Assembly (NCBI GenBank): GCA_963556145.1
Contig: OY744471.1
Span: 3,775,590 to 3,839,589 of the forward strand
Origin: Hygrocybe punicea
Taxonomy: Eukaryota; Basidiomycota; Agaricomycetes; Agaricales; Hygrophoraceae
Reading direction: 5' to 3'
DNA: 64,000 nucleotides
This document shows positions 1 through 64,000 of this stretch, in pieces. The notes under the pieces are model-generated. The model saw only the letters and a program-made list of their open reading frames with translations, ran no database searches and was not told the origin of the DNA. Within the stretch, counting starts at the first letter, position 1. Each line of letters begins with the position of its first letter. The position numbers and the translations under genes are program-made.

Positions 1-811
1 TTCCACCATGAGAGAACGGGCGCCTTACTCTGCCCCGCCGGAATAGATTGGTCTATACCCAGGTAAGCCACTATTGTGTGGTATGACATTGTGGGCTGAA
101 ACTACTCCCAGTGTCAAAGAGAAGCTCCGCAGTGGTGAAACGCACGTCCGCGGTGACCAATGGCCCATCTTTCTATATGCTGACCTTGCGTATGATCCTG
201 ACGACCCTTGGAATGGACTATTGAGGAGTCAGCTCCTAGTTGCGGTTAGTTTTCATTCTGTCGTTTGCTTTCTATTCCTCACATTGGGTGACATAGGGAT
301 TCAAACATGTCTTTACCTCGCCGAGTTCAGTTGACGAGGATGAACCAAAAGCTACACGATCGGGAAATGCACGCATCCATGGCATGACTTGTGTCACAAA
401 GGCGTCGCTGGTGTACATCAGTACTCAGGTAGTCTCGCTAATCTTCAATAAGGTTGTCGCTGACGACCTCGTAGGTTCGCTTCGCCTTGTGTTCTTCAAG
501 CACCTTCTCGCGTACAGATCTTGTCACCGATTCCAAGATGTTCTATAACAGTGTTCTCGACCTACTCAATGATCCGGAGGAGAAGGATGAAGTGCAAGAC
601 CTTTTGAATTGGTGGAATAGGTGAGTGAATCTTCATTCCGCCTTTGAATGTGGTTCTGCACAACATTCTGACAAAGGCTTTTTATAGGAAAATCTTCCCC
701 CATGTGTGCTCTGACACCAAAGTACCAATTGAAGGAAGCGCTCTCTCTCGCATCAAGGAGAAGAGGCGCGCAGATAATATGTTCACATCAGGCGACGTGA
801 ATCCCGAGTAG
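1..811 (+). CDS. DUF6698-like protein, 3' part (5' end outside window)
   Basis: This is the C-terminal part of a protein resembling the large agaricomycete family now called DUF6698; its function is unknown. Readable blocks include DDPWNGLLRSQLLV, then SGNARIHGMTCVTKASL, then NSVLDLLNDPEEKDEVQDLL and a final IFPHVCSDTKVPIEGSALSR, ending at a TAG at 809-811. The blocks are separated by short GT-AG introns, clearest at about 436-474 and 620-688. The first 70 bases carry a related reading (TGALLCPAGIDW) that is out of frame with what follows, so an intron or frameshift lies near 60-75. The family name is from memory. The gene may be live or a decayed copy; the window edge prevents a decision. 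Confidence 0.5.
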
Positions 812-1404
812 AGTATCAATGGGTCAGGAATAGTTCATGTGTGATGCTGCTTTGTATTTTCTCATTTTTCAGACGTTCACCAAATATATGTTTTTGCCTT
901 CTATTTCGGATATTCCTGGAGTCCAGTATGAGAATATTGCTGACTTCCTACCAACATGAAGTCATTGCTACATCCCCTATCATCAGTATATCAGCCATGA
1001 CAATATGATGCATTAGTTGCTACATGAGCAGAACAGTATTTCTGTGTGGTAAGGAGCTATGGTACCATACTGTTGTTGTGGTAGCAAATGGACAATAACT
1101 CTCTTGTTTTGGCTATTATGACTTTTATTCAAGCAAAGTTCAGATTCTACCACTCTGCTATATATGGTGGGATTCCTTCAACCCACCATGACCTCCCTTT
1201 TCTTGGAGGAATGATGTTCAAAGACATGTGTTGTTGATCTATGGCACATCAAATATCATTCTACTAATTTGATTAACTTCTACCATCACAACCATGCCAT
1301 CCCTACCTAGATCTAAGTGTGAGCATAATGTCAAACAATGTTAATGATTGTGGGTCAGCTCAAGGCATATATAACCATCTCATATCTGGGTTGATTCCCT
1401 GATG
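812..1404. other. Intergenic spacer, nothing recognised
   Basis: This AT-rich stretch has no sustained reading frame and no clear repeat. It separates the DUF6698-like 3' end from the point where similarity to the 57.9-61.5 kb gene begins. Confidence 0.6.
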
Positions 1405-2962
1405 TCCTACCAGGTGGCGGGCCAATGTGGGGCTACTCGAGGCTAGCGCTCTAGTTGAGCTTGCGGCCTCTAAGCTCGTGGGTAATGTCAATATCGACTT
1501 CAATGCACGGGATAGGAACCATGTATTTGCTGTGGTTGCGCAGCGGCTCTGCCTCGAACCAGTGCTGGCTGGCGCCGAAGCGATCAGACTAGCTGATCGA
1601 AGTATCTCCCATCATATGCGACTCCTCACTGGTTTCTCGGATAACTATTCGTTATTCTACACCCAATTCCCATCGGAGCCGCTCCTCGTATTAGGCGCGG
1701 CCAGCATAATGTATGATCCTACTCAACCCAAACGACTTGCAATGATCTTGGCTGCGTTAAGTGAAGATTTGTGCAGAGCCAGTTTGGTCGACAAAGGCCA
1801 TTTAGGTGAACTTTGTGCTTGAATCCTTCTCCTTACCGCTCGCGATTACGCAGCTCCCATCTGCCGTTCCCGCCCGAACCTCTTGAAACTGGTGCCTTTA
1901 CTAGACATGCTCCACAAACTCCTTGGCCCGGCAATGTGGGCTGGTTTAAAACAAGCACAAAAACAAGCACAATTCAAGCTCGCCTTTGCGTCCTCGTTTG
2001 TGAATTTCACGCATTGGACAACTACCAGAGACCCCCTGCCTGAAACGCCGAAAAAGTGAGCACGGTCCTCTGATAGTTCGTTAGAGTCTTGTTGACTCGA
2101 GTCAATCAGGAAATTGCTGTCAAACCTATGGAGTCGTGGAGCAATACTGCAGTGCTCTCACAACCAATCATCAATTGATTTTTTGTGTGTCATCTACTTC
2201 GGTTCTGTCTCACCAGGTGCCCTATTTGATCCGGACAAGCTTGGAGGATTCGTCTTCCAGATCAAAAACAAAATTCAGGCTGCTACTCCAGTGGAAAGAA
2301 TTTTACGACCTATCGGAATTCCTGGTGACCTCGATCGACCGCTTCTGTATCTCACGTTGGTCATGGAACTCGGTAACGATTCTTCATTTCAAGATACCAA
2401 ATCTAAAATCAAGACTACCATCCTGGGACCCACTTCTCATGGCCAGCTACGAATATTAGTCGACGATTGGAAGGATGCGGTGGATGAACTTGCTCGTTAT
2501 CGCAGAGACGAAATACCGATGAAAATCATGAGCAACAAGCTGAATACCACCATCAAATCGAAGCATCTGGCGATGGAGAACTACAATCAATATTCTATAT
2601 TCGTCCGAGGAGCCTCTCCGATGGTATACAACATCCTAAGGGAAGTGGACATCGTCAATGAATTTGCCACTTTGCTCGACATTATGATGCCTATGCCTAC
2701 CCCAGAATGTCTCATAAGTCAACACATGCGGCCGTTGGAACGGCTGGACGAGGATTCACCGTATACTGCTTGGATGGATGTCTGATTGTACATAAATTCA
2801 AGTGGCGCACACCAGAAATTTTCTATGCATATCACCGTGATGCAGACACAATTCCAATTCCAACTTATAATATTTGGTACTTACAAACGATACCGTCCTC
2901 AACCGTCGTCCAAATAACCTTGTTTGATCCCTTCCTCACCGCGTGAACTCAGAAATAAAGAC
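1405..2962 (+). pseudogene. 3' fragment of P-loop NTPase/nuclease-like gene (copy 1)
   Basis: This is a near-identical duplicate of 59932-61470, starting exactly at the last part of an intron (CCTACCAG) and keeping the following exons and introns. It is therefore a DNA-level duplication and not a retrocopy. Upstream exons with the ATPase part are absent. A TGA at 1820-1822 replaces the CGA at 60345-60347 of the other copy, ending the first exon reading after residue GELCA. A 4-bp GATG duplication near 2775 changes the last codons. The nuclease-like segment with GALFDPDKLGGFVFQIKNK is still readable at about 2216-2275. Similarity ends in the repeated AATAAAGACAG sequence downstream. It is probably non-functional. 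Confidence 0.8.
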
Positions 2963-3056
2963 AGGCCGTTTTTATGATCCTGGCACTTTGTTGATCAATT
3001 GAAACAATACATGAGGAAAAGCCCACCTTTGGTGGCGCAACCTTGCTTTTTTTTTA
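2963..3056. other. Short AT-rich flank ending in poly-T and TA target
   Basis: Unique sequence between the duplicated gene fragment and the first palindromic element. It ends with a T run and the TA at 3055-3056 that flanks the palindrome. Confidence 0.6.
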
Positions 3057-3872
3057 CAGCCGTTTTTGTAATTGTTGGCAGTAACTCAGCTTTTTTCAAT
3101 CAATTAGAAAAATATGGACTTAGTAGAATTTTGAATGCTGAGTTGTGTATCTCATGAGATACTGCCTGGATTGGGATGGTTATGGAGGGAAAGTTGTACT
3201 ATTTCTTAAGGGCTATCAATTCCTGTAATTACATTTGGACAATATTCAGTGTATGGTGAGTTGTAGATAAAATAAAAGGTAAACCAGTGTTTTTTAACAC
3301 CCAAAATGATATTGTTAAATTATGGCATCAAATGAAGTCCTATGAAGAAGATTGTAAGGGGGAAGTTGTTCATTTTTTCAAGGGCTAGAAGTACATATAC
3401 CGTGTTTTTCTTTATTTTTTCTCCTTTGAGCAATATTTATGATTCATGTCATATTTCAGACCTAATGCAGACAAACACAGTACAGATGTAATATTGGCTC
3501 AAAGGAGAAAAAATAACGAAAAACACGGTATATGTACTTCTAGCCCTTGAAAAAATGAACAACTTCCCCCTTACAATCTTCTTCATAGGACTTCATTTGA
3601 TGCCATAATTTAACAATATCATTTTGGGTGTTAAAAAACACTGGTCTACCTTTTATTTTATCTACAACTCACCATACACTGAATATTGTCCAAATGTAAT
3701 TACAGGAATTGATAGCCCTTAAGAAATAGTACAACTTTCCCTCCATAACCATCCCAATCCAGGCAGTATCTCATGAGATACACAACTCAGCATTCAAAAT
3801 TCTACTAAGTCCATATTTTTCTAATTGATTGAAAAAAAGCTGAGTTACTGCCAACAATTACAAAAACGGCTG
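3057..3872. mobile_element. Palindromic TA-flanked element, copy 1
   Basis: A single near-perfect inverted repeat: the left arm starting CAGCCGTTTTTGTAATTG is mirrored to the right end at 3872, leaving a loop of roughly 70 bases around 3432-3498. It is flanked by TA on both sides (3055-3056, 3873-3874), the target duplication expected of Tc1/mariner-type integration. It has no coding capacity. Related full-length palindromes lie at 4163-4974, 22303-28252 (split) and 49819-50593. They share internal blocks such as CTTTGAGC and GGTATATGTACTT, and all have CAGCC ends. Confidence 0.85.
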
Positions 3873-3874
3873 TA

Positions 3875-4160
3875 ATAGGGACCTAAATTTTTTATGATAA
3901 CAGCTAGATACACCTGTGAAGCCCACCCAAACCCTCTAATTAGAGGTTACATCCTATTCGGATGACACCTCTAACTAGTGGGGTGTGGGCCATTGCTTTG
4001 CATGGCAAGTTACTCGTCCCTCTTTGGCAATGAGAACATCCATTATATATAAATACTGCAGCATTATTACTACCGATATATGTCCTTTCTTTCTACAAAC
4101 AAAAAATACTGTTTATATAACATCCTAAAAACACAACCCTGTCAACAAATTTGCAATTTT
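3875..4160. other. Spacer between two palindromic elements
   Basis: About 290 bases of AT-rich sequence. A small inverted repeat (CCTCTAATTAGAGG and a nearby CACCTCTAACTAG) is the only structure seen. No gene. Confidence 0.5.
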
Positions 4161-4162
4161 TA

Positions 4163-4974
4163 CAGCCGTTTGCATGTATCTTGACAATTTTTGGAAAATT
4201 TTCAATTGATTGAACAATATGGACTTAGACAAAATTACTGTACTCAATCTTGTATCTCATGAAATACTGCATGGATTGAGATGATTGTAGAGGGAAAGTT
4301 GTACTATTTTCTAATGGCTATCAGCTCCTGTAATTACATTTGAACAATATTTATTATATGATGAGTTGTGGATGAAGTAAGAGGTGACCAAGTGTTTTTT
4401 AACACCCACAATGATATTGTTAAATTATGGCATCAAATGAGCTCCTACGAACAAGATTGTAGAGAGAAAGTTGTTCATTTTTTCAAGGGCTAGAAGTACA
4501 TATACCGTATTTTTCTTTATTTTTGTTCTTTGAGCCAACATTACAGCTGGACTACATTTGTCTGCATTGGAATCAAAATATCACAAGAATCATATATGTT
4601 GGCTCAAAGAACAAAAATAAAGAAAAACACGGTATATGTACTTCTAGCCCTTGAAAAAATGAACAACTTTCTCTCTACAATCTTGTTCGTAGGAGCTCAT
4701 TTGATGCCATAATTTAACAATATCATTGTGGGTGTTAAAAAACACTTGGTCACCTCTTACTTCATCCACAACTCATCATATAATAAATATTGTTCAAATG
4801 TAATTACAGGAGCTGGTAGCCATTAGAAAATAGTACAACTTTCCCTCTACAATCATCTCAATCCATGCAGTATTTCATGAGATACAAGATTGAGTACAGT
4901 AATTTTGTCTAAGTCCATATTGTTCAATCAATTGAAAATTTTCCAAAAATTGTCAAGATACATGCAAATGGCTG
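4163..4974. mobile_element. Palindromic TA-flanked element, copy 2
   Basis: Same architecture and family as 3057-3872. Arms begin CAGCCGTTTGCATGTATC and end in the matching complement with GGCTG at 4974, with TA at 4161-4162 and 4975-4976. Arms pair almost perfectly around a loop near 4535-4600. It lies in tandem with copy 1, only 290 bases away. Confidence 0.85.
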
Positions 4975-4976
4975 TA

Positions 4977-6060
4977 ATTGTTTGAAATAAAGATTTTCTT
5001 TCTGGATTTACAAATTTCTTCAAACTTTTGATATTCTTTGTGGATGTGGCACACCATGAAAGTGTTAGTTGTGCAACTTGTGGTGGTCAACATTTCTGAA
5101 ATATTTTCATCAAAGAACAAGAACAAATTTAAAAACAGTTGGAAGTAAAATTTCAAAGCATGAATAAGAATTAACACAAAGATTTTGATTATACGATATT
5201 GTTTGTTTTTGTTTTTCCAACAGCAATGTAGGTTTGGGTTGGGTAGATGACCTTGGATGATATCAATCAGGATATCTAGTGCTAACATGGTTGAATGTGA
5301 CTTGGATAATTTTGCCACATGTCACGCATCACTACTAAATATGGTGAATTGACTATTTCACTGGCAGTGTCACAGGTCACATTTACCAGTGAATTAACCG
5401 AAATGGTACAGTATACCAATCATACAGCATTGTTACCCTCCTACGATAGATATTTCCTGTATTATCACACACTGATGCTATTCAGATACTATTCTGACAC
5501 CATACTACAATGATATACATTTTATAATTGATTATATCCTGTTCCTTACAATTTGTCATAACCCAATATCAGATTGTAAATTAGCATCTTTCATATCAAG
5601 TTTGTAGTGTTCATATATATAACTAATTCACTACTTTATCATTAGTCATATTTACTCTGTAATTTACACCAGATCCACTTCAGTTTAGATTGTTATTGAT
5701 ACCACCATGTTCATATATTTGATAATTCAAATTGCACAGGTTTGCTGACATAGTACGAGGTTTTACTTTGACACTACAAAAAATGGCTCATTAACACTCT
5801 CAGCTGAGATGTACAATGTCAATTTTATATATATTCACTTTTAATTTTTGAATTTATTGATGACACAGTCATTATGGTGTGGTGAAGAACATACATATTC
5901 AAGTTGAAATTTAGTAATTATATCTAGAAATTCTTAGTATCTGCATTATTTGTCAGGTCAAGAACAACCTCCTGTTAGTACTGTAGAAATAATCCCATGT
6001 ACAATGATACCAACTGCACTTCTATTGCAACAAATTTTATAAGATTGCTGGTTTTGATGA
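4977..6060. other. AT-rich intergenic region, no gene seen
   Basis: Very AT-rich. Short open frames on both strands have no family resemblance and no intron or start context. No repeat recognised. Confidence 0.55.
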
Positions 6061-7200
6061 GTACCTGAATTTACAGTATGCCTGGTTCAGCTTGTGCAGT
6101 GGCAATGCCTTGGATTGAATAAAGCTGGTGAGGCAATTTTCCTGTCAAACAGTTTGATGAGCGTTGCACACCTGAACTAATTCCAGCAAACATAACACAT
6201 ATATGGGTCGCATACACACATTGAATTTATAGAACAGACAGTGTCTGTTGTACTGCAATGGCTGATACTGTACTGGAGACATTGGCCTAATGATTGGCTG
6301 AACAGTGATCAGCCTAGATGGCAAGGATTGATCATGTATTGTGTATGATGTGCATTTAAAGTAGGTATAGCTACAGCACAGAAACATGCAATATAGAAGT
6401 TTTTCAATTGTTTGTGCAATTGCAATGGTCTGGGACACCTGGTGAACAATGTTTGTATTGCTATAATTCCAAAGGACATAGTGGATGTAGCTACATCAAA
6501 TAGACATGTGATATTTTGTCTGTACAATTGTGTCTGCAATGGCAAAGCCCCAGATTGAGGATGTGACACCTGCCAAATGGTTGTCGAACAGTGTTCGGCA
6601 TGTTTGACAAGTGAACACTATTTGCATTATTAGAAATTCTGATGCAGATATTAAATGTTGCTACCTTGCAGATACATGCAGTATGTTGTTTGTACAATTG
6701 TGTCTGCAATGGCAAAGCTGCAGAGTGGGGCTGGGACACCTGTCGAACAGTTGTCGAACACTGTTCGGCCTGTTCGACAAGGGTGCACTGTTCACATTAT
6801 TAACAATTCTAATAAACTCAGTACATGTAGCTACATCCAAGATACATACAATACATCGTTTGTAAAAGTGTTTGTGCATGAGCAATGCCCCAGACTAAAG
6901 CTGGGACACCTGTCGAACAGTTGTCGAACACTGTTCGGCCTGTTCGACAAGGGTGCAATGTTCACATTATTAACAATTCTAACAAACTCAGTATATGTCC
7001 CTACATTGTAGTTACATGCAATATACCATTCGTACAAATGTTTGTGCAAAGACAATGCATCAGACTCAACCTGGGAAACCTGCTGAACCCTTGTGGAACA
7101 CTGCTCAGCATGTTCAACAAGTGTGCACTGTTTGCATTTAACCATTCCATTGCACTACCAATGCATTCAATAGTTGTACAAAGTTGTCAAACATTTGCAG
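6060..7200. repeat. Degenerate tandem array, unit about 170 bp
   Basis: Six or so related units. The landmark GGGACACCTG or close variants occurs at about 6432, 6564, 6733, 6905 and 7072, giving steps of 132, 169, 172 and 167 bases. Each unit also has a conserved GCAATGGCAAAGC-type block, the phrase TTCACATTATTAACAATTCTA in the central units, and a CpG-containing inverted motif (TTGTCGAACA ... TGTTCGACAA). The two central units (6720-6880 and 6890-7060) are most alike and the outer ones are eroded. The reading frames crossing it are by-products of the repetition. Confidence 0.75.
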
Positions 7201-7229
7201 CTTGCAACTGTGATGCAACCATGCTATAA

Positions 7230-8035
7230 CAGTATCTATTCCCATCTTGGCATCCGTGATCTAGGCAGCTGTGATCCAGCTGCCTTATTGTTCTTGCTGA
7301 TTGGGACAACAAATTCTCACACTCAACTCCGCCCAGTCACACGGTTTCATAGTTATTCCCAGGGCTTCAAAATTGTTCCCACAGTTTGGAAATTTTGTTC
7401 CCACGGCTTGGCAAATTAGAGTCTAACCCTGAGTTGAAAAATCCGCCATATAGAACAATTCCCTTATAGGGACTCGTAACTAGAGGGTATTTATTGTAGC
7501 TACTAGTACTACATCAGGAAAACAGTGGTTGTCTTAGTCATCACTTACATAAACTTAGTCAACCTTTAAGCGAGCTTTGTATCTCTTGACCGACTTAAAA
7601 CAACTAAGGTGACTAAGTGGAAAAAAAGCTAATCCCTGTGATTAATTTTAACTTAGTTGTTCTTACTATAGAATTAGCATAGCTTAGATTCTGTCTGATT
7701 TTCCAGTTGTTGAATTATAAAAAAGTGTATTATATTCCATAGCTAATTAATACATTGGTGCTACGATTTCCACTGACTTGTCCTCCGCTGTCACCACTGT
7801 GCTGCCACCATCACTGGTATTGGAATATATAGTTTGCAGTGGTTGTTGACCGCTAAGATATTTTGTGTGGAATTAATTATATTTGCCTCTCTCTGAGAGG
7901 GTTTTTATACTACTAGCTAAATCTACTAGAAGTTTCCTGTGGTGAGTAGAATACATGCTGCGCTTCAGCATTATTCATCGGACGGGTGTGTTTGAGTTCC
8001 GGGGTCACGTGATATGGATTACTAATCCTTTCCGC
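7230..8035. other. Spacer, no gene recognised
   Basis: Unique AT-rich sequence between the 170-bp array and the trinucleotide-repeat locus. No coding evidence seen. Confidence 0.5.
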
Positions 8036-8314
8036 GACTATTCGGCCACTATTCCCAACAACTGGTAGTGGTGGTGGGTATTGCTGCTGTTGCATTGCCA
8101 CCGCTGCCACCAGTGTTGCTGCCGTCCTGGTGATGCCACTGATTGTAGTGGTGGTATTGCAGCTGTTGTGTCACTGCAGTGGTGGTGGTGGGCATTGCCA
8201 CCGTTGTGCCGCCACCATTGCTGGTGGTGGTGATGCTGCTGTTGCATTGCTGCTGTTGCTGGAGGTGTGCAACTGTTGCATCGCCACCACCAGTGGTGGT
8301 GGTGGTGTTGCTGT
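8036..8314. repeat. Trinucleotide-rich repeat (GTT/GCC/GGT), segment 1
   Basis: Imperfect triplet-repeat DNA built from words such as TGGTGGTGGT, TGCTGCTGTTG and CATTGCCACC. The same type of sequence resumes at 9109-9240, 10728-10755 and 11494-11700, so this looks like one locus broken up by LTR insertions. Long frames across it (poly-His, Gln, Val) are low-complexity artefacts. Confidence 0.75.
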
Positions 8315-9108
8315 TGTAGAGGGTCCTCGACCCTCTGAGGCCGTAACATCGATATCTAGCGAATCCGCTCGAACCCGACGTCTCTAGCAATCTACGCTTG
8401 AACCCGACGCAACCCAACGCAACCCGATGCATACCGACTAGCACGGCCACTCACGTACCTGGTCAGTCTATCTCCTAAACTCACGGAACTTCAAATATCA
8501 AAGATAGATCTCATCGGACTGGGATCCCGACATCGGACTTGCCTTATTCACGCCTAGCGTCTCCCTTATGGGGATATAGTAAAGTATATTGCATCTTTTA
8601 CGGTTTTTATATCTTCCACCCATTTTCCCTGTCATCGTCGCCTCGCAACGCTCTTCCTACTTCCCCATTTTTATTCTCCTTTGTTTCCTCTCATCGGCCG
8701 AGGACTCTGGTCCGAATCTAGGTACAGAAATTTGTAGTATAAAAACGGTGCCCAAGTGCCATCTCAAAATAAGAAACCAGTTCCCCCGTTTCCTCTCTCT
8801 GAGAATTAGTCTCTCAGTAAAATCCATCGCACACACTACTCGTCGGTTTCCTCGACGCTCTCCCCGTCCTTCTACCGTCTTAATCTCTACGTTTCTCGTC
8901 ACCCGACACCCGACCCGCCATACCCGACACCATCAGCTTCGTCGGCTTCGACCGGCCTCGATAGATTTCAGTAGTTTACTTGGCGGCTTCTTATCATTTA
9001 CATCCTATCATCTTACTGAAGCTCGCTAGACTATTCCTAGTCACTTTCACACTGACCCCCACAGGCTTAGGATTATTATTCCACAGCCACCCCGACCTCA
9101 CCTTTACA
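8315..9108 (+). mobile_element. Solo LTR, family A, copy 1
   Basis: A 794-bp sequence with LTR termini (TGTAGAGGGTCC ... CACCTTTACA). It is flanked by CTGT at 8311-8314 and CCGT at 9109-9112, a 4-bp target duplication with one transition. It is closely similar to the inverted copy at 9495-10277 and more distantly to 42596-43484. It contains a TATAAAAA box. It has no internal retrotransposon sequence beside it, so it is a product of LTR-LTR recombination. Confidence 0.85.
8738..8745 (+). promoter_or_regulatory. TATA box of family A LTR
   Basis: TATAAAAACGG occurs at the equivalent place in all three family A LTRs (here, complement near 9855 in copy 2, and about 43045 in copy 3), as expected for the retrotransposon's own promoter. 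Confidence 0.5.
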
Positions 9109-9494
9109 CCGTTGTGCTGCCGCCATCGCTGGTGGTGTTGGAGGAGGTGGTGGTGTTGCCACCGTTGTGCCACCGCTGTCGCTGCTGGTGTTGCTGTGCT
9201 TGTTCCCATTGGTAATCATTTTGACTGCTGGAGTAGTGGGACCTGGCCAGTCACGTGACCGGGTTCCCATGGTTGACCTAGTTAGTAGCCTTCCAGATGT
9301 AGCAGTCAGTCCATCATCCTATCCATCCCATCTTACCTCTCGAGTCCTGCGTGAGCCCCCGGAGAGGTACCTCAGTACCTCTCCACTGCCTCCGAACGAC
9401 CACGGCTGGCATGGCATGAGTTGGATAGCTCTGGATGCATGTCGTGTCTGTCTTCCTTCACCATTCCTTGAATTTGAGCCCATGCTACATCCAC
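9109..9494. repeat. Trinucleotide-repeat segment 2 plus short unique sequence
   Basis: About 130 bases of triplet repeat continuing the 8036-8314 locus, then about 260 bases of unique sequence up to the second solo LTR. It contains no gene. Confidence 0.55.
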
Positions 9495-10277
9495 TGTAAA
9501 GGCGAGGTTGGGGTGGCTGCGGAATGATGATCCTAACCTGTGGTGTCAGCGTAGAAGTGACTAGGAATAGTCTAACAAGCTTCAGTAAGATGATAGGATA
9601 TAAGTGGTAAAAAGCTGCCAAGTAAACTACGGAAATCTATCGAGACCGGTCGAAGCCGACGATGTCGGGTACGGCGGGTTGGGTGTCGGGTGACGAGGGA
9701 TGTAGAGATAAAGGCAGTAGAACGACGGGGGGAGCGTCAAGGAATCCGACGAGCAATGTGTGCGATGGATTTTACTGAGAGACTAATTCTCAGAGAGAGG
9801 AAACGGGGGAACTGGTTTCTTATTCAGAGACGGCGCTTGGGCACCGTTTTTATACTACAAATTTCTGTACCTAGATTCGGACCAGAGTCCTCGGCCGATG
9901 AGAGAAAACAAAGGAGAATAAAAATGGAGAAATAGGAAGAGGGTTGCGAGGCGACCATGACATGGAAAATGGGTGGAAGATATAAAAACCATAAAAGATG
10001 TAATATACTTTACTGTATCTCCATAAGGGAGACGCTAGGCACGAATAAGGCAAGTCCGATGTCGGGATCCTAGTCCGATGAGATCTATCTTCGATATTTG
10101 AAGTTCCGTGACTTTAGGAGGGGGACCGGCCAGGTATGTGAGCGGCCGTGCTAGTCGGTATGCATCGGGTTGCGTCAGGTTGCGTCGGGTTCGAGCGTAG
10201 ATTGCTAGAGACGTCGGGTTCGAGCGGATTCGTGACATATCGAGTTTACAGCCACAGAGGGTCGAGGACCCTCTACA
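9495..10277 (-). mobile_element. Solo LTR, family A, copy 2 (inverted)
   Basis: A 783-bp LTR in reverse orientation (on the plus strand TGTAAAGGCGAGG ... GACCCTCTACA). It is flanked by an exact 4-bp CCAC on each side (9491-9494 and 10278-10281). It forms a large inverted repeat with 8315-9108, with a 386-bp spacer. Confidence 0.9.
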
Positions 10278-10281
10278 CCAC

Positions 10282-10755
10282 CTCAAGAATAGTAAAATAC
10301 TGAAAGCTAACAGCTGTATCTCACCCTGGGTCCATACTTCGCTTGAATGTTTCCAGGAGTCTGCCGCCCATCGTCACAGATTGAAAAGAGCCAGATTCTG
10401 ATGAACCATTGGACTGCGAGGAAAGGCTAGTAGTTGAACTTGAAGATGAAGGGTTAGCGGAAGATAGTTCTGGCCAAGAACCTTTGTTAGAGCCAGTCAT
10501 GTGTGGAGCAGAGGGAGTTCATTGCTGTTGTGCCCCTGGATGGTAGAATGTTGATGTTGCTGAAGAAGCCGAAAGCGAAGATGTCCAAGGAGTGTGTATG
10601 GTCTGTGAACCCTTTGCCAGAGGGCTCACAAGAGGGACGAAGTCATGTATTGTGGCAGGCGCCTCCTGCCATCCACCCTTGCTGGACACAGAAGAATTAT
10701 CAATGTCTCTAGGTCGAGCAGACGGCTCACTAGTGGTGGTGGTGGGTATTGCCGC
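10282..10755. other. Spacer ending in triplet repeat
   Basis: Unique sequence without a convincing gene, with GGTGGTGGTGGGTATTGCCGC at its right end leading into the next solo LTR. Confidence 0.5.
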
Positions 10756-11493
10756 TGATATGCACTCACCCGCACTGACCACCGAATTGATGAATTGAAC
10801 AGGTTCTAGCTATCCTTCAAAATGAGCCTGACATGCTGCAACCACTCGTGCGACCTCTCGATTGTATCGTGAACATCTCCAACAAAGTTGCAGACCAAGA
10901 AAGAAAAACCTTCAAATCGGATTGAGTCCTGGACTCTTGCATAATCATTCGCATTTCATACAGCAATGCCCCATTTCATCTTAGATAGACTAACTCGTTT
11001 AGAACACTGATTCCCTTTCTCCCACCAGACTCCTTTGTTCTTCCTTTGTTACAAGACTATCTTCATCCTCCTTTTAGGACCGTTTTTGGCTACATTTTCA
11101 TGTGATTCATACATATCCCTTTCTTTCAACTCCTATCAGAGTAAAGTTTCTTTCTTTCCACGACTTTTTACTTCTCCTCCGATCTCCGACCATCGACATA
11201 TAAAATAGCTATGTAGATTATGCTTAATCACAAGAGAGAGTGTGTCATTCCCCCCTTCCTACTTCATTATCTCCCTCGAAAATCATCACGACATTACTTG
11301 CTTCGAGTTCAACTATCGCCAACTTTAGTTCAATACCTTGACCTTTTATTGTTGTTGCGACTTTAATCACTAAGTCACACTATCGATCGCAATCATCGCG
11401 ATACTTGTAGAGGCTAAAATCCTTCACTTACTCACAATCGTACCAGTTGTAGAGTGTTGTTGTTTAGTGCACAGCACCATGACTAGCGTATCA
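10756..11493 (+). mobile_element. Solo LTR, family B
   Basis: A 738-bp LTR running TGATATGCACTC ... GACTAGCGTATCA, flanked by an exact 4-bp CCGC (10752-10755 and 11494-11497). It belongs to the same family as the intact LTR at 48714-49473 and the two half LTRs at 30331-30655 and 47804-48242. It carries a TATAAAATAG box at about 11199. It inserted into the triplet-repeat locus. Confidence 0.9.
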
Positions 11494-11700
11494 CCGCTGT
11501 TGCATTGCCACCATTGTTGGCGATGCTGCTGTTGCATTGCTGCCATCACTGGTGGTGATGGCGATGCTGGTGGTGATGTTGTTGCTGTTGCATTGCGGAC
11601 ACCGCCATTAGTGGTGGTGTTGCAACCATTGTGTCATGGTGTTGTGTGGTTGTGGTGATGGTGATGGTGATGGTGGTGGTGCTGCTGCTGTTGGGTACAT
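11494..11700. repeat. Trinucleotide-repeat segment 3
   Basis: Imperfect GGT/GCT/GAT triplet repeats that continue the locus interrupted by the solo LTR on the left. Confidence 0.65.
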
Positions 11701-12119
11701 TGGGTCCTCGTCACGGTCACTGGTGGAGAAGGCGTGAGGTTGTTTTAAAAAGAGAGCTCACCTTTGTGGTTTAAAACGAACCGCGAACAAATAAAGCCAA
11801 AGTGTGGACTTTGCATTTTTGACTTGTTTCGCAGCCCTGTTTTCCTGATGCCTGGGTACTATCTGATATACGAAATTTATACATATTCTTAATGTGTTCT
11901 TAGTGTGTTCTTTGTTTTTTTTCTTTCCTTGTTTATTCTCCTTTGTGGCAGAGCATATGCTAGAGAATACATGCTCATAAACTCACACCTTACAGTGTAT
12001 CTTGTCCATGAAACATGAATCAGCCGAGATGGACAATTCCCACTCTGAGTGGGCCAGCCAATCTTGGCCGACCAATATCTTTCTCCAGGGCAGATGGCTT
12101 GGCCAAGGGGTCTATGTTC

Positions 12120-12330
12120 TGAGGTACATGAGTTGGCCGAAGCAGAGGGATATATTGGCCAACCGGTCTGGGTATTTTGGCTGGCCATGGAACATGGGTT
12201 GGCCGACAGCCCTGGGTATTTTGGCTGGCCATGAAAGATGGGTTGGCCGACCGGTCTGGGGTTTTTGGCTGGCCATGGAACATGGATTGGCCAACCGGTC
12301 TGGTTATGTTGGCTGAATACTATATCTTGG
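12120..12330. repeat. Tandem repeat of about 45 bp rich in TTGGCC and TGGCCA
   Basis: Four or so imperfect units. The phrase TTTTGGCTGGCCATG recurs at about 12174, 12219 and 12264, each followed by a GGTTGGCC word. Looser TTGGCC words extend left to about 12050. The short palindromes TGGCCA and ACCGGT are repeated throughout. The frames across it are repeat artefacts. Confidence 0.65.
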
Positions 12331-12415
12331 CTTGCTGGCCATTATTGGCAGATTGTTATGGTCCAGTTGGTTAGGAATATCTTAGTTTGAACTAAATCTT
12401 CTCTAATGATATATA

Positions 12416-15400
12416 TTACTCCATCTTGTTGGCAAAGGCAATTTCCGCTTGTGCTATCATATTCCTCCACATTACCATCTGTTTTTCAGCATAACAGATG
12501 TGCCCCCTCAGTCCGGGACCAACTTTGTCACGATGTGCTTCCCATTGCACTTCCTGGTGTTGCAACCAACGAATCGTGTTACCCATTTCTGACTTGACGC
12601 TTTGCAATTCTTCAGACCACTGATCATATCTGGCCTTTCCATGGAGCCAGTTTACACGATACACTGTATAGTAGTAAGATCTTCCATGAATTGCTGTAGG
12701 AGAACCATTATTTACCTTCCTGCATCCAATTGTTGTCCCCAGTATTATTCCTATCTTTCATCCGCCAGATCCAGGGAAGCTTGTGACTCCTCTGGCCCAC
12801 TCTATTCTCCTCAAGCATATCACCACTCATCTTGATATCCTCCTGCCTCAGCACTTTGAAACGATCCAAAATGTCTGCACTCCCCCCTAGACTGACCAAT
12901 GCTCGACAAGCCTGCCTGTAGCTGGTGGCATATTTGGAAACTTTTTGCTGGATGGCATGTATGTCGTCCCATGCTCGAGTCTTCTTCTTCTGACTGTTTG
13001 CTCCATGGACAGAGGTTTGAAAAATTACCATTTTCTCACCCAGTGTCGTCCTCAAGTTTTCCAAACAGTCGTTTGCTTGCCCCACCCTGAGTTCCACCTC
13101 CTGAGCAGCCAAATTTTCCAAACCCAGCCGAGCACATTCCTCGATTCCCAAGGTAGATGGCATTGTAAGTCGACAGTTTTCAGGCCATTCTGTGACATTA
13201 TCATCTTCTTCTTCATCTACCTCACCCTCCTCATCCAAATCCATGATCCAATCATCAGCATCTGATTCATAATTCACCAAATTACAGTCATCCACTTGTT
13301 CACCCAGTATTCCATGCATTTTTCTGTGGAACGAATCGATTCGAGACTGAAGCCTATTTTGACGATCCTCCAGATTTGCCTTGTCTGTGAAACTGCCTGT
13401 TTTTTGAACAGCACGCAAAGTTGTCTTCAGAGTATTCCTGTAGGGTAAACAAATGTCAAAGACGATTGATGAGAATGAGGATACATCCTACTGTGCTTGT
13501 TCTATGTTTATTCCTTCACTTAAAATTGTCACCCGACCAGCCATTACATCTTTGGGGTTCCCTATGGTCAGTCTCAACCTGATCTCGGCCTGTGATGGTG
13601 CTGGTGAAACATCATTACCGTGTCCAAATTACCCACACTTTATAAGACAAACCTTTCTCCATTCTGACGTCGAATACCCTCAAATAGTCACCACAGAAAT
13701 CCATTGCCCTTGTTTCTTCTTCCTTCCACTGTGACAGCACTTGCTCATCAACAGTTTCGGAAAGCTCCTCAAAGGCTGCCTTCATTTCCTGCATTCCATC
13801 TACTGCTTTATCATACCTTTTCAACAAAGACCGAACTGTGGGATGGCTATGGTGATGATTTGTATTGATGACATGCCTGTGAATCACGTACCCATTCCTA
13901 CCAACTTCTTCCAATTCGAATCCCTCATAAGGTCATCCAGGATCTCACGTTGTTGGGATTTTGACATGAAACGAATAAAACTGGAAATCTTGTTGATGAT
14001 AGCCCACAGTGCTCCAAAATTTCACCATCCTGCTGAACAGCACCATGAATGAAGTTGAGACTGAATAGGGCAAAACACTTGGCAACATGTGCACCAAGAT
14101 GAAACTTGCCCACAGCCCCAATGATCTCGAGTGCCTCGGGGAGAGTGAGGTGGTCAGAATCGGAAACCCTTTTAGCAAAATTGATGAGCCAACTGCAGAT
14201 GATATCATATTCCACCAGTGCTTCCTTGATACCACTGTGGCACAGCCTATTGAGAGCATTGCATATTGAATAATCAATGTTCATGTGTCTGGTGCAGGCT
14301 GTTTAATAAATTTGTGACGATTCATAGCTCAAAACACATGACTGACCGTTCACCCTTCTGGAAGTCAATGACACTGTGCGGTACAAAGCAACCATGCTTT
14401 GCACAAGCACATGCACTGATTCCAGTAGCATATAAGTTATGCCGATTGGCATTGGCTTGGTTGACAGCCTTATGGTTCGAGCACTGTGATCTCTGATAAT
14501 GGATCATTGATTTAGCATTCACGAAATTCACAATTTGATAAATACCTCTTTGGACTCCAGGGAAGCTGCCAGATGAGCACGATAAGGTGCATCCTCAACC
14601 ATATAGCCTTGTCCATCAATAAGCCCAACGTCATCATCAGGCTTCCGCATGTTAATCTGCTCAGCTTTGAAATTCCCGTCGACGACGATGCTGGGCCTGT
14701 AAAGTCACCTGTTTCCGTGTTTGGTGAGGTACTACATGAAAACTGATCAGAATGACCCACTGATGAGGTCTATCCGTCCAGTTCTGCGGAAGATTTATCC
14801 CTGGCTGGGGACATGCAGGGCAAAACAATGCCAGATCGCCATTACCAGGCTCCCTCTCAGTATCATGCCCAAAGCCAAATCGTTTCCTGAGGTTCAAGTA
14901 CCGCCACTGTCTTGAGACCCTCATTAGTTCATGATAACGATCCTGAACAACATAACTCAGTACTTTGTCCTGTATGGACTGTGTAACCAAAGAAGAAGTA
15001 TATCACGAACCGGCAATGTATCTGGAAATGCGTTTGAAGACAGTCTCCTTAACTTGTTATAAAAGTTGTTTGCAGACGTTTTGCACTCCATCGAATCAAT
15101 GTAGAAATGATCCAGGAGCTGGAAAGTGAAGGCTGATGATGGCCGTTTTGCCATTGCAGGATACAAATGCATTCGAAGTAGTTGAATGTCTTGAGTAGGG
15201 GCATCTGGGCAGGAGCACCATCGGATTCGACGTCGGTAAATTCCATTCATATGAGTGACAGTGAGGATATCCTCCTTGGCATGAACACCCAATTCCGATT
15301 CCAAATTGTCCTCCTCATCCAGGCCAGACATTAAAATATCCCTCACAGATGTATCTTCGACAGATGGCTCCTGTCCATCATGTCTGTATGACGGACAATT

Positions 15401-15979
15401 GCCTCCACCATGGCCAAGACACATGACCAGGCCAATCATATTAAGGTCATATTTCAAGAAACATTTGCCATTCCAGATCTCAATTCTGTGGAATGGATCA
15501 TGCTTGTGTGTCTGCAAACAACAACGCTGGCAGAACGAAGGACAACCATAGCAATCAGGGCAACGAATAGACATATCAGCCATGAGACATGTCTGGCACG
15601 TAACATCAGAAGGGGGGGCCTCAGATGATAAGAGTTCGGAGAGGTATTGCTTGTGAATCGCTTTCCAGGCTTCCATTTCATCATTCTGTGTCTAATTGAC
15701 ATGCAATCAAAATCAAGTTGAACAGATAATAGTTGTGTCAACCTTTCCACTCTTATTTCGGTGTCTCCTTGTCAGAGGCTCCTCCTCTTCCACAAATGAC
15801 GTTGAGGGCATGGGAGGATCTTCACTCCTTTCTGATTGTTTTACAGGACTTGGCTGACGAATGACTGGACGAGCCTTGACTGTCTTTCCACTTCGTTTCT
15901 TTGCCACCACCATAAATTCAACCTCTCTGGCAAATTCCTTTTTTTTTCCTGACTGGGAAGTGACTTTCGATTTCGGCAT
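12416..15979 (-). pseudogene. KDZ-family transposase with CxC region (frameshifted)
   Basis: This is a cut-and-paste transposase of the Kyakuja-Dileera-Zisupton (KDZ) group, read on the minus strand through about nine short introns. In order: a basic start (MPKSKVTSQSGKKKEFAREV); the cysteine-rich region with CQTCLMADMSIRCPDC and RWCSCPDAPTQDIQLLR (15676-15049); a block ending CPACPQPGINLP (about 14800); NFKAEQINMRKPDDDVGL (about 14650); ACAKHGCFVPHSVIDFQKGE (about 14370); the catalytic-core region with EYDIICSW and GKFHLGAHVAKC (14284-14030); and an acidic, coiled-coil-like C-terminus (13418-12416). The frame breaks once near 14010-14020, where QQDGEILE must shift by one base to continue as LWAIINKISSF. 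All other exons still join. It is divergent from the dioxygenase gene at 20.5-22 kb and next to a Ulp1-like gene. The family call is strong; activity is doubtful because of the frameshift. Confidence 0.85.
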
Positions 15980-16185
15980 GGATGAACAATAGTTGGATGA
16001 GTGTGGGAAAAGTGAACAAATGACACGCATTATAAAGACCAATGCACGAGGCAAAACACATGGCGAATAATAAATATGACATAAATTATGTGCCTTGACA
16101 TACAAATACATTTCAGTACAGGACAAGGTTACAAATCCAATGAACTGTCAGAATCTGATACCATCATTGGGGCCTCAAACCAACC

Positions 16186-17880
16186 TCAGACCAATTTAAC
16201 ATCACTGGATGAACCCTCCTTTCCTTCCACTACGACCCTGTCCAGCACATCCCTCTGAAGGCAATTGCGAACAGCTTGCCTGCGCAAGGCCCCCTGGAGT
16301 TCCCGACAGAGTGTGGGTATTCGCCAGTCTTGCCATGGATCTTTGGCAGCTTTGATGGTACTCTTGTCACCCAGCATGATGTCCATCATTTCCATTGGGT
16401 TTTCTAAGAAGATTCAAAGGAAATGCAGCATATAGATACCACAATCATCAAAATTTGGCTGTCCAGGTACCTGAAAACAAATCTTCAATTCAGTCACAAC
16501 ACTGACGTTAGACATTGGTCACCGTGAGGGTGACTCTCTTGATATGTGCCAGCTTTTTCACCTGTCTGGTGTTCATCGCAATGCCGGCCAGCCACGCATG
16601 CACCTAGGATATATCTTTATGATGGTTCGCTGGGGGCAGTGAATTGAGAACAAATGTTACGCTAATCGAAGATGAGTAAGTTCAAGGCAAAGCTAAAATG
16701 GATAATTACGTGTGCAGTCCATCAGCAGGATTTTGTGACAAACATGCACCAGGATTTGTCACGATAATCAAATACCAGTTGTCACTGATGGTGAGGTGAG
16801 ATGTTGCCTTCATGAAAGCTGTCTGCATTCACCCAGTGGGAACAGGAAAAACCAAGTATTGGAGCGAAAATATGTCGATTGCCTTCGTCCACCTCTTCAA
16901 ACTCTTCACACCGTTCTTCCTGTGTCCAGATTCAAAGGAAATTAAGTTATATGAACCACCAAGCAACGTGTACCTCAATTTCTCCATGAAAAAAGTAATG
17001 AATATGTGTATGTTTTCCGGCAAATCTGGTTGATGGATTGCTGCATTCTGCAGAGCATAGCTGAAACAGGAATAAGCTACTGCACTGGAGGGTAGAAATA
17101 TACTTACTGGGTACCGAAATTAATCAGTTCGTCATCTAGCCAATCCTTTTCCAAACGTTGATATGAAATCCATGGAACTGCACCCTGCTCTGAGTATTTT
17201 GCAACGGTACACGTATTTTCAACCCTAGAACACCTGAGTGAGCGATGGGCCTGGCAATGGCTATGTTATGTACATGACCGCATCTGGCCTTTCATTTAAC
17301 TGCAAAAATCGGCCGTTGGTGTCGACATCGTTTCTGTTGAAGTAGAGATTAGTTGTGGTATTATGAATTTGTTATACTGACTGTAAATATTCGATGCTAC
17401 TTTCGCCCAGTGTGCTGGTGAGCAAACTGAGCAAATCTGCATACATATCTGTCGTCCAGGATGCATGCTCGTTGTCGAAATAAATGCCAATTTGATGTTT
17501 TGACACAATTTCTGAGTATCAATTGGAGTCACATATAACCTCATGGAAATGGTGGAGTACCATTGTTCTTTCGGCCTAAAAACACGCAGGTTGACTTGTC
17601 CATATGTCGAGACACGAGCACATGCAATATCAAGCCGCGTATCTGCTCTTCATTCGGTTTTGTGGCCTACAAAATTACGTGAATATCAAGGGTGGGCTCT
17701 TGACGACTAACAATCACCTGGCAACTGACAACATCATGTTTGACCAAAAGTTGCATGGTTGCAGAGCTGTCATCCGTCAGAATGCAACACACACTGGTAT
17801 ACCACAGTAAGTAATGATTAGGATGCTGCATGCGATGATTTACCATGAATCTTTGCATTTAAATTCAATGGATGTGTCGC
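16186..17880 (-). pseudogene. Ulp1/C48 SUMO-protease-like gene, interrupted
   Basis: A minus-strand multi-exon gene resembling Ulp1 cysteine proteases, which remove SUMO from target proteins. Visible family landmarks are EKDWLDDELINFGTQ (about 17120-17160), the strand AIDIFSLQYLVFPVP followed after a splice by NWYLIIVTNPGA (about 16930-16750), and the active-site segment VPGQPNFDDCGIYMLHFL with the expected Gln and Cys (16470-16417). Two faults are seen. A TGA at 16416-16414 follows HFL where Arg is expected. The position normally held by catalytic His before Trp reads Asn (DNW). Downstream, PMEMMDIMLGDKSTIKAA runs to a stop at 16186. The 5' exons above about 17520 are uncertain. It lies between the KDZ transposase and the dioxygenase gene. 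Confidence 0.65.
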
Positions 17881-17989
17881 CTTCTGATGATTTGTGGTAG
17901 GTGTGTCCACCAGAGACTGTGAAAAGGACAGGGAGATGAAGAGATGGCATATTAGATTGTTGTTCAGAGATGCACGTGAGGGTTGAAAA

Positions 17990-19234
17990 AAGAGACGCTT
18001 TTGCATCATGTGATGCGGAGTCCAGTCCACATGTGATGCCTAAACTTGACATCACATGCGATGTCACATGCATGATGTCACGTGTACACGTCCAGACGTG
18101 ACGTCACCTGTGTGATGTCATGGCGTTTCTATGACCGTTGTACACGCTCAACGACGTGGGGAAAATGACTGAGCGTTGCATATTGCACACTGTCTCTGAC
18201 ATTACTTATTCCCTTGGTAGACATTGTTCTATCTTTGCGATTAGAAATCAAATGCCACCCTGAGCATTTGTTTTTATTTGGTCAGAATTCACCTTATTTC
18301 GTCACATCCTGAGTCGCAACATCAACGTTCTGCAAGGTAATTTCTCATGAGGCTAATACACTACGATATTTCTGCGTTTCAATGTTCACTTGTACTGCAG
18401 CAAATGACAGCTCCCTTGTATCCTTGGTAGGGCGCTGTACCAGGAAATTTTCCAAAGCCATATTTATGACAGTTCTTGTTGATATGCCGCCTGGTGAAAC
18501 TGCTCATGTTCACGATATTGAATGCTTCCCACCATCTGTGTAGAACATTATACTGAACCCACTTTTGATTGTGTAGGGATGTGCCTGAAATCTATTCACG
18601 TATTTTCATGTGGCCGCCACCGAACAAGAACGTTATTCTGTCCGATGGCCAGGCATGACGCAATCGGAAGACACAGGCCCTGCACAAACGCCATTCCTGA
18701 AAGACAGTTGGCCACCCATGTTTGGTGTGGACAAAGATGTTCGTATGTGTATGGGATATTTCGTTCACCTAGCCACTAGTTTTGCTACAGGTCTGCTACA
18801 TCCTTTGATCTTCAGTCCAATTTCTGAATGTTCTTGTTCAGCACACCTTGTACAAATGCAGTTGAATTCAAGGCACTGGTGTACATTATTTGGAAGCGAC
18901 ACTGTAATTAAATGTCTTGGTAACAAAGTGCCGTTCACAATGGTCCTAGCCAGATTATGAATTATATTGACAATTTTCACATCGTTATAATTACATTTCT
19001 CTACAACAGTGCCATTTACAACGTTGCCAGCCTGTATATAAATTTGGACGGTGATGAGTCACAGGTGTGACTCGTCACCATCCAAACTTGGCCACATCAT
19101 GTGAGTGAATTCACTTCACGTGATGAATCACAACCGCGTTTGTCACATGAACAAATACAACCAATCACAAGCGCTCATTGAATTATTTTTTCCCTCGTTC
19201 GTTGTTTTCCGCCTCATCATTGTTCATCCCACAC
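17990..19234. other. Spacer with TGACGTCA-type palindromes; no gene assigned
   Basis: The segment 18050-18130 is dense in overlapping palindromic words (GATGTCACATGCATGATGTC, GTGACGTCAC). It lies upstream of the Ulp1-like gene and could be a divergent regulatory region, but nothing proves this. The rest up to 19234 has only short open frames (for example 18522-18960) with no recognised family. Confidence 0.4.
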
Positions 19235-19537
19235 TGCGAGATTGTTGTACGGGTAGGGTACGGGTACGGATTCCTGGACCCGCCAGTTTTTTTTCAAGCC
19301 CGGGATCGTCCAAAACGGTCAAGTATTGAGCTAGATATGCTCAAAATACTTCATTGGAGTATTTTGAGCATATCTAGCTCAATACTTGACCGTTTTGGAC
19401 GATCCCGGGCTTAAAATGACGGGTACAACCCGCGGGTATTGTACCCACGGGTACAACGGGTGCGGGTATGGGTACAGCCAAAAATACCCGGGGGTTACCC
19501 GTGCAATACACTAGTTGTACCGGGCAACAATCTCGCA
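19235..19537. mobile_element. 303-bp miniature inverted-repeat element
   Basis: The ends TGCGAGATTGTTG and CAACAATCTCGCA are exact complements. Inside is a perfect hairpin of about 55-bp arms (about 19297-19413, centred near CTTCATTGGAG), flanked by GGGTAC-rich sequence. It has no coding capacity. No convincing target duplication could be read. Confidence 0.7.
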
Positions 19538-19674
19538 TTCTGGGATGCTATGCATTTGGCATTATGTCTCATTCTCCTACCCGAATGGTGAGTGGTTTGC
19601 TATGTCTCCACTGACTTCCATTGATTTAGAATATTGGTAAGTAACTGATTGTTTGTCACTGCGATTGATCTTCT

Positions 19675-20175
19675 ACAGCTTTCCGACACGTTTTCCACCT
19701 GGATTAATTGTGGCATCAGTGCGTGCCCACCCGGTGGTGGCTGGTCCTCAGAAATGGGCGCTTGCTGCTGCCGGTCAACATGGAATGAAAGGGTGGGTGA
19801 ATCCCCCTGATTTCCTTGCCAGGCAACCTCCTTGCAGCGGGCCTGGCGGTGTACCCAGTTACAACCATGGTGTGTGTCTTCGCAGTTTAACATTGCCTGT
19901 GTTGACACATTGACTCCCAGGCGGTATGTGTGGTCTTGTAGTAGTGATTCACTTATTGTAGCTGCTTTATGTCGGGGTACAGCCTTGCTAACAATTTTAC
20001 TTGTTTCAGACAACTTCTCCATTGGCACAAGTTGTGGCATCAGTGTGTGCCCACCTGGTGGTGGCCAGTCCCCTGATATGGGTGCCTGCTGCCGCCGGTC
20101 AACCTGGAAGGAAAGGGTGGGTGAATCCCCTGGACTTCCTTGCCAGGCAACCTGCTTGCAGCAGGCCTGGCAGCC
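19675..20175 (+). repeat. Tandem duplication of an exon-like unit, step about 330 bp
   Basis: The block at about 19690-19855 recurs at about 20030-20175: GTGGCATCAGTG, GTGCCCACC(C/T)GGTGGTGG, GGGTGGGTGAATCCCC, CTTGCCAGGCAACCT. Both copies are preceded by an acceptor-like run (TTCTACAG or TTTCAG) and read as a Pro/Gly-rich frame. It may be a duplicated 5' exon of the dioxygenase gene that starts near 20.5 kb, or a simple local duplication. Confidence 0.6.
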
Positions 20176-20498
20176 TCGTTGATATCAAGACAAGTAAGTC
20201 TCTTTGTACTTTTGACTATTCTATCGTTCACAAAATGGCACAGGTATCAATCAGCTAGTAAACTTGCGTGTTCTGTATGCATATAAACTGAATCTGCTTG
20301 GGATTGAGATTGTTTTTTCTATGTGTTTTATTTCACAGTCAGTTGTGCATGTGAATTGGTAAAATCGCTGTATGCAACGAATTATTGAATGCTAAAAGTT
20401 CTAACCATAACCCCATGTTAAATTATACTGCCTCAAGGCCACCATGTGTAATGAAACCGTTGTTCTGAATTCTCAACCAATCTCAATTCTCAACCATT

Positions 20499-21996
20499 AT
20501 GTACGCAGACAGAATCCCCTCAAAGAATGCACAATCCAAGGCAATGGAAACCTTGCTTTCCGTCAACATGAAAACAACGGATTGTGGTCTGGCTCCGAAT
20601 CTAAAGAAACACATGTGGACGAGGCTGAGAAGAATCCTTTCAAACACTACATCGTATTATAGGAAGTCGGGCATGCGCCCTCCGAAGTCTCCTGTAGAGG
20701 AATGCAAACGGCTGAGGTCAGATCCATGCTGCTTCAATGTCATATCTTACATATTTTGCAGGTCGCGTTTGATGATGCTGAGGGATCAGCTTCCAGTTAG
20801 CAAGGTCTTGGGCGATTCAGCCCTAGATTCCCAAACATTCTCAGAGTCGGAAATGGTCTCAGAATCTGAACTGGAGAGGGTTCTCCTCACTGTGGCAGCC
20901 GTGATTTTGAACCCTAGTACATTGCTGCCATGAAAGTCGGCATATTTAGACTGACATCTTGTGGCAAAGTAATTGTGCCCTTGGATGCGAATAGACTGGC
21001 AAATCGAGTGAAGAATATCAAGGAGACTTCGGATGCTGACAATGAAAAACTACTCAGGTTTTTTCAGGAGATTCACATCGGACATGTGAATGAACCAGCG
21101 ACAGTAATCGACACGTGTGGTTTGCTTTTGGTCTGGTATCTACCTGATGTTGTAACTCCAAGACGTATTGTGAGTCACTTGCCCCCCCCGGAAATATGGT
21201 TTTTAACAGTACCCACTGCAACACAGGAGGAATTGAATGTCAGTGCTGAAATGATAACCAAAATTCTGGAAGAATCCTATTCCGAGTCCCTCAAAAAAGT
21301 TGAGAAAGGGAAAGATCCACTATGGAGGAAAGATCCAAACATTTTCTTTCCACCTCCAAACCCACGATTTCACCCAGGATCAGTGGATTTTGCCGCAGCA
21401 TGGTTTGCTCAGGGTAGAGAGGTAACACCTTTAGTTAGTCGTCTTATTTACATGAGCTGCCCGTCTGTTTTTTTCAGCGACTCACCGATAGGTTGATCAC
21501 GTCAACAACTCTTCGAACAACTGAAGCCACCATGTGGATGGCTGCAATTGAACCCAGCAAGCTGATCTTCAACGCAATTACTGCGTTAACCCATCAGTCA
21601 TTGTACACAGCTGGCCTTCTGGCTGTGACAAAAATCTGGGACGGTGAAATGATCGAGAACGTGGAAACACATGAAAATGCTAAGGAGTGGACATCTGTTT
21701 ACACTGGAATCGCCATTATCGTTAATAGGATTACAACTCGACACAGAGATGCTGGAGGGTGTCCAGAATGGTATGATTTGCTGGCCAGTTGTAGGACACA
21801 TACGAACGCGGAACTAGCCATCCCTGAGTGTGATGCTACGTTCTCTTATTCGCCAGGAACCGTCATCGAAATTTGTGGCAAGGTTCTCAGTCACAGTGTA
21901 GGCAGATGGGAGGGTGGTGAAAGAATATGCATGGCGCATTATATGCGAAACATGGTACATGACCATCTCAAGATTGACAAGCCCACCTGGAGCTGA
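20499..21996 (+). CDS. TET/JBP-type 2-oxoglutarate/Fe(II) dioxygenase
   Basis: This resembles the fungal TET/JBP oxygenase family, which oxidises methylcytosine or thymine in DNA using Fe(II) and 2-oxoglutarate in the nucleus. The core reads in order: LLVWYLPDVVTPRRI (about 21125-21170), FHPGSVDFAAAWFAQGRE (about 21369-21422), an intron 21423-21478, MWMAAIEPSKLIFNAITALT, GIAIIVNRITTRHRDAGG with the Fe-binding His-x-Asp (His at 21742, Asp at 21748), and ERICMAHYMRNMVHDHL with the distal His at 21937. The C-terminus is KPTWS-stop. All catalytic residues expected of the family are present and the core frame is open. An upstream intron is likely at about 20714-20760. The start is uncertain: reading between 20760 and 20930 changes frame around a Glu/Ser-rich segment. 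Association of this family with KDZ transposons is known in agaricomycetes, and one lies 4.5 kb away. Confidence 0.75.
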
Positions 21997-22002
21997 CACA
22001 AT

Positions 22003-22300
22003 GTGTTTGCAAGGGAGATGAATGCAGAGTTTCAGGCATCACAGGAATGGAGATGGAATTAGCTATAGTGCCAAGGGAGATATCATCCTAATGTGAAAGT
22101 ACAACAGCTACCATTGCATGCTTTGTACGACTGTAGTCAGAAACCTCTGTGTGGAACTAAATCTCATTATCCTCATTCACAGATGACAAAGACCTATGAG
22201 TTTCAGCTGACAAATATCTAGACAGTGTCCGGAGAATTTCCCTGTCTTTACATTGACAACTCTGTGACATTGACAACTCTGTCAATTCAAAATGTGTACT
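22003..22300. other. 3' flank of the dioxygenase gene
   Basis: Non-coding sequence between the dioxygenase stop and the TA target of the split palindrome. No gene. Confidence 0.5.
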
Positions 22301-23554
22301 TACAGCCATTTGTGGTGAGCTTGACACTTGTGGGAAATTTTTTGATTGATTAAAATAATATGGACTTGGTGAAAATTTCTGTGCTCTACCTTGTATCTCA
22401 TGAAGTACTGCATGGATTAACATGGTTACAGAGGGAAAGTTGTACTATTTCTTAAGGGCTATCTACTGCTATCATTACATTTGGACCATATTTTGTATTT
22501 GGTGACTTGTGGATGAAACAAAAGGTAAACCAGTACTTTTTGACACCCAAAATGATATTGTCAAATTATGGCATCAAATGAACTCCTATGAAAAGAATTG
22601 TAGGGAGAAATTTATTCATTTTTTCAAGGGCTAAATATACATATACCGTGTATTTCTTTATTTTTGTCCTTTGAGCTCAGAATCATGATTCTTGTGGCAT
22701 TTCAACCCTAATGTGGACAAACATAGTACAGATGAAATATTGCCTCAAAGGACAAAAATAAAGAAAAACACTTCAGGCTACCCCCAAACCTGAACAACTA
22801 GTTACAACTCACCTCTAGTACTGAACCATCTACATGTTGGTAAAAGTACTGGGCAGCCCTGGGACGATACGTTGGGACGTCCCATTGTCCCTGGTCTGGT
22901 GTATGGGATGGCCCATGGGACGACATTTGGTGTTGTGGGATGTCCCATGGGACATGGGACATCCCACACATAAGGGGTGTCTGGGGGCATTTGGGACGTC
23001 CCTTCCGTAGCTATTCAATAGAAATCTCAGAGTGATGACAGCATCTAATTATAAATTTCCAGGCCTTATCATGGCCACTATGGGTACCATGGGTGCTATA
23101 GCATAGTATAAGATTGTATATACTTATTCTTTTGAGAGTCACAGAGCTGATTGTTCTTCAAGGTCAGTGGCAGGGTGTGGAGATACAGCAGTTCTTTCCA
23201 CATATAAAGACAGAACGAGTGGGAGAGGAAAAGTGCTGGAGATGTTGGGTATTGAGATGGGATTGAGGGGGAGGATTGAGGGTGTGCTTCTAGTAAACCA
23301 ATCCCTTGTGCATGTGGCAAGCTGAAGCTTGTAGGGGAGTAAGTGAGCAGAGCATGCATGATATACAAAGAAAAGTAGGGCTATATATGCAGAGGAGGCT
23401 GAGCTGAAAATTAAACACGTGTATTATGAAGACCTTTTGATCAGGATATCAGTGGTTATTACATTATGGGCTATGCATACAATGGCTGACTGGGAAGCAG
23501 ATGCAGAGGAGAGATCTGAAATTAGAGTGTGTCTTGAGGACAGTGGACTTGGGT

Positions 23555-24075
23555 AAGGAGACATCTCACAGAGGTTTTATTGGGACATCTCACAGGCTCA
23601 TCTGGGATGTCCCTGTCAGCTTGCAGCTGAGGCTTTCAGACATCCCTGTCATCTTGTGTGACATCCCACCAAGGCTTTGGGACGTCCCACAGCCTTGTCT
23701 GGGACATCCCTGCCAGCTTGTGGGACATCCCACAGCCTTCTCTGGGACGTCCCTGTCAGCTTGTGGGACGTCCCAGCCAGCTTGTGGGACGTCCCTGCCA
23801 GCTTGTGGGATGTCCCTGTCAGCTTGTGGGACATCCCACCGAGGCTTTGGGATGTCCCACGGCCTTGTCTGGGACATCCCTGTCAGCTTGTGGGATGTCC
23901 CACAGCCTTGTCCGGGACATCCCTCTCAGCTTGTGGGACGTCCCACCAAGGCTTTGGGATGTCCCACAGCCTTGTCTGGGACGTCCCTGTTAGCTTTTGG
24001 GATGTCCCACAGTCAGTTTGTGGGATGTCCCACAACCTGGTGTGGACATCCCAATGTACAGGCTTGTGGGACTGC
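23555..24075. repeat. GGGACGTCCC-type palindrome array, left arm
   Basis: More than a dozen decamers of the form GGGACGTCCC, GGGATGTCCC or GGGACATCCC occur at intervals of about 24-36 bases, linked by CAGCTTGTG and CACAGCCTTGTCT phrases. The same array in reverse is at 26630-27090. Smaller clusters lie at 22860-23005, 27640-27800, 50710-50860 and 51425-51560. The frames of 60-200 residues across it (repeating WDVP and GTSHSL) are repeat artefacts. Confidence 0.85.
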
Positions 24076-24899
24076 CTGCTTGCTCAGCATCTGCTAAGTC
24101 ATACAATAATAATCATTCCAATCCACATCTTACATAATTTTAAATAATTTACATTTAGCAACTACTTAAAATAGATATAGCAAATCAAATAATTATTTTA
24201 CCTAAATACATGGTATTCTACTTATCAGGGGAGAGGCAGGGAGGTGGAGGTGGAGGAGAGGACAGGAGAGGGGGCAATGGCAGGGGCAATGGCAGGGGGT
24301 GGGCAAGGGGAGAAGGGCAGGAGGTGGATGGGAGGTGGATGGGAGGTGGGGGTGGCAGGGGGCAGGAGATAGGCAGGGGAGAAGGGGCAGGTTAGGAAGG
24401 GACAGACTAGGAGACAGTCAGGGGGAGAATGGAAAGGAGGAGGGAGGAGGGGGAGGGGAAAGGAGGGGAAAAACCAACAAAATTACACACCGGTGTTCCC
24501 TGGTGTCCACACCCCTCCGCGTCCTCGCCCTTGTCCCCCTCCTCGTCCTCGTCCCCGTCCCCATCCTCGTCCTCGTCCTCGTCCTTGTCCCCGTCCCCGT
24601 CGTCCTCGTGTTCGTCGTTTTCGTCCCCGTTCCTGTCCTCGCCGTCATCCCCGTCCCCGTTCTCATCGTCCTCGTCCCCGTCCCCGTCGCCCTCGTCCTC
24701 GTCGTTTTCGTCCCTGTCCCCATCCCCGTCCCCGCCGTCCTCGCTGTCCTCACTGTCCCCGTCCTCGTCGTTGCCGTTGTTGTGGTCCCAGTCCCCGTCG
24801 TTGTCGTTGTCATCCTCGTTGTCCCTGTTGCCGCCATCCTCGTTGTCCCGGTCTCTGTTGTCCTCGTCATCCCGTTCCCTCGTCCCGGTCATCCTCGTT

Positions 24900-24999
24900 N
24901 NNNNNNNNNNNNNNNNNNNNNNNNNNNNNNNNNNNNNNNNNNNNNNNNNNNNNNNNNNNNNNNNNNNNNNNNNNNNNNNNNNNNNNNNNNNNNNNNNNN
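24900..24999. other. Assembly gap (100 N)
   Basis: Exactly 100 N bases, the usual marker for a gap of unknown size. It sits where the left arm of element 1 enters low-complexity GTC-rich sequence and beside a 210-bp palindrome. Confidence 0.95.
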
Positions 25000-25209
25000 A
25001 TTGTGTTCCAGACAAGTGCCTGGTAGTTGGTGGTGCAGGGAATGTGTTGTAGCCAAAATATGATGAACTTGTCCCTCACATTCCATTCATGATTGTGTGT
25101 GCTTATACGGACTTTTGATTGTCTAGCCACAATGCAAAGATCCAACTCCATTTTGGCTACAACACATTCCCTGCACCACCAACTACCAGGCACTTGTCTG
25201 GAACACAAT
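25000..25209. repeat. 210-bp palindrome at the centre of element 1
   Basis: It begins ATTGTGTTCCAGACAAGTGC right after the gap and ends with the exact complement. A diverged counterpart lies in element 2 at about 36760-36947 (TGCCTGGCACTTGGTGG ... CCACCAACAATCAGGCA). Confidence 0.8.
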
Positions 25210-25467
25210 TTATACCTTACCTAGCACTCCTAGAATTAATTTGAGATTTTTCAGATGTGTACTCGCAAAGTTAGCTGTTTAAGGGTCCAATTTTGGCAGA
25301 GGCATAAAATGCATGGTGAATATCTTCACATATAAAATGAAATAAAATGCATAAACTCCCCTCGGGGTAGGTGTATCATACCTACATCTCTTCAGGGTCT
25401 TGCCCTGGCCATTGAGGTGTTGTAGTACATGTAATAATAATAAGAAAATCCAGCCACCCTTCCCTAT

Positions 25468-25895
25468 ATGGCAACTCGACCCCGTTTGGGACATCGGCAA
25501 ATTCCGGTTGAAAGTCTCGTGCACGAGTTCAACAAGACTTGTCGCTTTCAACAACGACGCGACAACGGGTGCGGATGCCAGAGCACCCCAGGTAAGTCGT
25601 CCATTTATCTTTTTCATTTATTCTACTAACTACTTAAATACTTTTAGGTTTTTTTGCCACACCCTTGCACCAAATGAACGCGAACAAAACAAGCAGACGC
25701 GGATGCGGGCGACAAGGAGGGAGGTCACAGCCCAGAACGGGGACAACCCAGGCCCACCACGACAACAAGAACGGGGACGATGAGAATGAGGACGACGGGG
25801 TAAACGAACGAACGCGACCACGGCGCGAAAGGGGAAGACGACAACGGGAACCGGGAACCACAACAACGGGAAGACGACAACGAAGACGAGGATGA
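25468..25895 (+). CDS. Small two-exon gene of element 1 (unknown function)
   Basis: Exon 1 (25468-25591) starts ATG and reads MATRPRLGHRQIPVESLV followed by a Cys-containing end. A GT-AG intron runs 25592-25647. Exon 2 reads HQMNANKTSRRGCGRQGG and becomes an Arg/Thr/Asp-rich tail made from the GAC/GGG low-complexity DNA, ending at 25895. The protein would be about 120 residues. The homologous gene in element 2 (37202-37628) keeps the ATRxRLG motif, the intron position and the basic/acidic tail. No domain, signal peptide or membrane segment is recognised. Conservation between two otherwise different elements is the only evidence that it is real; the tail may be poorly constrained. Confidence 0.5.
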
Positions 25896-26629
25896 CGAGT
25901 AGGGCAGCGGGCATGGGGACCAGGACGACGACCGGGAGGGGGAACGGGACGACGAGGACCACGGAGCCCGCGACAACAAGGACGACGGCAACGGGAACGA
26001 CGAGCACGACGGGGACGACGACCAGGACGACGACCAGGACAGTGAGCACGGGAACGGGGACGGGAACGGGGACGAAAACGACGAACACAAGGACGACGGG
26101 GACGGGGACGACGACGACGACGACGACGACGACGGGGACGGGGACGAGGACGAGGAGGGGGACAAGGGCGAGGACGTGGAGGGGTGTGGACACCAGGGAA
26201 CACTGGTGTGTAATTTTGTTGGTTTTTCCCCTCCTTTCCCCTCCCCCTCCTCCCTCCTCCTTTCCATTCTCCCCCTGACTGTCTCCTAGTCTGTCCCTTC
26301 CTAACCTGCCCCTTCTCCCCTGCCTATCTCCTGCCCCCTGCCACCCCCACCTCCCATCCACCTCCCATCCACCTCCTGCCCTTCTCCCCTTGCCCACCCC
26401 CTGCCATTGCCCCTGCCATTGCCCCCTCTCCTGTCCTCTCCTCCACCTCCACCTCCCTGCCTCTCCCCTGATAAGTAGAATACCATGTATTTAGGTAAAA
26501 TAATTATTTGATTTGCTATATCTATTTTAAGTAGTTGCTAAATGTAAATTATTTAAAATTATGTAAGATGTGGATTGGAATGATTATTATTGTATGACTT
26601 AGCAGATGCTGAGCAAGCAGGCAGTCCCA

Positions 26630-27095
26630 CAAGCCTGTACATTGGGATGTCCACACCAGGTTGTGGGACATCCCACAAACTGACTGTGGGACATCCCAAA
26701 AGCTAACAGGGACGTCCCAGACAAGGCTGTGGGACATCCCAAAGCCTTGGTGGGACGTCCCACAAGCTGAGAGGGATGTCCCGGACAAGGCTGTGGGACA
26801 TCCCACAAGCTGACAGGGATGTCCCAGACAAGGCCGTGGGACATCCCAAAGCCTCGGTGGGATGTCCCACAAGCTGACAGGGACGTCCCACAAGCTGACA
26901 GGGACGTCCCACAAGCTGACAGGGACGTCCCGGACAAGGCTGTGGGATGTCCCACAAACTGGCAGGGATGTCCCAGACAAGGCTGTGGGATGTCCCAAAG
27001 CCTTGGTGGGATGTCCCACAAGATGACAGGGATGTCCGAAAGCCTCAGCGACAGGGACATCCCAGATGAGCCTGTGGGATGTCCCAATAAAGCCT
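26630..27095. repeat. GGGACGTCCC-type palindrome array, right arm
   Basis: Inverted counterpart of 23555-24075 within the right arm of element 1. The order of units is similar but not identical: one or two units differ in number and several differ by C/T or G/A within the decamer. Confidence 0.85.
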
Positions 27096-28409
27096 CTGTG
27101 AGATGTCTCCTTCTGTCCTCAAGACACACTCTAATTTCAGATCTCTCCTCTGCATCTGCTTCCCAGTCAGCCATTGTATGCACAGCCAATAATGTAATAA
27201 CCACTGATATCCTGATCAAATGCTCTTCATAATACACGTGTTTAATTTTCAGCTCAGCCTCCTCTGCATATGTAGCCCTACTTTTCTTTGTATATCATGC
27301 ATGCTCTGCTCACTTACTCCCCTACAAGCTTCAGCTTGCCACATGCACAAGGGATTGGTTTACCAGAAGCACACCCTCAATCCTCCCCCTCTTTCCCATC
27401 TCATTACCCAACATCTCCCTCTCCCACTCCTTCTGTCTTTATATGTTGAAACAACTGCTGTATCTCCACACCCTGCCACTGACCTTGAAGGACAATCAGC
27501 TCTGTGACTCTCAAAAGAATAAGTATGTACAATCTTATACTATGCTATAGCACCCATGGTACCCATAGTGGCCATGACAAGGCCTTGAAATTTACAACTA
27601 GATGCTATCATCATCCTGAGGTTTCTATTAAATATCTAGAGAAGGGACGTCCCAAATGCCCCCAGACACCCCCTCTGTGTGGGATGTCCCATGGGACATG
27701 GGACATCCCACAACACCAAATGTCGTCCCATGGGCCATCCCATACACCGGACCAGGGACAATGGGACGTCCCAACGTATCGTCCCAGGGACGATGGTTTC
27801 GTCCCAGGGCTGCCCAGTACTTTTACCAACATGTAGATGGTTCAGTACTAGAGGTGAGTTGTAACTAGTTGTTCAGGTTTGGGGGTAGCCTGAAGTGAGA
27901 AAAACACGGTATATGTACTTTTAGCCCTTGAAAAAATGAATAAATTTCTCCCTACAATTCTTTTCATAGGAGTTCATTTGATGCCATAATTTGACAATAT
28001 CATTTTGGGTGTCAAAAAGTACTGGTTTACCTTTTGTTTCATCCACAAGTCACCAAATACAAAATATGGTCCAAATGTAATGATAGCAGTAGATAGCCCT
28101 TAAGAAATAGTACAACTTTCCCTCTGTAACCATGTTAATCCATGCAGTACTTCATGAGATACAAGGTAGAGCACAGAAATTTTCACCAAGTCCATATTAT
28201 TTTAATCAATCAAAAAATTTCCCACAAGTGTCAAGCTCACCACAAACGGCTGTAAGTGTGTACTTACCAGGCAATTCACATGATGTGGTCACACTGGCAC
28301 ATGTGATCACAGTTGACGCGTCATTTTTTTTTACCTTCTGCACCTCTACCATCTAGCCTCAGCCTCTCTTAAATTGCTCTCAGATACACTCAAATTGAAC
28401 ATTTTGCCA

Positions 28410-30330
28410 ATGTCCGCATCAGCAAGCACCTCTTCGCCATCAATCGCTTCTCTACATGCCTCTGTCATGTCTGGCAGTGATTTCCGAAGCATGAATGTGT
28501 TCCAGGACTTCCCATGGGTCAATGGCACGCCTCTTGCTGAAGATTCACTTGAGAAGGCTATCGTAACCTTAATTGGAAATCAGTCTGCTCTAGGAAACAC
28601 ACCATCCACCTTGGCTGTGATGGTGCATCAAATCTCTCACCTTGTAACATTGACAGTTGACTTGTCTGCTAGGCCCTGGCAAAGCAATTGGATTATGTGA
28701 ATCCCATAGGTGAAATCTCACGTAAAGGCCAAATCATCCAAGAATACCTCTCTGCTGATGGCTCTGTGATGCATGATGTGGCAAGGTGGACTACTGTGTA
28801 CCGGAATGACCTCCTCATAGCGGCTCACTCAATCCTTCGCTATACCCTGCTAGATAAGCTCATGGACACTGTTGGGCTGCCCTGTCATCCAAGTTTCAAA
28901 GTAATTCGGAGATCAGCGAAACCACAGATGAGCGAGAAGTTGACCAAGGTGAGTTGACCATTCACATTTGAGAAGGCATTTTGAGGTGACGTTTGCACAC
29001 CGTCTCGAAGCTCTACAAATTTTTCAGAGACTGGAGTAAGCCGATCACAAAGCTTCGTATGACATGCAAAAGTCTATTAATCACGCAACAAGATCAAGAA
29101 GTGGTGGGTGTTTCAGCCATGGCAGTGCCGCAGAAATTGGTGTCCAGTATGGACACCATCCCGATCTTTGCAGTCGCTCTCCCAGCACACTTGACACCAG
29201 CCCAAAAAGAAGTAGAAATGAGCCTCCGGATCCTTTACCGTGCATCTGTCAACCTTGAATCCTCTGACGTCAACCAGATCCTCCTCAATCTAGAGCTTCT
29301 GGCATTCTCATTCACTTGGTTTGGCCAGGTATGTGATGTATGTTCTATGTTCTATGTGTGTCAGACTTTGTACAAAAACAGGGCAACTCATATGTAGACT
29401 GCGACTTCACATCATGGGTGGAGAAGCTACAGAGGTTGGGATTGCGTTACAATCACATTACACCTGCTGCAAATAAATAATCCACATGGTTTCAGGATGG
29501 CCAAGAGTGTTGATCTACCGTTGCAAGACTCATTTGTCAATTCCCTCACCACCAAGTCTTTCGGAGGTTTAATGTATGATCGGATGAGAAATCTATTCCA
29601 CCTAAGCCTCACACTGTCGCCCATAATTACTCTTCTCCCACGATGTTTCAATCATGAAGCTCATGCATGGCCATCTCTCATGGCAGTGAGTCCATTATTT
29701 GTGCCAGCTTGGATGTAGTTGACGTAAGGAAAAGATCACGTTTGCCTTGGGGAATGAAAGGCCTCCATTCCTTGCTCAAACGGAGAGGGCGCTTTGGAGG
29801 GCCATTACAAGAATATGTTTAGGATCTTCGGCGATGCAGGAGCTGAATGTATTCCTCCAAGAATACGATTTGTTGGAGGACAGCGTCCAGGGAACAGAAC
29901 AGGACTTTAGTTGGTTTTGTTTTGACAGTAAGATACGCTGCCTGTCTCTACATTTATCACTGGGACTGACAACAGATGTTGCAAGATAAGGAAGTGGAGG
30001 ACCTGACCAACTCTGCTAGTCAGCTTACATTTGCACCGAAACAAAATGTTCCAGTAGACCCTAAGGCAGAAAAAGGCCTGCAGGGAAAAAGTGCCGAGAA
30101 TGACAAGCCTGCATCAGGCAACCCTCTTTCCAGCGATGATGAACTGCTTCAATTGAAAATTAACAAGAAGAAGAGGGGTGGACCATTGAAGGAGCTTGCT
30201 TCACGTGGACAGAGCTCTATGTTGACCCAAAGCCAGGCCAAAATGTTGGACAAGGTCGGGGACTCTTTGAAAGGCAAGGAGAAGCAGAAGGCAGAGAAAG
30301 TCCAGAAGGAAGAGAAAGTCATGGTCGCGC
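28410..30330 (+). pseudogene. Unrecognised multi-exon gene truncated by an LTR
   Basis: Plus-strand exons can be followed from an ATG at 28410. They read a Ser-rich start, FQDFPWVNGTPLAEDSLEKA, then after a one-base frame change near 28665 ALAKQLDYVNPIGEISRKGQ and GSVMHDVARWTTVYRNDLLI. Introns at about 28949-29025 and 29328-29379 separate the next exons, one containing LTPAQKEVEMSLRILYRASV. Later exons include DLPLQDSFVNSLTTKSFGGL, and a Lys/Glu-rich end runs into the LTR at 30331. I do not recognise the family. The frame change and missing 3' end suggest a decayed gene. Its position just beyond the KDZ/Ulp1/TET-JBP cluster makes it a candidate passenger of the same element, but that is not shown. 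Confidence 0.5.
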
Positions 30331-30655
30331 TGATACACACTCATACGCGCTGACCACCGAATTGACGAATCGGACAGATTTATACTATCCTTCGAAAACA
30401 AGTCCGACATCTTGCGACTTTGCAATAGCTCACGACAACTAGTACGACTCCTCAATCATATCGTGATCATCTCCGACGACATCGCGGACCAAGATAGAGA
30501 AACCCCTGAATCGGATCGAGCCCTGGACCCTCAGATAATAGTTTGCCTTTCATAACAGTAATACCCCGTTTCATCTTAGATACACTAAACTTGTTTAGAG
30601 TACCTATTCCCTTTCTTCCATCCAGCTCCTTTGTTCTTCCTTTGTTACAGGATCA
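30331..30655 (+). mobile_element. 5' half of a family B LTR
   Basis: It begins TGATACACACTCATACGCGC and follows the intact LTR (48714-49473) up to GTTACAGGATCA, where similarity stops and zinc-cluster gene sequence begins. The missing 3' half is found in opposite orientation at 47804-48242, with a 3-base overlap (TCA). Confidence 0.85.
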
Positions 30656-31585
30656 ATTTTGATGCCGACTCTGTTGAAAGCGGTTGAAGAACGCAATGCC
30701 GCAAAGAGGAAGGTCAAGGAAGAGGCATGACTGGAGCGGAAGCGATTCGCAGAAGAGGTGGAACGACAACGTCGTGAATTGGATTGACAACATCTTCATG
30801 AGGAGACAGCGGCTATCAAGGCGCGCGTCGAGGCTGATCGACTCGAGAAGCTGAAGCTTGACCAAGTTAATCTGTATCGCAAGTTCGAAGACAAGCAAAT
30901 CACCACGAAACAACTCAAGGAAGTGCTCGAAGCACTTATGAATCCGGTCGATGAGGAGGACGGTGAATGCAAAGACGATCAATCGGAGAAGGAGTCGGAC
31001 TTGAAGCGGAAAGATCATGACAGTGACGATGATGAGCCCTTAGTGCTCCTCGCCGTGCGCAGCAAGGTAAGTGACTTCTTTGCATCGTTCGCTAACTCTG
31101 ATCCTTAGTGCGATCATTGTAAAGCCTTCAAGATGAATCCGCCATGCGAGTACGGTGATAACGACCCGAAATGTCGCAAATGCATCAACGATCGTAAAGG
31201 TTGTTTCTGGGACGGGGTCAGACGACTAGGGGTAAAGTCGTGGGCGAAATGTGTGAAGATCGGCAGGTCGAAGGATGTCGAGCCTCCTAAACGTGAGTAA
31301 TTCGATTACTTCCTTGGTGATATCCTGACCAGCGCTGTCGGTCGTTTTGTAGACAAGACCTGGATTGGAGCGCGACCACCTAGTGGTCCTAGTTCGTCGG
31401 TGAAGTCTGGGCCGCATTTTTTGAAAGGAAAGGGGAAAGTTAAGTTGAGGCATCGCGAGGAGATTGAGGCTGAACTGTCGTCGCTGGAGGAGGAGCTCAC
31501 GCGGATGCGACTGAAGGCGATGATGTACCAACATTTTGTAGAGACTCTTGAGGAGGAGTGCGAGCGGTTGAGTGAATGTCTATAG
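30656..31585 (+). pseudogene. Zinc-cluster/coiled-coil gene A, 3' part
   Basis: It reads EERNAAKRKVKEEA, a long Lys/Glu-rich coiled coil, an acidic stretch (SDLKRKDHDSDDDEPL), then a cysteine cluster CDHCKAFKMNPPC ... CRKCINDRKGC with the C-x2-C-x6-C ... C-x2-C-x6-C spacing of fungal Zn2Cys6 domains. A second coiled coil (EEIEAELSSLEEELTRMRLK) ends at a TAG, 31583-31585. Introns lie at about 31066-31108 and 31292-31352. Two TGA codons (after KEEA at about 30728 and after RRELD at about 30786) stand where Arg fits. The 5' part of the same gene is at 48240-48549 on the other strand. Proteins of this kind are common repeated genes in agaricomycetes; their role is unknown. Confidence 0.7.
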
Positions 31586-31785
31586 TTGCATACTTTAGTC
31601 ATTCTTTTTAATTTTTTAATTTTTAATTTTCATTTCCTTTTTCACACTGTTGCCAGCCGATTTTGAGTCGCAGGAAGTATGGTGTGAATGAATTTGGAAT
31701 CCTCGCATTTGTCACATGATAGATCGTGTCGTGTACTTGACGGATCACCGATCGGATAGATTATCAGATCTTGCTTGTCTTCCAC

Positions 31786-32423
31786 CATGTCGTCTCCTGC
31801 ACCATCGAGCACTTCGCAAGCAACTGGCGATGATCACATCGATCAGCTCATTGAATCGACTACTGGGTCTCCAGTGTCGGATGATAGTCCTTCACTGCCT
31901 TCCAAACGGACGTGAAGTGCTGACAACCTTGGACTACTTCCAGTGAAAGGAAAGGTAAGCGTGATGTTTTCGAACATTAGTCCACATTTGATGATCGCCT
32001 GCAGAGGTGCGATAACAGTGTCCGCCAGGAAATCACATGCAATATCGGTGATTCGGAGCTTCGCTGTGCCAAATGCATTCACGACCACCGAAGTTGTTAC
32101 TGGGAAGGGGTTACTCGCAAGGGTCGACAACAATTTCCAAAGTCAAGAAAACCTAAACGTGTGTCGCGACATCTTTTATGTCACCGTACTGACATCTGAA
32201 GTGGACTTCCTAGGAATCGTCGGACCATTGGTCGCATCGTCATCGCTAATCCAGAGGTCTATCATGAAACACAGTTTCAAGGGGAAGGCCAAAGATACTG
32301 ACGGAGAATTTCGAGAAGGGGAATTATCGGTCATGAAAGAGAAACTCGTGCGGGCTCGTGTTCGTGCCAAGGCTCATCGGAGGATCATCCTCAAATTGGA
32401 ATTAATGCTAGGGGAGATGGAGA
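31786..32423 (+). pseudogene. Zinc-cluster gene B (diverged tandem relative of A), interrupted
   Basis: It starts ATG with a Ser/Thr-rich leader (MSSPAPSSTSQATGDD) and has an in-frame TGA near 31913 where Arg fits. A GT-AG intron at about 31955-32004 is followed by RCDNSVRQEITCNIG ... LRCAKCIHDHRSCYWEG, a damaged form of the cluster in gene A with one Cys replaced by Ser. The last exon contains KEKLVRARVRAKAHRRIILK, matching the C-terminal coiled coil of A. At 32416-32423 it meets GATGGAGA, the target duplication of element 2. After the element the frame resumes at 39582 and reaches a TAG at 39598-39600, close to where gene A also ends. Confidence 0.65.
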
Positions 32424-33325
32424 CAGTAGACCCAGTTGTTTTGGTTAACCCAATCGCAGATATAGTTACAAAAGGTAGGTACACATAGCCCAGTTGCTTG
32501 CTGGGGGGGTAGGTTAACCCAAAAGACAGCTCTTGCTGGGGAAATGTGGGGTGATAGGTTGACCCAGGTACAGCTCTTGCTGGTCAAGGGTGGCCAGGTG
32601 GGTCAACCCAGTGTCAGCTCTGCCATGGGGTAGGTTAACCCAGGACAGCTATTCTGGATTGGTTGGGTTGACCCAGGTCCAGTTGTTCAAGCAATGTGGG
32701 TTGACCTGGCTGCAGCACTTGCTGCAGCACTGGGTTGACCATGGACCAGCTCTTGCTGCAGGCTTGGGTTGACCTGGGTCCAGCTGTTGCTGCAACACTG
32801 GGTTGACCTGGGCCCAGCAGTTCCTGCAGGGTAGGGTGGCTGGGGTCCAGGTATTGCTGCAGCACTGGGTTGACCAGGTTTCAGCTGTTGCTGCAGCACT
32901 GGGTTGACCAGGGTCCAGCTCTTGCTGCAGGCTTGGGTTGACCGGGGTCCAGATATTGCTGCAGCACCAGGTTGACCTGGATCCAGCACTTGCTGCAGGG
33001 CTTGGGTTGACCAGGGTCCAGCTATTGCTGTAGGCTTGGGTTGACTGGGATCCAGCTCTTGCTGCGGCACTGGGTCGACCCAGGTCCAGATATTGCTGCA
33101 GCACTGGTTTGACCCAGATCCAGCGCTCGCTGCAGGCATTGGGTTGACCAGGTTTCAGCTATTGCTGCAGCACAGGGTAGACCCAGGTCCAGATATTGCT
33201 GCAGCGCCGGGTTGACCCAGATCCAGCGCTTGCTGTGGGGCTTGGGTTGACTGGGTTCCAGCTACTGCTGCAGGCTTGGGTTGACCGGGGTCCAGGTATT
33301 GCTGCAGCACTGGGTTGACCTGGAT

Positions 33326-34657
33326 TAGTGTTGCCGAAGTCCGGTTTGGTCCGGTTTTTGGCCTTTTTGGCTGAACCAAAAACCGGACCCTTGGTTCGGT
33401 TTGGTCCCCCCACTGAACCAGAACCGGAACCGCATGGGACCGTTCCATGCGATCCGGTCTGCGTTCCGATGCAGTTTGAACCGCGAACCACCTTCCTTCA
33501 CCCTCAAATTTCCTCGCAAGCCGCAGCACCATGTCAATTGACGTGGGCCTGGGGTTGCAAGGAGTTGGGAGGGTGGGGAGGAAGGGGGGGACTGCCCGCT
33601 GCCGTGGGTGCTGCGTCGCTGTTGGCGCCATTGTTGCAACTGCTGCCATTGCCGCAGTCACTGCTGCTGCTGCTGTCGCCATTGCTGCTGTCGACGCTGC
33701 TGCCGCTGCCGCTGCTGCTGCTGCTGCCGCTGCCGCTGCTGCTGCTGCTGCCGCTGCCGCTGCTGCTGCTGCTGCCGCTGCCGCTGCTGCTGCTGCTGCC
33801 GCTGCCGCTGCTGCTGCTGCTGCCGCTGCCGCTGCTGCTGCTGCTGCCGCTGCCGCTGCTGCTGCTGCTGCCGCTGCCGCTGCTGCTGCTGCTGCCGCTG
33901 CCGCTGCTGCTGCTGCTGCCGTAGCTGCTGTTGCCGTAGCTGCTGCCATTGCTGCTGCCATTGTTGCCGCTGCCGTTTTCATTGCAGCTGTGGCTGCTGC
34001 AATTGCTGCTGGGGTTGCCGTGGGGCTGCTGCCATGTCCACGCTCACGGGCGTCATGGAGCTGTGGGGGGTAAGTATATATAAATAAGTGAAAAATAAAA
34101 AATAAAAGGCGACGTATCTTAGCAGCGGGGGTGGGCGCACCACTCCCCGCTGTGTCCCGTTCTCGCTACGGTCCCTGGTTCCCATCATGGGCGTGGTGTG
34201 GGCGTGGGCATGGTGTTGGCGTGTGGTTTTGGCATGGGCGCGGGCAGGCGAGGGCGTGGGCGTGGGCATGGGCGTGGGTCGTGGGGGGCTTCTTTGTGTA
34301 AGAAAATGTCAGTAAAGTATGAAATAAACTAACTACTTACCAGTGTTGCTGTTACTGTTCATTGCTGTTGTGGTTGAGTCGAATCCGTGTGCCTTCGCAT
34401 GTATGTTTAAGGTCACATGACCCAAGTTCTCGCGAGTTCATACACAAAAAATTAACATAAAAATTGAATCTACCTACAATGAGTTCACGGTTTGGACCCG
34501 GTTCCAAGCCGTTCAGAAATTTCTGAAGGGCCCTGAACCCCGCACCGGACCCGCGGTTCAGTTCAGCCAAAGTTGCTGAACTTGGACTGAACTTAGGGTT
34601 CGGTTCAGGGTTTGAACCAGGTTCGGATCGGTTCCGAACCAGACTTCGGCAACACTA
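33326..34657. mobile_element. hAT-like non-autonomous element (1.3 kb)
   Basis: Ends TAGTGTTGCCGAAGTC and GACTTCGGCAACACTA, with ACCTGGAT repeated on both sides (33318-33325 and 34658-34665). This is the 8-bp duplication and terminal pattern of hAT elements. Subterminal inverted motifs GGTTCGGTTTGG and GGTTCGG recur near both ends. The interior holds a CTG/CCG microsatellite and GGGCGTGGGC repeats. There is no transposase. The uninterrupted version of the target lies in the opposite arm of element 2. Confidence 0.85.
33700..33925. repeat. 24-bp microsatellite (CCGCTGCCG plus five CTG)
   Basis: Nine or so near-perfect copies of an eight-triplet unit, CCG-CTG-CCG followed by five CTG. The very long poly-Ala, poly-Leu and poly-Cys frames in this place are translations of the repeat and not genes. 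Confidence 0.9.
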
Positions 34658-35739
34658 ACCTGGATCCAGCGCTGGCTGCAGGGCTTGGGTTCACCGGGAT
34701 CCAGCTATTGCTGCAGGCATGGGTTAACCCAGGTCCAGATATTGTTGCAGCACCGGGTTGACCTGGATCAAGCACTTGCTGTGGGGCTTGGGTTGAATGG
34801 GGTCCAGCTATTGCTGCAGCACTTGCTTTACTCAGGTCCAGCACTTGCTGTAGGGTAGGTTGACTGGCATCTGGCCTGTCCTGTAGCATTGCATTGATTG
34901 CAGATCCACCAATGTAGCAGGATTGGGTACATGAGGGTCCAGCTATTGCTCCAATGTTGTGTTGACATGGCCCTGCTCTTCTGCAGCATTCGGTAGACCC
35001 TGGCCCAGCTCCCACTGCAGCATTGACTTGACCAAGGTCCAGCTTTTGCTGCAATGTGGGCCCATGTCAGTGCAATGGCTTGCGCTACATCTCACTCTGC
35101 CTGCATGTATTTAATGTTGACAGCATTGACAGAGCTCACAGCAGCTCAAGCCAATATTTATTCAGAAACTGCCATATATATAAAACAATCAAAATATTTC
35201 AATCTGTACTGAACATAAATGTACCATGTAATATAATTTGAATGCACTTATTAAAAGCACAGGGAATAGCAAAATTACACAATTATTATTTTGACAATGC
35301 ACAATATCTTACTTTTACTATCAGCTATCAGCCATTACAGGAGTTACTTATTCCTAATGACAACCTATGGCAAAACCAGAAATTACCCCATTTGGAATAT
35401 TGTGCTTTTCTATTTAATATTGCTCAATTCTCTATTGGAATATATATAACCTCACTATTACTTAAAATACACACATACATTTAATGATTATTAAAATACA
35501 TAATTAAATAGTAAAGGGCAGGAGGCAGATGGGTGGGTGTGGAGTGGGAGGAAGAGTGTGGGTGTGGGAGGAAGGTGGGAGTAGGAGAAGGATAAGGAGG
35601 GAGGGGAGGAGGGAAGGGCAGGAGGGAGATGGAGACAGAGACAGAGATGGAGATGGAGACGGAGATGGAGATGGAGATGGAGATGGAGATGGAGACAGAG
35701 ACAGAGAGGGAGGAAGAGTGGGAGTAGGGGTGGGATGTA

Positions 35740-36230
35740 CATACGTCTCTCGTTCCCGTCGTCCTCATCCTCATTGTCTGCATCTCCGACGTCCTTGTCC
35801 TCGTTGTCTGCGTCTCTGCTGTCCTCGTCCTCATCATCTTTGTCTTTGTCTCTGCCATCCTTGTCCTTGTCGTCTTCGTCTGCGTCTCAGCCATCCTCGT
35901 CCCCGTCGTCCCCATCCATGTCGTTCCCGTTCCCAGTCGTTCTCGTTGTTGTTGTCATCGTTGTCATTGTCGTCGTCATCTGCAGCTCCATACCTGTCAT
36001 CGTCCTTGTCGTCCCCTGGATGGTTGTCGTCGTCCTGGATGGTTGTCGTCATCCTCCTGATGGTCGTCGTCGTCCCCGTTGTCCTGTCATCCCGTCGCTA
36101 TCCTTCTTTGTCCAGTCGTCGTCTCTGTCGTCCAGTCATCCCGTCGCTATCCTTCTCTGTCCCGTCGTCATCCCCTGGCTGGCCGTCTCTGCCCTCGTCG
36201 TCTTTGTCATTGTCATTGCCTGCCATCCTT
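35740..36230. repeat. GTC/CTC low-complexity block in element 2, left of centre
   Basis: Imperfect GTCGTC, CTCGTC and TCATCG triplets. The complementary GAC/GAG type lies at 37480-37840, continuing the inverted symmetry with lower identity. Ser-rich frames here are artefacts. Confidence 0.6.
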
Positions 36231-37201
36231 TGTTTCGGCCCTTGAGTTGGGCGTTGACGTGACGTGTGCATGTTGCGGGGCATTCCCGGCGTGGCAGTGA
36301 GAAAGTTCTACATAAAAATAACAATGTTAGTTAGCATAGTAATAGATAGTAAGTTTTGAGACTTGTACTTACCTTCTACTTGATGTTGTTGCTGTCACCA
36401 TTCTCATGGATGCATTTTGGAGTACGCAACGATTTGAACCCACACCGGAGGTTGCCGATTGCCCAAACGGGCATGAGTTGCCTTATATGTAACCAAGATC
36501 TTACTTTTCTCAGTGTAATTGCATGGAGCACAACAACCGTGTAACACATTTAAGACCATGTAGGGATAGAATTAGCCTCTAACTACATCCTCCTCAAATT
36601 TTGTATTTTATTATGGCCTACCTAGAGAGATATCCATGATTCATTAATACCTCCCTACCAATTTCAGACCCTTAAGGTGCAACATTACCAATATTGCTCT
36701 GAAAAATATGAGAATAATCGTGAAACTACTATGTAAAGTATCTATTGTATTGATAATCAGTGCCTGGCACTTGGTGGTCCTAGACATCTGTTGTAGCCAA
36801 GAAATGACAGGTTCAAAGTAAAGCAGCTAGTCTGGGTTTTGACTTCGGTTGAGGTGTGGCCCAGCCACAATGCACAATTCTGTGCATTTGCTGGCTGCAA
36901 CATAGGTCCTGGTCCACCAACAATCAGGCACTTATTTGTACCACAATGAGTACTTATTCAAGTACTTCTTAGATTAATTCCAGACTTTTAAGACAAAGTT
37001 AGATCATTAAGGGGCAAATTCTGTCATTGGCAGAGGAATGGAATAAATTGTGAATAGCTCTTTATGCAGGGCCAAATAAAATACAAAATTTGAGATGAGA
37101 GTAGGTATACTATATTTACATCTTTTGAGGATCTCACTTGGGGTATACATGCCTTGTTGTGCATGCCAGAAGATTCAAAAACTTCAGCCACACTTCCATG
37201 T

Positions 37202-37628
37202 TTGGCAACTCGAACCCGTTTGGGAAGTCAGCAACTGCTGGTTGGAGTTGAACCGACTCAACAACATGAAATGGGTGCAGAAGAGTACCCGAGGTAGGTC
37301 TTTTTGTAATTTTTTTGTGAGTTGTGTGCTAATGATTATTAATGATTGCAGCTACACCCACGACAAACACAGGCGAACACGAACCGCAACCAACACCAGC
37401 CCAGAAAACAATGCCACGGCCACCCCAGAAAACAGAACGGATGCCGATGAAAATGGCCATGGAAACGAGGCCACAAGGCTGGGTATGAGGATGCGCCAAC
37501 GACTGAGACAGATGGCCGAGACAGCCACAGCGGCAACGACAACGATGAGGGCACATACGAGCCAGAGGACGGGGACAGGGACGGAGACAGCAAGCGAGGA
37601 GATGACAGGACGATGGAGACGACGATGA
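37202..37628 (+). pseudogene. Small two-exon gene of element 2 (start lost)
   Basis: This is the homologue of 25468-25895. Exon 1 reads LATRTRLGSQQLLVGVEPT from a TTG where element 1 has ATG, and ends at a GT donor at 37294. The intron ends AG at 37351. Exon 2 reads YTHDKHRRTRTATNTSPEN and a charged, Thr/Arg/Asp-rich tail to 37628. The shared motif is ATRxRLG, with the same intron position relative to the low-complexity tail and the same orientation relative to the central palindrome. Without an ATG it is probably inactive here. Confidence 0.5.
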
Positions 37629-39829
37629 TGATCCAGCAGACGACGAGGACTGGGGGGGATGATGACGTCCACGAGGACGGTGGCGACGATGAGGGGAACG
37701 AGGGGAATGGGAACAACAGGGACTGGAACGCGGGGACAGGGATGATGGGGACGGGGATGGCAGAGACGTAGATGAAGACAAAGACGACGGGTATGAGGAT
37801 GTAGACGAAGACAACGAGGACGAGGGGAATGCAACAGGTATGTACATCCCACTCTCCTCCCTCTCCTCCTCCCTCTCCCTCTGCCTCTGCCTCTGCCTCT
37901 GCCTCTGCCTCTGCCTCTCCCGCTCCCTCTGCCTCTCCCTGCTGCCCTTCGCTCCTGCCTTCCCACCTTCCTACTTCTCCCACTCTCACTCCCACTCCCA
38001 CTCCCTCCTTACCCTTCTCCCACTCCCACCTGCCTCCACTCCCACTCCCACTCCCACCTTCCTCCCACTCCACACCTACCTTCCTCCCACACCCACACTC
38101 TTCCTCCCACTCCACACCCACCCATCTGCCTCCTGCCCTTTACTATTTAATTATGTATTTTAATAATCATTAAATGTATGTGTGTATTTTAAGTAATAGT
38201 GAGGTTATATATATTCCAATAGAGAATTGAGCAATATTAAATAGAAAAGCACAATATTCCAAATGGGGTAATTTCTGGTTTTGCCATAGGTTGTCATTAG
38301 GAATAAGTAACTCCTGTAATGGCTGATAGCTGATAGTAAAAGTAAGATATTGTGCATTGTCAAAATAATAATTGTGTAATTTTGCTATTCCCTGTGCTTT
38401 TAATAAGTGCATTCAAATTATATTACATGGTACATTTATGTTCAGTACAGATTGAAATATTTTGATTGTTTTATATATATGGCAGTTTCTGAATAAATAT
38501 TGGCTTGAGCTGCTGTGAGCTCTGTCAATGCTGTCAACATTAAATACATGCAGGCAGAGTGAGATGTAGCGCAAGCCATTGCACTGACATGGGCCCACAT
38601 TGCAGCAAAAGCTGGACCTTGGTCAAGTCAATGCTGCAGTGGGAGCTGGGCCAGGGTCTACCGAATGCTGCAGAAGAGCAGGGCCATGTCAACACAACAT
38701 TGGAGCAATAGCTGGACCCTCATGTACCCAATCCTGCTACATTGGTGGATCTGCAATCAATGCAATGCTACAGGACAGGCCAGATGCCAGTCAACCTACC
38801 CTACAGCAAGTGCTGGACCTGAGTAAAGCAAGTGCTGCAGCAATAGCTGGACCCCATTCAACCCAAGCCCCACAGCAAGTGCTCGATCCAGGTCAACCCA
38901 GTGCTGCAGCAATATCTAGACCTGGGTCAACCCAGTGCTGCAGCACGAGCTGGATCCTGGTCAACCCAAGCCCTGCAGCAAGCGCTGGATCCAGGTCAAC
39001 CCAGTGCTGCAGCAATATCTGGACCCCAGTCAACCTAAGCCTGCAGCAATAGCTGGACCCCGGTCAACCCAATCCCTGCAGCAAGCGCTGGATCTGGGTC
39101 AACCTGGTGCTGCAGCAATATCTGGACCCCGGTCAACCCAGTGCTGCAGCAATACCTGGACCCCAGCCACCCTACCCTGCAGGAACTGCTGGGCCCAGGT
39201 CAACCCAGTGCTGCAGCAACAGCTGGACCCAGGTCAACCCAAGCCTGCAGCAAGAGCTGGTCCATGGTCAACCCAGTGCTGCAGCAAGTGCTGCAGCCAG
39301 GTCAACCCACATTGCTTGAACAACTGGACCTGGGTCAACCCAACCAATCCAGAATAGCTGTCCTGGGTTAACCTACCCCATGGCAGATCTGACACCAGGT
39401 TGACCCACCCGGCCACCCTTGACCAGCAAGAGCTGCACCTGGGTCAACCTACCACCCCACATTTCCCCAACGAGAGCTGTCTTTTGGGTTAACCTACCCC
39501 CCCAGCAAGCCACTGGGCTATGTGTACCTACCTTTTACAACTATATCTGCGATTGGGTTAACCAAAACGACTGGATCTAATGATGGAGAATAGGTCGAAG
39601 TAGAATCGCTGATAGGAGCATCGAGAGCTCCTCCTTTCACAAGGCAATTTTTGTTTTTTTGTTTTTGTATAATGTTTCTATATCACATGTAAAAAAAACT
39701 GTCGCCAATAACACGAACATGAGGAAAAAATTCAAGTAAACGGCTCCGAACAAAGTATCATCATCGCCGAATATGGGCCAATCATCGCGAAGATGATCGC
39801 CATATAACTGCTACAAAGCGAAAGCCTCG

Positions 39830-42595
39830 TCAGTAGTTATCATTGCCTTCGCTGTCAGTATCGCTGTCGGAGCCATCGCGGTTTGAGTCGGGTTCTTCTT
39901 CACTGCTGTTCTCGGATTGTTGCATGTCACGAAGTCGTTTGGCGTTGATATCAAGTAGGTGATCCGGAAATTCAATCATTTTTCTGGCAAAGTAAGGGAT
40001 GACTCTAAACGCGGCCACCGGGCGATATCTCACTGAACCATCTAATTTGCATAGGATATATGCTCCACCGAAGTTTCTGGATATAATGATAAGCAGTCCT
40101 AAGTATCGGGGACACATTTTTCTGTTGAGTGCCTTCTCAATCGCAGTGTTTCGCATGAGGACTAGATCGCCCTTTTTAAAATTGAAATTCCGAATCGTTC
40201 TGAGATGGACTTTCTCGAATTGAATTGCAGCTGCTCATCGAGCTTTGTAGACTTTCGAATAGATTTTTATCATATCGCAGTCTCGTTTTTGTAACGCGAT
40301 CGCTCGCCGTGCGATCAGATCGGTGGTCAATAGGATCAAGGTAGGTGGCGGTTGGAGATATGTTGCTTTGAATATATTGAGGGGGAGCACGGGATGCGAA
40401 CCTGTCGCAGTGAAATATGGGGAGCATCCCATTCATCTTCTGACCGTTACATGCTCTGCCCAAAATACAGAATGCGCGACTTGAGACCAACAAGTTTGGT
40501 CGCCATCTGCTGCTTTGAAAAGCGACTGTCGGATGTCAAAGTGCGTTCGCTCGACTAGTCCGTTTGCGTGAGAGTTGTATCCTCTGATGCGAATGTGAGA
40601 AACTTTGTATCGCTTGGCTAGGTACTCGAGAGCTTTGACGAAGGCAGTACTGTTGTCTGTTACTATTTTGCGAAGAGATCCCCAACGGCACAGAATATCT
40701 TCGAAGATCCAGTCGCCAATCACGTTGGAATTTTCTGATCGCAACATTCAAAATTCTGGGTACTGTGAGAGCGAACATTGACCTTGGACAATATAGCGAA
40801 ATGATCGCAATGGGGGGAGATGCATGGTATCGATGTAAATTTTCGTGAAAAGGGGGGCTGGAGTCGCTACGACTGGAGGGATGAGTACTTGTTGAACCTG
40901 ACGTTGCTGGCACAGGTGACACGTCTTCATGAACCAAGTGATGTCGGCCTGCATATGCGGCCACCAAAATCGTTCTAAAATCACCGATCGCGTCGCATAC
41001 AGACCTTTGTGGCCTAAGTCGTCGTGACAGCCTTTCATAATTTGTAGGGGAGTCTCGGGGGCCACGACAAGCTTGTGAGCTCCCTGAGGATCCTTTCTCC
41101 ATAGGCGATCTTTGTTGACAAGGAATTCCGCGCAATACTTGATGAACGTCGCGTACTCGGCGTCAGTTAAGCACAATGGTCGTGTAAGGTTTGTCAACCA
41201 CTCTTGAACAGTCGTGAGGTGATCGTCATGGGTTCTAGCGACCAGCGATTGTGGTACTATATTGTACGATTCGCTTTCTTCTCCTGGTGTCGAGTCGTCG
41301 TCGCAGAGGAGTGTCGAAATTGTTGAGCGCTGCGAAGACACAGCGCATATGCCGGTGTTGATGTGATGCATGAATCCGTATAGTCGATCAATCCAATCGT
41401 CGAATTCGTCTTTGTCGTCTTGTTGTGGAGAATCGCCGTGCTGAGGCGGTCGACGCGACAACCCCTCGGGTCCATGGCTAGATCCTGCGACATGTACAAG
41501 TGTGAAATGGAATGTTAAGATCGCTACTATCCAGTGATTTATACTGGCACTGGGCATGATGTCCGGATTGTTGAGCATGCCTTTTATGTATCGCGCATCA
41601 ACTTCGACTACAAGATTGCGAACACTGACTATATAAAGTCGGAGTGCTCTTAGGGCGCGGAAGAGACCGTATATCTCCAGCTTCGGCTGGGAAAACCATG
41701 TTTCGTGGTCGTTGAGCGTAATAGAGCTGAACCGATTGTAATATCGTGTTCGCCTGTCTTCCAGGGCACATTGACAGAGATAAAACCCTACTGCAATATA
41801 CGACGTGTCGACTGCAAGAATGACTGGTGCCTCCGACGTATAGTCAATCGCTCGAAGGGCAGGAGAGTCGAGAACCGCTTTTCGGAGGTCATTCTGGGCC
41901 GCGATCTGATCGAGACCAAACTCGAAAGGCACATCTTTTCCGGTTAACTTCACTAGGTGATGTGCTCGATGCGTGAAGTTGCATATAAATATTCAACACA
42001 ATCCGACTGTTCCGAGAAATGCGCGAACGTTGGACAAGGTTTGGCATGGTCCCCATTTTTCTATTACTTCAACTTTCAAGGTCTCAGGAAGTCGTCCATC
42101 ATAGGTGCAACAATGTCCGACTACGATTATTTCTTCGATGCAAACAAAAAGCTTGAGACCAGAAAAGGTTCCTCCACAGTATTTCATTCGCTGTACGACA
42201 TGATTGAGATTCTGGAAATGTTCCCATATGAAACAAAGAATGCCACTGTTTTCGGGAATTGTCTCGTATGATCCATCATCGTGAATATATCTAGTCACGG
42301 GTCCCTTGATGGGGACATCGTCGATGTAATGAATTGTAACATCAGGAATCTCGGGTTGCAAGATGAATGTAACGTCGTCATGGAATATTGGAATGGAATT
42401 TGTCCAACCCATCGGTAGGGTAACTAGTCGCAAGGCTCCAAAAGGTGTTTGGAAAGTTGTCAGGTCTCGCGAAGACTCTGCAATCAATTGTTCATCGTAT
42501 CCAACATAGAGGTCGAGCATTGCTCCGCATGCTCAATTAGCAAATCGTTCGGCGATATGTTTGGGGATCAGCGTGACGCCAGAATGCTGGATCAT
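39830..42595 (-). pseudogene. Ty3 pol: RT (3' part), RNase H and integrase
   Basis: One reading frame runs from 42595 to the stop at 39830, broken only by TGA codons (about 42538, 41993, 40748, 40433, 40232), each where Arg fits. Landmarks are GAMLDLYVGYDEQL, LRLVTLPMGWTNSIPIFHDD and the catalytic TIHYIDDV of reverse transcriptase; then the RNase H segment SPALRAIDYTSEAPVILAVD and VEVDARYIKGML; then the integrase zinc-binding segment (HDDLGHKG ... CHLCQQRQ); then the integrase core with IVTDNSTAF and NGLVERTHF; and a C-terminal segment GGAYILCKLDGSV with an acidic tail. The RT continues upstream beyond the inserted solo LTR. It is not functional as it stands. Confidence 0.85.
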
Positions 42596-43484
42596 TGTAG
42601 AGACTCAACGTTTCTCTGAGGCCGTATCGTCGATACAACATGAATCTGGACAAACCCGATGCCTCCAGATGATTCCCATTCCAACCCGACATAACCCGAC
42701 GTGATGTGACCCGACATGACCAACGTGACCCGACGTATGCCACTTTGTGACGGCCGCTTTCGGACCAAATCCGGCAGCCTCAAACGCCTCGGAGTTCCAA
42801 TTCTAGAAGATGGATCTCATCGGAGTCAATCCCCGACTTCGGACTTACCATATTTATGCATCCCGTCGTCCTTTCGGAGATATGTAGGACAGTTTAGATC
42901 TTTTCCTTGGGTATTTGTTTTCCCCTCCATTTTCCTGTCTTTGTCACTTTCCAACCCCCCTTTCCACATCGCCATTCCAGCTTTTCTTTGTAGTTTCTAT
43001 TGGCCGAAGTAGACATGTCCAAAAGTAGCTACACACACATGTACTATAAAAACGGTCCCCGACGACCATACAAAAAGAGATACCATTAGTCCCCATTTCC
43101 CTCATAGTCAGAATCATTTTAATCACTTCAAATGCTTGTCCTCGTAGACCCTTAGATTATATAGTTCATTTCATCATCTTTATCGTTGTTCCTGTATATT
43201 TGTTCATCGTTTCTGACCTGACCCGATCCGACCCGCCGACCCGCCGTACCCGACATCGTCGGCATCGTCGGGTTCATCGTTATTTGTCCGTTTTCACTCC
43301 GTTCATTGCCGGATTCATCGTTATTTGTTCAGTTTTATGAGGCGGCTTTATTTTTACTTCTATTTCTATCTTTTACCACTACTCCAGACACTGACTTATC
43401 CACCGTCACTTCTACGCTGACACCCTCTGGTTAGGATCATTATTTCTTATATAGTTCTGAAGCCACCAAGAACCCGCATCTACA
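42596..43484 (+). mobile_element. Solo LTR, family A, copy 3, inside the RT
   Basis: An 889-bp LTR from TGTAGAGACTC to CCCGCATCTACA, similar to 8315-9108 but more diverged. Flanks are TCAT (42592-42595) and TCGT (43485-43488), a 4-bp target duplication with one transition. Removing the LTR and one repeat restores the RT reading across the site. TATAAAAACGG lies at about 43045. Confidence 0.85.
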
Positions 43485-44100
43485 TCGTAACTTTGTTCAG
43501 GGGTTTGAGACCATGTACTAATCGAAGCGATTTTCCTCCCTTTTTGAGGACCATGAACCATCACGATCGGTAGGATGAGTTCGATGGCTCATATATGCCT
43601 GCTTCGATCTTCTTTCGGATTACGCGACAAACTTCTTCATAGATGCCAGGGGGTATCGGAATATTCTTTTTGACCCAAGGCATGTGAGGGATTACTGGGA
43701 ACTCGACTGGCAGAAAGAAATCGGTGTGGAAACGTCCTCATTCTAAATTGTTCCATGCGAAACCTTCATTTTGTTTACACATAAAGTCATGCATCAAATC
43801 GCATTCAGATGGCCAAAGGAAACTATTGGAATGCACTTTATCGAGAGCGTCGCGTCATTCTATCGTATAGCGACCGGTCAGTATAAAGGGTGGGGGATTC
43901 AGGCTAAGCTGTGGCAACTTCGCTAGTGGGTCACCTTCTATTCGTCGATGTATTCGAAACTTATTCAGAAGTTCTGCTAAAACTGGTCTAATCTTTTTCG
44001 CGATGGGCTTGTATTTTCTTTTCGTGGATAGAAATATTGATGTGAAGTTGGCAATGGAAAACTTCTTCTGCAAAGTTGTATTGGACTGGTTCGTATAGTG
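43485..44100 (-). pseudogene. Ty3 RT 5' part and linker, heavily degraded
   Basis: It continues the pol frame upstream of the inserted LTR, with RLVHGLKPLNKVT beside the junction and KYKPIAKKIRPVLAELLNKF at about 44020-43960. Several stops and frame changes lie between these blocks. Confidence 0.65.
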
Positions 44101-44294
44101 GGAAACGGTTTTGGAATGATATTGAGATGTGACTACAGGAAAGTCGCAGGCTGAGATATAAACACGGGCTAGTCTAGACGAAGGAGAACTCGAGTCGGCA
44201 TGGGGGGGTGGTACACAAGTATACGCATCTATAGAGACTGAAGCAGTACTGGGGTTATAAGAAACAATGCATGCAGCTTCTCCCTGATCCGCGA

Positions 44295-45458
44295 TCAGTT
44301 CCTCGAATTGCGAAAATCCTTTTTGTTCTGCCTTGTAAGCGGGGCTTCATGACGCGGCGGTCCTGTCGCGACAGTGGGAATTTTTGCGCGCTGTCGAGAG
44401 TTCGGGTCGCATATCGTAATCGTTTGGTCCTCGTTCGCGTAGTTCTTGACGACGCTCTCGGTTAAGACGTTGAAGGGTTGTCCAAGCAGAATGTCATAGG
44501 CGGGAGACCGGATGACATGCATCTGAAGATACAGCGTTATGTTTCCGACACGACAAGGTACATTCCTCGAGAGTCCCAATGACTGGTCGATCTCGCTGTT
44601 CACGGACTGCATGTTGAGCCTTATCATTGGGTCGTATGCTAGACCAAGATCGTGGCAAATAGTTTCCGACATTGCGATAATCTACGATCCCGGGTCGACG
44701 ATGCTCTCGACTTTTTCCTGGTCGTTGACGGTCATGTAGATCGAGCGAAGTGCATGTGACTCTTTTGCGACTACGCAAAACTCATCCATATCTCCTGGAC
44801 GAAGAGTGTTGAGATATGTTTCATATGGGTCGCTTATGATGATAGGTTCGGATCGAGGATCAAGGTCGTCGAAAAGAAAATCGTTGCACAACGGTAATGG
44901 GTCATCTTCATTTATAGCTGCTACATTCATATCGCGAGTGTTCGACGTCGTCACTCGTTTGGGCATAATCTCTTCACGCATCTTTTGCCTAACCTCTGGA
45001 GAAAGTGCTAAAAGTTCCTTCGTGAGCAATACACAAGGCGTCTTTAACCATTGATCATAAACCTCGTCCACGATTTTCGAATCCTGGACCAGTGCCTTCA
45101 TGCGATACGCGGCCTCTTTGTCTTTTGCTACCTTCGTCGGCAGGGCCGCGAAGTTTCTCTCATGCGGAGGGAGATACGCAGGTTCGTGGGCTTTGGCGAA
45201 CAGATGAACCAGAGGTTCAGTTTCTTTCGCTGGCACAGGAGCCCATACTTCGGGTTCTGCGACTGGAGGCGATCGTTCGGTCAGGGGTGCAACTGGCGGG
45301 CGTTCTTCGTGGGTTGGGACAGGCCTCTTGCATCTCGGAATTTGGACACCATCGAAGACCTCTTTATTCCTCAATGCGAAAAGCTCTCGCTTGAGGACGG
45401 CGATTCGATCTTCGGATGTCAAATAGAACGTTGATACGCAGCGCACGTCCCTAAGCAC
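44295..45458 (-). pseudogene. Ty3 protease region
   Basis: A single frame from 45458 to 44295, interrupted by a TAG at about 44682 where Gln fits. The N-terminal half is a Pro/Glu-rich linker (RPVPTHEERPPVAPLTERSP). The retropepsin part has the active-site-like VESIVDPGS then IIAMSETICHDLGL, and later YDILLGQPFNVL. Pro replaces the usual Ser/Thr of the Asp-Ser/Thr-Gly triad, so catalysis is doubtful. The family order (gag, linker, protease, RT) supports the call. Confidence 0.7.
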
Positions 45459-45493
45459 GGAAACCCTCTATTGGACCTATTCTAGCCTCGGAC

Positions 45494-46237
45494 ATGCTGC
45501 GATTCACTGCGATTCACTGCGAAACATCCCGATTTATATGTATCTCCATTGCGATGCGACTGCGATATGCGCGCGATACGGGCGATAATTTGACATTACG
45601 GCGATTTTCTTCGGAGTGCTTCGGACCCCTTCGGAAACATATTTCGAGCCTCTCCGACATCATCCACGCTTATACCGTTCACCCTATTCCATTCCGATTC
45701 CGTTCCGGTTCCAGGGAAGTCTTTATGTGACATGTTTCACTTATTTCAAACAGTATAGCTCCTATCCTCTAGATATTTTGGAAATTGCTTCGCATGGTGC
45801 TATACCCTTTGTTTCAGTTCCATTTCATCCCTATTGCACCATAGTTCCGTCACGCACCATCTATTTGTCTTGCCTTCTTCACCCTGTATTGTCCTAACAA
45901 CCAACTTCGCATAAATACCCCCTATAGTTTACATACTAGAGAGACGTATTGTATACCCCCGATTCCATCTATCATATCACCTCTTTACTGCGCTGTCCAT
46001 GCGATAGCTCCGCTATGCTCTATTAAACTTTGCGTTCCTTCTATAAAGTGCTACGTATACGCCGAAAACATCGCCGACTGTTTCGCACACGCCGCGCACA
46101 TCGCACACATCGCGCACATCGGAAACAACATCGCCACTATCCAGAGCACCTCTGAGTATTTTTATTAACCTTTTGGATTGAGATTGAACCCCTCAGAATT
46201 TGTACAGCACTGTGGTAGAGTTGGTATTTGATTCTGT
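45494..46237. other. Spacer between gag and protease frames
   Basis: Non-coding in both directions as far as can be seen; pyrimidine-rich, with CGCACATCG repeats near 46085-46125. Confidence 0.45.
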
Positions 46238-47760
46238 TCACATTACCGCAGTGCACCCTTTCAACGTCGCGGCTGGATGAGGGACATTTATTTCGTACAT
46301 AAGTTGACCAGTAGTTGTCGCATTGCTGGTAATCTGCGCGGCGGCTCGCTGGTTGGGATTGTGATGATGCCATTCGTTGATGCGATCGCGAAGGTTCGTT
46401 CCGGTGGCCCCTCTGGGTATGAAGGCTCCTGTGCCAAGAACGAGCCGTCCCTTGTGGTTTCGCCTGACTCTTCCATCTGCGATGTACTCTTTGACATGTT
46501 GGCAGTTGTTTAGGAAATGGCCTAACTCGCCCCAAAAATTGCAGCTCTTGTCGACACTATTGGTTCGGGGCCCTTCTTGTGCACGGGCTGGAATCGTATT
46601 AACGGTGTGCTGTTGGTCGCGGTTGGGGTGTGCGAGCGCTTTGATTAGGGTCATCACGAACCTATCCATAATCTGTGCGAAGTCCTCGGTTTTTACTGTT
46701 GGTTGCACACTTGTACTCTCAATAGTTGGCGACGCGGTCACGACAATATATAACATGGGCGAACTTCCATGAAGGACGTACTGCGCAGTGGCATGTATAT
46801 CGAGGAGGGGGTAAGGATCATCAGGGAAGTGATCGGGATATTTGAGCTCTAAATGATGCTTGATAGATTGCCATAACGGCTCTTGAAAGCCTCTGATGAA
46901 GGCGCGACTAATCTCGGCGTCGGAGATGCGACCTTTCTTGCGAAGGAAAGACGTGACGTTGTAGAAATTTCGGAAATATGTGCCGAGCTCTGTCAAGTCG
47001 CGGATGCCAAGTCGCAACTGTTCGCTGATAAGTTTGTCCATATCAGTGATCGATTACTTTCTTTCGTCTTCAGCACCAGGATAGAGCTTTATAACTGCCT
47101 TCGTGAAGTCGTCGTATGAGTGACCTACACCGCTCTCTGTAAGTTCTCCCCATAGGTCGGACGAGTCGATGTCAAGGTAATGTCTCGTGAATTTCTTTTT
47201 TTCTTCGTCATCGGTGATCGCGCAGCTGGTGAATAAATGTTTGAGATTGTTGAAGTATCACTGGAGTTCTCTCAGCTGAGAGGGGGAAAATGTCGGAGCG
47301 GTTGCATGACCATGAGCCGGCATTATAGGAGTCATATGAGCTGCTGCGGCCATCATAGATACTGTTTTGGATAGGTCAGAGGTAGTTGTCGATGAATTGG
47401 AGACGGAACGATTACGTGTGCGATGAGTAAAGAAACATGAGAGACTGCAATCGGAGCTGATGTCGTCTGAGGAATCAGCACGTCGGAGGGCTGTTCGAAG
47501 TTCTTGATTGAGTGTACGACGATTGGTAGACGTTGTAGACGGTGAATCTTCAGTCGACGATGAGGGGGACGGGGGCGACGATGGACTGCTTGGTGGTCTT
47601 TGGGTAGCTATAGGCGAAAGGTCTCGAGGCCTAGATCGGAGATGATATTGGTGGGTCGCAGGCGTTGGTAGGGGTCCTGCGGTGATCGGTGATGGTGGTG
47701 AAGAATCTGAGGATGAGAGGGATGTTAACGGCGAAGAGAAGGGAGAAGGTGTAGAAGCTA
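46238..47760 (-). pseudogene. Ty3 gag
   Basis: A Ser/Pro-rich N-terminal region near 47760-47300 leads to a capsid-like part: KKKFTRHYLDIDSSDLWGEL, then GIRDLTELGTYFRNFYNVTS, then AFIRGFQEPLWQSIKHHLEL and KYPDHFPDDPYPLLDIHATA. A zinc-knuckle segment CNFWGELGHFLNNC has Trp in place of the second Cys, so the knuckle is damaged. Stops occur near 47258 (TGA, Arg expected after LRELQ) and 47054 (TAA). The frame ends at 46238. These features fit basidiomycete Ty3 gag proteins, which form the particle that packages retrotransposon RNA. Confidence 0.75.
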
Positions 47761-47781
47761 TTTTTCAGAATGAGAAATCAC

Positions 47782-47800
47782 CCCCTCGCGGTGGGCTCCA
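47782..47800 (-). promoter_or_regulatory. Primer-binding site of the Ty3 element
   Basis: Three bases inside the LTR edge, the minus strand reads TGGAGCCCACCGCGAGGGG. A start with TGG that pairs with a tRNA 3' end (CCA) is the standard priming site for minus-strand DNA synthesis. The particular tRNA was not identified. Confidence 0.7.
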
Positions 47801-47803
47801 AAA

Positions 47804-48242
47804 TGATACGCTAATCGAGGTGCTGTGCACTAATAACAACACTCTTTGACTGGTTAGATTGCGAGTAAGTGAAGTGAGATAACTTCTACGAGTCTCGCGA
47901 CGATCGCGATTGATAGTGCAACTTTGGCGATTAAAGTCACGGCGACTAAAGAAGATCGATGTAAAGAACTTCGGTTGGGGATGGTCGGATGTGAGGAAAG
48001 TAAAGTCGTATTGGAATTTGAAAGGTATAACTGAGTGAGGAGACAGGAACGATGTGCTCTAGTTCGCTGTTTCTATGTGTAATCTAACAGCTATTTTATA
48101 CGAAGACAGTCGGAGATCAGAGACGAAGTGAGAAAGTCGTGTAATGAAAGATACCTAGTCTAATAGGGGTCGAAAGAAAGGAGTGAGTATCAATCACATG
48201 TAAACGTAGCCAAAAGAGGTGGTGAAAGGAAGATGAGGATGA
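47804..48242 (-). mobile_element. 3' half of a family B LTR (inverted)
   Basis: In minus orientation it runs from TCATCCTCATCTTCC to the LTR end GCGTATCA at 47804, next to the primer-binding site. The 5' half is not here but at 30331-30655. At 48240-48242 the sequence changes abruptly to the 5' part of zinc-cluster gene A. Confidence 0.85.
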
Positions 48243-48549
48243 ACCGCCCCAGCTCACCCCGTCTTCATCAGACACCGCCTCGAATACGCCGTGAGCATCT
48301 TCGACCCACTTACTGACCACCGGATCAGCCTCTTTGCCCCAAGTCTCGGTGACTTCGCGATATTGCGTCTAGTCCGACAAGATATTTAGTACGGAACTGA
48401 AAAACGAAAAGACTCACAATAGCCTCGACAAATTTTCGCCCCCACCCCTCGAGTTCAGGCTTCTCCACGAGTGATTCGCTTGGCATCGAGTCAATGAGAC
48501 CCGCAATCTTCTCCTTGAAAGTGGTGCAGACATTAATGGGCGACGACAT
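48240..48549 (-). pseudogene. Zinc-cluster gene A, 5' part
   Basis: It starts ATG at 48549 and reads MSSPINVCTTFKEKIAGLID, SLVEKPELEGWGRKFVEAI, a GT-AG intron (about 48418-48366), then EVTETWGKEADPVVSKWVED and AHGVFEAVSDEDGVSWGG, where it stops at the LTR junction. Read across to 30656 it continues in frame into the KVKEEA coiled coil of the 3' part. The upstream region 48550-48713 may hold its promoter. Confidence 0.7.
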
Positions 48550-48713
48550 GTTGCGACTGAGTGTTGGTGTGGTAGAGTGGCAGCGAGGGTTAAGAAGCCA
48601 GAAAAAGTTCTAGAGAAGTTCTCACGACTCGCACATTATTTATCAAGACGGTCACGTGATCTGATCAGACACGGATTGACTAAGGACAGTCAAAATTTCA
48701 GTGATGGGCAAGA

Positions 48714-49473
48714 TGATACGCACTCATACGCGCTGACCACCAAATCGACAAATCGGACAGATTTATACTATCCTTCAAAAACAAGTCCGACATCTTGCGA
48801 CTTCGCGATGGCTCGCGACAACTAGTATGACTTCTCGATCATATCGTGATCATCTCTGACCACATCGTGGACCAAGATAGAGAAACCCCCAAATCAGATC
48901 GAGCCCCGGACCCTCGCATAATAGTTTGCCTTTCATAACAGTAATACCCCGTTTCATCTTAGATACACTAACTCATTTAGAGTACCTATTCCCTTTCTTC
49001 CATCCAGCTCCTTCGTTCTTCCTTTGTTACAGGATCATCCTCATCTTCCTTTCACCACCTCTTTTGGCTGCGTTTACATGTGATTGATACTCAGTCCTTT
49101 CTTTCAACCCCTATTAGACTAGGTTTCTTTCTTTACACGACTTTCTCACTTTGTCTCTGATCTCCGACTGTCTTCGTATAAAATAGCTGTTAGATTACAC
49201 ATAGAAACAGCGAACTAGAGCACATCGTTCCTGTCTCCTCACTCAGTTATACCTTTCAAACTCCAATACGACTTTACTTTCCTCACATTCGACCATCCCC
49301 GACCGTAGTTCTTTACGTCAATCTTCTTTAGTCGCCACGACTTTAATTGCCAAAGTCGCACTATTGATCGCGATCGTCATGAGACTCGTAGAAGTTATTC
49401 CACTTCACTTACTCACAATCTGACCAGTCAAAGAGTGTTGTTGTTAGTGCACAGCGCCTTGATTAGCGTATCA
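48714..49473 (+). mobile_element. Complete family B LTR
   Basis: A 760-bp LTR from TGATACGCACTC to GATTAGCGTATCA with a TATAAAATAG box at about 49178. The flanking tetranucleotides differ (AAGA at left, GTGT at right), so it is not a simple solo LTR. It could be the 3' LTR of the Ty3 element before rearrangement. On the right it cuts directly into an arm of the element 1 family. Confidence 0.85.
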
Positions 49474-51662
49474 GTGTGGACACCAGGGAACACCGGTATG
49501 TAATTTTGTTGGGCGCTCCCTTTGCCTCCTTTCCCCTCCCCCTCCTCCCTCCTCCTTTCCATTCTCCCCCTGACTGTCTCCTAGCCCTTCTGTCCCTTCC
49601 TAACCTGCCCCTTCTCCCCCTACCTATCTCCTGTCCCCTGTCACCCCCACCTACCATCCACCTCCTGCCCTTCTCCCCTTGCCCACCCCCTGCCATTGCC
49701 CCTGCCATTGCCCCCTCTCCTGTCCTCTCCTCCACCTCCACCTCCCTGCCTCTCCCCTGATAAGTAGAATATCATGTATTTAGGTAAAATAATTATTTAA
49801 TTTGCTATATCTATTTTACAGCCGTTTGGAGCAAGCTTGACACTAACTCAAATTTTTTGAAGTTTAGAAAAATAAAAGTAATTCAGCCATATCTCATGAA
49901 GTACTGCATGGATTGAGACGGTTATAGAGGGAAATTTGTACTATTTCTAAAGGGCTATCTACTGCTGTAATTATATTGGGACAATATGTAGTGTATGGTG
50001 AGTTGTGGATGAAATAGAAGGTAAACCAGTATTTTTTGACATCCAAAATGATATTGTCAAATTATGGCATCAAATGAGCTCCTATGAACAAGATTGTAGG
50101 GAGGAAATTGTTCAGTTTTGTAAGAGCTAGAAGCTCATATACCGTATTTTTCTTCATCTTTGTCATTTGAGCCTATCATCATGATTCTTGTAGGGTTTCA
50201 AGCCTCATGCAGACAAACATAGTATAGATGTAATATTTGGCTCAAAGGACAAAAATATAGCAAATCACGGTATATGTACTTCTAGCCCTTAAAAAACTGA
50301 ACAATTTCCTTCCTACAATCTTGTTCATAGGAGCTCATTTGATGCCATAATTTGACAATATCATTTTGGATGTCAAAAAATACTGGTTTACCTTCTATTT
50401 CATCCACAACTCACCATACACTACATATTGTCCCAATATAATTACAGCAGTAGATAGCCCTTTAGAAATAGTACAAATTTCCCTCTATAACCGTCTCAAT
50501 CCATGCAGTACTTCATGAGATATGGCTGAATTACTTTTATTTTTCTAAACTTCAAAAAATTTGAGTTAGTGTCAAGCTTGCTCCAAACGGCTGTAAGTAG
50601 TTGCTAAATGTAAATTATTTAAAATTATATGATATGTGGATTGGTATGGTTGTTGTTGTATGACTTAGCAGATGCTGAGCAAGCAGGCAGTCTCAGAAGC
50701 CTGTACATTGGGATGTCCACACCAGGTTGTGGGACATCCCAAAAGCTGACAGGGATGTCCCAGACAAGGCTGTGAGATGTCCCAAAGCCATGGTGGGATG
50801 TCCCACAAGCTGGCAGGGACATCCCACAAGCTGACAGGGATGTCCCAATAAAGCCTCTGTGAGATGTCTCCTTACCCAAGTCCACTTTCCTCAAGACACA
50901 CTCTAATTTCAGATCTCTCCTCTGCATCTGCATCCCAGTCAGCCATTGTATGCACAGCCAATAATGTAATAACCACTGATATCCTGATCAAATCCTCTTC
51001 ATAATACACTTGTTTAATTTTCAGCTCAGCCTCCTCTGCATATGTAGCCCTACTTCTCTTTTTTTATCATGCATGCTCTGCTCACTTACTCCCCTACAAG
51101 CTTCAGCCTGCCACATGCACAAGTGATTGGTTTACTAGAAGCACACCCTCAATCCTCCCCCTCTTTCCCATCTCATTACCCAACATCTCCAGCACTTTTC
51201 CCCTCCCACTCCTTCTGTCTTTATATGTGGAAACAACTGCTGTATCTCCACACCCTGCCACTGACCTTGAAGGACAATCAGCTCTGTGACTCTCAAAAGA
51301 ACAAGCATGTACAATCTTATACTATGCTATAGCACCCATGGTAACTATAGTGGCCATGACAAGGCCTTGAAATTTACCACTAGATGCTATCATCATCCTG
51401 AGGTTTCTATTAAATACCTAGAGAAAAGGGACATCCCAGATGCCCCCAGACACCCCATCTGTTAGGGATGTCCCACCACAACACCAAATGTCATCCCATG
51501 GGCCATCCCATGTACCGGACCAGGGACAATGGGACGTCCCAATGTATCATCCCAGGGACAATGGTTTTGTCCCAGGGCTGCCCAGTACTTTTTCCAACAT
51601 GTAGATGGTTCAGTACTAGAGGTGAGTTGAAACTAGTTCAGGTTTGAGGGTAGCCTGAAGTG
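49474..51662. mobile_element. Right arm of an element-1 family copy
   Basis: It follows the right arm of element 1 (26185-27897) from GTGTGGACACCAGGGAACAC through the C-rich block, AT-rich block, a shortened GGGATGTCCC array and the terminus GTAGCCTGAAGTG. It differs by point changes and fewer array units. Its left arm and centre are absent, replaced by the family B LTR. A palindromic TA element (49819-50593) is inserted in it. Confidence 0.8.
49819..50593. mobile_element. Palindromic TA-flanked element, copy 4
   Basis: A 775-bp palindrome with ends CAGCCGTTTGGAGCAAGC and complement, flanked by TA (49817-49818 and 50594-50595). The empty target is visible twice in the window: CTATTTTAAGTAGTTGC at 26522-26538 and its complement around 24167. 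This proves the boundaries and the two-base duplication. Confidence 0.9.
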
Positions 51663-52023
51663 CCAGAACTCCCCAAATGATGACACCAATGTCTGAAATT
51701 TGTGGTAGTTTTTGTCTCACACTTCATGCACACACATTTGTTCAAAAAACAAACCATCTGCACCTAAGAAATGTGTATTCTCTGCTCAATGGCTGGCACA
51801 GTGAGCAGCATGTCACATCACACTTCCCAATTAGGACTGATGCACACACAAATTGCTTAGGAAGTCACGCTGATGTGACACTGTCGCAAGGACAGAGTTA
51901 CGGCTGATAAGCACTTTTTCCAAAGATTGCTTTCATCACCAATGTTCCTCACTTCCGATAAGACTTCTAAAGCTCTCACAGGTAATATGACATATTTGAG
52001 TATGAGACTGTGTATTTACTTGG
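51663..52023. other. Spacer, no gene recognised
   Basis: Unique sequence between two inverted-repeat elements. One 76-residue frame has no family resemblance. Confidence 0.45.
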
Positions 52024-53454
52024 AGGCGCTGGATTGGGTCTAAACTTGATGGTGGAGGGTGCTGGAGGGTGGGTGATGGGAGGGATGGACACTGGGAGGC
52101 AGGGAAGGGTGCATGGAGAGGGGGGTGGCAATGGGTGGCAAGGAAGGGGCTGGGAAGCAAGGCGGATGGTGGAAAAGTGAGGGGATGGATGGAGGAGGGC
52201 TCCCAGCCCAGAACGAGCAGTGGGAAGGGGTAAGTATGTGGGGGAAAAGCAGGAGGGGGATGGGTACTCACCTGTACCATTAAGGCCACCCACAGCCCCC
52301 TTTGCATTCCATCATTGATGAAAACAATGGGGACATCATCTATGATGTCCCCATGGTCCCCGTTGTGGGTTTCGTTGTCCAGATTGGTCCCGCCGTCGAG
52401 TTGTGTGAGGGTGGCGACTAGGGCAGTTGCGATGGCGATATCTCAATGACACCGCTGCTGTTAACCACACCATCACCAGTGGCAACCCTCCATGTTGCCT
52501 TTGTTGTGTTCATTGCTGTGCACCAAGTCCGCCACCACTAGTTTTGACATTTGAGGCCGTTGGTTGAAAAAGTCGGGCACGCTCCTGCTCGCCTTTGAGG
52601 ATGTCTGGGGTGGTGGTCTCTGTGTGAATCGCCACTGTCCTCATCCTCATTTCCATCATTGTTGAGGTGGTGGGTATTGGGAGCGTGGCGGGAGGTGAGT
52701 TGGGAGGTGAGTGGGTGGTGGAAAAGCACATGTGACTGATCATATGGCTTTCGACCTTCCACCACCATCACCTCCCCCATTCACCATACTCCCACTCCCC
52801 ACCCCCTCAACAACGATGGAAACCAGGAGGAGGACGATGACAGCGACGATTCACACAGAGACCACCACCCCGGATGTCCTCCAAGGCGCACAGGAGCACG
52901 CCCAACTTTTTCAACCAACGGCCTCAAACGTCAAAACTAGTGGTGGCGGACTTGGTGCACAGCAATGAACACAACAAAGGCAACATGGAGGGTTGCCACC
53001 GGTGATGGTGTGGTTAACAGCAGCGGTGTCATCGAGATATCGCCATCGCAACTGCCCTAGTCACCACCCTCGCACAACTTGACAGCGGGACCAATCTGGA
53101 CAATGAAACCCACACCAGGGACCATGGGGACATCATAGATGATGTCCCCATTGTTTTCATCGATGATGGAATGCAAAGGGGGCCGTGGGTGGCCTTAATG
53201 ATACAGATGAGTACCCATCCCCCTCCTGCTTTTCCCCCATGTACTTACCCCTTCCTGCTGCTCATTCTGGGCCGGGAGCCCTCCTCCATCCATCCCCTCG
53301 CTTTTCCACCATCCACCTTGCTTCCCAGCCCCTTCCTCGCCACCCATCGCCACCTCCCTCTCCATGCACCCTTCCCTGCCTCCCAGTGTCCATCCCTCCC
53401 ATCACCCACCCTCCAGCACCCTCCACCATCAAGTTTAGACCCAATCCAGCACCT
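52024..53454. repeat. 1.4-kb palindrome with mirrored reading frames
   Basis: Arms of about 700 bp begin AGG(C/T)GCTGGATTGGGTC and meet near 52740. Identity is high but clearly not perfect. Each arm contains, in opposite strands, the same frame ending in TASNVKTSGGGLGAQQ and preceded by THTETTTPD-like residues (52510-52743 minus, 52711-52968 plus). It also contains a G-rich stretch and the phrase GATGATGTCCCCAT. It may be a small long-inverted-repeat element; no target duplication was found. Confidence 0.7.
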
Positions 53455-53838
53455 CTGCGAAGGTGAGTACCCACCGGTTTGTCAGCAGCACCCCATGTAT
53501 TATTATTATTTATTTTGTTTATTTTCATGCATATTAGTCTAAATACGGCATGTTGGGCAATATATATATGATATATAAAAAATTCCACAAGAAAAGATGC
53601 CAGGACAGTGAAATGGTTGTGCACAACATCGACAATGACAAGCACATATGCCTGTGAGTACATGTGAGTGATGGGTGGGGCCATGGCAACGGTGACAGGA
53701 AAGCCCGAGCCCATCAGCGCCCTTGTTCCTGACGTCGGATGTGCGTGTCACTGTTACTATATTTGGAATGCTATCTACTTTATACTATGTACGTGCGGGT
53801 ATTGGGGCAAGGTTTATTGCTGGGGTTGGGAAAACAGC
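53455..53838. other. Spacer left of the PIF/Harbinger element
   Basis: Unique sequence; no gene seen. Confidence 0.45.
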
Positions 53839-54046
53839 ATTAGGCGGTTTCAAAATGACCTGGAGGTTTTGCTGGAGGAACCTCGGTTAAGGCTCCAGTA
53901 GGCTCGTGACATCAGCCACACGCAGATAACTCCAATATATTGATATTTAATTTTACTGTACTAATATGGCACTGTCAACAAAGTGTTCACACAAGCCTGA
54001 GTCTTGTGTTTATCCTGACCCATCCCATCCATCCAAGTGCCGTCGC

Positions 54047-55887
54047 ATGGCACCAAGCAAAGGAAAAGGTCGGCAGACTGATGGTTTCAAGATCAGTTGG
54101 GATCCAAATCGGACATGGCGGATGCTGGATTGGCTAGATGAATATCCTGCACAACGACATATGCTTTTCTCGGACTCCTCTCAGGAAGCTAGGGAAGAAG
54201 GACGCTGCACAGATGTTGGGAAGACCTCAAAGGCAACTTATCATTCCCAAATTGCTTCATTTGTCTTTGCCAACAATCAAAATCTTGATTATCGACAACA
54301 TTTCCAAGTAAACCCCGGGAAATTCACAAAATCAGTTGGAGACAAGTTAACTTCGTATGTCAAGGTTTTGCGAACTCTGATTTGTACTAATTTGCAAGAA
54401 TACAGGTTGAAGAAGAAATATCGCAAGAAGTGTTCACATTTGAAGCTGAGTGGTACGGGATTGACATGGGAGGATATGACTACCCATCCTCAATATCAGA
54501 ACCTCATAGGTAAGCAAAGCTTTTTTTGTTCCAGAAATGAATTGGAAACTGAGCTTGGTTTTTTCAGCGTTAATCGAGAAAGATTTTCCCAAGTTTCCCC
54601 ATCTCCACGGATACTGGCGTACAATTCCGAGCTTCAATCCCTACACAGTTTCTTCAAATCCTAATCAGGATCTTCAATCTGAAACTTCAGCATTGCTCTT
54701 TTCAACAAGGGGGAATGTAGAAATTCAACATGGCACGATTGCTGACACCACTGGACACCAGGTAGAGCCTTTCGGCTCTACCCAAAACAATCCAAACTTT
54801 GTCAACAGATCATTCACTTCGGAAGATCACGCTAGTGCAATGACAGATGAAGTTCCATTTCCTCCAGCGTCTTCATTCTTTTCATCAGATTTTCCGGCAT
54901 CATCGTCGTCTCAGCCTTTCCAACAATCAAATTTTTCACTACCCCAGTTGTCTCAATCAGTCTGAACCAACCAGTCATGCCTCACCATCGCCAATGGCCC
55001 CCTTTCTTCGTTCCTTGAATATTCCTGGACCTTCACATTTGCATGCATCTCCTAGCTTACCCCAATCGATCCACGGATCCCCTCGTTATATGCCTTTTCC
55101 AGGTCCTCATTCGTCATCCCCTAGCCCTTGTGGAGTTTCTCCAATCACCCCGGTTACAACACAATCGATCCATGGATCCCCACATTATATGCCTTATCCA
55201 AGTTCTCATTCATCATCCACTAGCCCTCATGGGGTTTCTCCGATCACCCCGGCTACAACACAATCACGGACATCTACCCACACTCCTCCTACTTCCACTG
55301 ATCTGGTACATTATAACCCAAATCCCTCCTCACAAGGTCGTGGTAGTTCAGCACCACCTTCTGGCCTTCCTTGATCAAGCAACCTTTCTTGGTGAAATAA
55401 TGCAGAAATTGATCAGCAAGGCAGTCTCGATGTTATCTACAAAGCGAATGCCAATTTATTCCAGCAGAAGAAGCAGCAGGAACATGAGCGATTAATTGCA
55501 GAGGCTGCTATCAGATTGGAGAAATACCAGGTCCAGAGCGAGCAGCTACGCTATTCCGATATGGCGATGGAATTTGAGTTGAAGAAATCCATGTATGACC
55601 TACAGCAGGATCGTGAAAAGAGAGCTCACGAGGAGCACAAGTGGGAGCATGAATTACGTTTGGAAGAGATGAAACTCAAAAGTATTGCACTAGCTCAGGG
55701 ACAGGAAGTGCCGGAACCTTGTCCAGGGCCTTCTGAACCACTTCCAACACTTTCCGGCTTTCCCGACTTGGCTTTCATGCCTTCTCTTGATACAACATTC
55801 CCAGTCTCTAATCTGGAAAATACAACGGTTCTAGATAATCTGGCTCATGACATGGTGCCGTACAACGAAAGCTTTGAGGAAAGGTGA
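54047..55887 (+). pseudogene. PIF/Harbinger accessory (Myb-like) protein
   Basis: It starts ATG at 54047 (MAPSKGKGRQTDGFKISWD). The next block, NRTWRMLDWLDEYPAQRHML, looks like the start of a Myb/trihelix-type DNA-binding domain, followed by KLTSYVKVLRTLICTNLQEY and LKLSGTGLTWEDMTTHPQYQ. An intron of about 58 bases follows near 54510-54567, then FPKFPHLHGYWRTIPSFNPY. A Ser/Pro-rich middle carries two similar PITPxTTQS segments. The frame changes near 54960 and again near 55400, through indels or unrecognised introns. A charged coiled coil with the segment EKRAHEEHKWEHELRLEEMK precedes the stop at 55887. In this superfamily the partner protein helps the transposase bind and enter the nucleus. 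Confidence 0.65.
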
Positions 55888-55939
55888 AGATTTTCAATTT
55901 TTTCATCGTAGCAAATTTTGTTAGTCCAAGAAAAAAAAA

Positions 55940-57543
55940 TTATACATTTGTGCTGCCGGATAGTAGCATCTCCTGTAATCGTAAACAAAAAAAAGCCCCC
56001 TCCCGAGCAATTTCTGGAACTCCCTCGTCATCTGTGTCCTCGGTGTCAATTGTATTATCATCCATGTCATACTCCTCCTCATCTAGCTCCGTGCTATCAC
56101 TTTCACCATGAATACCTGTTCTAATACAGCTGTCCCTCCACTCCGTGTTAGTCTCATCCCCATGTGCATCCCCAGCATCGAAGCGGTGGTCATTTCGATC
56201 CTCAAAGAGGATAATTAGGTTGTGAAGAATTATGCAGCATCGGACCCACAAGATTGCCCATCTGTGCAGTTGATGTGAGCCAATCTGAATGTGAAGCTCT
56301 TTGAGTGACAGGAATCTTCCTTTGAGTAGGCCGATGGTGTGCTCTGCCCGAATACGAATGGTAGATAATCGATAGTTGAAGTATTTTGATCGCGTGAAAG
56401 TTCGCCGTTCCTCGGTTTTTTGAACAGTGGAATGCACCAAAGCCTTGTTGGGTATGCCGAATCGGCCCATATCCATTCACCACTATTCAGGAAATCAAAT
56501 GGATTGTTTGCGATGCGTGTGCTTTGGAAGGCAAAGGAGTCGTGAGTGCTACCGGTGTGGCCAAGGGAGTAATCGACGATGCGAAGATTATGGAGAAGAT
56601 TGACAAACTGGCCATTCATAGAGTACTGTGAAGATTTGTCAAACCAAGCCTCTCCATGGAGGCCCGGTTTTTGGAAAAGGGGAAATGTGGTACCATCGGC
56701 TGCAAGCCAACCATTTCACCACTCCTGAACGACCTTTTTCTCGCTCCAATCTTTTGAGAGAGAGATCTCATCGCATGAAGGGGCGGCCATGGCAACATTG
56801 TGATGCCTGATGAATGCTAACATACATCGCTTTGTGGAGTTGACAACGGAACCAGCTGAGATACCCGCCCATTCGGTGATGTCGTCAAGGCCAGCTGCAT
56901 TACCATAATGGCCAAGGCGAAAGAGGAAAGCAGCAAGTTGGACCTCGACGGGGACTGGCACACGAATCGAATTGGTTCAAAAAACGTCATCATATTGAAT
57001 GATCGAAAGGAGATAATCAAATGTCCCAGGGCTGACTCGCACTTTCCTTCTGAAGCGAAGTGGGCTGTGGTCCTTGTACCACCACAGAAGTGGCAGTTGG
57101 GATTTGTGGGGGATCGATATGCGAGGGGAAAGGTAACGAGTGGTAGAAATGTCGTCATGGAGTGCTTTGAATCTTTTATATAGAATGTCCAGGAGATGCT
57201 CTTCACTGGATTTGTCTTGATCGGGAGCAAGAGAGCTATCTCGATAACGTAGCATTGAATCATCCGAGAATGGGGAGACTGGTCGGAATAAAGAAATTGG
57301 ACTGCTCAAAATGCATGATGGTGGGGATGATGACATCGGTTCATATGAATGAGGAGGCACATCACTTTCTATATCCTGTTCACCATCTGTATCCTGTTCA
57401 TCGTCTGTATCAAACATCGCCAAGTGGAAAAGCTGGAGACTTGTCTGCATAAATTGAGCATCAAGGGCATCGTGTAGGCGATCTTGTGCGGTTATGCAAA
57501 TTTGAGGAGGATGAGATGGGCGTGAATTAGGGAGCTGAGGCAT
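55940..57543 (-). pseudogene. PIF/Harbinger DDE transposase, inactivated
   Basis: It reads from ATG at 57543: an acidic N-terminus, RKVRVSPGTFDYLLSIIQYD, PVEVQLAAFLFRLGHYGNAA, then EWAGISAGSVVNSTKRCML. The catalytic-core landmarks of the DDE_Tnp_4 type are GWLAADGTTFPLF (first Asp), GHTGSTHDSFAFQ (second Asp) and RIRAEHTIGLLKGRF (Glu). Defects are a TGA after YDDVF (about 56977), a TGA after VVQEW (about 56716), both where Arg is plausible, and a one-base frameshift near 56395 between GELSR and KYFNYR. An acidic C-terminus ends at 55940. The element cannot make its own transposase. Confidence 0.85.
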
Positions 57544-57957
57544 GAATCAGACAGCAAACACCCCATAAAGTTGCTTGGATGGACGGGATGTGCCAGGATA
57601 TACACAACAAGGCTCAGCGCTCAGGCTTGACAGCACCATATTGGTAAAGTAAAATTAAATATCAATATATTGGAGTTATCTGCGCGTGGCTGATGTCACG
57701 AGCCTACTGGAGCCTTAACCGAGGTTCCTCCAGCAAAACCTCCAGGTCATTTTGAAACCGCCTATTAAATAATTAAATATAAATTAAATAATTCTCCAGC
57801 CAAACAATAGCTGCTGAGGCACGTGCTCAACAGCTATAGTTAGGCTTACATAGTGGGATGGTCAGGTGAGCGAGGCTATCCGTGACATGGGATAAGGGTA
57901 TTTCCCGTTTGGGCGTTTGGGCGTGTAATCTGTAGGCTCGCTGAAGTGGCTCTCGAT

Positions 57958-60900
57958 ATGAATCTCCCATCTTCTCTCAAACGGCCAAGCTCTGACACTA
58001 ATCCAACTGTGGGCGAACCCAGCATTTCTCGACGTAAACTCGAAATGGAGGATACTCATCATACTGATACCATCGCCCCTGATGCCAATACTCAAGATCA
58101 AGTTGTCGTTGGAGAACCTGGACTGAGTGAAACCACCCATGAATTCGTCGATACGACACTCAGTGACCCAATCGTTCTCTCTGTATCTGATAATCGCAGT
58201 GATGACGACAAGGACACGGATAACATGGTGCTCGAGGAAACCGATGAAGAATCCTCTCCACAACATATTCTTGTTCAGATTGCCCTGCACTCGCGAGGAA
58301 TTGTTGATACAAAATACAAACATCTTGCCAACGTGAAAGAGTTACTCGGAGTGCATCCAGAATTAAAACCGCTGCTCATGGCTGCGAGGATGAAAGGGTC
58401 ATTCGAGGAGATACGGAACTTGCGTGCGTCATGCGTTATCCCATCTTGGCAAAGTAGTCACTACTCACTACTTATTCAGCGATTCTGCGCCCGCCTCCTA
58501 CAACCGGTATGGTTGCGTCGTGTCCCCATGTACCAACTACTAACTTATTCCTCTTTGCTTTGTTCACCACGGTGGTTGCTGGGTCTCCTCATCGTCCCAC
58601 ACCGTCCCACTGCAGAGCCCCACTGGCGAAGTGACCTTCAGTGCGTTTGTTCGTCGCTAATCTGCCGCTCAAACTTACATTACTATTTCTAGCGTTCACA
58701 CAGTTCGGAGTATGCTAGCCATATGGACTAGAAGTTTTGATTAATCATTTGCCACGATTAGAGCTCGCGAAAGCATACAGTACACAGTTTATTGGAGATG
58801 CCGCCATCAGTTTCGTTGGCCATCTCGGAAGAATTGACGACCAAGCGTTTACGAACCAGAAAATATATGCCAAAGCTCTCTCTGTAGTCCAAAGTTCTGG
58901 GACTGGGAAATCGCGTATGCTCACAGAGGTGTGTGCATAATCTGATTTTAACACGCTGCGTAGTGAGATACACTTTAGGCTGGCAGGCACATCTTCACCC
59001 TCCCCATATGTGTTCGGTCTCCTTCTGCACCCGGATACCCGCCATCCGACCCAACAGTGTACCACTACTTTGACAGCATACCTAAAACAAACGATTTAAG
59101 CATGTCTTCACTTTGGAAGATCGCTTGCTTCATCGCTGCTGCGCATGAAAGGATGCTTAGCTCACTCCAAGAGATACGGGAGCAGGAAGGTCCTGCTAGG
59201 CGGAAGGTCCTTCTGTCTTGGCACAGCCTTATGGAGCACGGGGGTGAAATGGGATTCAGACAAGAATTCTTTAAGCATGTGGTGGAACGGGCTAAAGTGG
59301 TACATTTAAGCATCCTTACGTACTTCATTGAAACTAATAGTTTCCTGGCAGTTACAACGCACTCGGAGTACGCCCCCCAGTCCTAAACGCGGAGTCGATG
59401 GAAAACCTGACGATAAAGATTATGATTCGATCGCAACCGCCGTGCTCAATTACGGATGTTATGCCAAGAAGGCCACCCTAGACCTGATGGATTTCTTGAA
59501 GAATCTCTTGCCAGTCGAGAATCCCCTGTGCGTGACATACTTCGACGAAGCTCATGAGCTCGGCCTGTCCTTTTGGATGCTATTGCGTCTGCTGCAAGCT
59601 CAGGACTCCTCAACAAGGATGTGGTATGTTTTTATGGGCACAAAGTCGAGTATCTCCTATTACGCCCCTACTCCAGAAAATCGTGAGCCTTTCTTCGCAG
59701 TTATCCAACCTAGCTAACTATGTTGTGCAGAGCTCTCTCTAAAACTCCGAGACGAAATCAGCCACCTCGTGCCACCCTATATTGCCCTTGGCTTCGACCA
59801 GCACGCAATTGCTCGATGTGGAAGTTTCAAGGATTTCCCAATTCAGAATTTCGAGACTATTGATCACCTCTGCCAGTATGGGCGACCTTTGTACGTAGTT
59901 ATTGTTTTCGTGTGGAAAGTCGCTCACATTCCTACCAGGTGGCGGGCCAATGTGGGGCTACTCGAGGGTAGCGCTCTAGTTGAGCTTGCGGCCTCTAAGC
60001 TCGTGGGTAATGTCAATATCGACTTCAATGCACGGGATAGGAACCACGTATTTGCTGTGGTTGCGCAGCGGCTCTGCCTCGAACCAGTGCTGGCTGGCGC
60101 CGAAGCGATCAGACTAGCTGATCGAAGTATCTCCCATCATATGCGACTCCTCACTGGTTTCTCGGATAACTATTCGTTATTCTACACCCAATCCCCATCG
60201 GAGCCGCTCCTCGTATTAGGCGCGGCCAGCATAATGTATGATCCTACTCAACCCAAACGACTTGCAATGATCTTGGCTGTGTTGAGTGAAGATTTGTGCA
60301 GAGCCAGTTTGGTCGACAAAGGCCATTTAGGCGAACTTTGTGCCCGAATCCTTCTCCTTACCGCTCGCGATTACGCAGCTCCCATCCGCCATTCCCGCCC
60401 GAACCTCTTGAGACCGGTGCCTTTACTAGACATGCTCCACAAACTCCTTGGCCCGGCGATGTGGGCTGGTTTAAAACAAGCACAAAAACAAGCACAATTC
60501 AAGCTCGCCTTTGCGTCCTCGTTTGTGAATTTCACGCATTGGATAACTACCAGAGACCCCCTGCCTGAAACGCCGACAAAGTGAGCACCGTCCTCTGATA
60601 GTTCGTTAGAGTCTTGTTGACTCGAGTCAATCAGGAAATTGCTGTCAAACCTATGGAGTCGTGGAGCAATACTGCAATGCTCTCACAACCAATCATCAAT
60701 TGATTTCTTGTGTGTCGTCTATTTTGGTTCTGTCTCACCAGGTGCCCTATTTGATCCGGACAAGCTTGGAGGATTCGTCTTCCAGATCAAAAACAAAATT
60801 CAGGCTGCTACTCCAGTAGAAAGGATTTTACGACCTATCGGAATTCCTCGTGACCTCGATCGACCGCTTCCGTATCTCACGTTGGTCATGGAACTCGGTA

Positions 60901-61316
60901 ACGATTCTTCATTTCAAGATACCAAATCTAAAATCAAGACTACCGTCCCGGGACCCACTTCTCATGGCCAGCTACGAAAATTAGTCGACGATTGGAAGGA
61001 TGCGGTGGATGAACTTGCTCGTTATCGCAGAGACGAAATACCGACGAAAATCATGAGCGACAAGCTGAATACCACCATCAAATCGAAGCGTCTGGCGATG
61101 GAGAACTACAATCGATATTCTATATTCGTCCGAGGAGCCTCTCCGATGGTATACAACATCCTAAGGGAAGCGGACATCGTCAATGAATTTGCCACTTTGC
61201 TCGACATTACGATGCCTACGCCTACCCCAGAAAGTCTCATAAGTCAACACATGCGGCCTTTGGAACGGCTGGACGAGGATTCACCGTATACTGCTTGGAT
61301 GTCTGATTGTACATAA
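57958..61316 (+). CDS. P-loop NTPase with C-terminal nuclease-like domain (complete copy)
   Basis: A multi-exon gene of roughly 900 residues. Exon 1 (from ATG 57958) is an acidic low-complexity leader ending in VKELLGVHPELKPLLMAARM. After an intron, YAKALSVVQSSGTGKSRML gives a Walker A site (about 58870-58920). VENPLCVTYFDEAHELGL gives a Walker B with Asp-Glu (about 59510-59560). A helical region (59930-60582) follows, then the segment SPGALFDPDKLGGFVFQIKNK (about 60740-60800), which looks like a PD-(D/E)xK nuclease core with Gln in the Glu position. It ends TAWMSDCT-stop at 61316. This P-loop plus restriction-nuclease-like order is that of Crinkler-type effectors and related agaricomycete proteins; that assignment is from memory. 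All joins are GT-AG and no stop was found, so it may be functional. A 3' fragment is at 1405-2962. Confidence 0.6.
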
Positions 61317-61597
61317 ATTCAAGTGCAGAAAATTTCTATGGGTCATATCAACGTTGATGTTGACACAATTCCAACTTATAATATTCGGTACTTACAAATG
61401 ATACCGTCCTCAACCGTCCTCCAAATAACCTTGTCTGATCCTTCCTCACCGCGTGAACTCAGAAATAAAGACAGTTCAGAGATAAAGACAGTTCAGAAAT
61501 AAAGACAGTTCCCCGATTTGACAATTTTCATCACATGACATGAGGGAATACTGTTGCCATATTAGGTAAGCAAAGACCTGCCTGTCCGCTTTGCAGG

Positions 61598-64000
61598 ATG
61601 GTAGTACTCGAAAACAACGACATAGGCTCCGGCGCTGGCTCCAGCTTACCGACTTTCGTACTTGTATCCACCGGAATCGCGACCCTAGTCGCTGTTTTGG
61701 TCGGTGCAATGTCTATTCGTCTTCAACTCAAGAACTATCGCAAACCTATCCTGCAACGGTTTGCTCTTCGCTATCTTAATGATTTATCAGAATCAACACG
61801 CGTTCTACAGAATGGTTGTACGGATTATGGTCATGGTCCCACTCTACGGGATATCTTCCCTTATAGCCCTGTTCTCGCTGGAAGCTGCATTTGTAATTGA
61901 TGTGATTCGGGACATCTACGAGGTCTGTACCCAACCATTATCTCCACGGTTGATACTCAATTAACTTCCCGGGCAAGGCCTTTGTTATATATTGCTTCTT
62001 CAGCCTCCTGCTTTCCTATCTGGGGGGGGAACGATCACTCCTTATACTCCTTCACGGTAGACCACCCAAGAAACCCGTTTTTCCCGTCAGTCTTTTTCAA
62101 ACCGAAATCGATCCAAGTGATCCGTACACCTTTTTATTTTTGAAACGCGGGATTCTTCGTACGCATGGCGTTCAATTTGATTTATTCCTGTGATGGTCTC
62201 AAATTTATTCCACAAAGAATATGTCCAAGTCAAGCCAGTGCTTGCACTTGCCACCCTGATCCTCAAGGCGTGCGGCAAATACCAAGACGGCGATTTTAGC
62301 GCGAGTTCCGGATATCTCTATATCAGCATTGGGTACAACACTAGCATTTGTCTCAGCCTTTACTGTTTGGCTATGTTCTGGTTATGCATCAACGACGACT
62401 TAAAATCATTCAGGTTTGTTGGGTTTTGGTAATGTTGTCTCCGTTTTTTTTTGACCTCTATCTAGGCCCGTCCCCAAATTTCTTTGTGTCAAAGGCATTC
62501 TTTTCTTCTCTTTCTGGCAATCGTTTGCAATCTCCATCCTGGTCGCAGCGGGCGTTATCACCAAGCTCGGACCTTACGTCGATAGCGAGCACATCTCCCT
62601 GGGTCTCACAGATACGCTCATTTGCCTGGAAATGCCATTTTTCGCAATCGCACACATGTACGCGTTTTCGCACACAGACTTCATCGATCCGAAGCTGTCG
62701 TTCGTCGCACGTATGCCCATGTACTACGCGTTCTGGGATGCTTTTGGTGCTAAAGACGTCGTAGAAGACTCTAAGGCGACGCTGAAAGGGAAGGGAATGG
62801 ATTATCGCGAGTTTGAACCCGCGGAGGGTTATATTCATCAGGGTGTTGGGCGGAACCGGCGAATCCAAGCAGGACTCCGGTATAGTAAAGGCGGGAAGAG
62901 AAAGTATTGGTTACCGAGGCTAACGCAGACCGGGGAGACACAAGGACTGGCCAAAAAGGGTGTTAACCAGATACTGGTCGGTGGAAGTCAAGAAGAGGAA
63001 TCACCGCTATTAACCGAGGACGCGGCACATGTTGTACCCATAGCATCCGATATGGTAGAACCAGAGGAGTGGGTTACCTGGGGCGAACCTAACGCAGATG
63101 GCGGATATGAGTTGCCATTCGGGGATCTGGACGATGATGACGAGGAGTTGTTCCAACACAGCAGGAAATATCTCTTCGGGGACTATAATTACCCATGCAT
63201 TGACGTGAGTTCCGAGTTCGCCAGGGTGACAATGTGGGATGAGGAGGAGCGAGTACTGAGGGATGAAAGAGGGGCATGGTTCTCGCCAATACGGGGAGCG
63301 AAGGGGCGGCTAGCCTTGGATCAGAGGGAAACTCCGGCATGGGAGGGGTACGGTGCTGTTGGAAATCACCCACGAAAAGCTGATGAGGGGAAGGGAAAGG
63401 GACGAGGTGGCTATGAGAATGTGGAAGTGAACAGGAGGGCTGGTCGTGAAAACGAAATTATCATTGATTTCGAACAGGATCGGACACCTGCCGCGGAGAC
63501 CGGCGATGTCAGGTTAAAATGGACGAAGTCAAATTCCCGAGGCTCACGATCCAGTTCGCAACGGCGGTCACCCCGTCTTCGTGATACCGATACGAAACAC
63601 TTGGCCGAGAACTTCGGTTCACCCTCCTCTGATGGCAGCAGCCCTCCGACGACCAACGTTCGACCAGGACCAACGTCGCGAACCAATTCTCGTACACAAC
63701 TCGCACCGGCACTCCCGCCAGATGCTGTTGACCTGGTTGTGGAGGACGAAAGAGCAGCAGAGGAGGACAGAACAAGGGAGAGGAGAAAGGGGGGACCAGC
63801 GGTGCGGGGATCAGGCCTGAGAAAGGTGTATCGACGGGAATTTCTTGCATCTGAAGGGGACGTCGATGTTGAGGCCTTAGAGGAATCGCTGAATCCCGAT
63901 GATAGGGTGGATGCTGCGGTGGATGTCTCGGATGTTATCGGTGACACAGACGAGGAGACTCCCGCACGTTGGCAGGGCGGGCAAACAGACGGGATAGTCA
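61598..64000 (+). CDS. Ost-alpha/TMEM184-family membrane protein (3' end outside window)
   Basis: Five exons read cleanly: 61598-61758, 61811-61922, 61978-62158, 62218-62413 and 62466 onward. The N-terminus has a membrane segment (FVLVSTGIATLVAVLVGAMS) followed by NYRKPILQR, then MVVRIMVMVPLYGISSLIAL and VIDVIRDIYEAFVIYCFFSL, which are characteristic of the DUF300/Ost-alpha/TMEM184 family. Further membrane segments contain KPVLALATLILKACGKY, LYCLAMFWLCINDDL and ICLEMPFFAIAHMYAFSHTD, about seven in all. A long charged cytoplasmic tail (from about 62700) includes acidic clusters and a Ser/Arg-rich part and is still open at the window end. The family includes organic-solute transporters and vacuolar-membrane proteins in fungi. 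No damage is seen, so this is the best candidate for an ordinary host gene. Confidence 0.88.

Follow-up and report, generated by a model that had tools for sequence, protein, structure and literature searches.

A KDZ transposon family of Hygrocybe punicea that carries genes for a Ulp1-type protease and a TET/JBP oxygenase

The window analyzed here is a stretch of 64,000 nt from Hygrocybe punicea (GCA_963556145.1, contig OY744471.1, positions 3,775,590 to 3,839,589, forward strand), and comparison with sister copies elsewhere in the genome places its genes for a KDZ transposase, a Ulp1-type protease and a TET/JBP oxygenase inside one bounded, multi-copy transposon. A first-pass annotation had noted these genes side by side, the KDZ and Ulp1-like genes on the minus strand and TET/JBP on the plus strand, which is borne out by matches to Pfam PF18758, PF18803, PF02902 and PF12851; its proposal that they are transferred together as one element agrees with the presence of all three within ends bearing target duplications in many copies. 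A bounded, multi-copy and apparently recently active family with putative genes for both a DNA-methylation eraser and a SUMO protease opens a testable question, namely whether SUMO removal, besides DNA demethylation, is needed for transposons to escape silencing. The features of the window copy are as follows (positions in the window).

11977..11983, no strand: candidate left 7-bp target duplication ATAAACT, inferred from its position beside the left terminus
11984..30332, no strand: group A copy of the KDZ transposon, with its left end kept, its right end missing and nested insertions; left terminus CACACCTTACAG common to sisters, sister alignment stopping at ~30330
11984..12315, no strand: left terminal region, 44-bp tandem repeats
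12416..15979, minus: gene for the KDZ transposase, running from Met at 15979 to its last stop at 12416; Pfam KDZ and CxC2
16129..17142 (about), minus: Ulp1/SENP-type (C48) protease, catalytic part; N-terminal exons reach further upstream; inactivated in the window copy
16441..16443, minus: Ulp1 catalytic Cys codon, kept in the window copy (DDCG); Cys in 10/10 group A/B sisters
16643..16645, minus: Ulp1 catalytic Asp codon, Asn in the window copy; Asp in 9/10 group A/B sisters
16778..16780, minus: Ulp1 catalytic His codon, Asn in the window copy; His in 10/10 group A/B sisters
19254..19513, no strand: nested hairpin insertion of ~260 bp between Ulp1 and TET, missing from sisters aligning across the site
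20918..21996, plus: TET/JBP oxygenase gene, catalytic exon 21439-21996; additional exons likely on the 5' side, starting near 20.4 kb
22303..28252, no strand: nested palindrome of 5.95 kb, inserted with termini CAGCC…GGCTG and TA duplicated; absent from sisters aligning across the site
28253..30332, plus: fourth gene, 5' part (putative JmjC-like), cut off at ~30332

Boundaries of the element and state of the window copy

The alignment of sister copies gave the termini of a KDZ transposon family of ~20 kb as CACACCTTACAG… on the left and …CTGAAAGGGCTC on the right (CACACC…GGGCTC). These ends form long, imperfectly inverted stretches, and complete sisters have at their right end an inverted version of the 44-bp tandem-repeat region of the left end. 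An exact 7-bp target duplication was present in nine of the 13 copies inspected at both ends, and two more showed a single mismatch. The 13 comprise three copies taken whole, all exact, and a second set of ten, with six exact duplications, two with one mismatch and two without a match. The first-pass annotation had expected a duplication of 8 bp, and this was rejected, as three alternative 8-bp readings fit only 0, 1 and 1 of the 13 copies. From the first 100 left and right ends among the matches listed, 40 end pairs were built, 17 of them spaced 18.5–22.0 kb; CxC2 (KDZ-cluster) and Ulp1 matches lie within all 17, and TET within 16. Group B copies share long matches that are mostly 97–99% identical, so their spread was probably recent. 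Within the element, Ulp1 and TET are on opposite strands. The three-part cassette proposed earlier is correct in that all three genes lie within the element, but complete sister copies carry a larger gene set than this trio.

Terminal repeats had not been located in the first-pass annotation; the ends of the family and the left end of the window copy (11984) are now placed, but the right terminus of this copy was not found anywhere in the window. No copy of the element's next segment beyond ~30332 lies near the window locus on the contig, among the matches listed, and ATAAACT has no right partner here, the right end of this copy being absent. Judged from the sister alignments, the window copy is broken, with truncation near 30,332. 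The 5.95-kb palindrome was considered as the inverted ends of the element, and this was ruled out by the same alignments, in which it appears as a nested insertion outside the KDZ/Ulp1/TET cassette.

The genes of the element

The KDZ transposase gene matches the KDZ domain (PF18758, E 2.7e-15, 13925-14302, minus strand) and the CxC2 cluster (PF18803, E 2.7e-26, 14957-15691, minus strand), and no stop occurs in 319 codons of the two exons examined. The TET/JBP domain was recognized by PF12851 (E 1.2e-11, 21439-21996, plus strand), and the His-x-Asp and distal His that had been described as intact were found as His-Arg-Asp at 21742 and His at 21892, along with Arg at 21922. By these sequence features the window gene encodes a TET/JBP 2OG-Fe oxygenase domain, and the closest solved relative of a sister-copy TET protein is CcTET (E 1e-18).

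The Ulp1-like exons lie between the KDZ and TET genes, as first reported. Joined by eye, with in-frame stops entered as Q or X before the search, they match PF02902 at E 4.9e-20, over the curated cut-off, and the exon 16829-17119 on its own reaches 21.2 bits, where the cut-off is 20.7. Since the catalytic His and Asp are both replaced by Asn and three in-frame stops occur in 276 codons, the protease of the window copy is a dead member of the C48 family; stops are found in the Ulp1, TET or KDZ exons of several sister copies as well. A family-wide loss of the catalytic His, suggested by the window copy, was ruled out by the sisters, all ten of which retain it, and the His-Asp-Cys triad is intact in one subfamily C copy and in one relative without a KDZ match. 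The catalytic residues are conserved over roughly 50–60% identity, and Ulp1 is under purifying selection: dN/dS was 0.35 and 0.44 when group A was compared with group B, and 0.14–0.18 against subfamily C, where dS is near saturation (1.5–2.0). Among solved structures, a sister Ulp1 protein matched chains of Ulp2 and SENP1/2/3/5/7, the best being Ulp2 (5lnb, E 6.8e-19) followed by SENP1, and a protein database search with Ulp1 returned no matches. Proteases of the C48 family may also have NEDD8 or ubiquitin as substrates, and inert members are possible.

The fourth gene is possibly JmjC-like in sequence. A firm JmjC assignment was rejected, as the motif was seen by eye only and the sole profile match was a cupin-family chain (E 1.8). 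Searches of Pfam, NCBIfam and PDB yielded nothing significant, a larger profile gave only an unrelated chain (E 1.5), structure models had mean pLDDT values of 35 and 34, and a protein database search found five proteins, all without Pfam domains. An HMG-box spotted by eye in the right-most gene, a suggestion that reportedly goes back to Iyer et al. 2014, gained no support from Pfam and PDB.

Association across the genome and possible roles

Ulp1 is found upstream of, and on the same strand as, 54 of the 56 KDZ copies of the window lineage, and both Ulp1 and TET are present at 36 of these. Because the copies stem from few ancestors, such counts do not represent independent events; that the KDZ-Ulp1-TET arrangement is not due to chance follows from the genome-wide recurrence of its order and orientation, and the spacing recurs as well. 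Proximity of C48 genes to TET beyond chance had been proposed as a check, and in this genome 32 of 68 C48 matches lie within 12 kb of TET; 2000 random placements gave 1.7 on average and never more than 8. Of the 68 matches, 25 are near neither TET nor the window KDZ lineage. Other KDZ families in the same genome are near TET in 21 of 46 copies, and a Pfam C48 match within 12 kb was seen in none of the 46, a control of limited sensitivity since exon-wise Pfam detects Ulp1 at only 36 of the 56 main-lineage copies. The expected presence of Ulp1 at other KDZ/TET pairs therefore extends to the window lineage but not, by Pfam, to these other families, indicating that the trio is a feature of one lineage and not of KDZ/TET pairs at large. 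As TET-bearing families without a Ulp1 match coexist in the same genome, Ulp1 may be dispensable for TET-bearing KDZ elements generally, although the control is a weak one.

A KDZ family that holds relatives of TET and Ulp1 between its own ends likely brings its own tools against host silencing. On the reading we regard as probable, what lies in the window is a broken member of a ~20-kb KDZ transposon family in which the transposase would mobilize the element and the oxygenase and protease would jointly lift host silencing. TET would oxidize 5-methylcytosine on the element, as reported for its relative CcTET, and so open the element promoters, and the Ulp1/Ulp2-like protease would strip SUMO from its targets, for which we favor SUMO-dependent heterochromatin proteins present at the element over the transposase or TET. 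A rather unlikely alternative to the joint lifting of silencing is that Ulp1 de-SUMOylates the transposase or TET and so prevents their SUMO-triggered degradation, with no direct chromatin role. This would suit the position of Ulp1, which immediately precedes the transposase and shares its strand (54/56), and the kinship of the sister protein to Ulp2, a chain-trimming SUMO protease, but Ulp1 diverges alongside TET and not KDZ (dS 1.5–2.0, 1.5–1.6 and about 0.4, respectively, in a single subfamily C copy), and one Ulp1-TET block is present without a KDZ match, both of which tie Ulp1 to TET and not to the transposase.

Genes captured by transposons usually decay, and the mutations in the window Ulp1 and in some sisters would be expected if it were passenger cargo, amplified with the element and functionless for it; purifying selection, catalytic residues kept at roughly 50–60% identity and the occurrence of Ulp1 at nearly every KDZ copy of the lineage (54/56) make this improbable. 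C48 genes do occur elsewhere in the genome (the 25 of 68 mentioned above), yet it is hardly conceivable that the three genes are unrelated neighbors, with the Ulp1 exons belonging to a host gene or another transposon between KDZ and TET, as order, strand and spacing are constant in dozens of copies, inside end pairs with target duplications. The element boundaries rule out chance neighbors and also the host gene that the first-pass annotation had named as the case against its proposal. An extension of the joint anti-silencing reading, offered tentatively and with some doubt, is a layered kit in which the TET DNA-base oxidase, the Ulp1/Ulp2-like SUMO protease and a JmjC-like dioxygenase would act simultaneously on DNA methylation, on SUMO and on marks of histones or other proteins. 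Ulp1-TET would be an exchangeable module, which in subfamily C has been swapped relative to the transposase and elsewhere is found without a KDZ match, and the kit would be convergent with plant KIU. If true, SUMO removal would generally accompany DNA demethylation when transposons escape silencing.

Relation to known transposons

TET-bearing KDZ transposons of mushrooms were reportedly treated by Iyer et al. 2014. Zisupton of fish, with a KDZ transposase, was reportedly described by Böhne et al. 2012. Mushroom KDZ (Kyakuja/Zisupton) elements with TET are already published (Kojima 2025, PMC12730594), the main text of which reports that CcTET oxidizes 5-methylcytosine, that Kyakuja has 7-bp target duplications and 5'-CA..TG-3' ends without terminal inverted repeats, and that Zisupton has 8-bp target duplications. 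Set beside that main text, the window family is like the mushroom elements in its KDZ transposase with a CxC zinc cluster and in a TET/JBP protein nearest to CcTET among solved structures, and like Kyakuja in its 7-bp duplication and 5'-CA start. It is unlike Kyakuja in its right end (…GGGCTC, not …TG) and its long imperfect inverted ends, unlike Zisupton of fish in the length of the duplication (7 and not 8 bp; both have a KDZ transposase), and unlike the published TET-bearing KDZ elements in having a Ulp1-type protease. Given the CACACC…GGGCTC termini and long imperfect inverted ends, the family is filed as KDZ and Kyakuja-like, but not as Kyakuja. The terms Ulp1, SUMO, protease, peptidase and C48 do not occur in the main text of Kojima 2025 (PMC12730594), and among the main-text passages, titles and listings that a literature search covered, which did not include Iyer et al. 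2014, no publication joined KDZ or TET/JBP with Ulp1, SUMO, a peptidase or JmjC. A broader search on Ulp1 encoded by transposons in general listed CRISPR/Tn7 papers.

By analogy, the nearest working counterpart is the plant Vandal/KIU transposon (Kaonashi, non-TIR Mutator-like), in which a Ulp1 domain is reported to be joined to the anti-methylation protein VANC and its own role is still unsettled in plants (PMC13317346), and doubt has been raised that KIU proteases target SUMO (PMC6117577). KIU and the window family are both DNA transposons in which a C48/Ulp1 domain is combined with a factor that counters DNA methylation; they differ in transposase, kingdom and anti-methylation factor, and Ulp1 lies within a VANC gene copy in KIU but forms a separate gene beside TET in the window family. 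Built-in controls are present in the same genome, in the form of TET-bearing KDZ families without detected Ulp1, and the combination of Ulp1 with VANC provides the plant parallel.

Boundaries of a KDZ transposon with Ulp1 and TET genes

Pfam searches of the window (C39:3775590–3839589) matched a KDZ domain (E 2.7e-15) and a CxC2 zinc cluster (E 2.7e-26) on the minus strand, a TET/JBP oxygenase domain (E 1.2e-11) on the plus strand, and Peptidase_C48 (E 4.9e-20) in minus-strand exons, joined by eye, between KDZ and TET. These are the sites and strands at which the first-pass annotation had placed a KDZ transposase, a Ulp1-type protease and a TET gene. KDZ transposases are abundant in this genome (92.2 Mb in 42 contigs), with at least 186 matches among the best 150 of 429 candidates, and six-frame scans gave 68 C48 matches and 122 TET matches, 96 of the latter above the cut-off. 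Such genes suggest a fungal host.

With 5.45 kb of window DNA as query, at least 27 other loci were matched (best 28 of 110 candidates scored), and those listed fall into two groups, A (6 loci, 95–97% identity to the window) and B (21 loci, 90–91%). Ten of these sister copies were taken as 20-kb stretches, and four of them were extended. Their alignment with the window begins at about 11980, except in copy A5 (from 12693), and since in the sisters that span window positions 22302/28253 and 19253/19514 the two sides join directly or almost directly, the window copy has two nested insertions:

22303–28252, palindromic insertion of 5.95 kb nested in the KDZ element, ends CAGCC…GGCTG, TA duplicated
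19254–19513, insertion of about 260 bp between Ulp1 and TET, a near-perfect hairpin, missing here in the sisters aligning across

The arms of the larger insertion, about 2.3 kb each, hold 21-bp TGGGAC-type repeats. A second giant palindrome at 32424–39582 has repeat-rich arms of a similar style.

Group B copies reach well beyond TET on its right side and close with the left end in inverted form, the element ends being CACACCTTACAG… (left) and …CTGAAAGGGCTC (right). The left-end 25-mer has 132 genome matches and the right-end 25-mer 188 (up to 3 mismatches), and the reversed controls have none. A 7-bp flanking repeat is exact in all three copies fetched to both ends (AGTTTTG, CCACTGT and GTCCAAG); in ten further copies it is exact in six, differs by one C/T in two and is unmatched in two. 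The first-pass annotation had expected an 8-bp target duplication, which was rejected, as three 8-bp readings fit 0, 1 and 1 of the 13 copies. Among the matches listed, the segment carrying a fourth gene, right of TET, has no copy close to the window on contig C39, and a truncation at about 30332 is therefore assumed for the window copy.

Gene content and association

Pairing 100 of the 132 left ends with 100 of the 188 right ends gave 40 pairs shorter than 45 kb. Among these listed ends, the 17 pairs of 18.5–22.0 kb enclose CxC2 in 17, Ulp1 in 17 and TET in 16 cases. CxC2 is present in one of 16 pairs of 2.6–12.3 kb, and Pfam C48 or TET in none; protein search found a diverged Ulp1 inside the one with CxC2, and as a set these short pairs hold no TET and at most one Ulp1. 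They are probably non-autonomous derivatives or chance pairings. Seven pairs above 23 kb are mixed, with Pfam C48 in two (four by protein search) and TET in four.

KDZ copies of the main lineage were also counted without reference to ends, as CxC2 exons sharing 77% identity or more with the window, leaving out six shorter fragments; 56 were obtained from the best 150 candidates scored. Of the 56, 54 have a same-strand Ulp1 no more than 4 kb upstream, 37 an opposite-strand TET (matches above the cut-off only) no more than 12 kb away, and 36 both. An earlier count by Pfam C48 alone was lower (Ulp1 36/56, TET within 25 kb 43/56, both 28/56), because exon-wise Pfam matches miss diverged copies. 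The first-pass annotation had suggested testing whether C48 genes lie between KDZ and TET/JBP genes more often than chance. Of the 68 C48 matches, 32 lie within 12 kb of a TET match, against a mean of 1.7 and a maximum of 8 in 2000 random placements. As the copies share descent, the matches do not count as independent events, and the element boundaries weigh more than this count as evidence.

As a control within this genome, CxC2 copies from other KDZ families (46 copies, 38–47% identity) were checked. TET lies within 12 kb in 21 of them and Pfam C48 in none, a search that found Ulp1 by only 36 of 56 main-lineage copies and could miss diverged Ulp1 elsewhere. Protein search (best 150 of 225 matches) placed Ulp1 within 12 kb of one, and that Ulp1 adjoins a main-lineage KDZ copy (C2:7781502). 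The association of Ulp1 with KDZ is, at the least, strongly lineage-biased.

The protease, its companions and a possible role

In the ten group A and B sisters the Ulp1 catalytic residues are kept (His 10/10, Asp 9/10, Cys 10/10), with changed neighbours in the DCG motif of one sister. The window Ulp1 has Asn in place of both the catalytic His and Asp, and three stops in the 276 codons examined. Stops also occur in sister Ulp1 (A2, one; A4, two; B2, one), KDZ (A3, one) and TET (A2, A5, B1 and B2, one each), and a full TET exon was not seen in A4 and B6 within the stretch fetched. A sister Ulp1 protein, its exons joined by hand, matched the solved structure of Ulp2 (5lnb, E 6.8e-19) and chains of SENP1/2/3/5/7. 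By the Nei-Gojobori method, comparing group A with group B gives Ulp1 dN/dS values of 0.35 and 0.44; the range is 0.33–0.37 within groups and 0.14–0.18 against the diverged subfamily C (dS 1.5–2.0, near saturation). These values indicate that the protease has been maintained by selection in the lineage. Between-group values are 0.22–0.38 for KDZ and 0.08–0.49 for TET; some high within-group values (TET 1.07, fourth gene 0.73, KDZ 0.61) rest on few changes.

The fourth gene, long and on the plus strand in complete copies, is represented as follows:

L026:3114–8288 (stretch fetched around a sister copy), fourth gene, JmjC-like motifs and a long acidic tail

It had no Pfam match, and a profile search gave a cupin-family chain at E 1.8; the motif H-x-D … G-x-K-Y-W-V … H, read by eye, hints at a JmjC-like protein. 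Its DNA has 42 genome matches, and homologues also lie about 8–14 kb from TET or KDZ matches of other families, several of these KDZ families being TET-bearing. Close to the right end, a gene on the minus strand appears HMG-like by eye.

The KDZ transposase likely cuts and inserts the element, and TET, whose nearest solved structure is CcTET, an enzyme active on 5mC (PMC12730594), likely oxidises 5mC on it. Ulp1 would likely free silencing proteins, or proteins encoded by the element itself, of SUMO. In the plant KIU Vandal element Ulp1 is joined to VANC, a cause of hypomethylation, and its role there is unknown according to a review (PMC13317346); a second paper doubts SUMO as the KIU protease substrate (PMC6117577). 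TET-bearing KDZ transposons of fungi have been described (PMC12730594), in a main text where the terms Ulp1, SUMO, protease, peptidase and C48 do not occur. A literature search found no paper linking KDZ and Ulp1 (Iyer 2014, outside its reach, may mention Ulp1), and Ulp1 is apparently an unreported addition to these transposons.

Possible exchange of the Ulp1-TET block

Between one subfamily C copy and the main element, dS is about 0.4 in KDZ exons, 1.5–2.0 in Ulp1 and 1.5–1.6 in TET. Identity to subfamily C is about 0.85–0.95 over most of KDZ, 0.67–0.87 near its start and about 0.55–0.65 in Ulp1. The difference in dS and the drop in identity suggest that the Ulp1-TET block may have been swapped between elements relative to the transposase. 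In the fetched stretch L035, compared with A5 and B5, identity drops between KDZ and Ulp1.

In a further relative near contig ends on C39, C8 and C20, TET and Ulp1 show the divergent arrangement of the main element; its sites are C39:5903000–5918999 (stretches L033 and L034), C8:6297963 and C20:54188. The C39 copy keeps the Ulp1 triad, and no main-element KDZ exon match was found within about 10 kb downstream of its Ulp1. A JmjC-like exon (L034:4318–4833) lies about 8–9 kb beyond Ulp1, the joined peptide matching JmjC_2 below the cut-off (E 0.0048), and a fourth-gene homologue is located at C39:5896645, beside this TET and Ulp1 pair.
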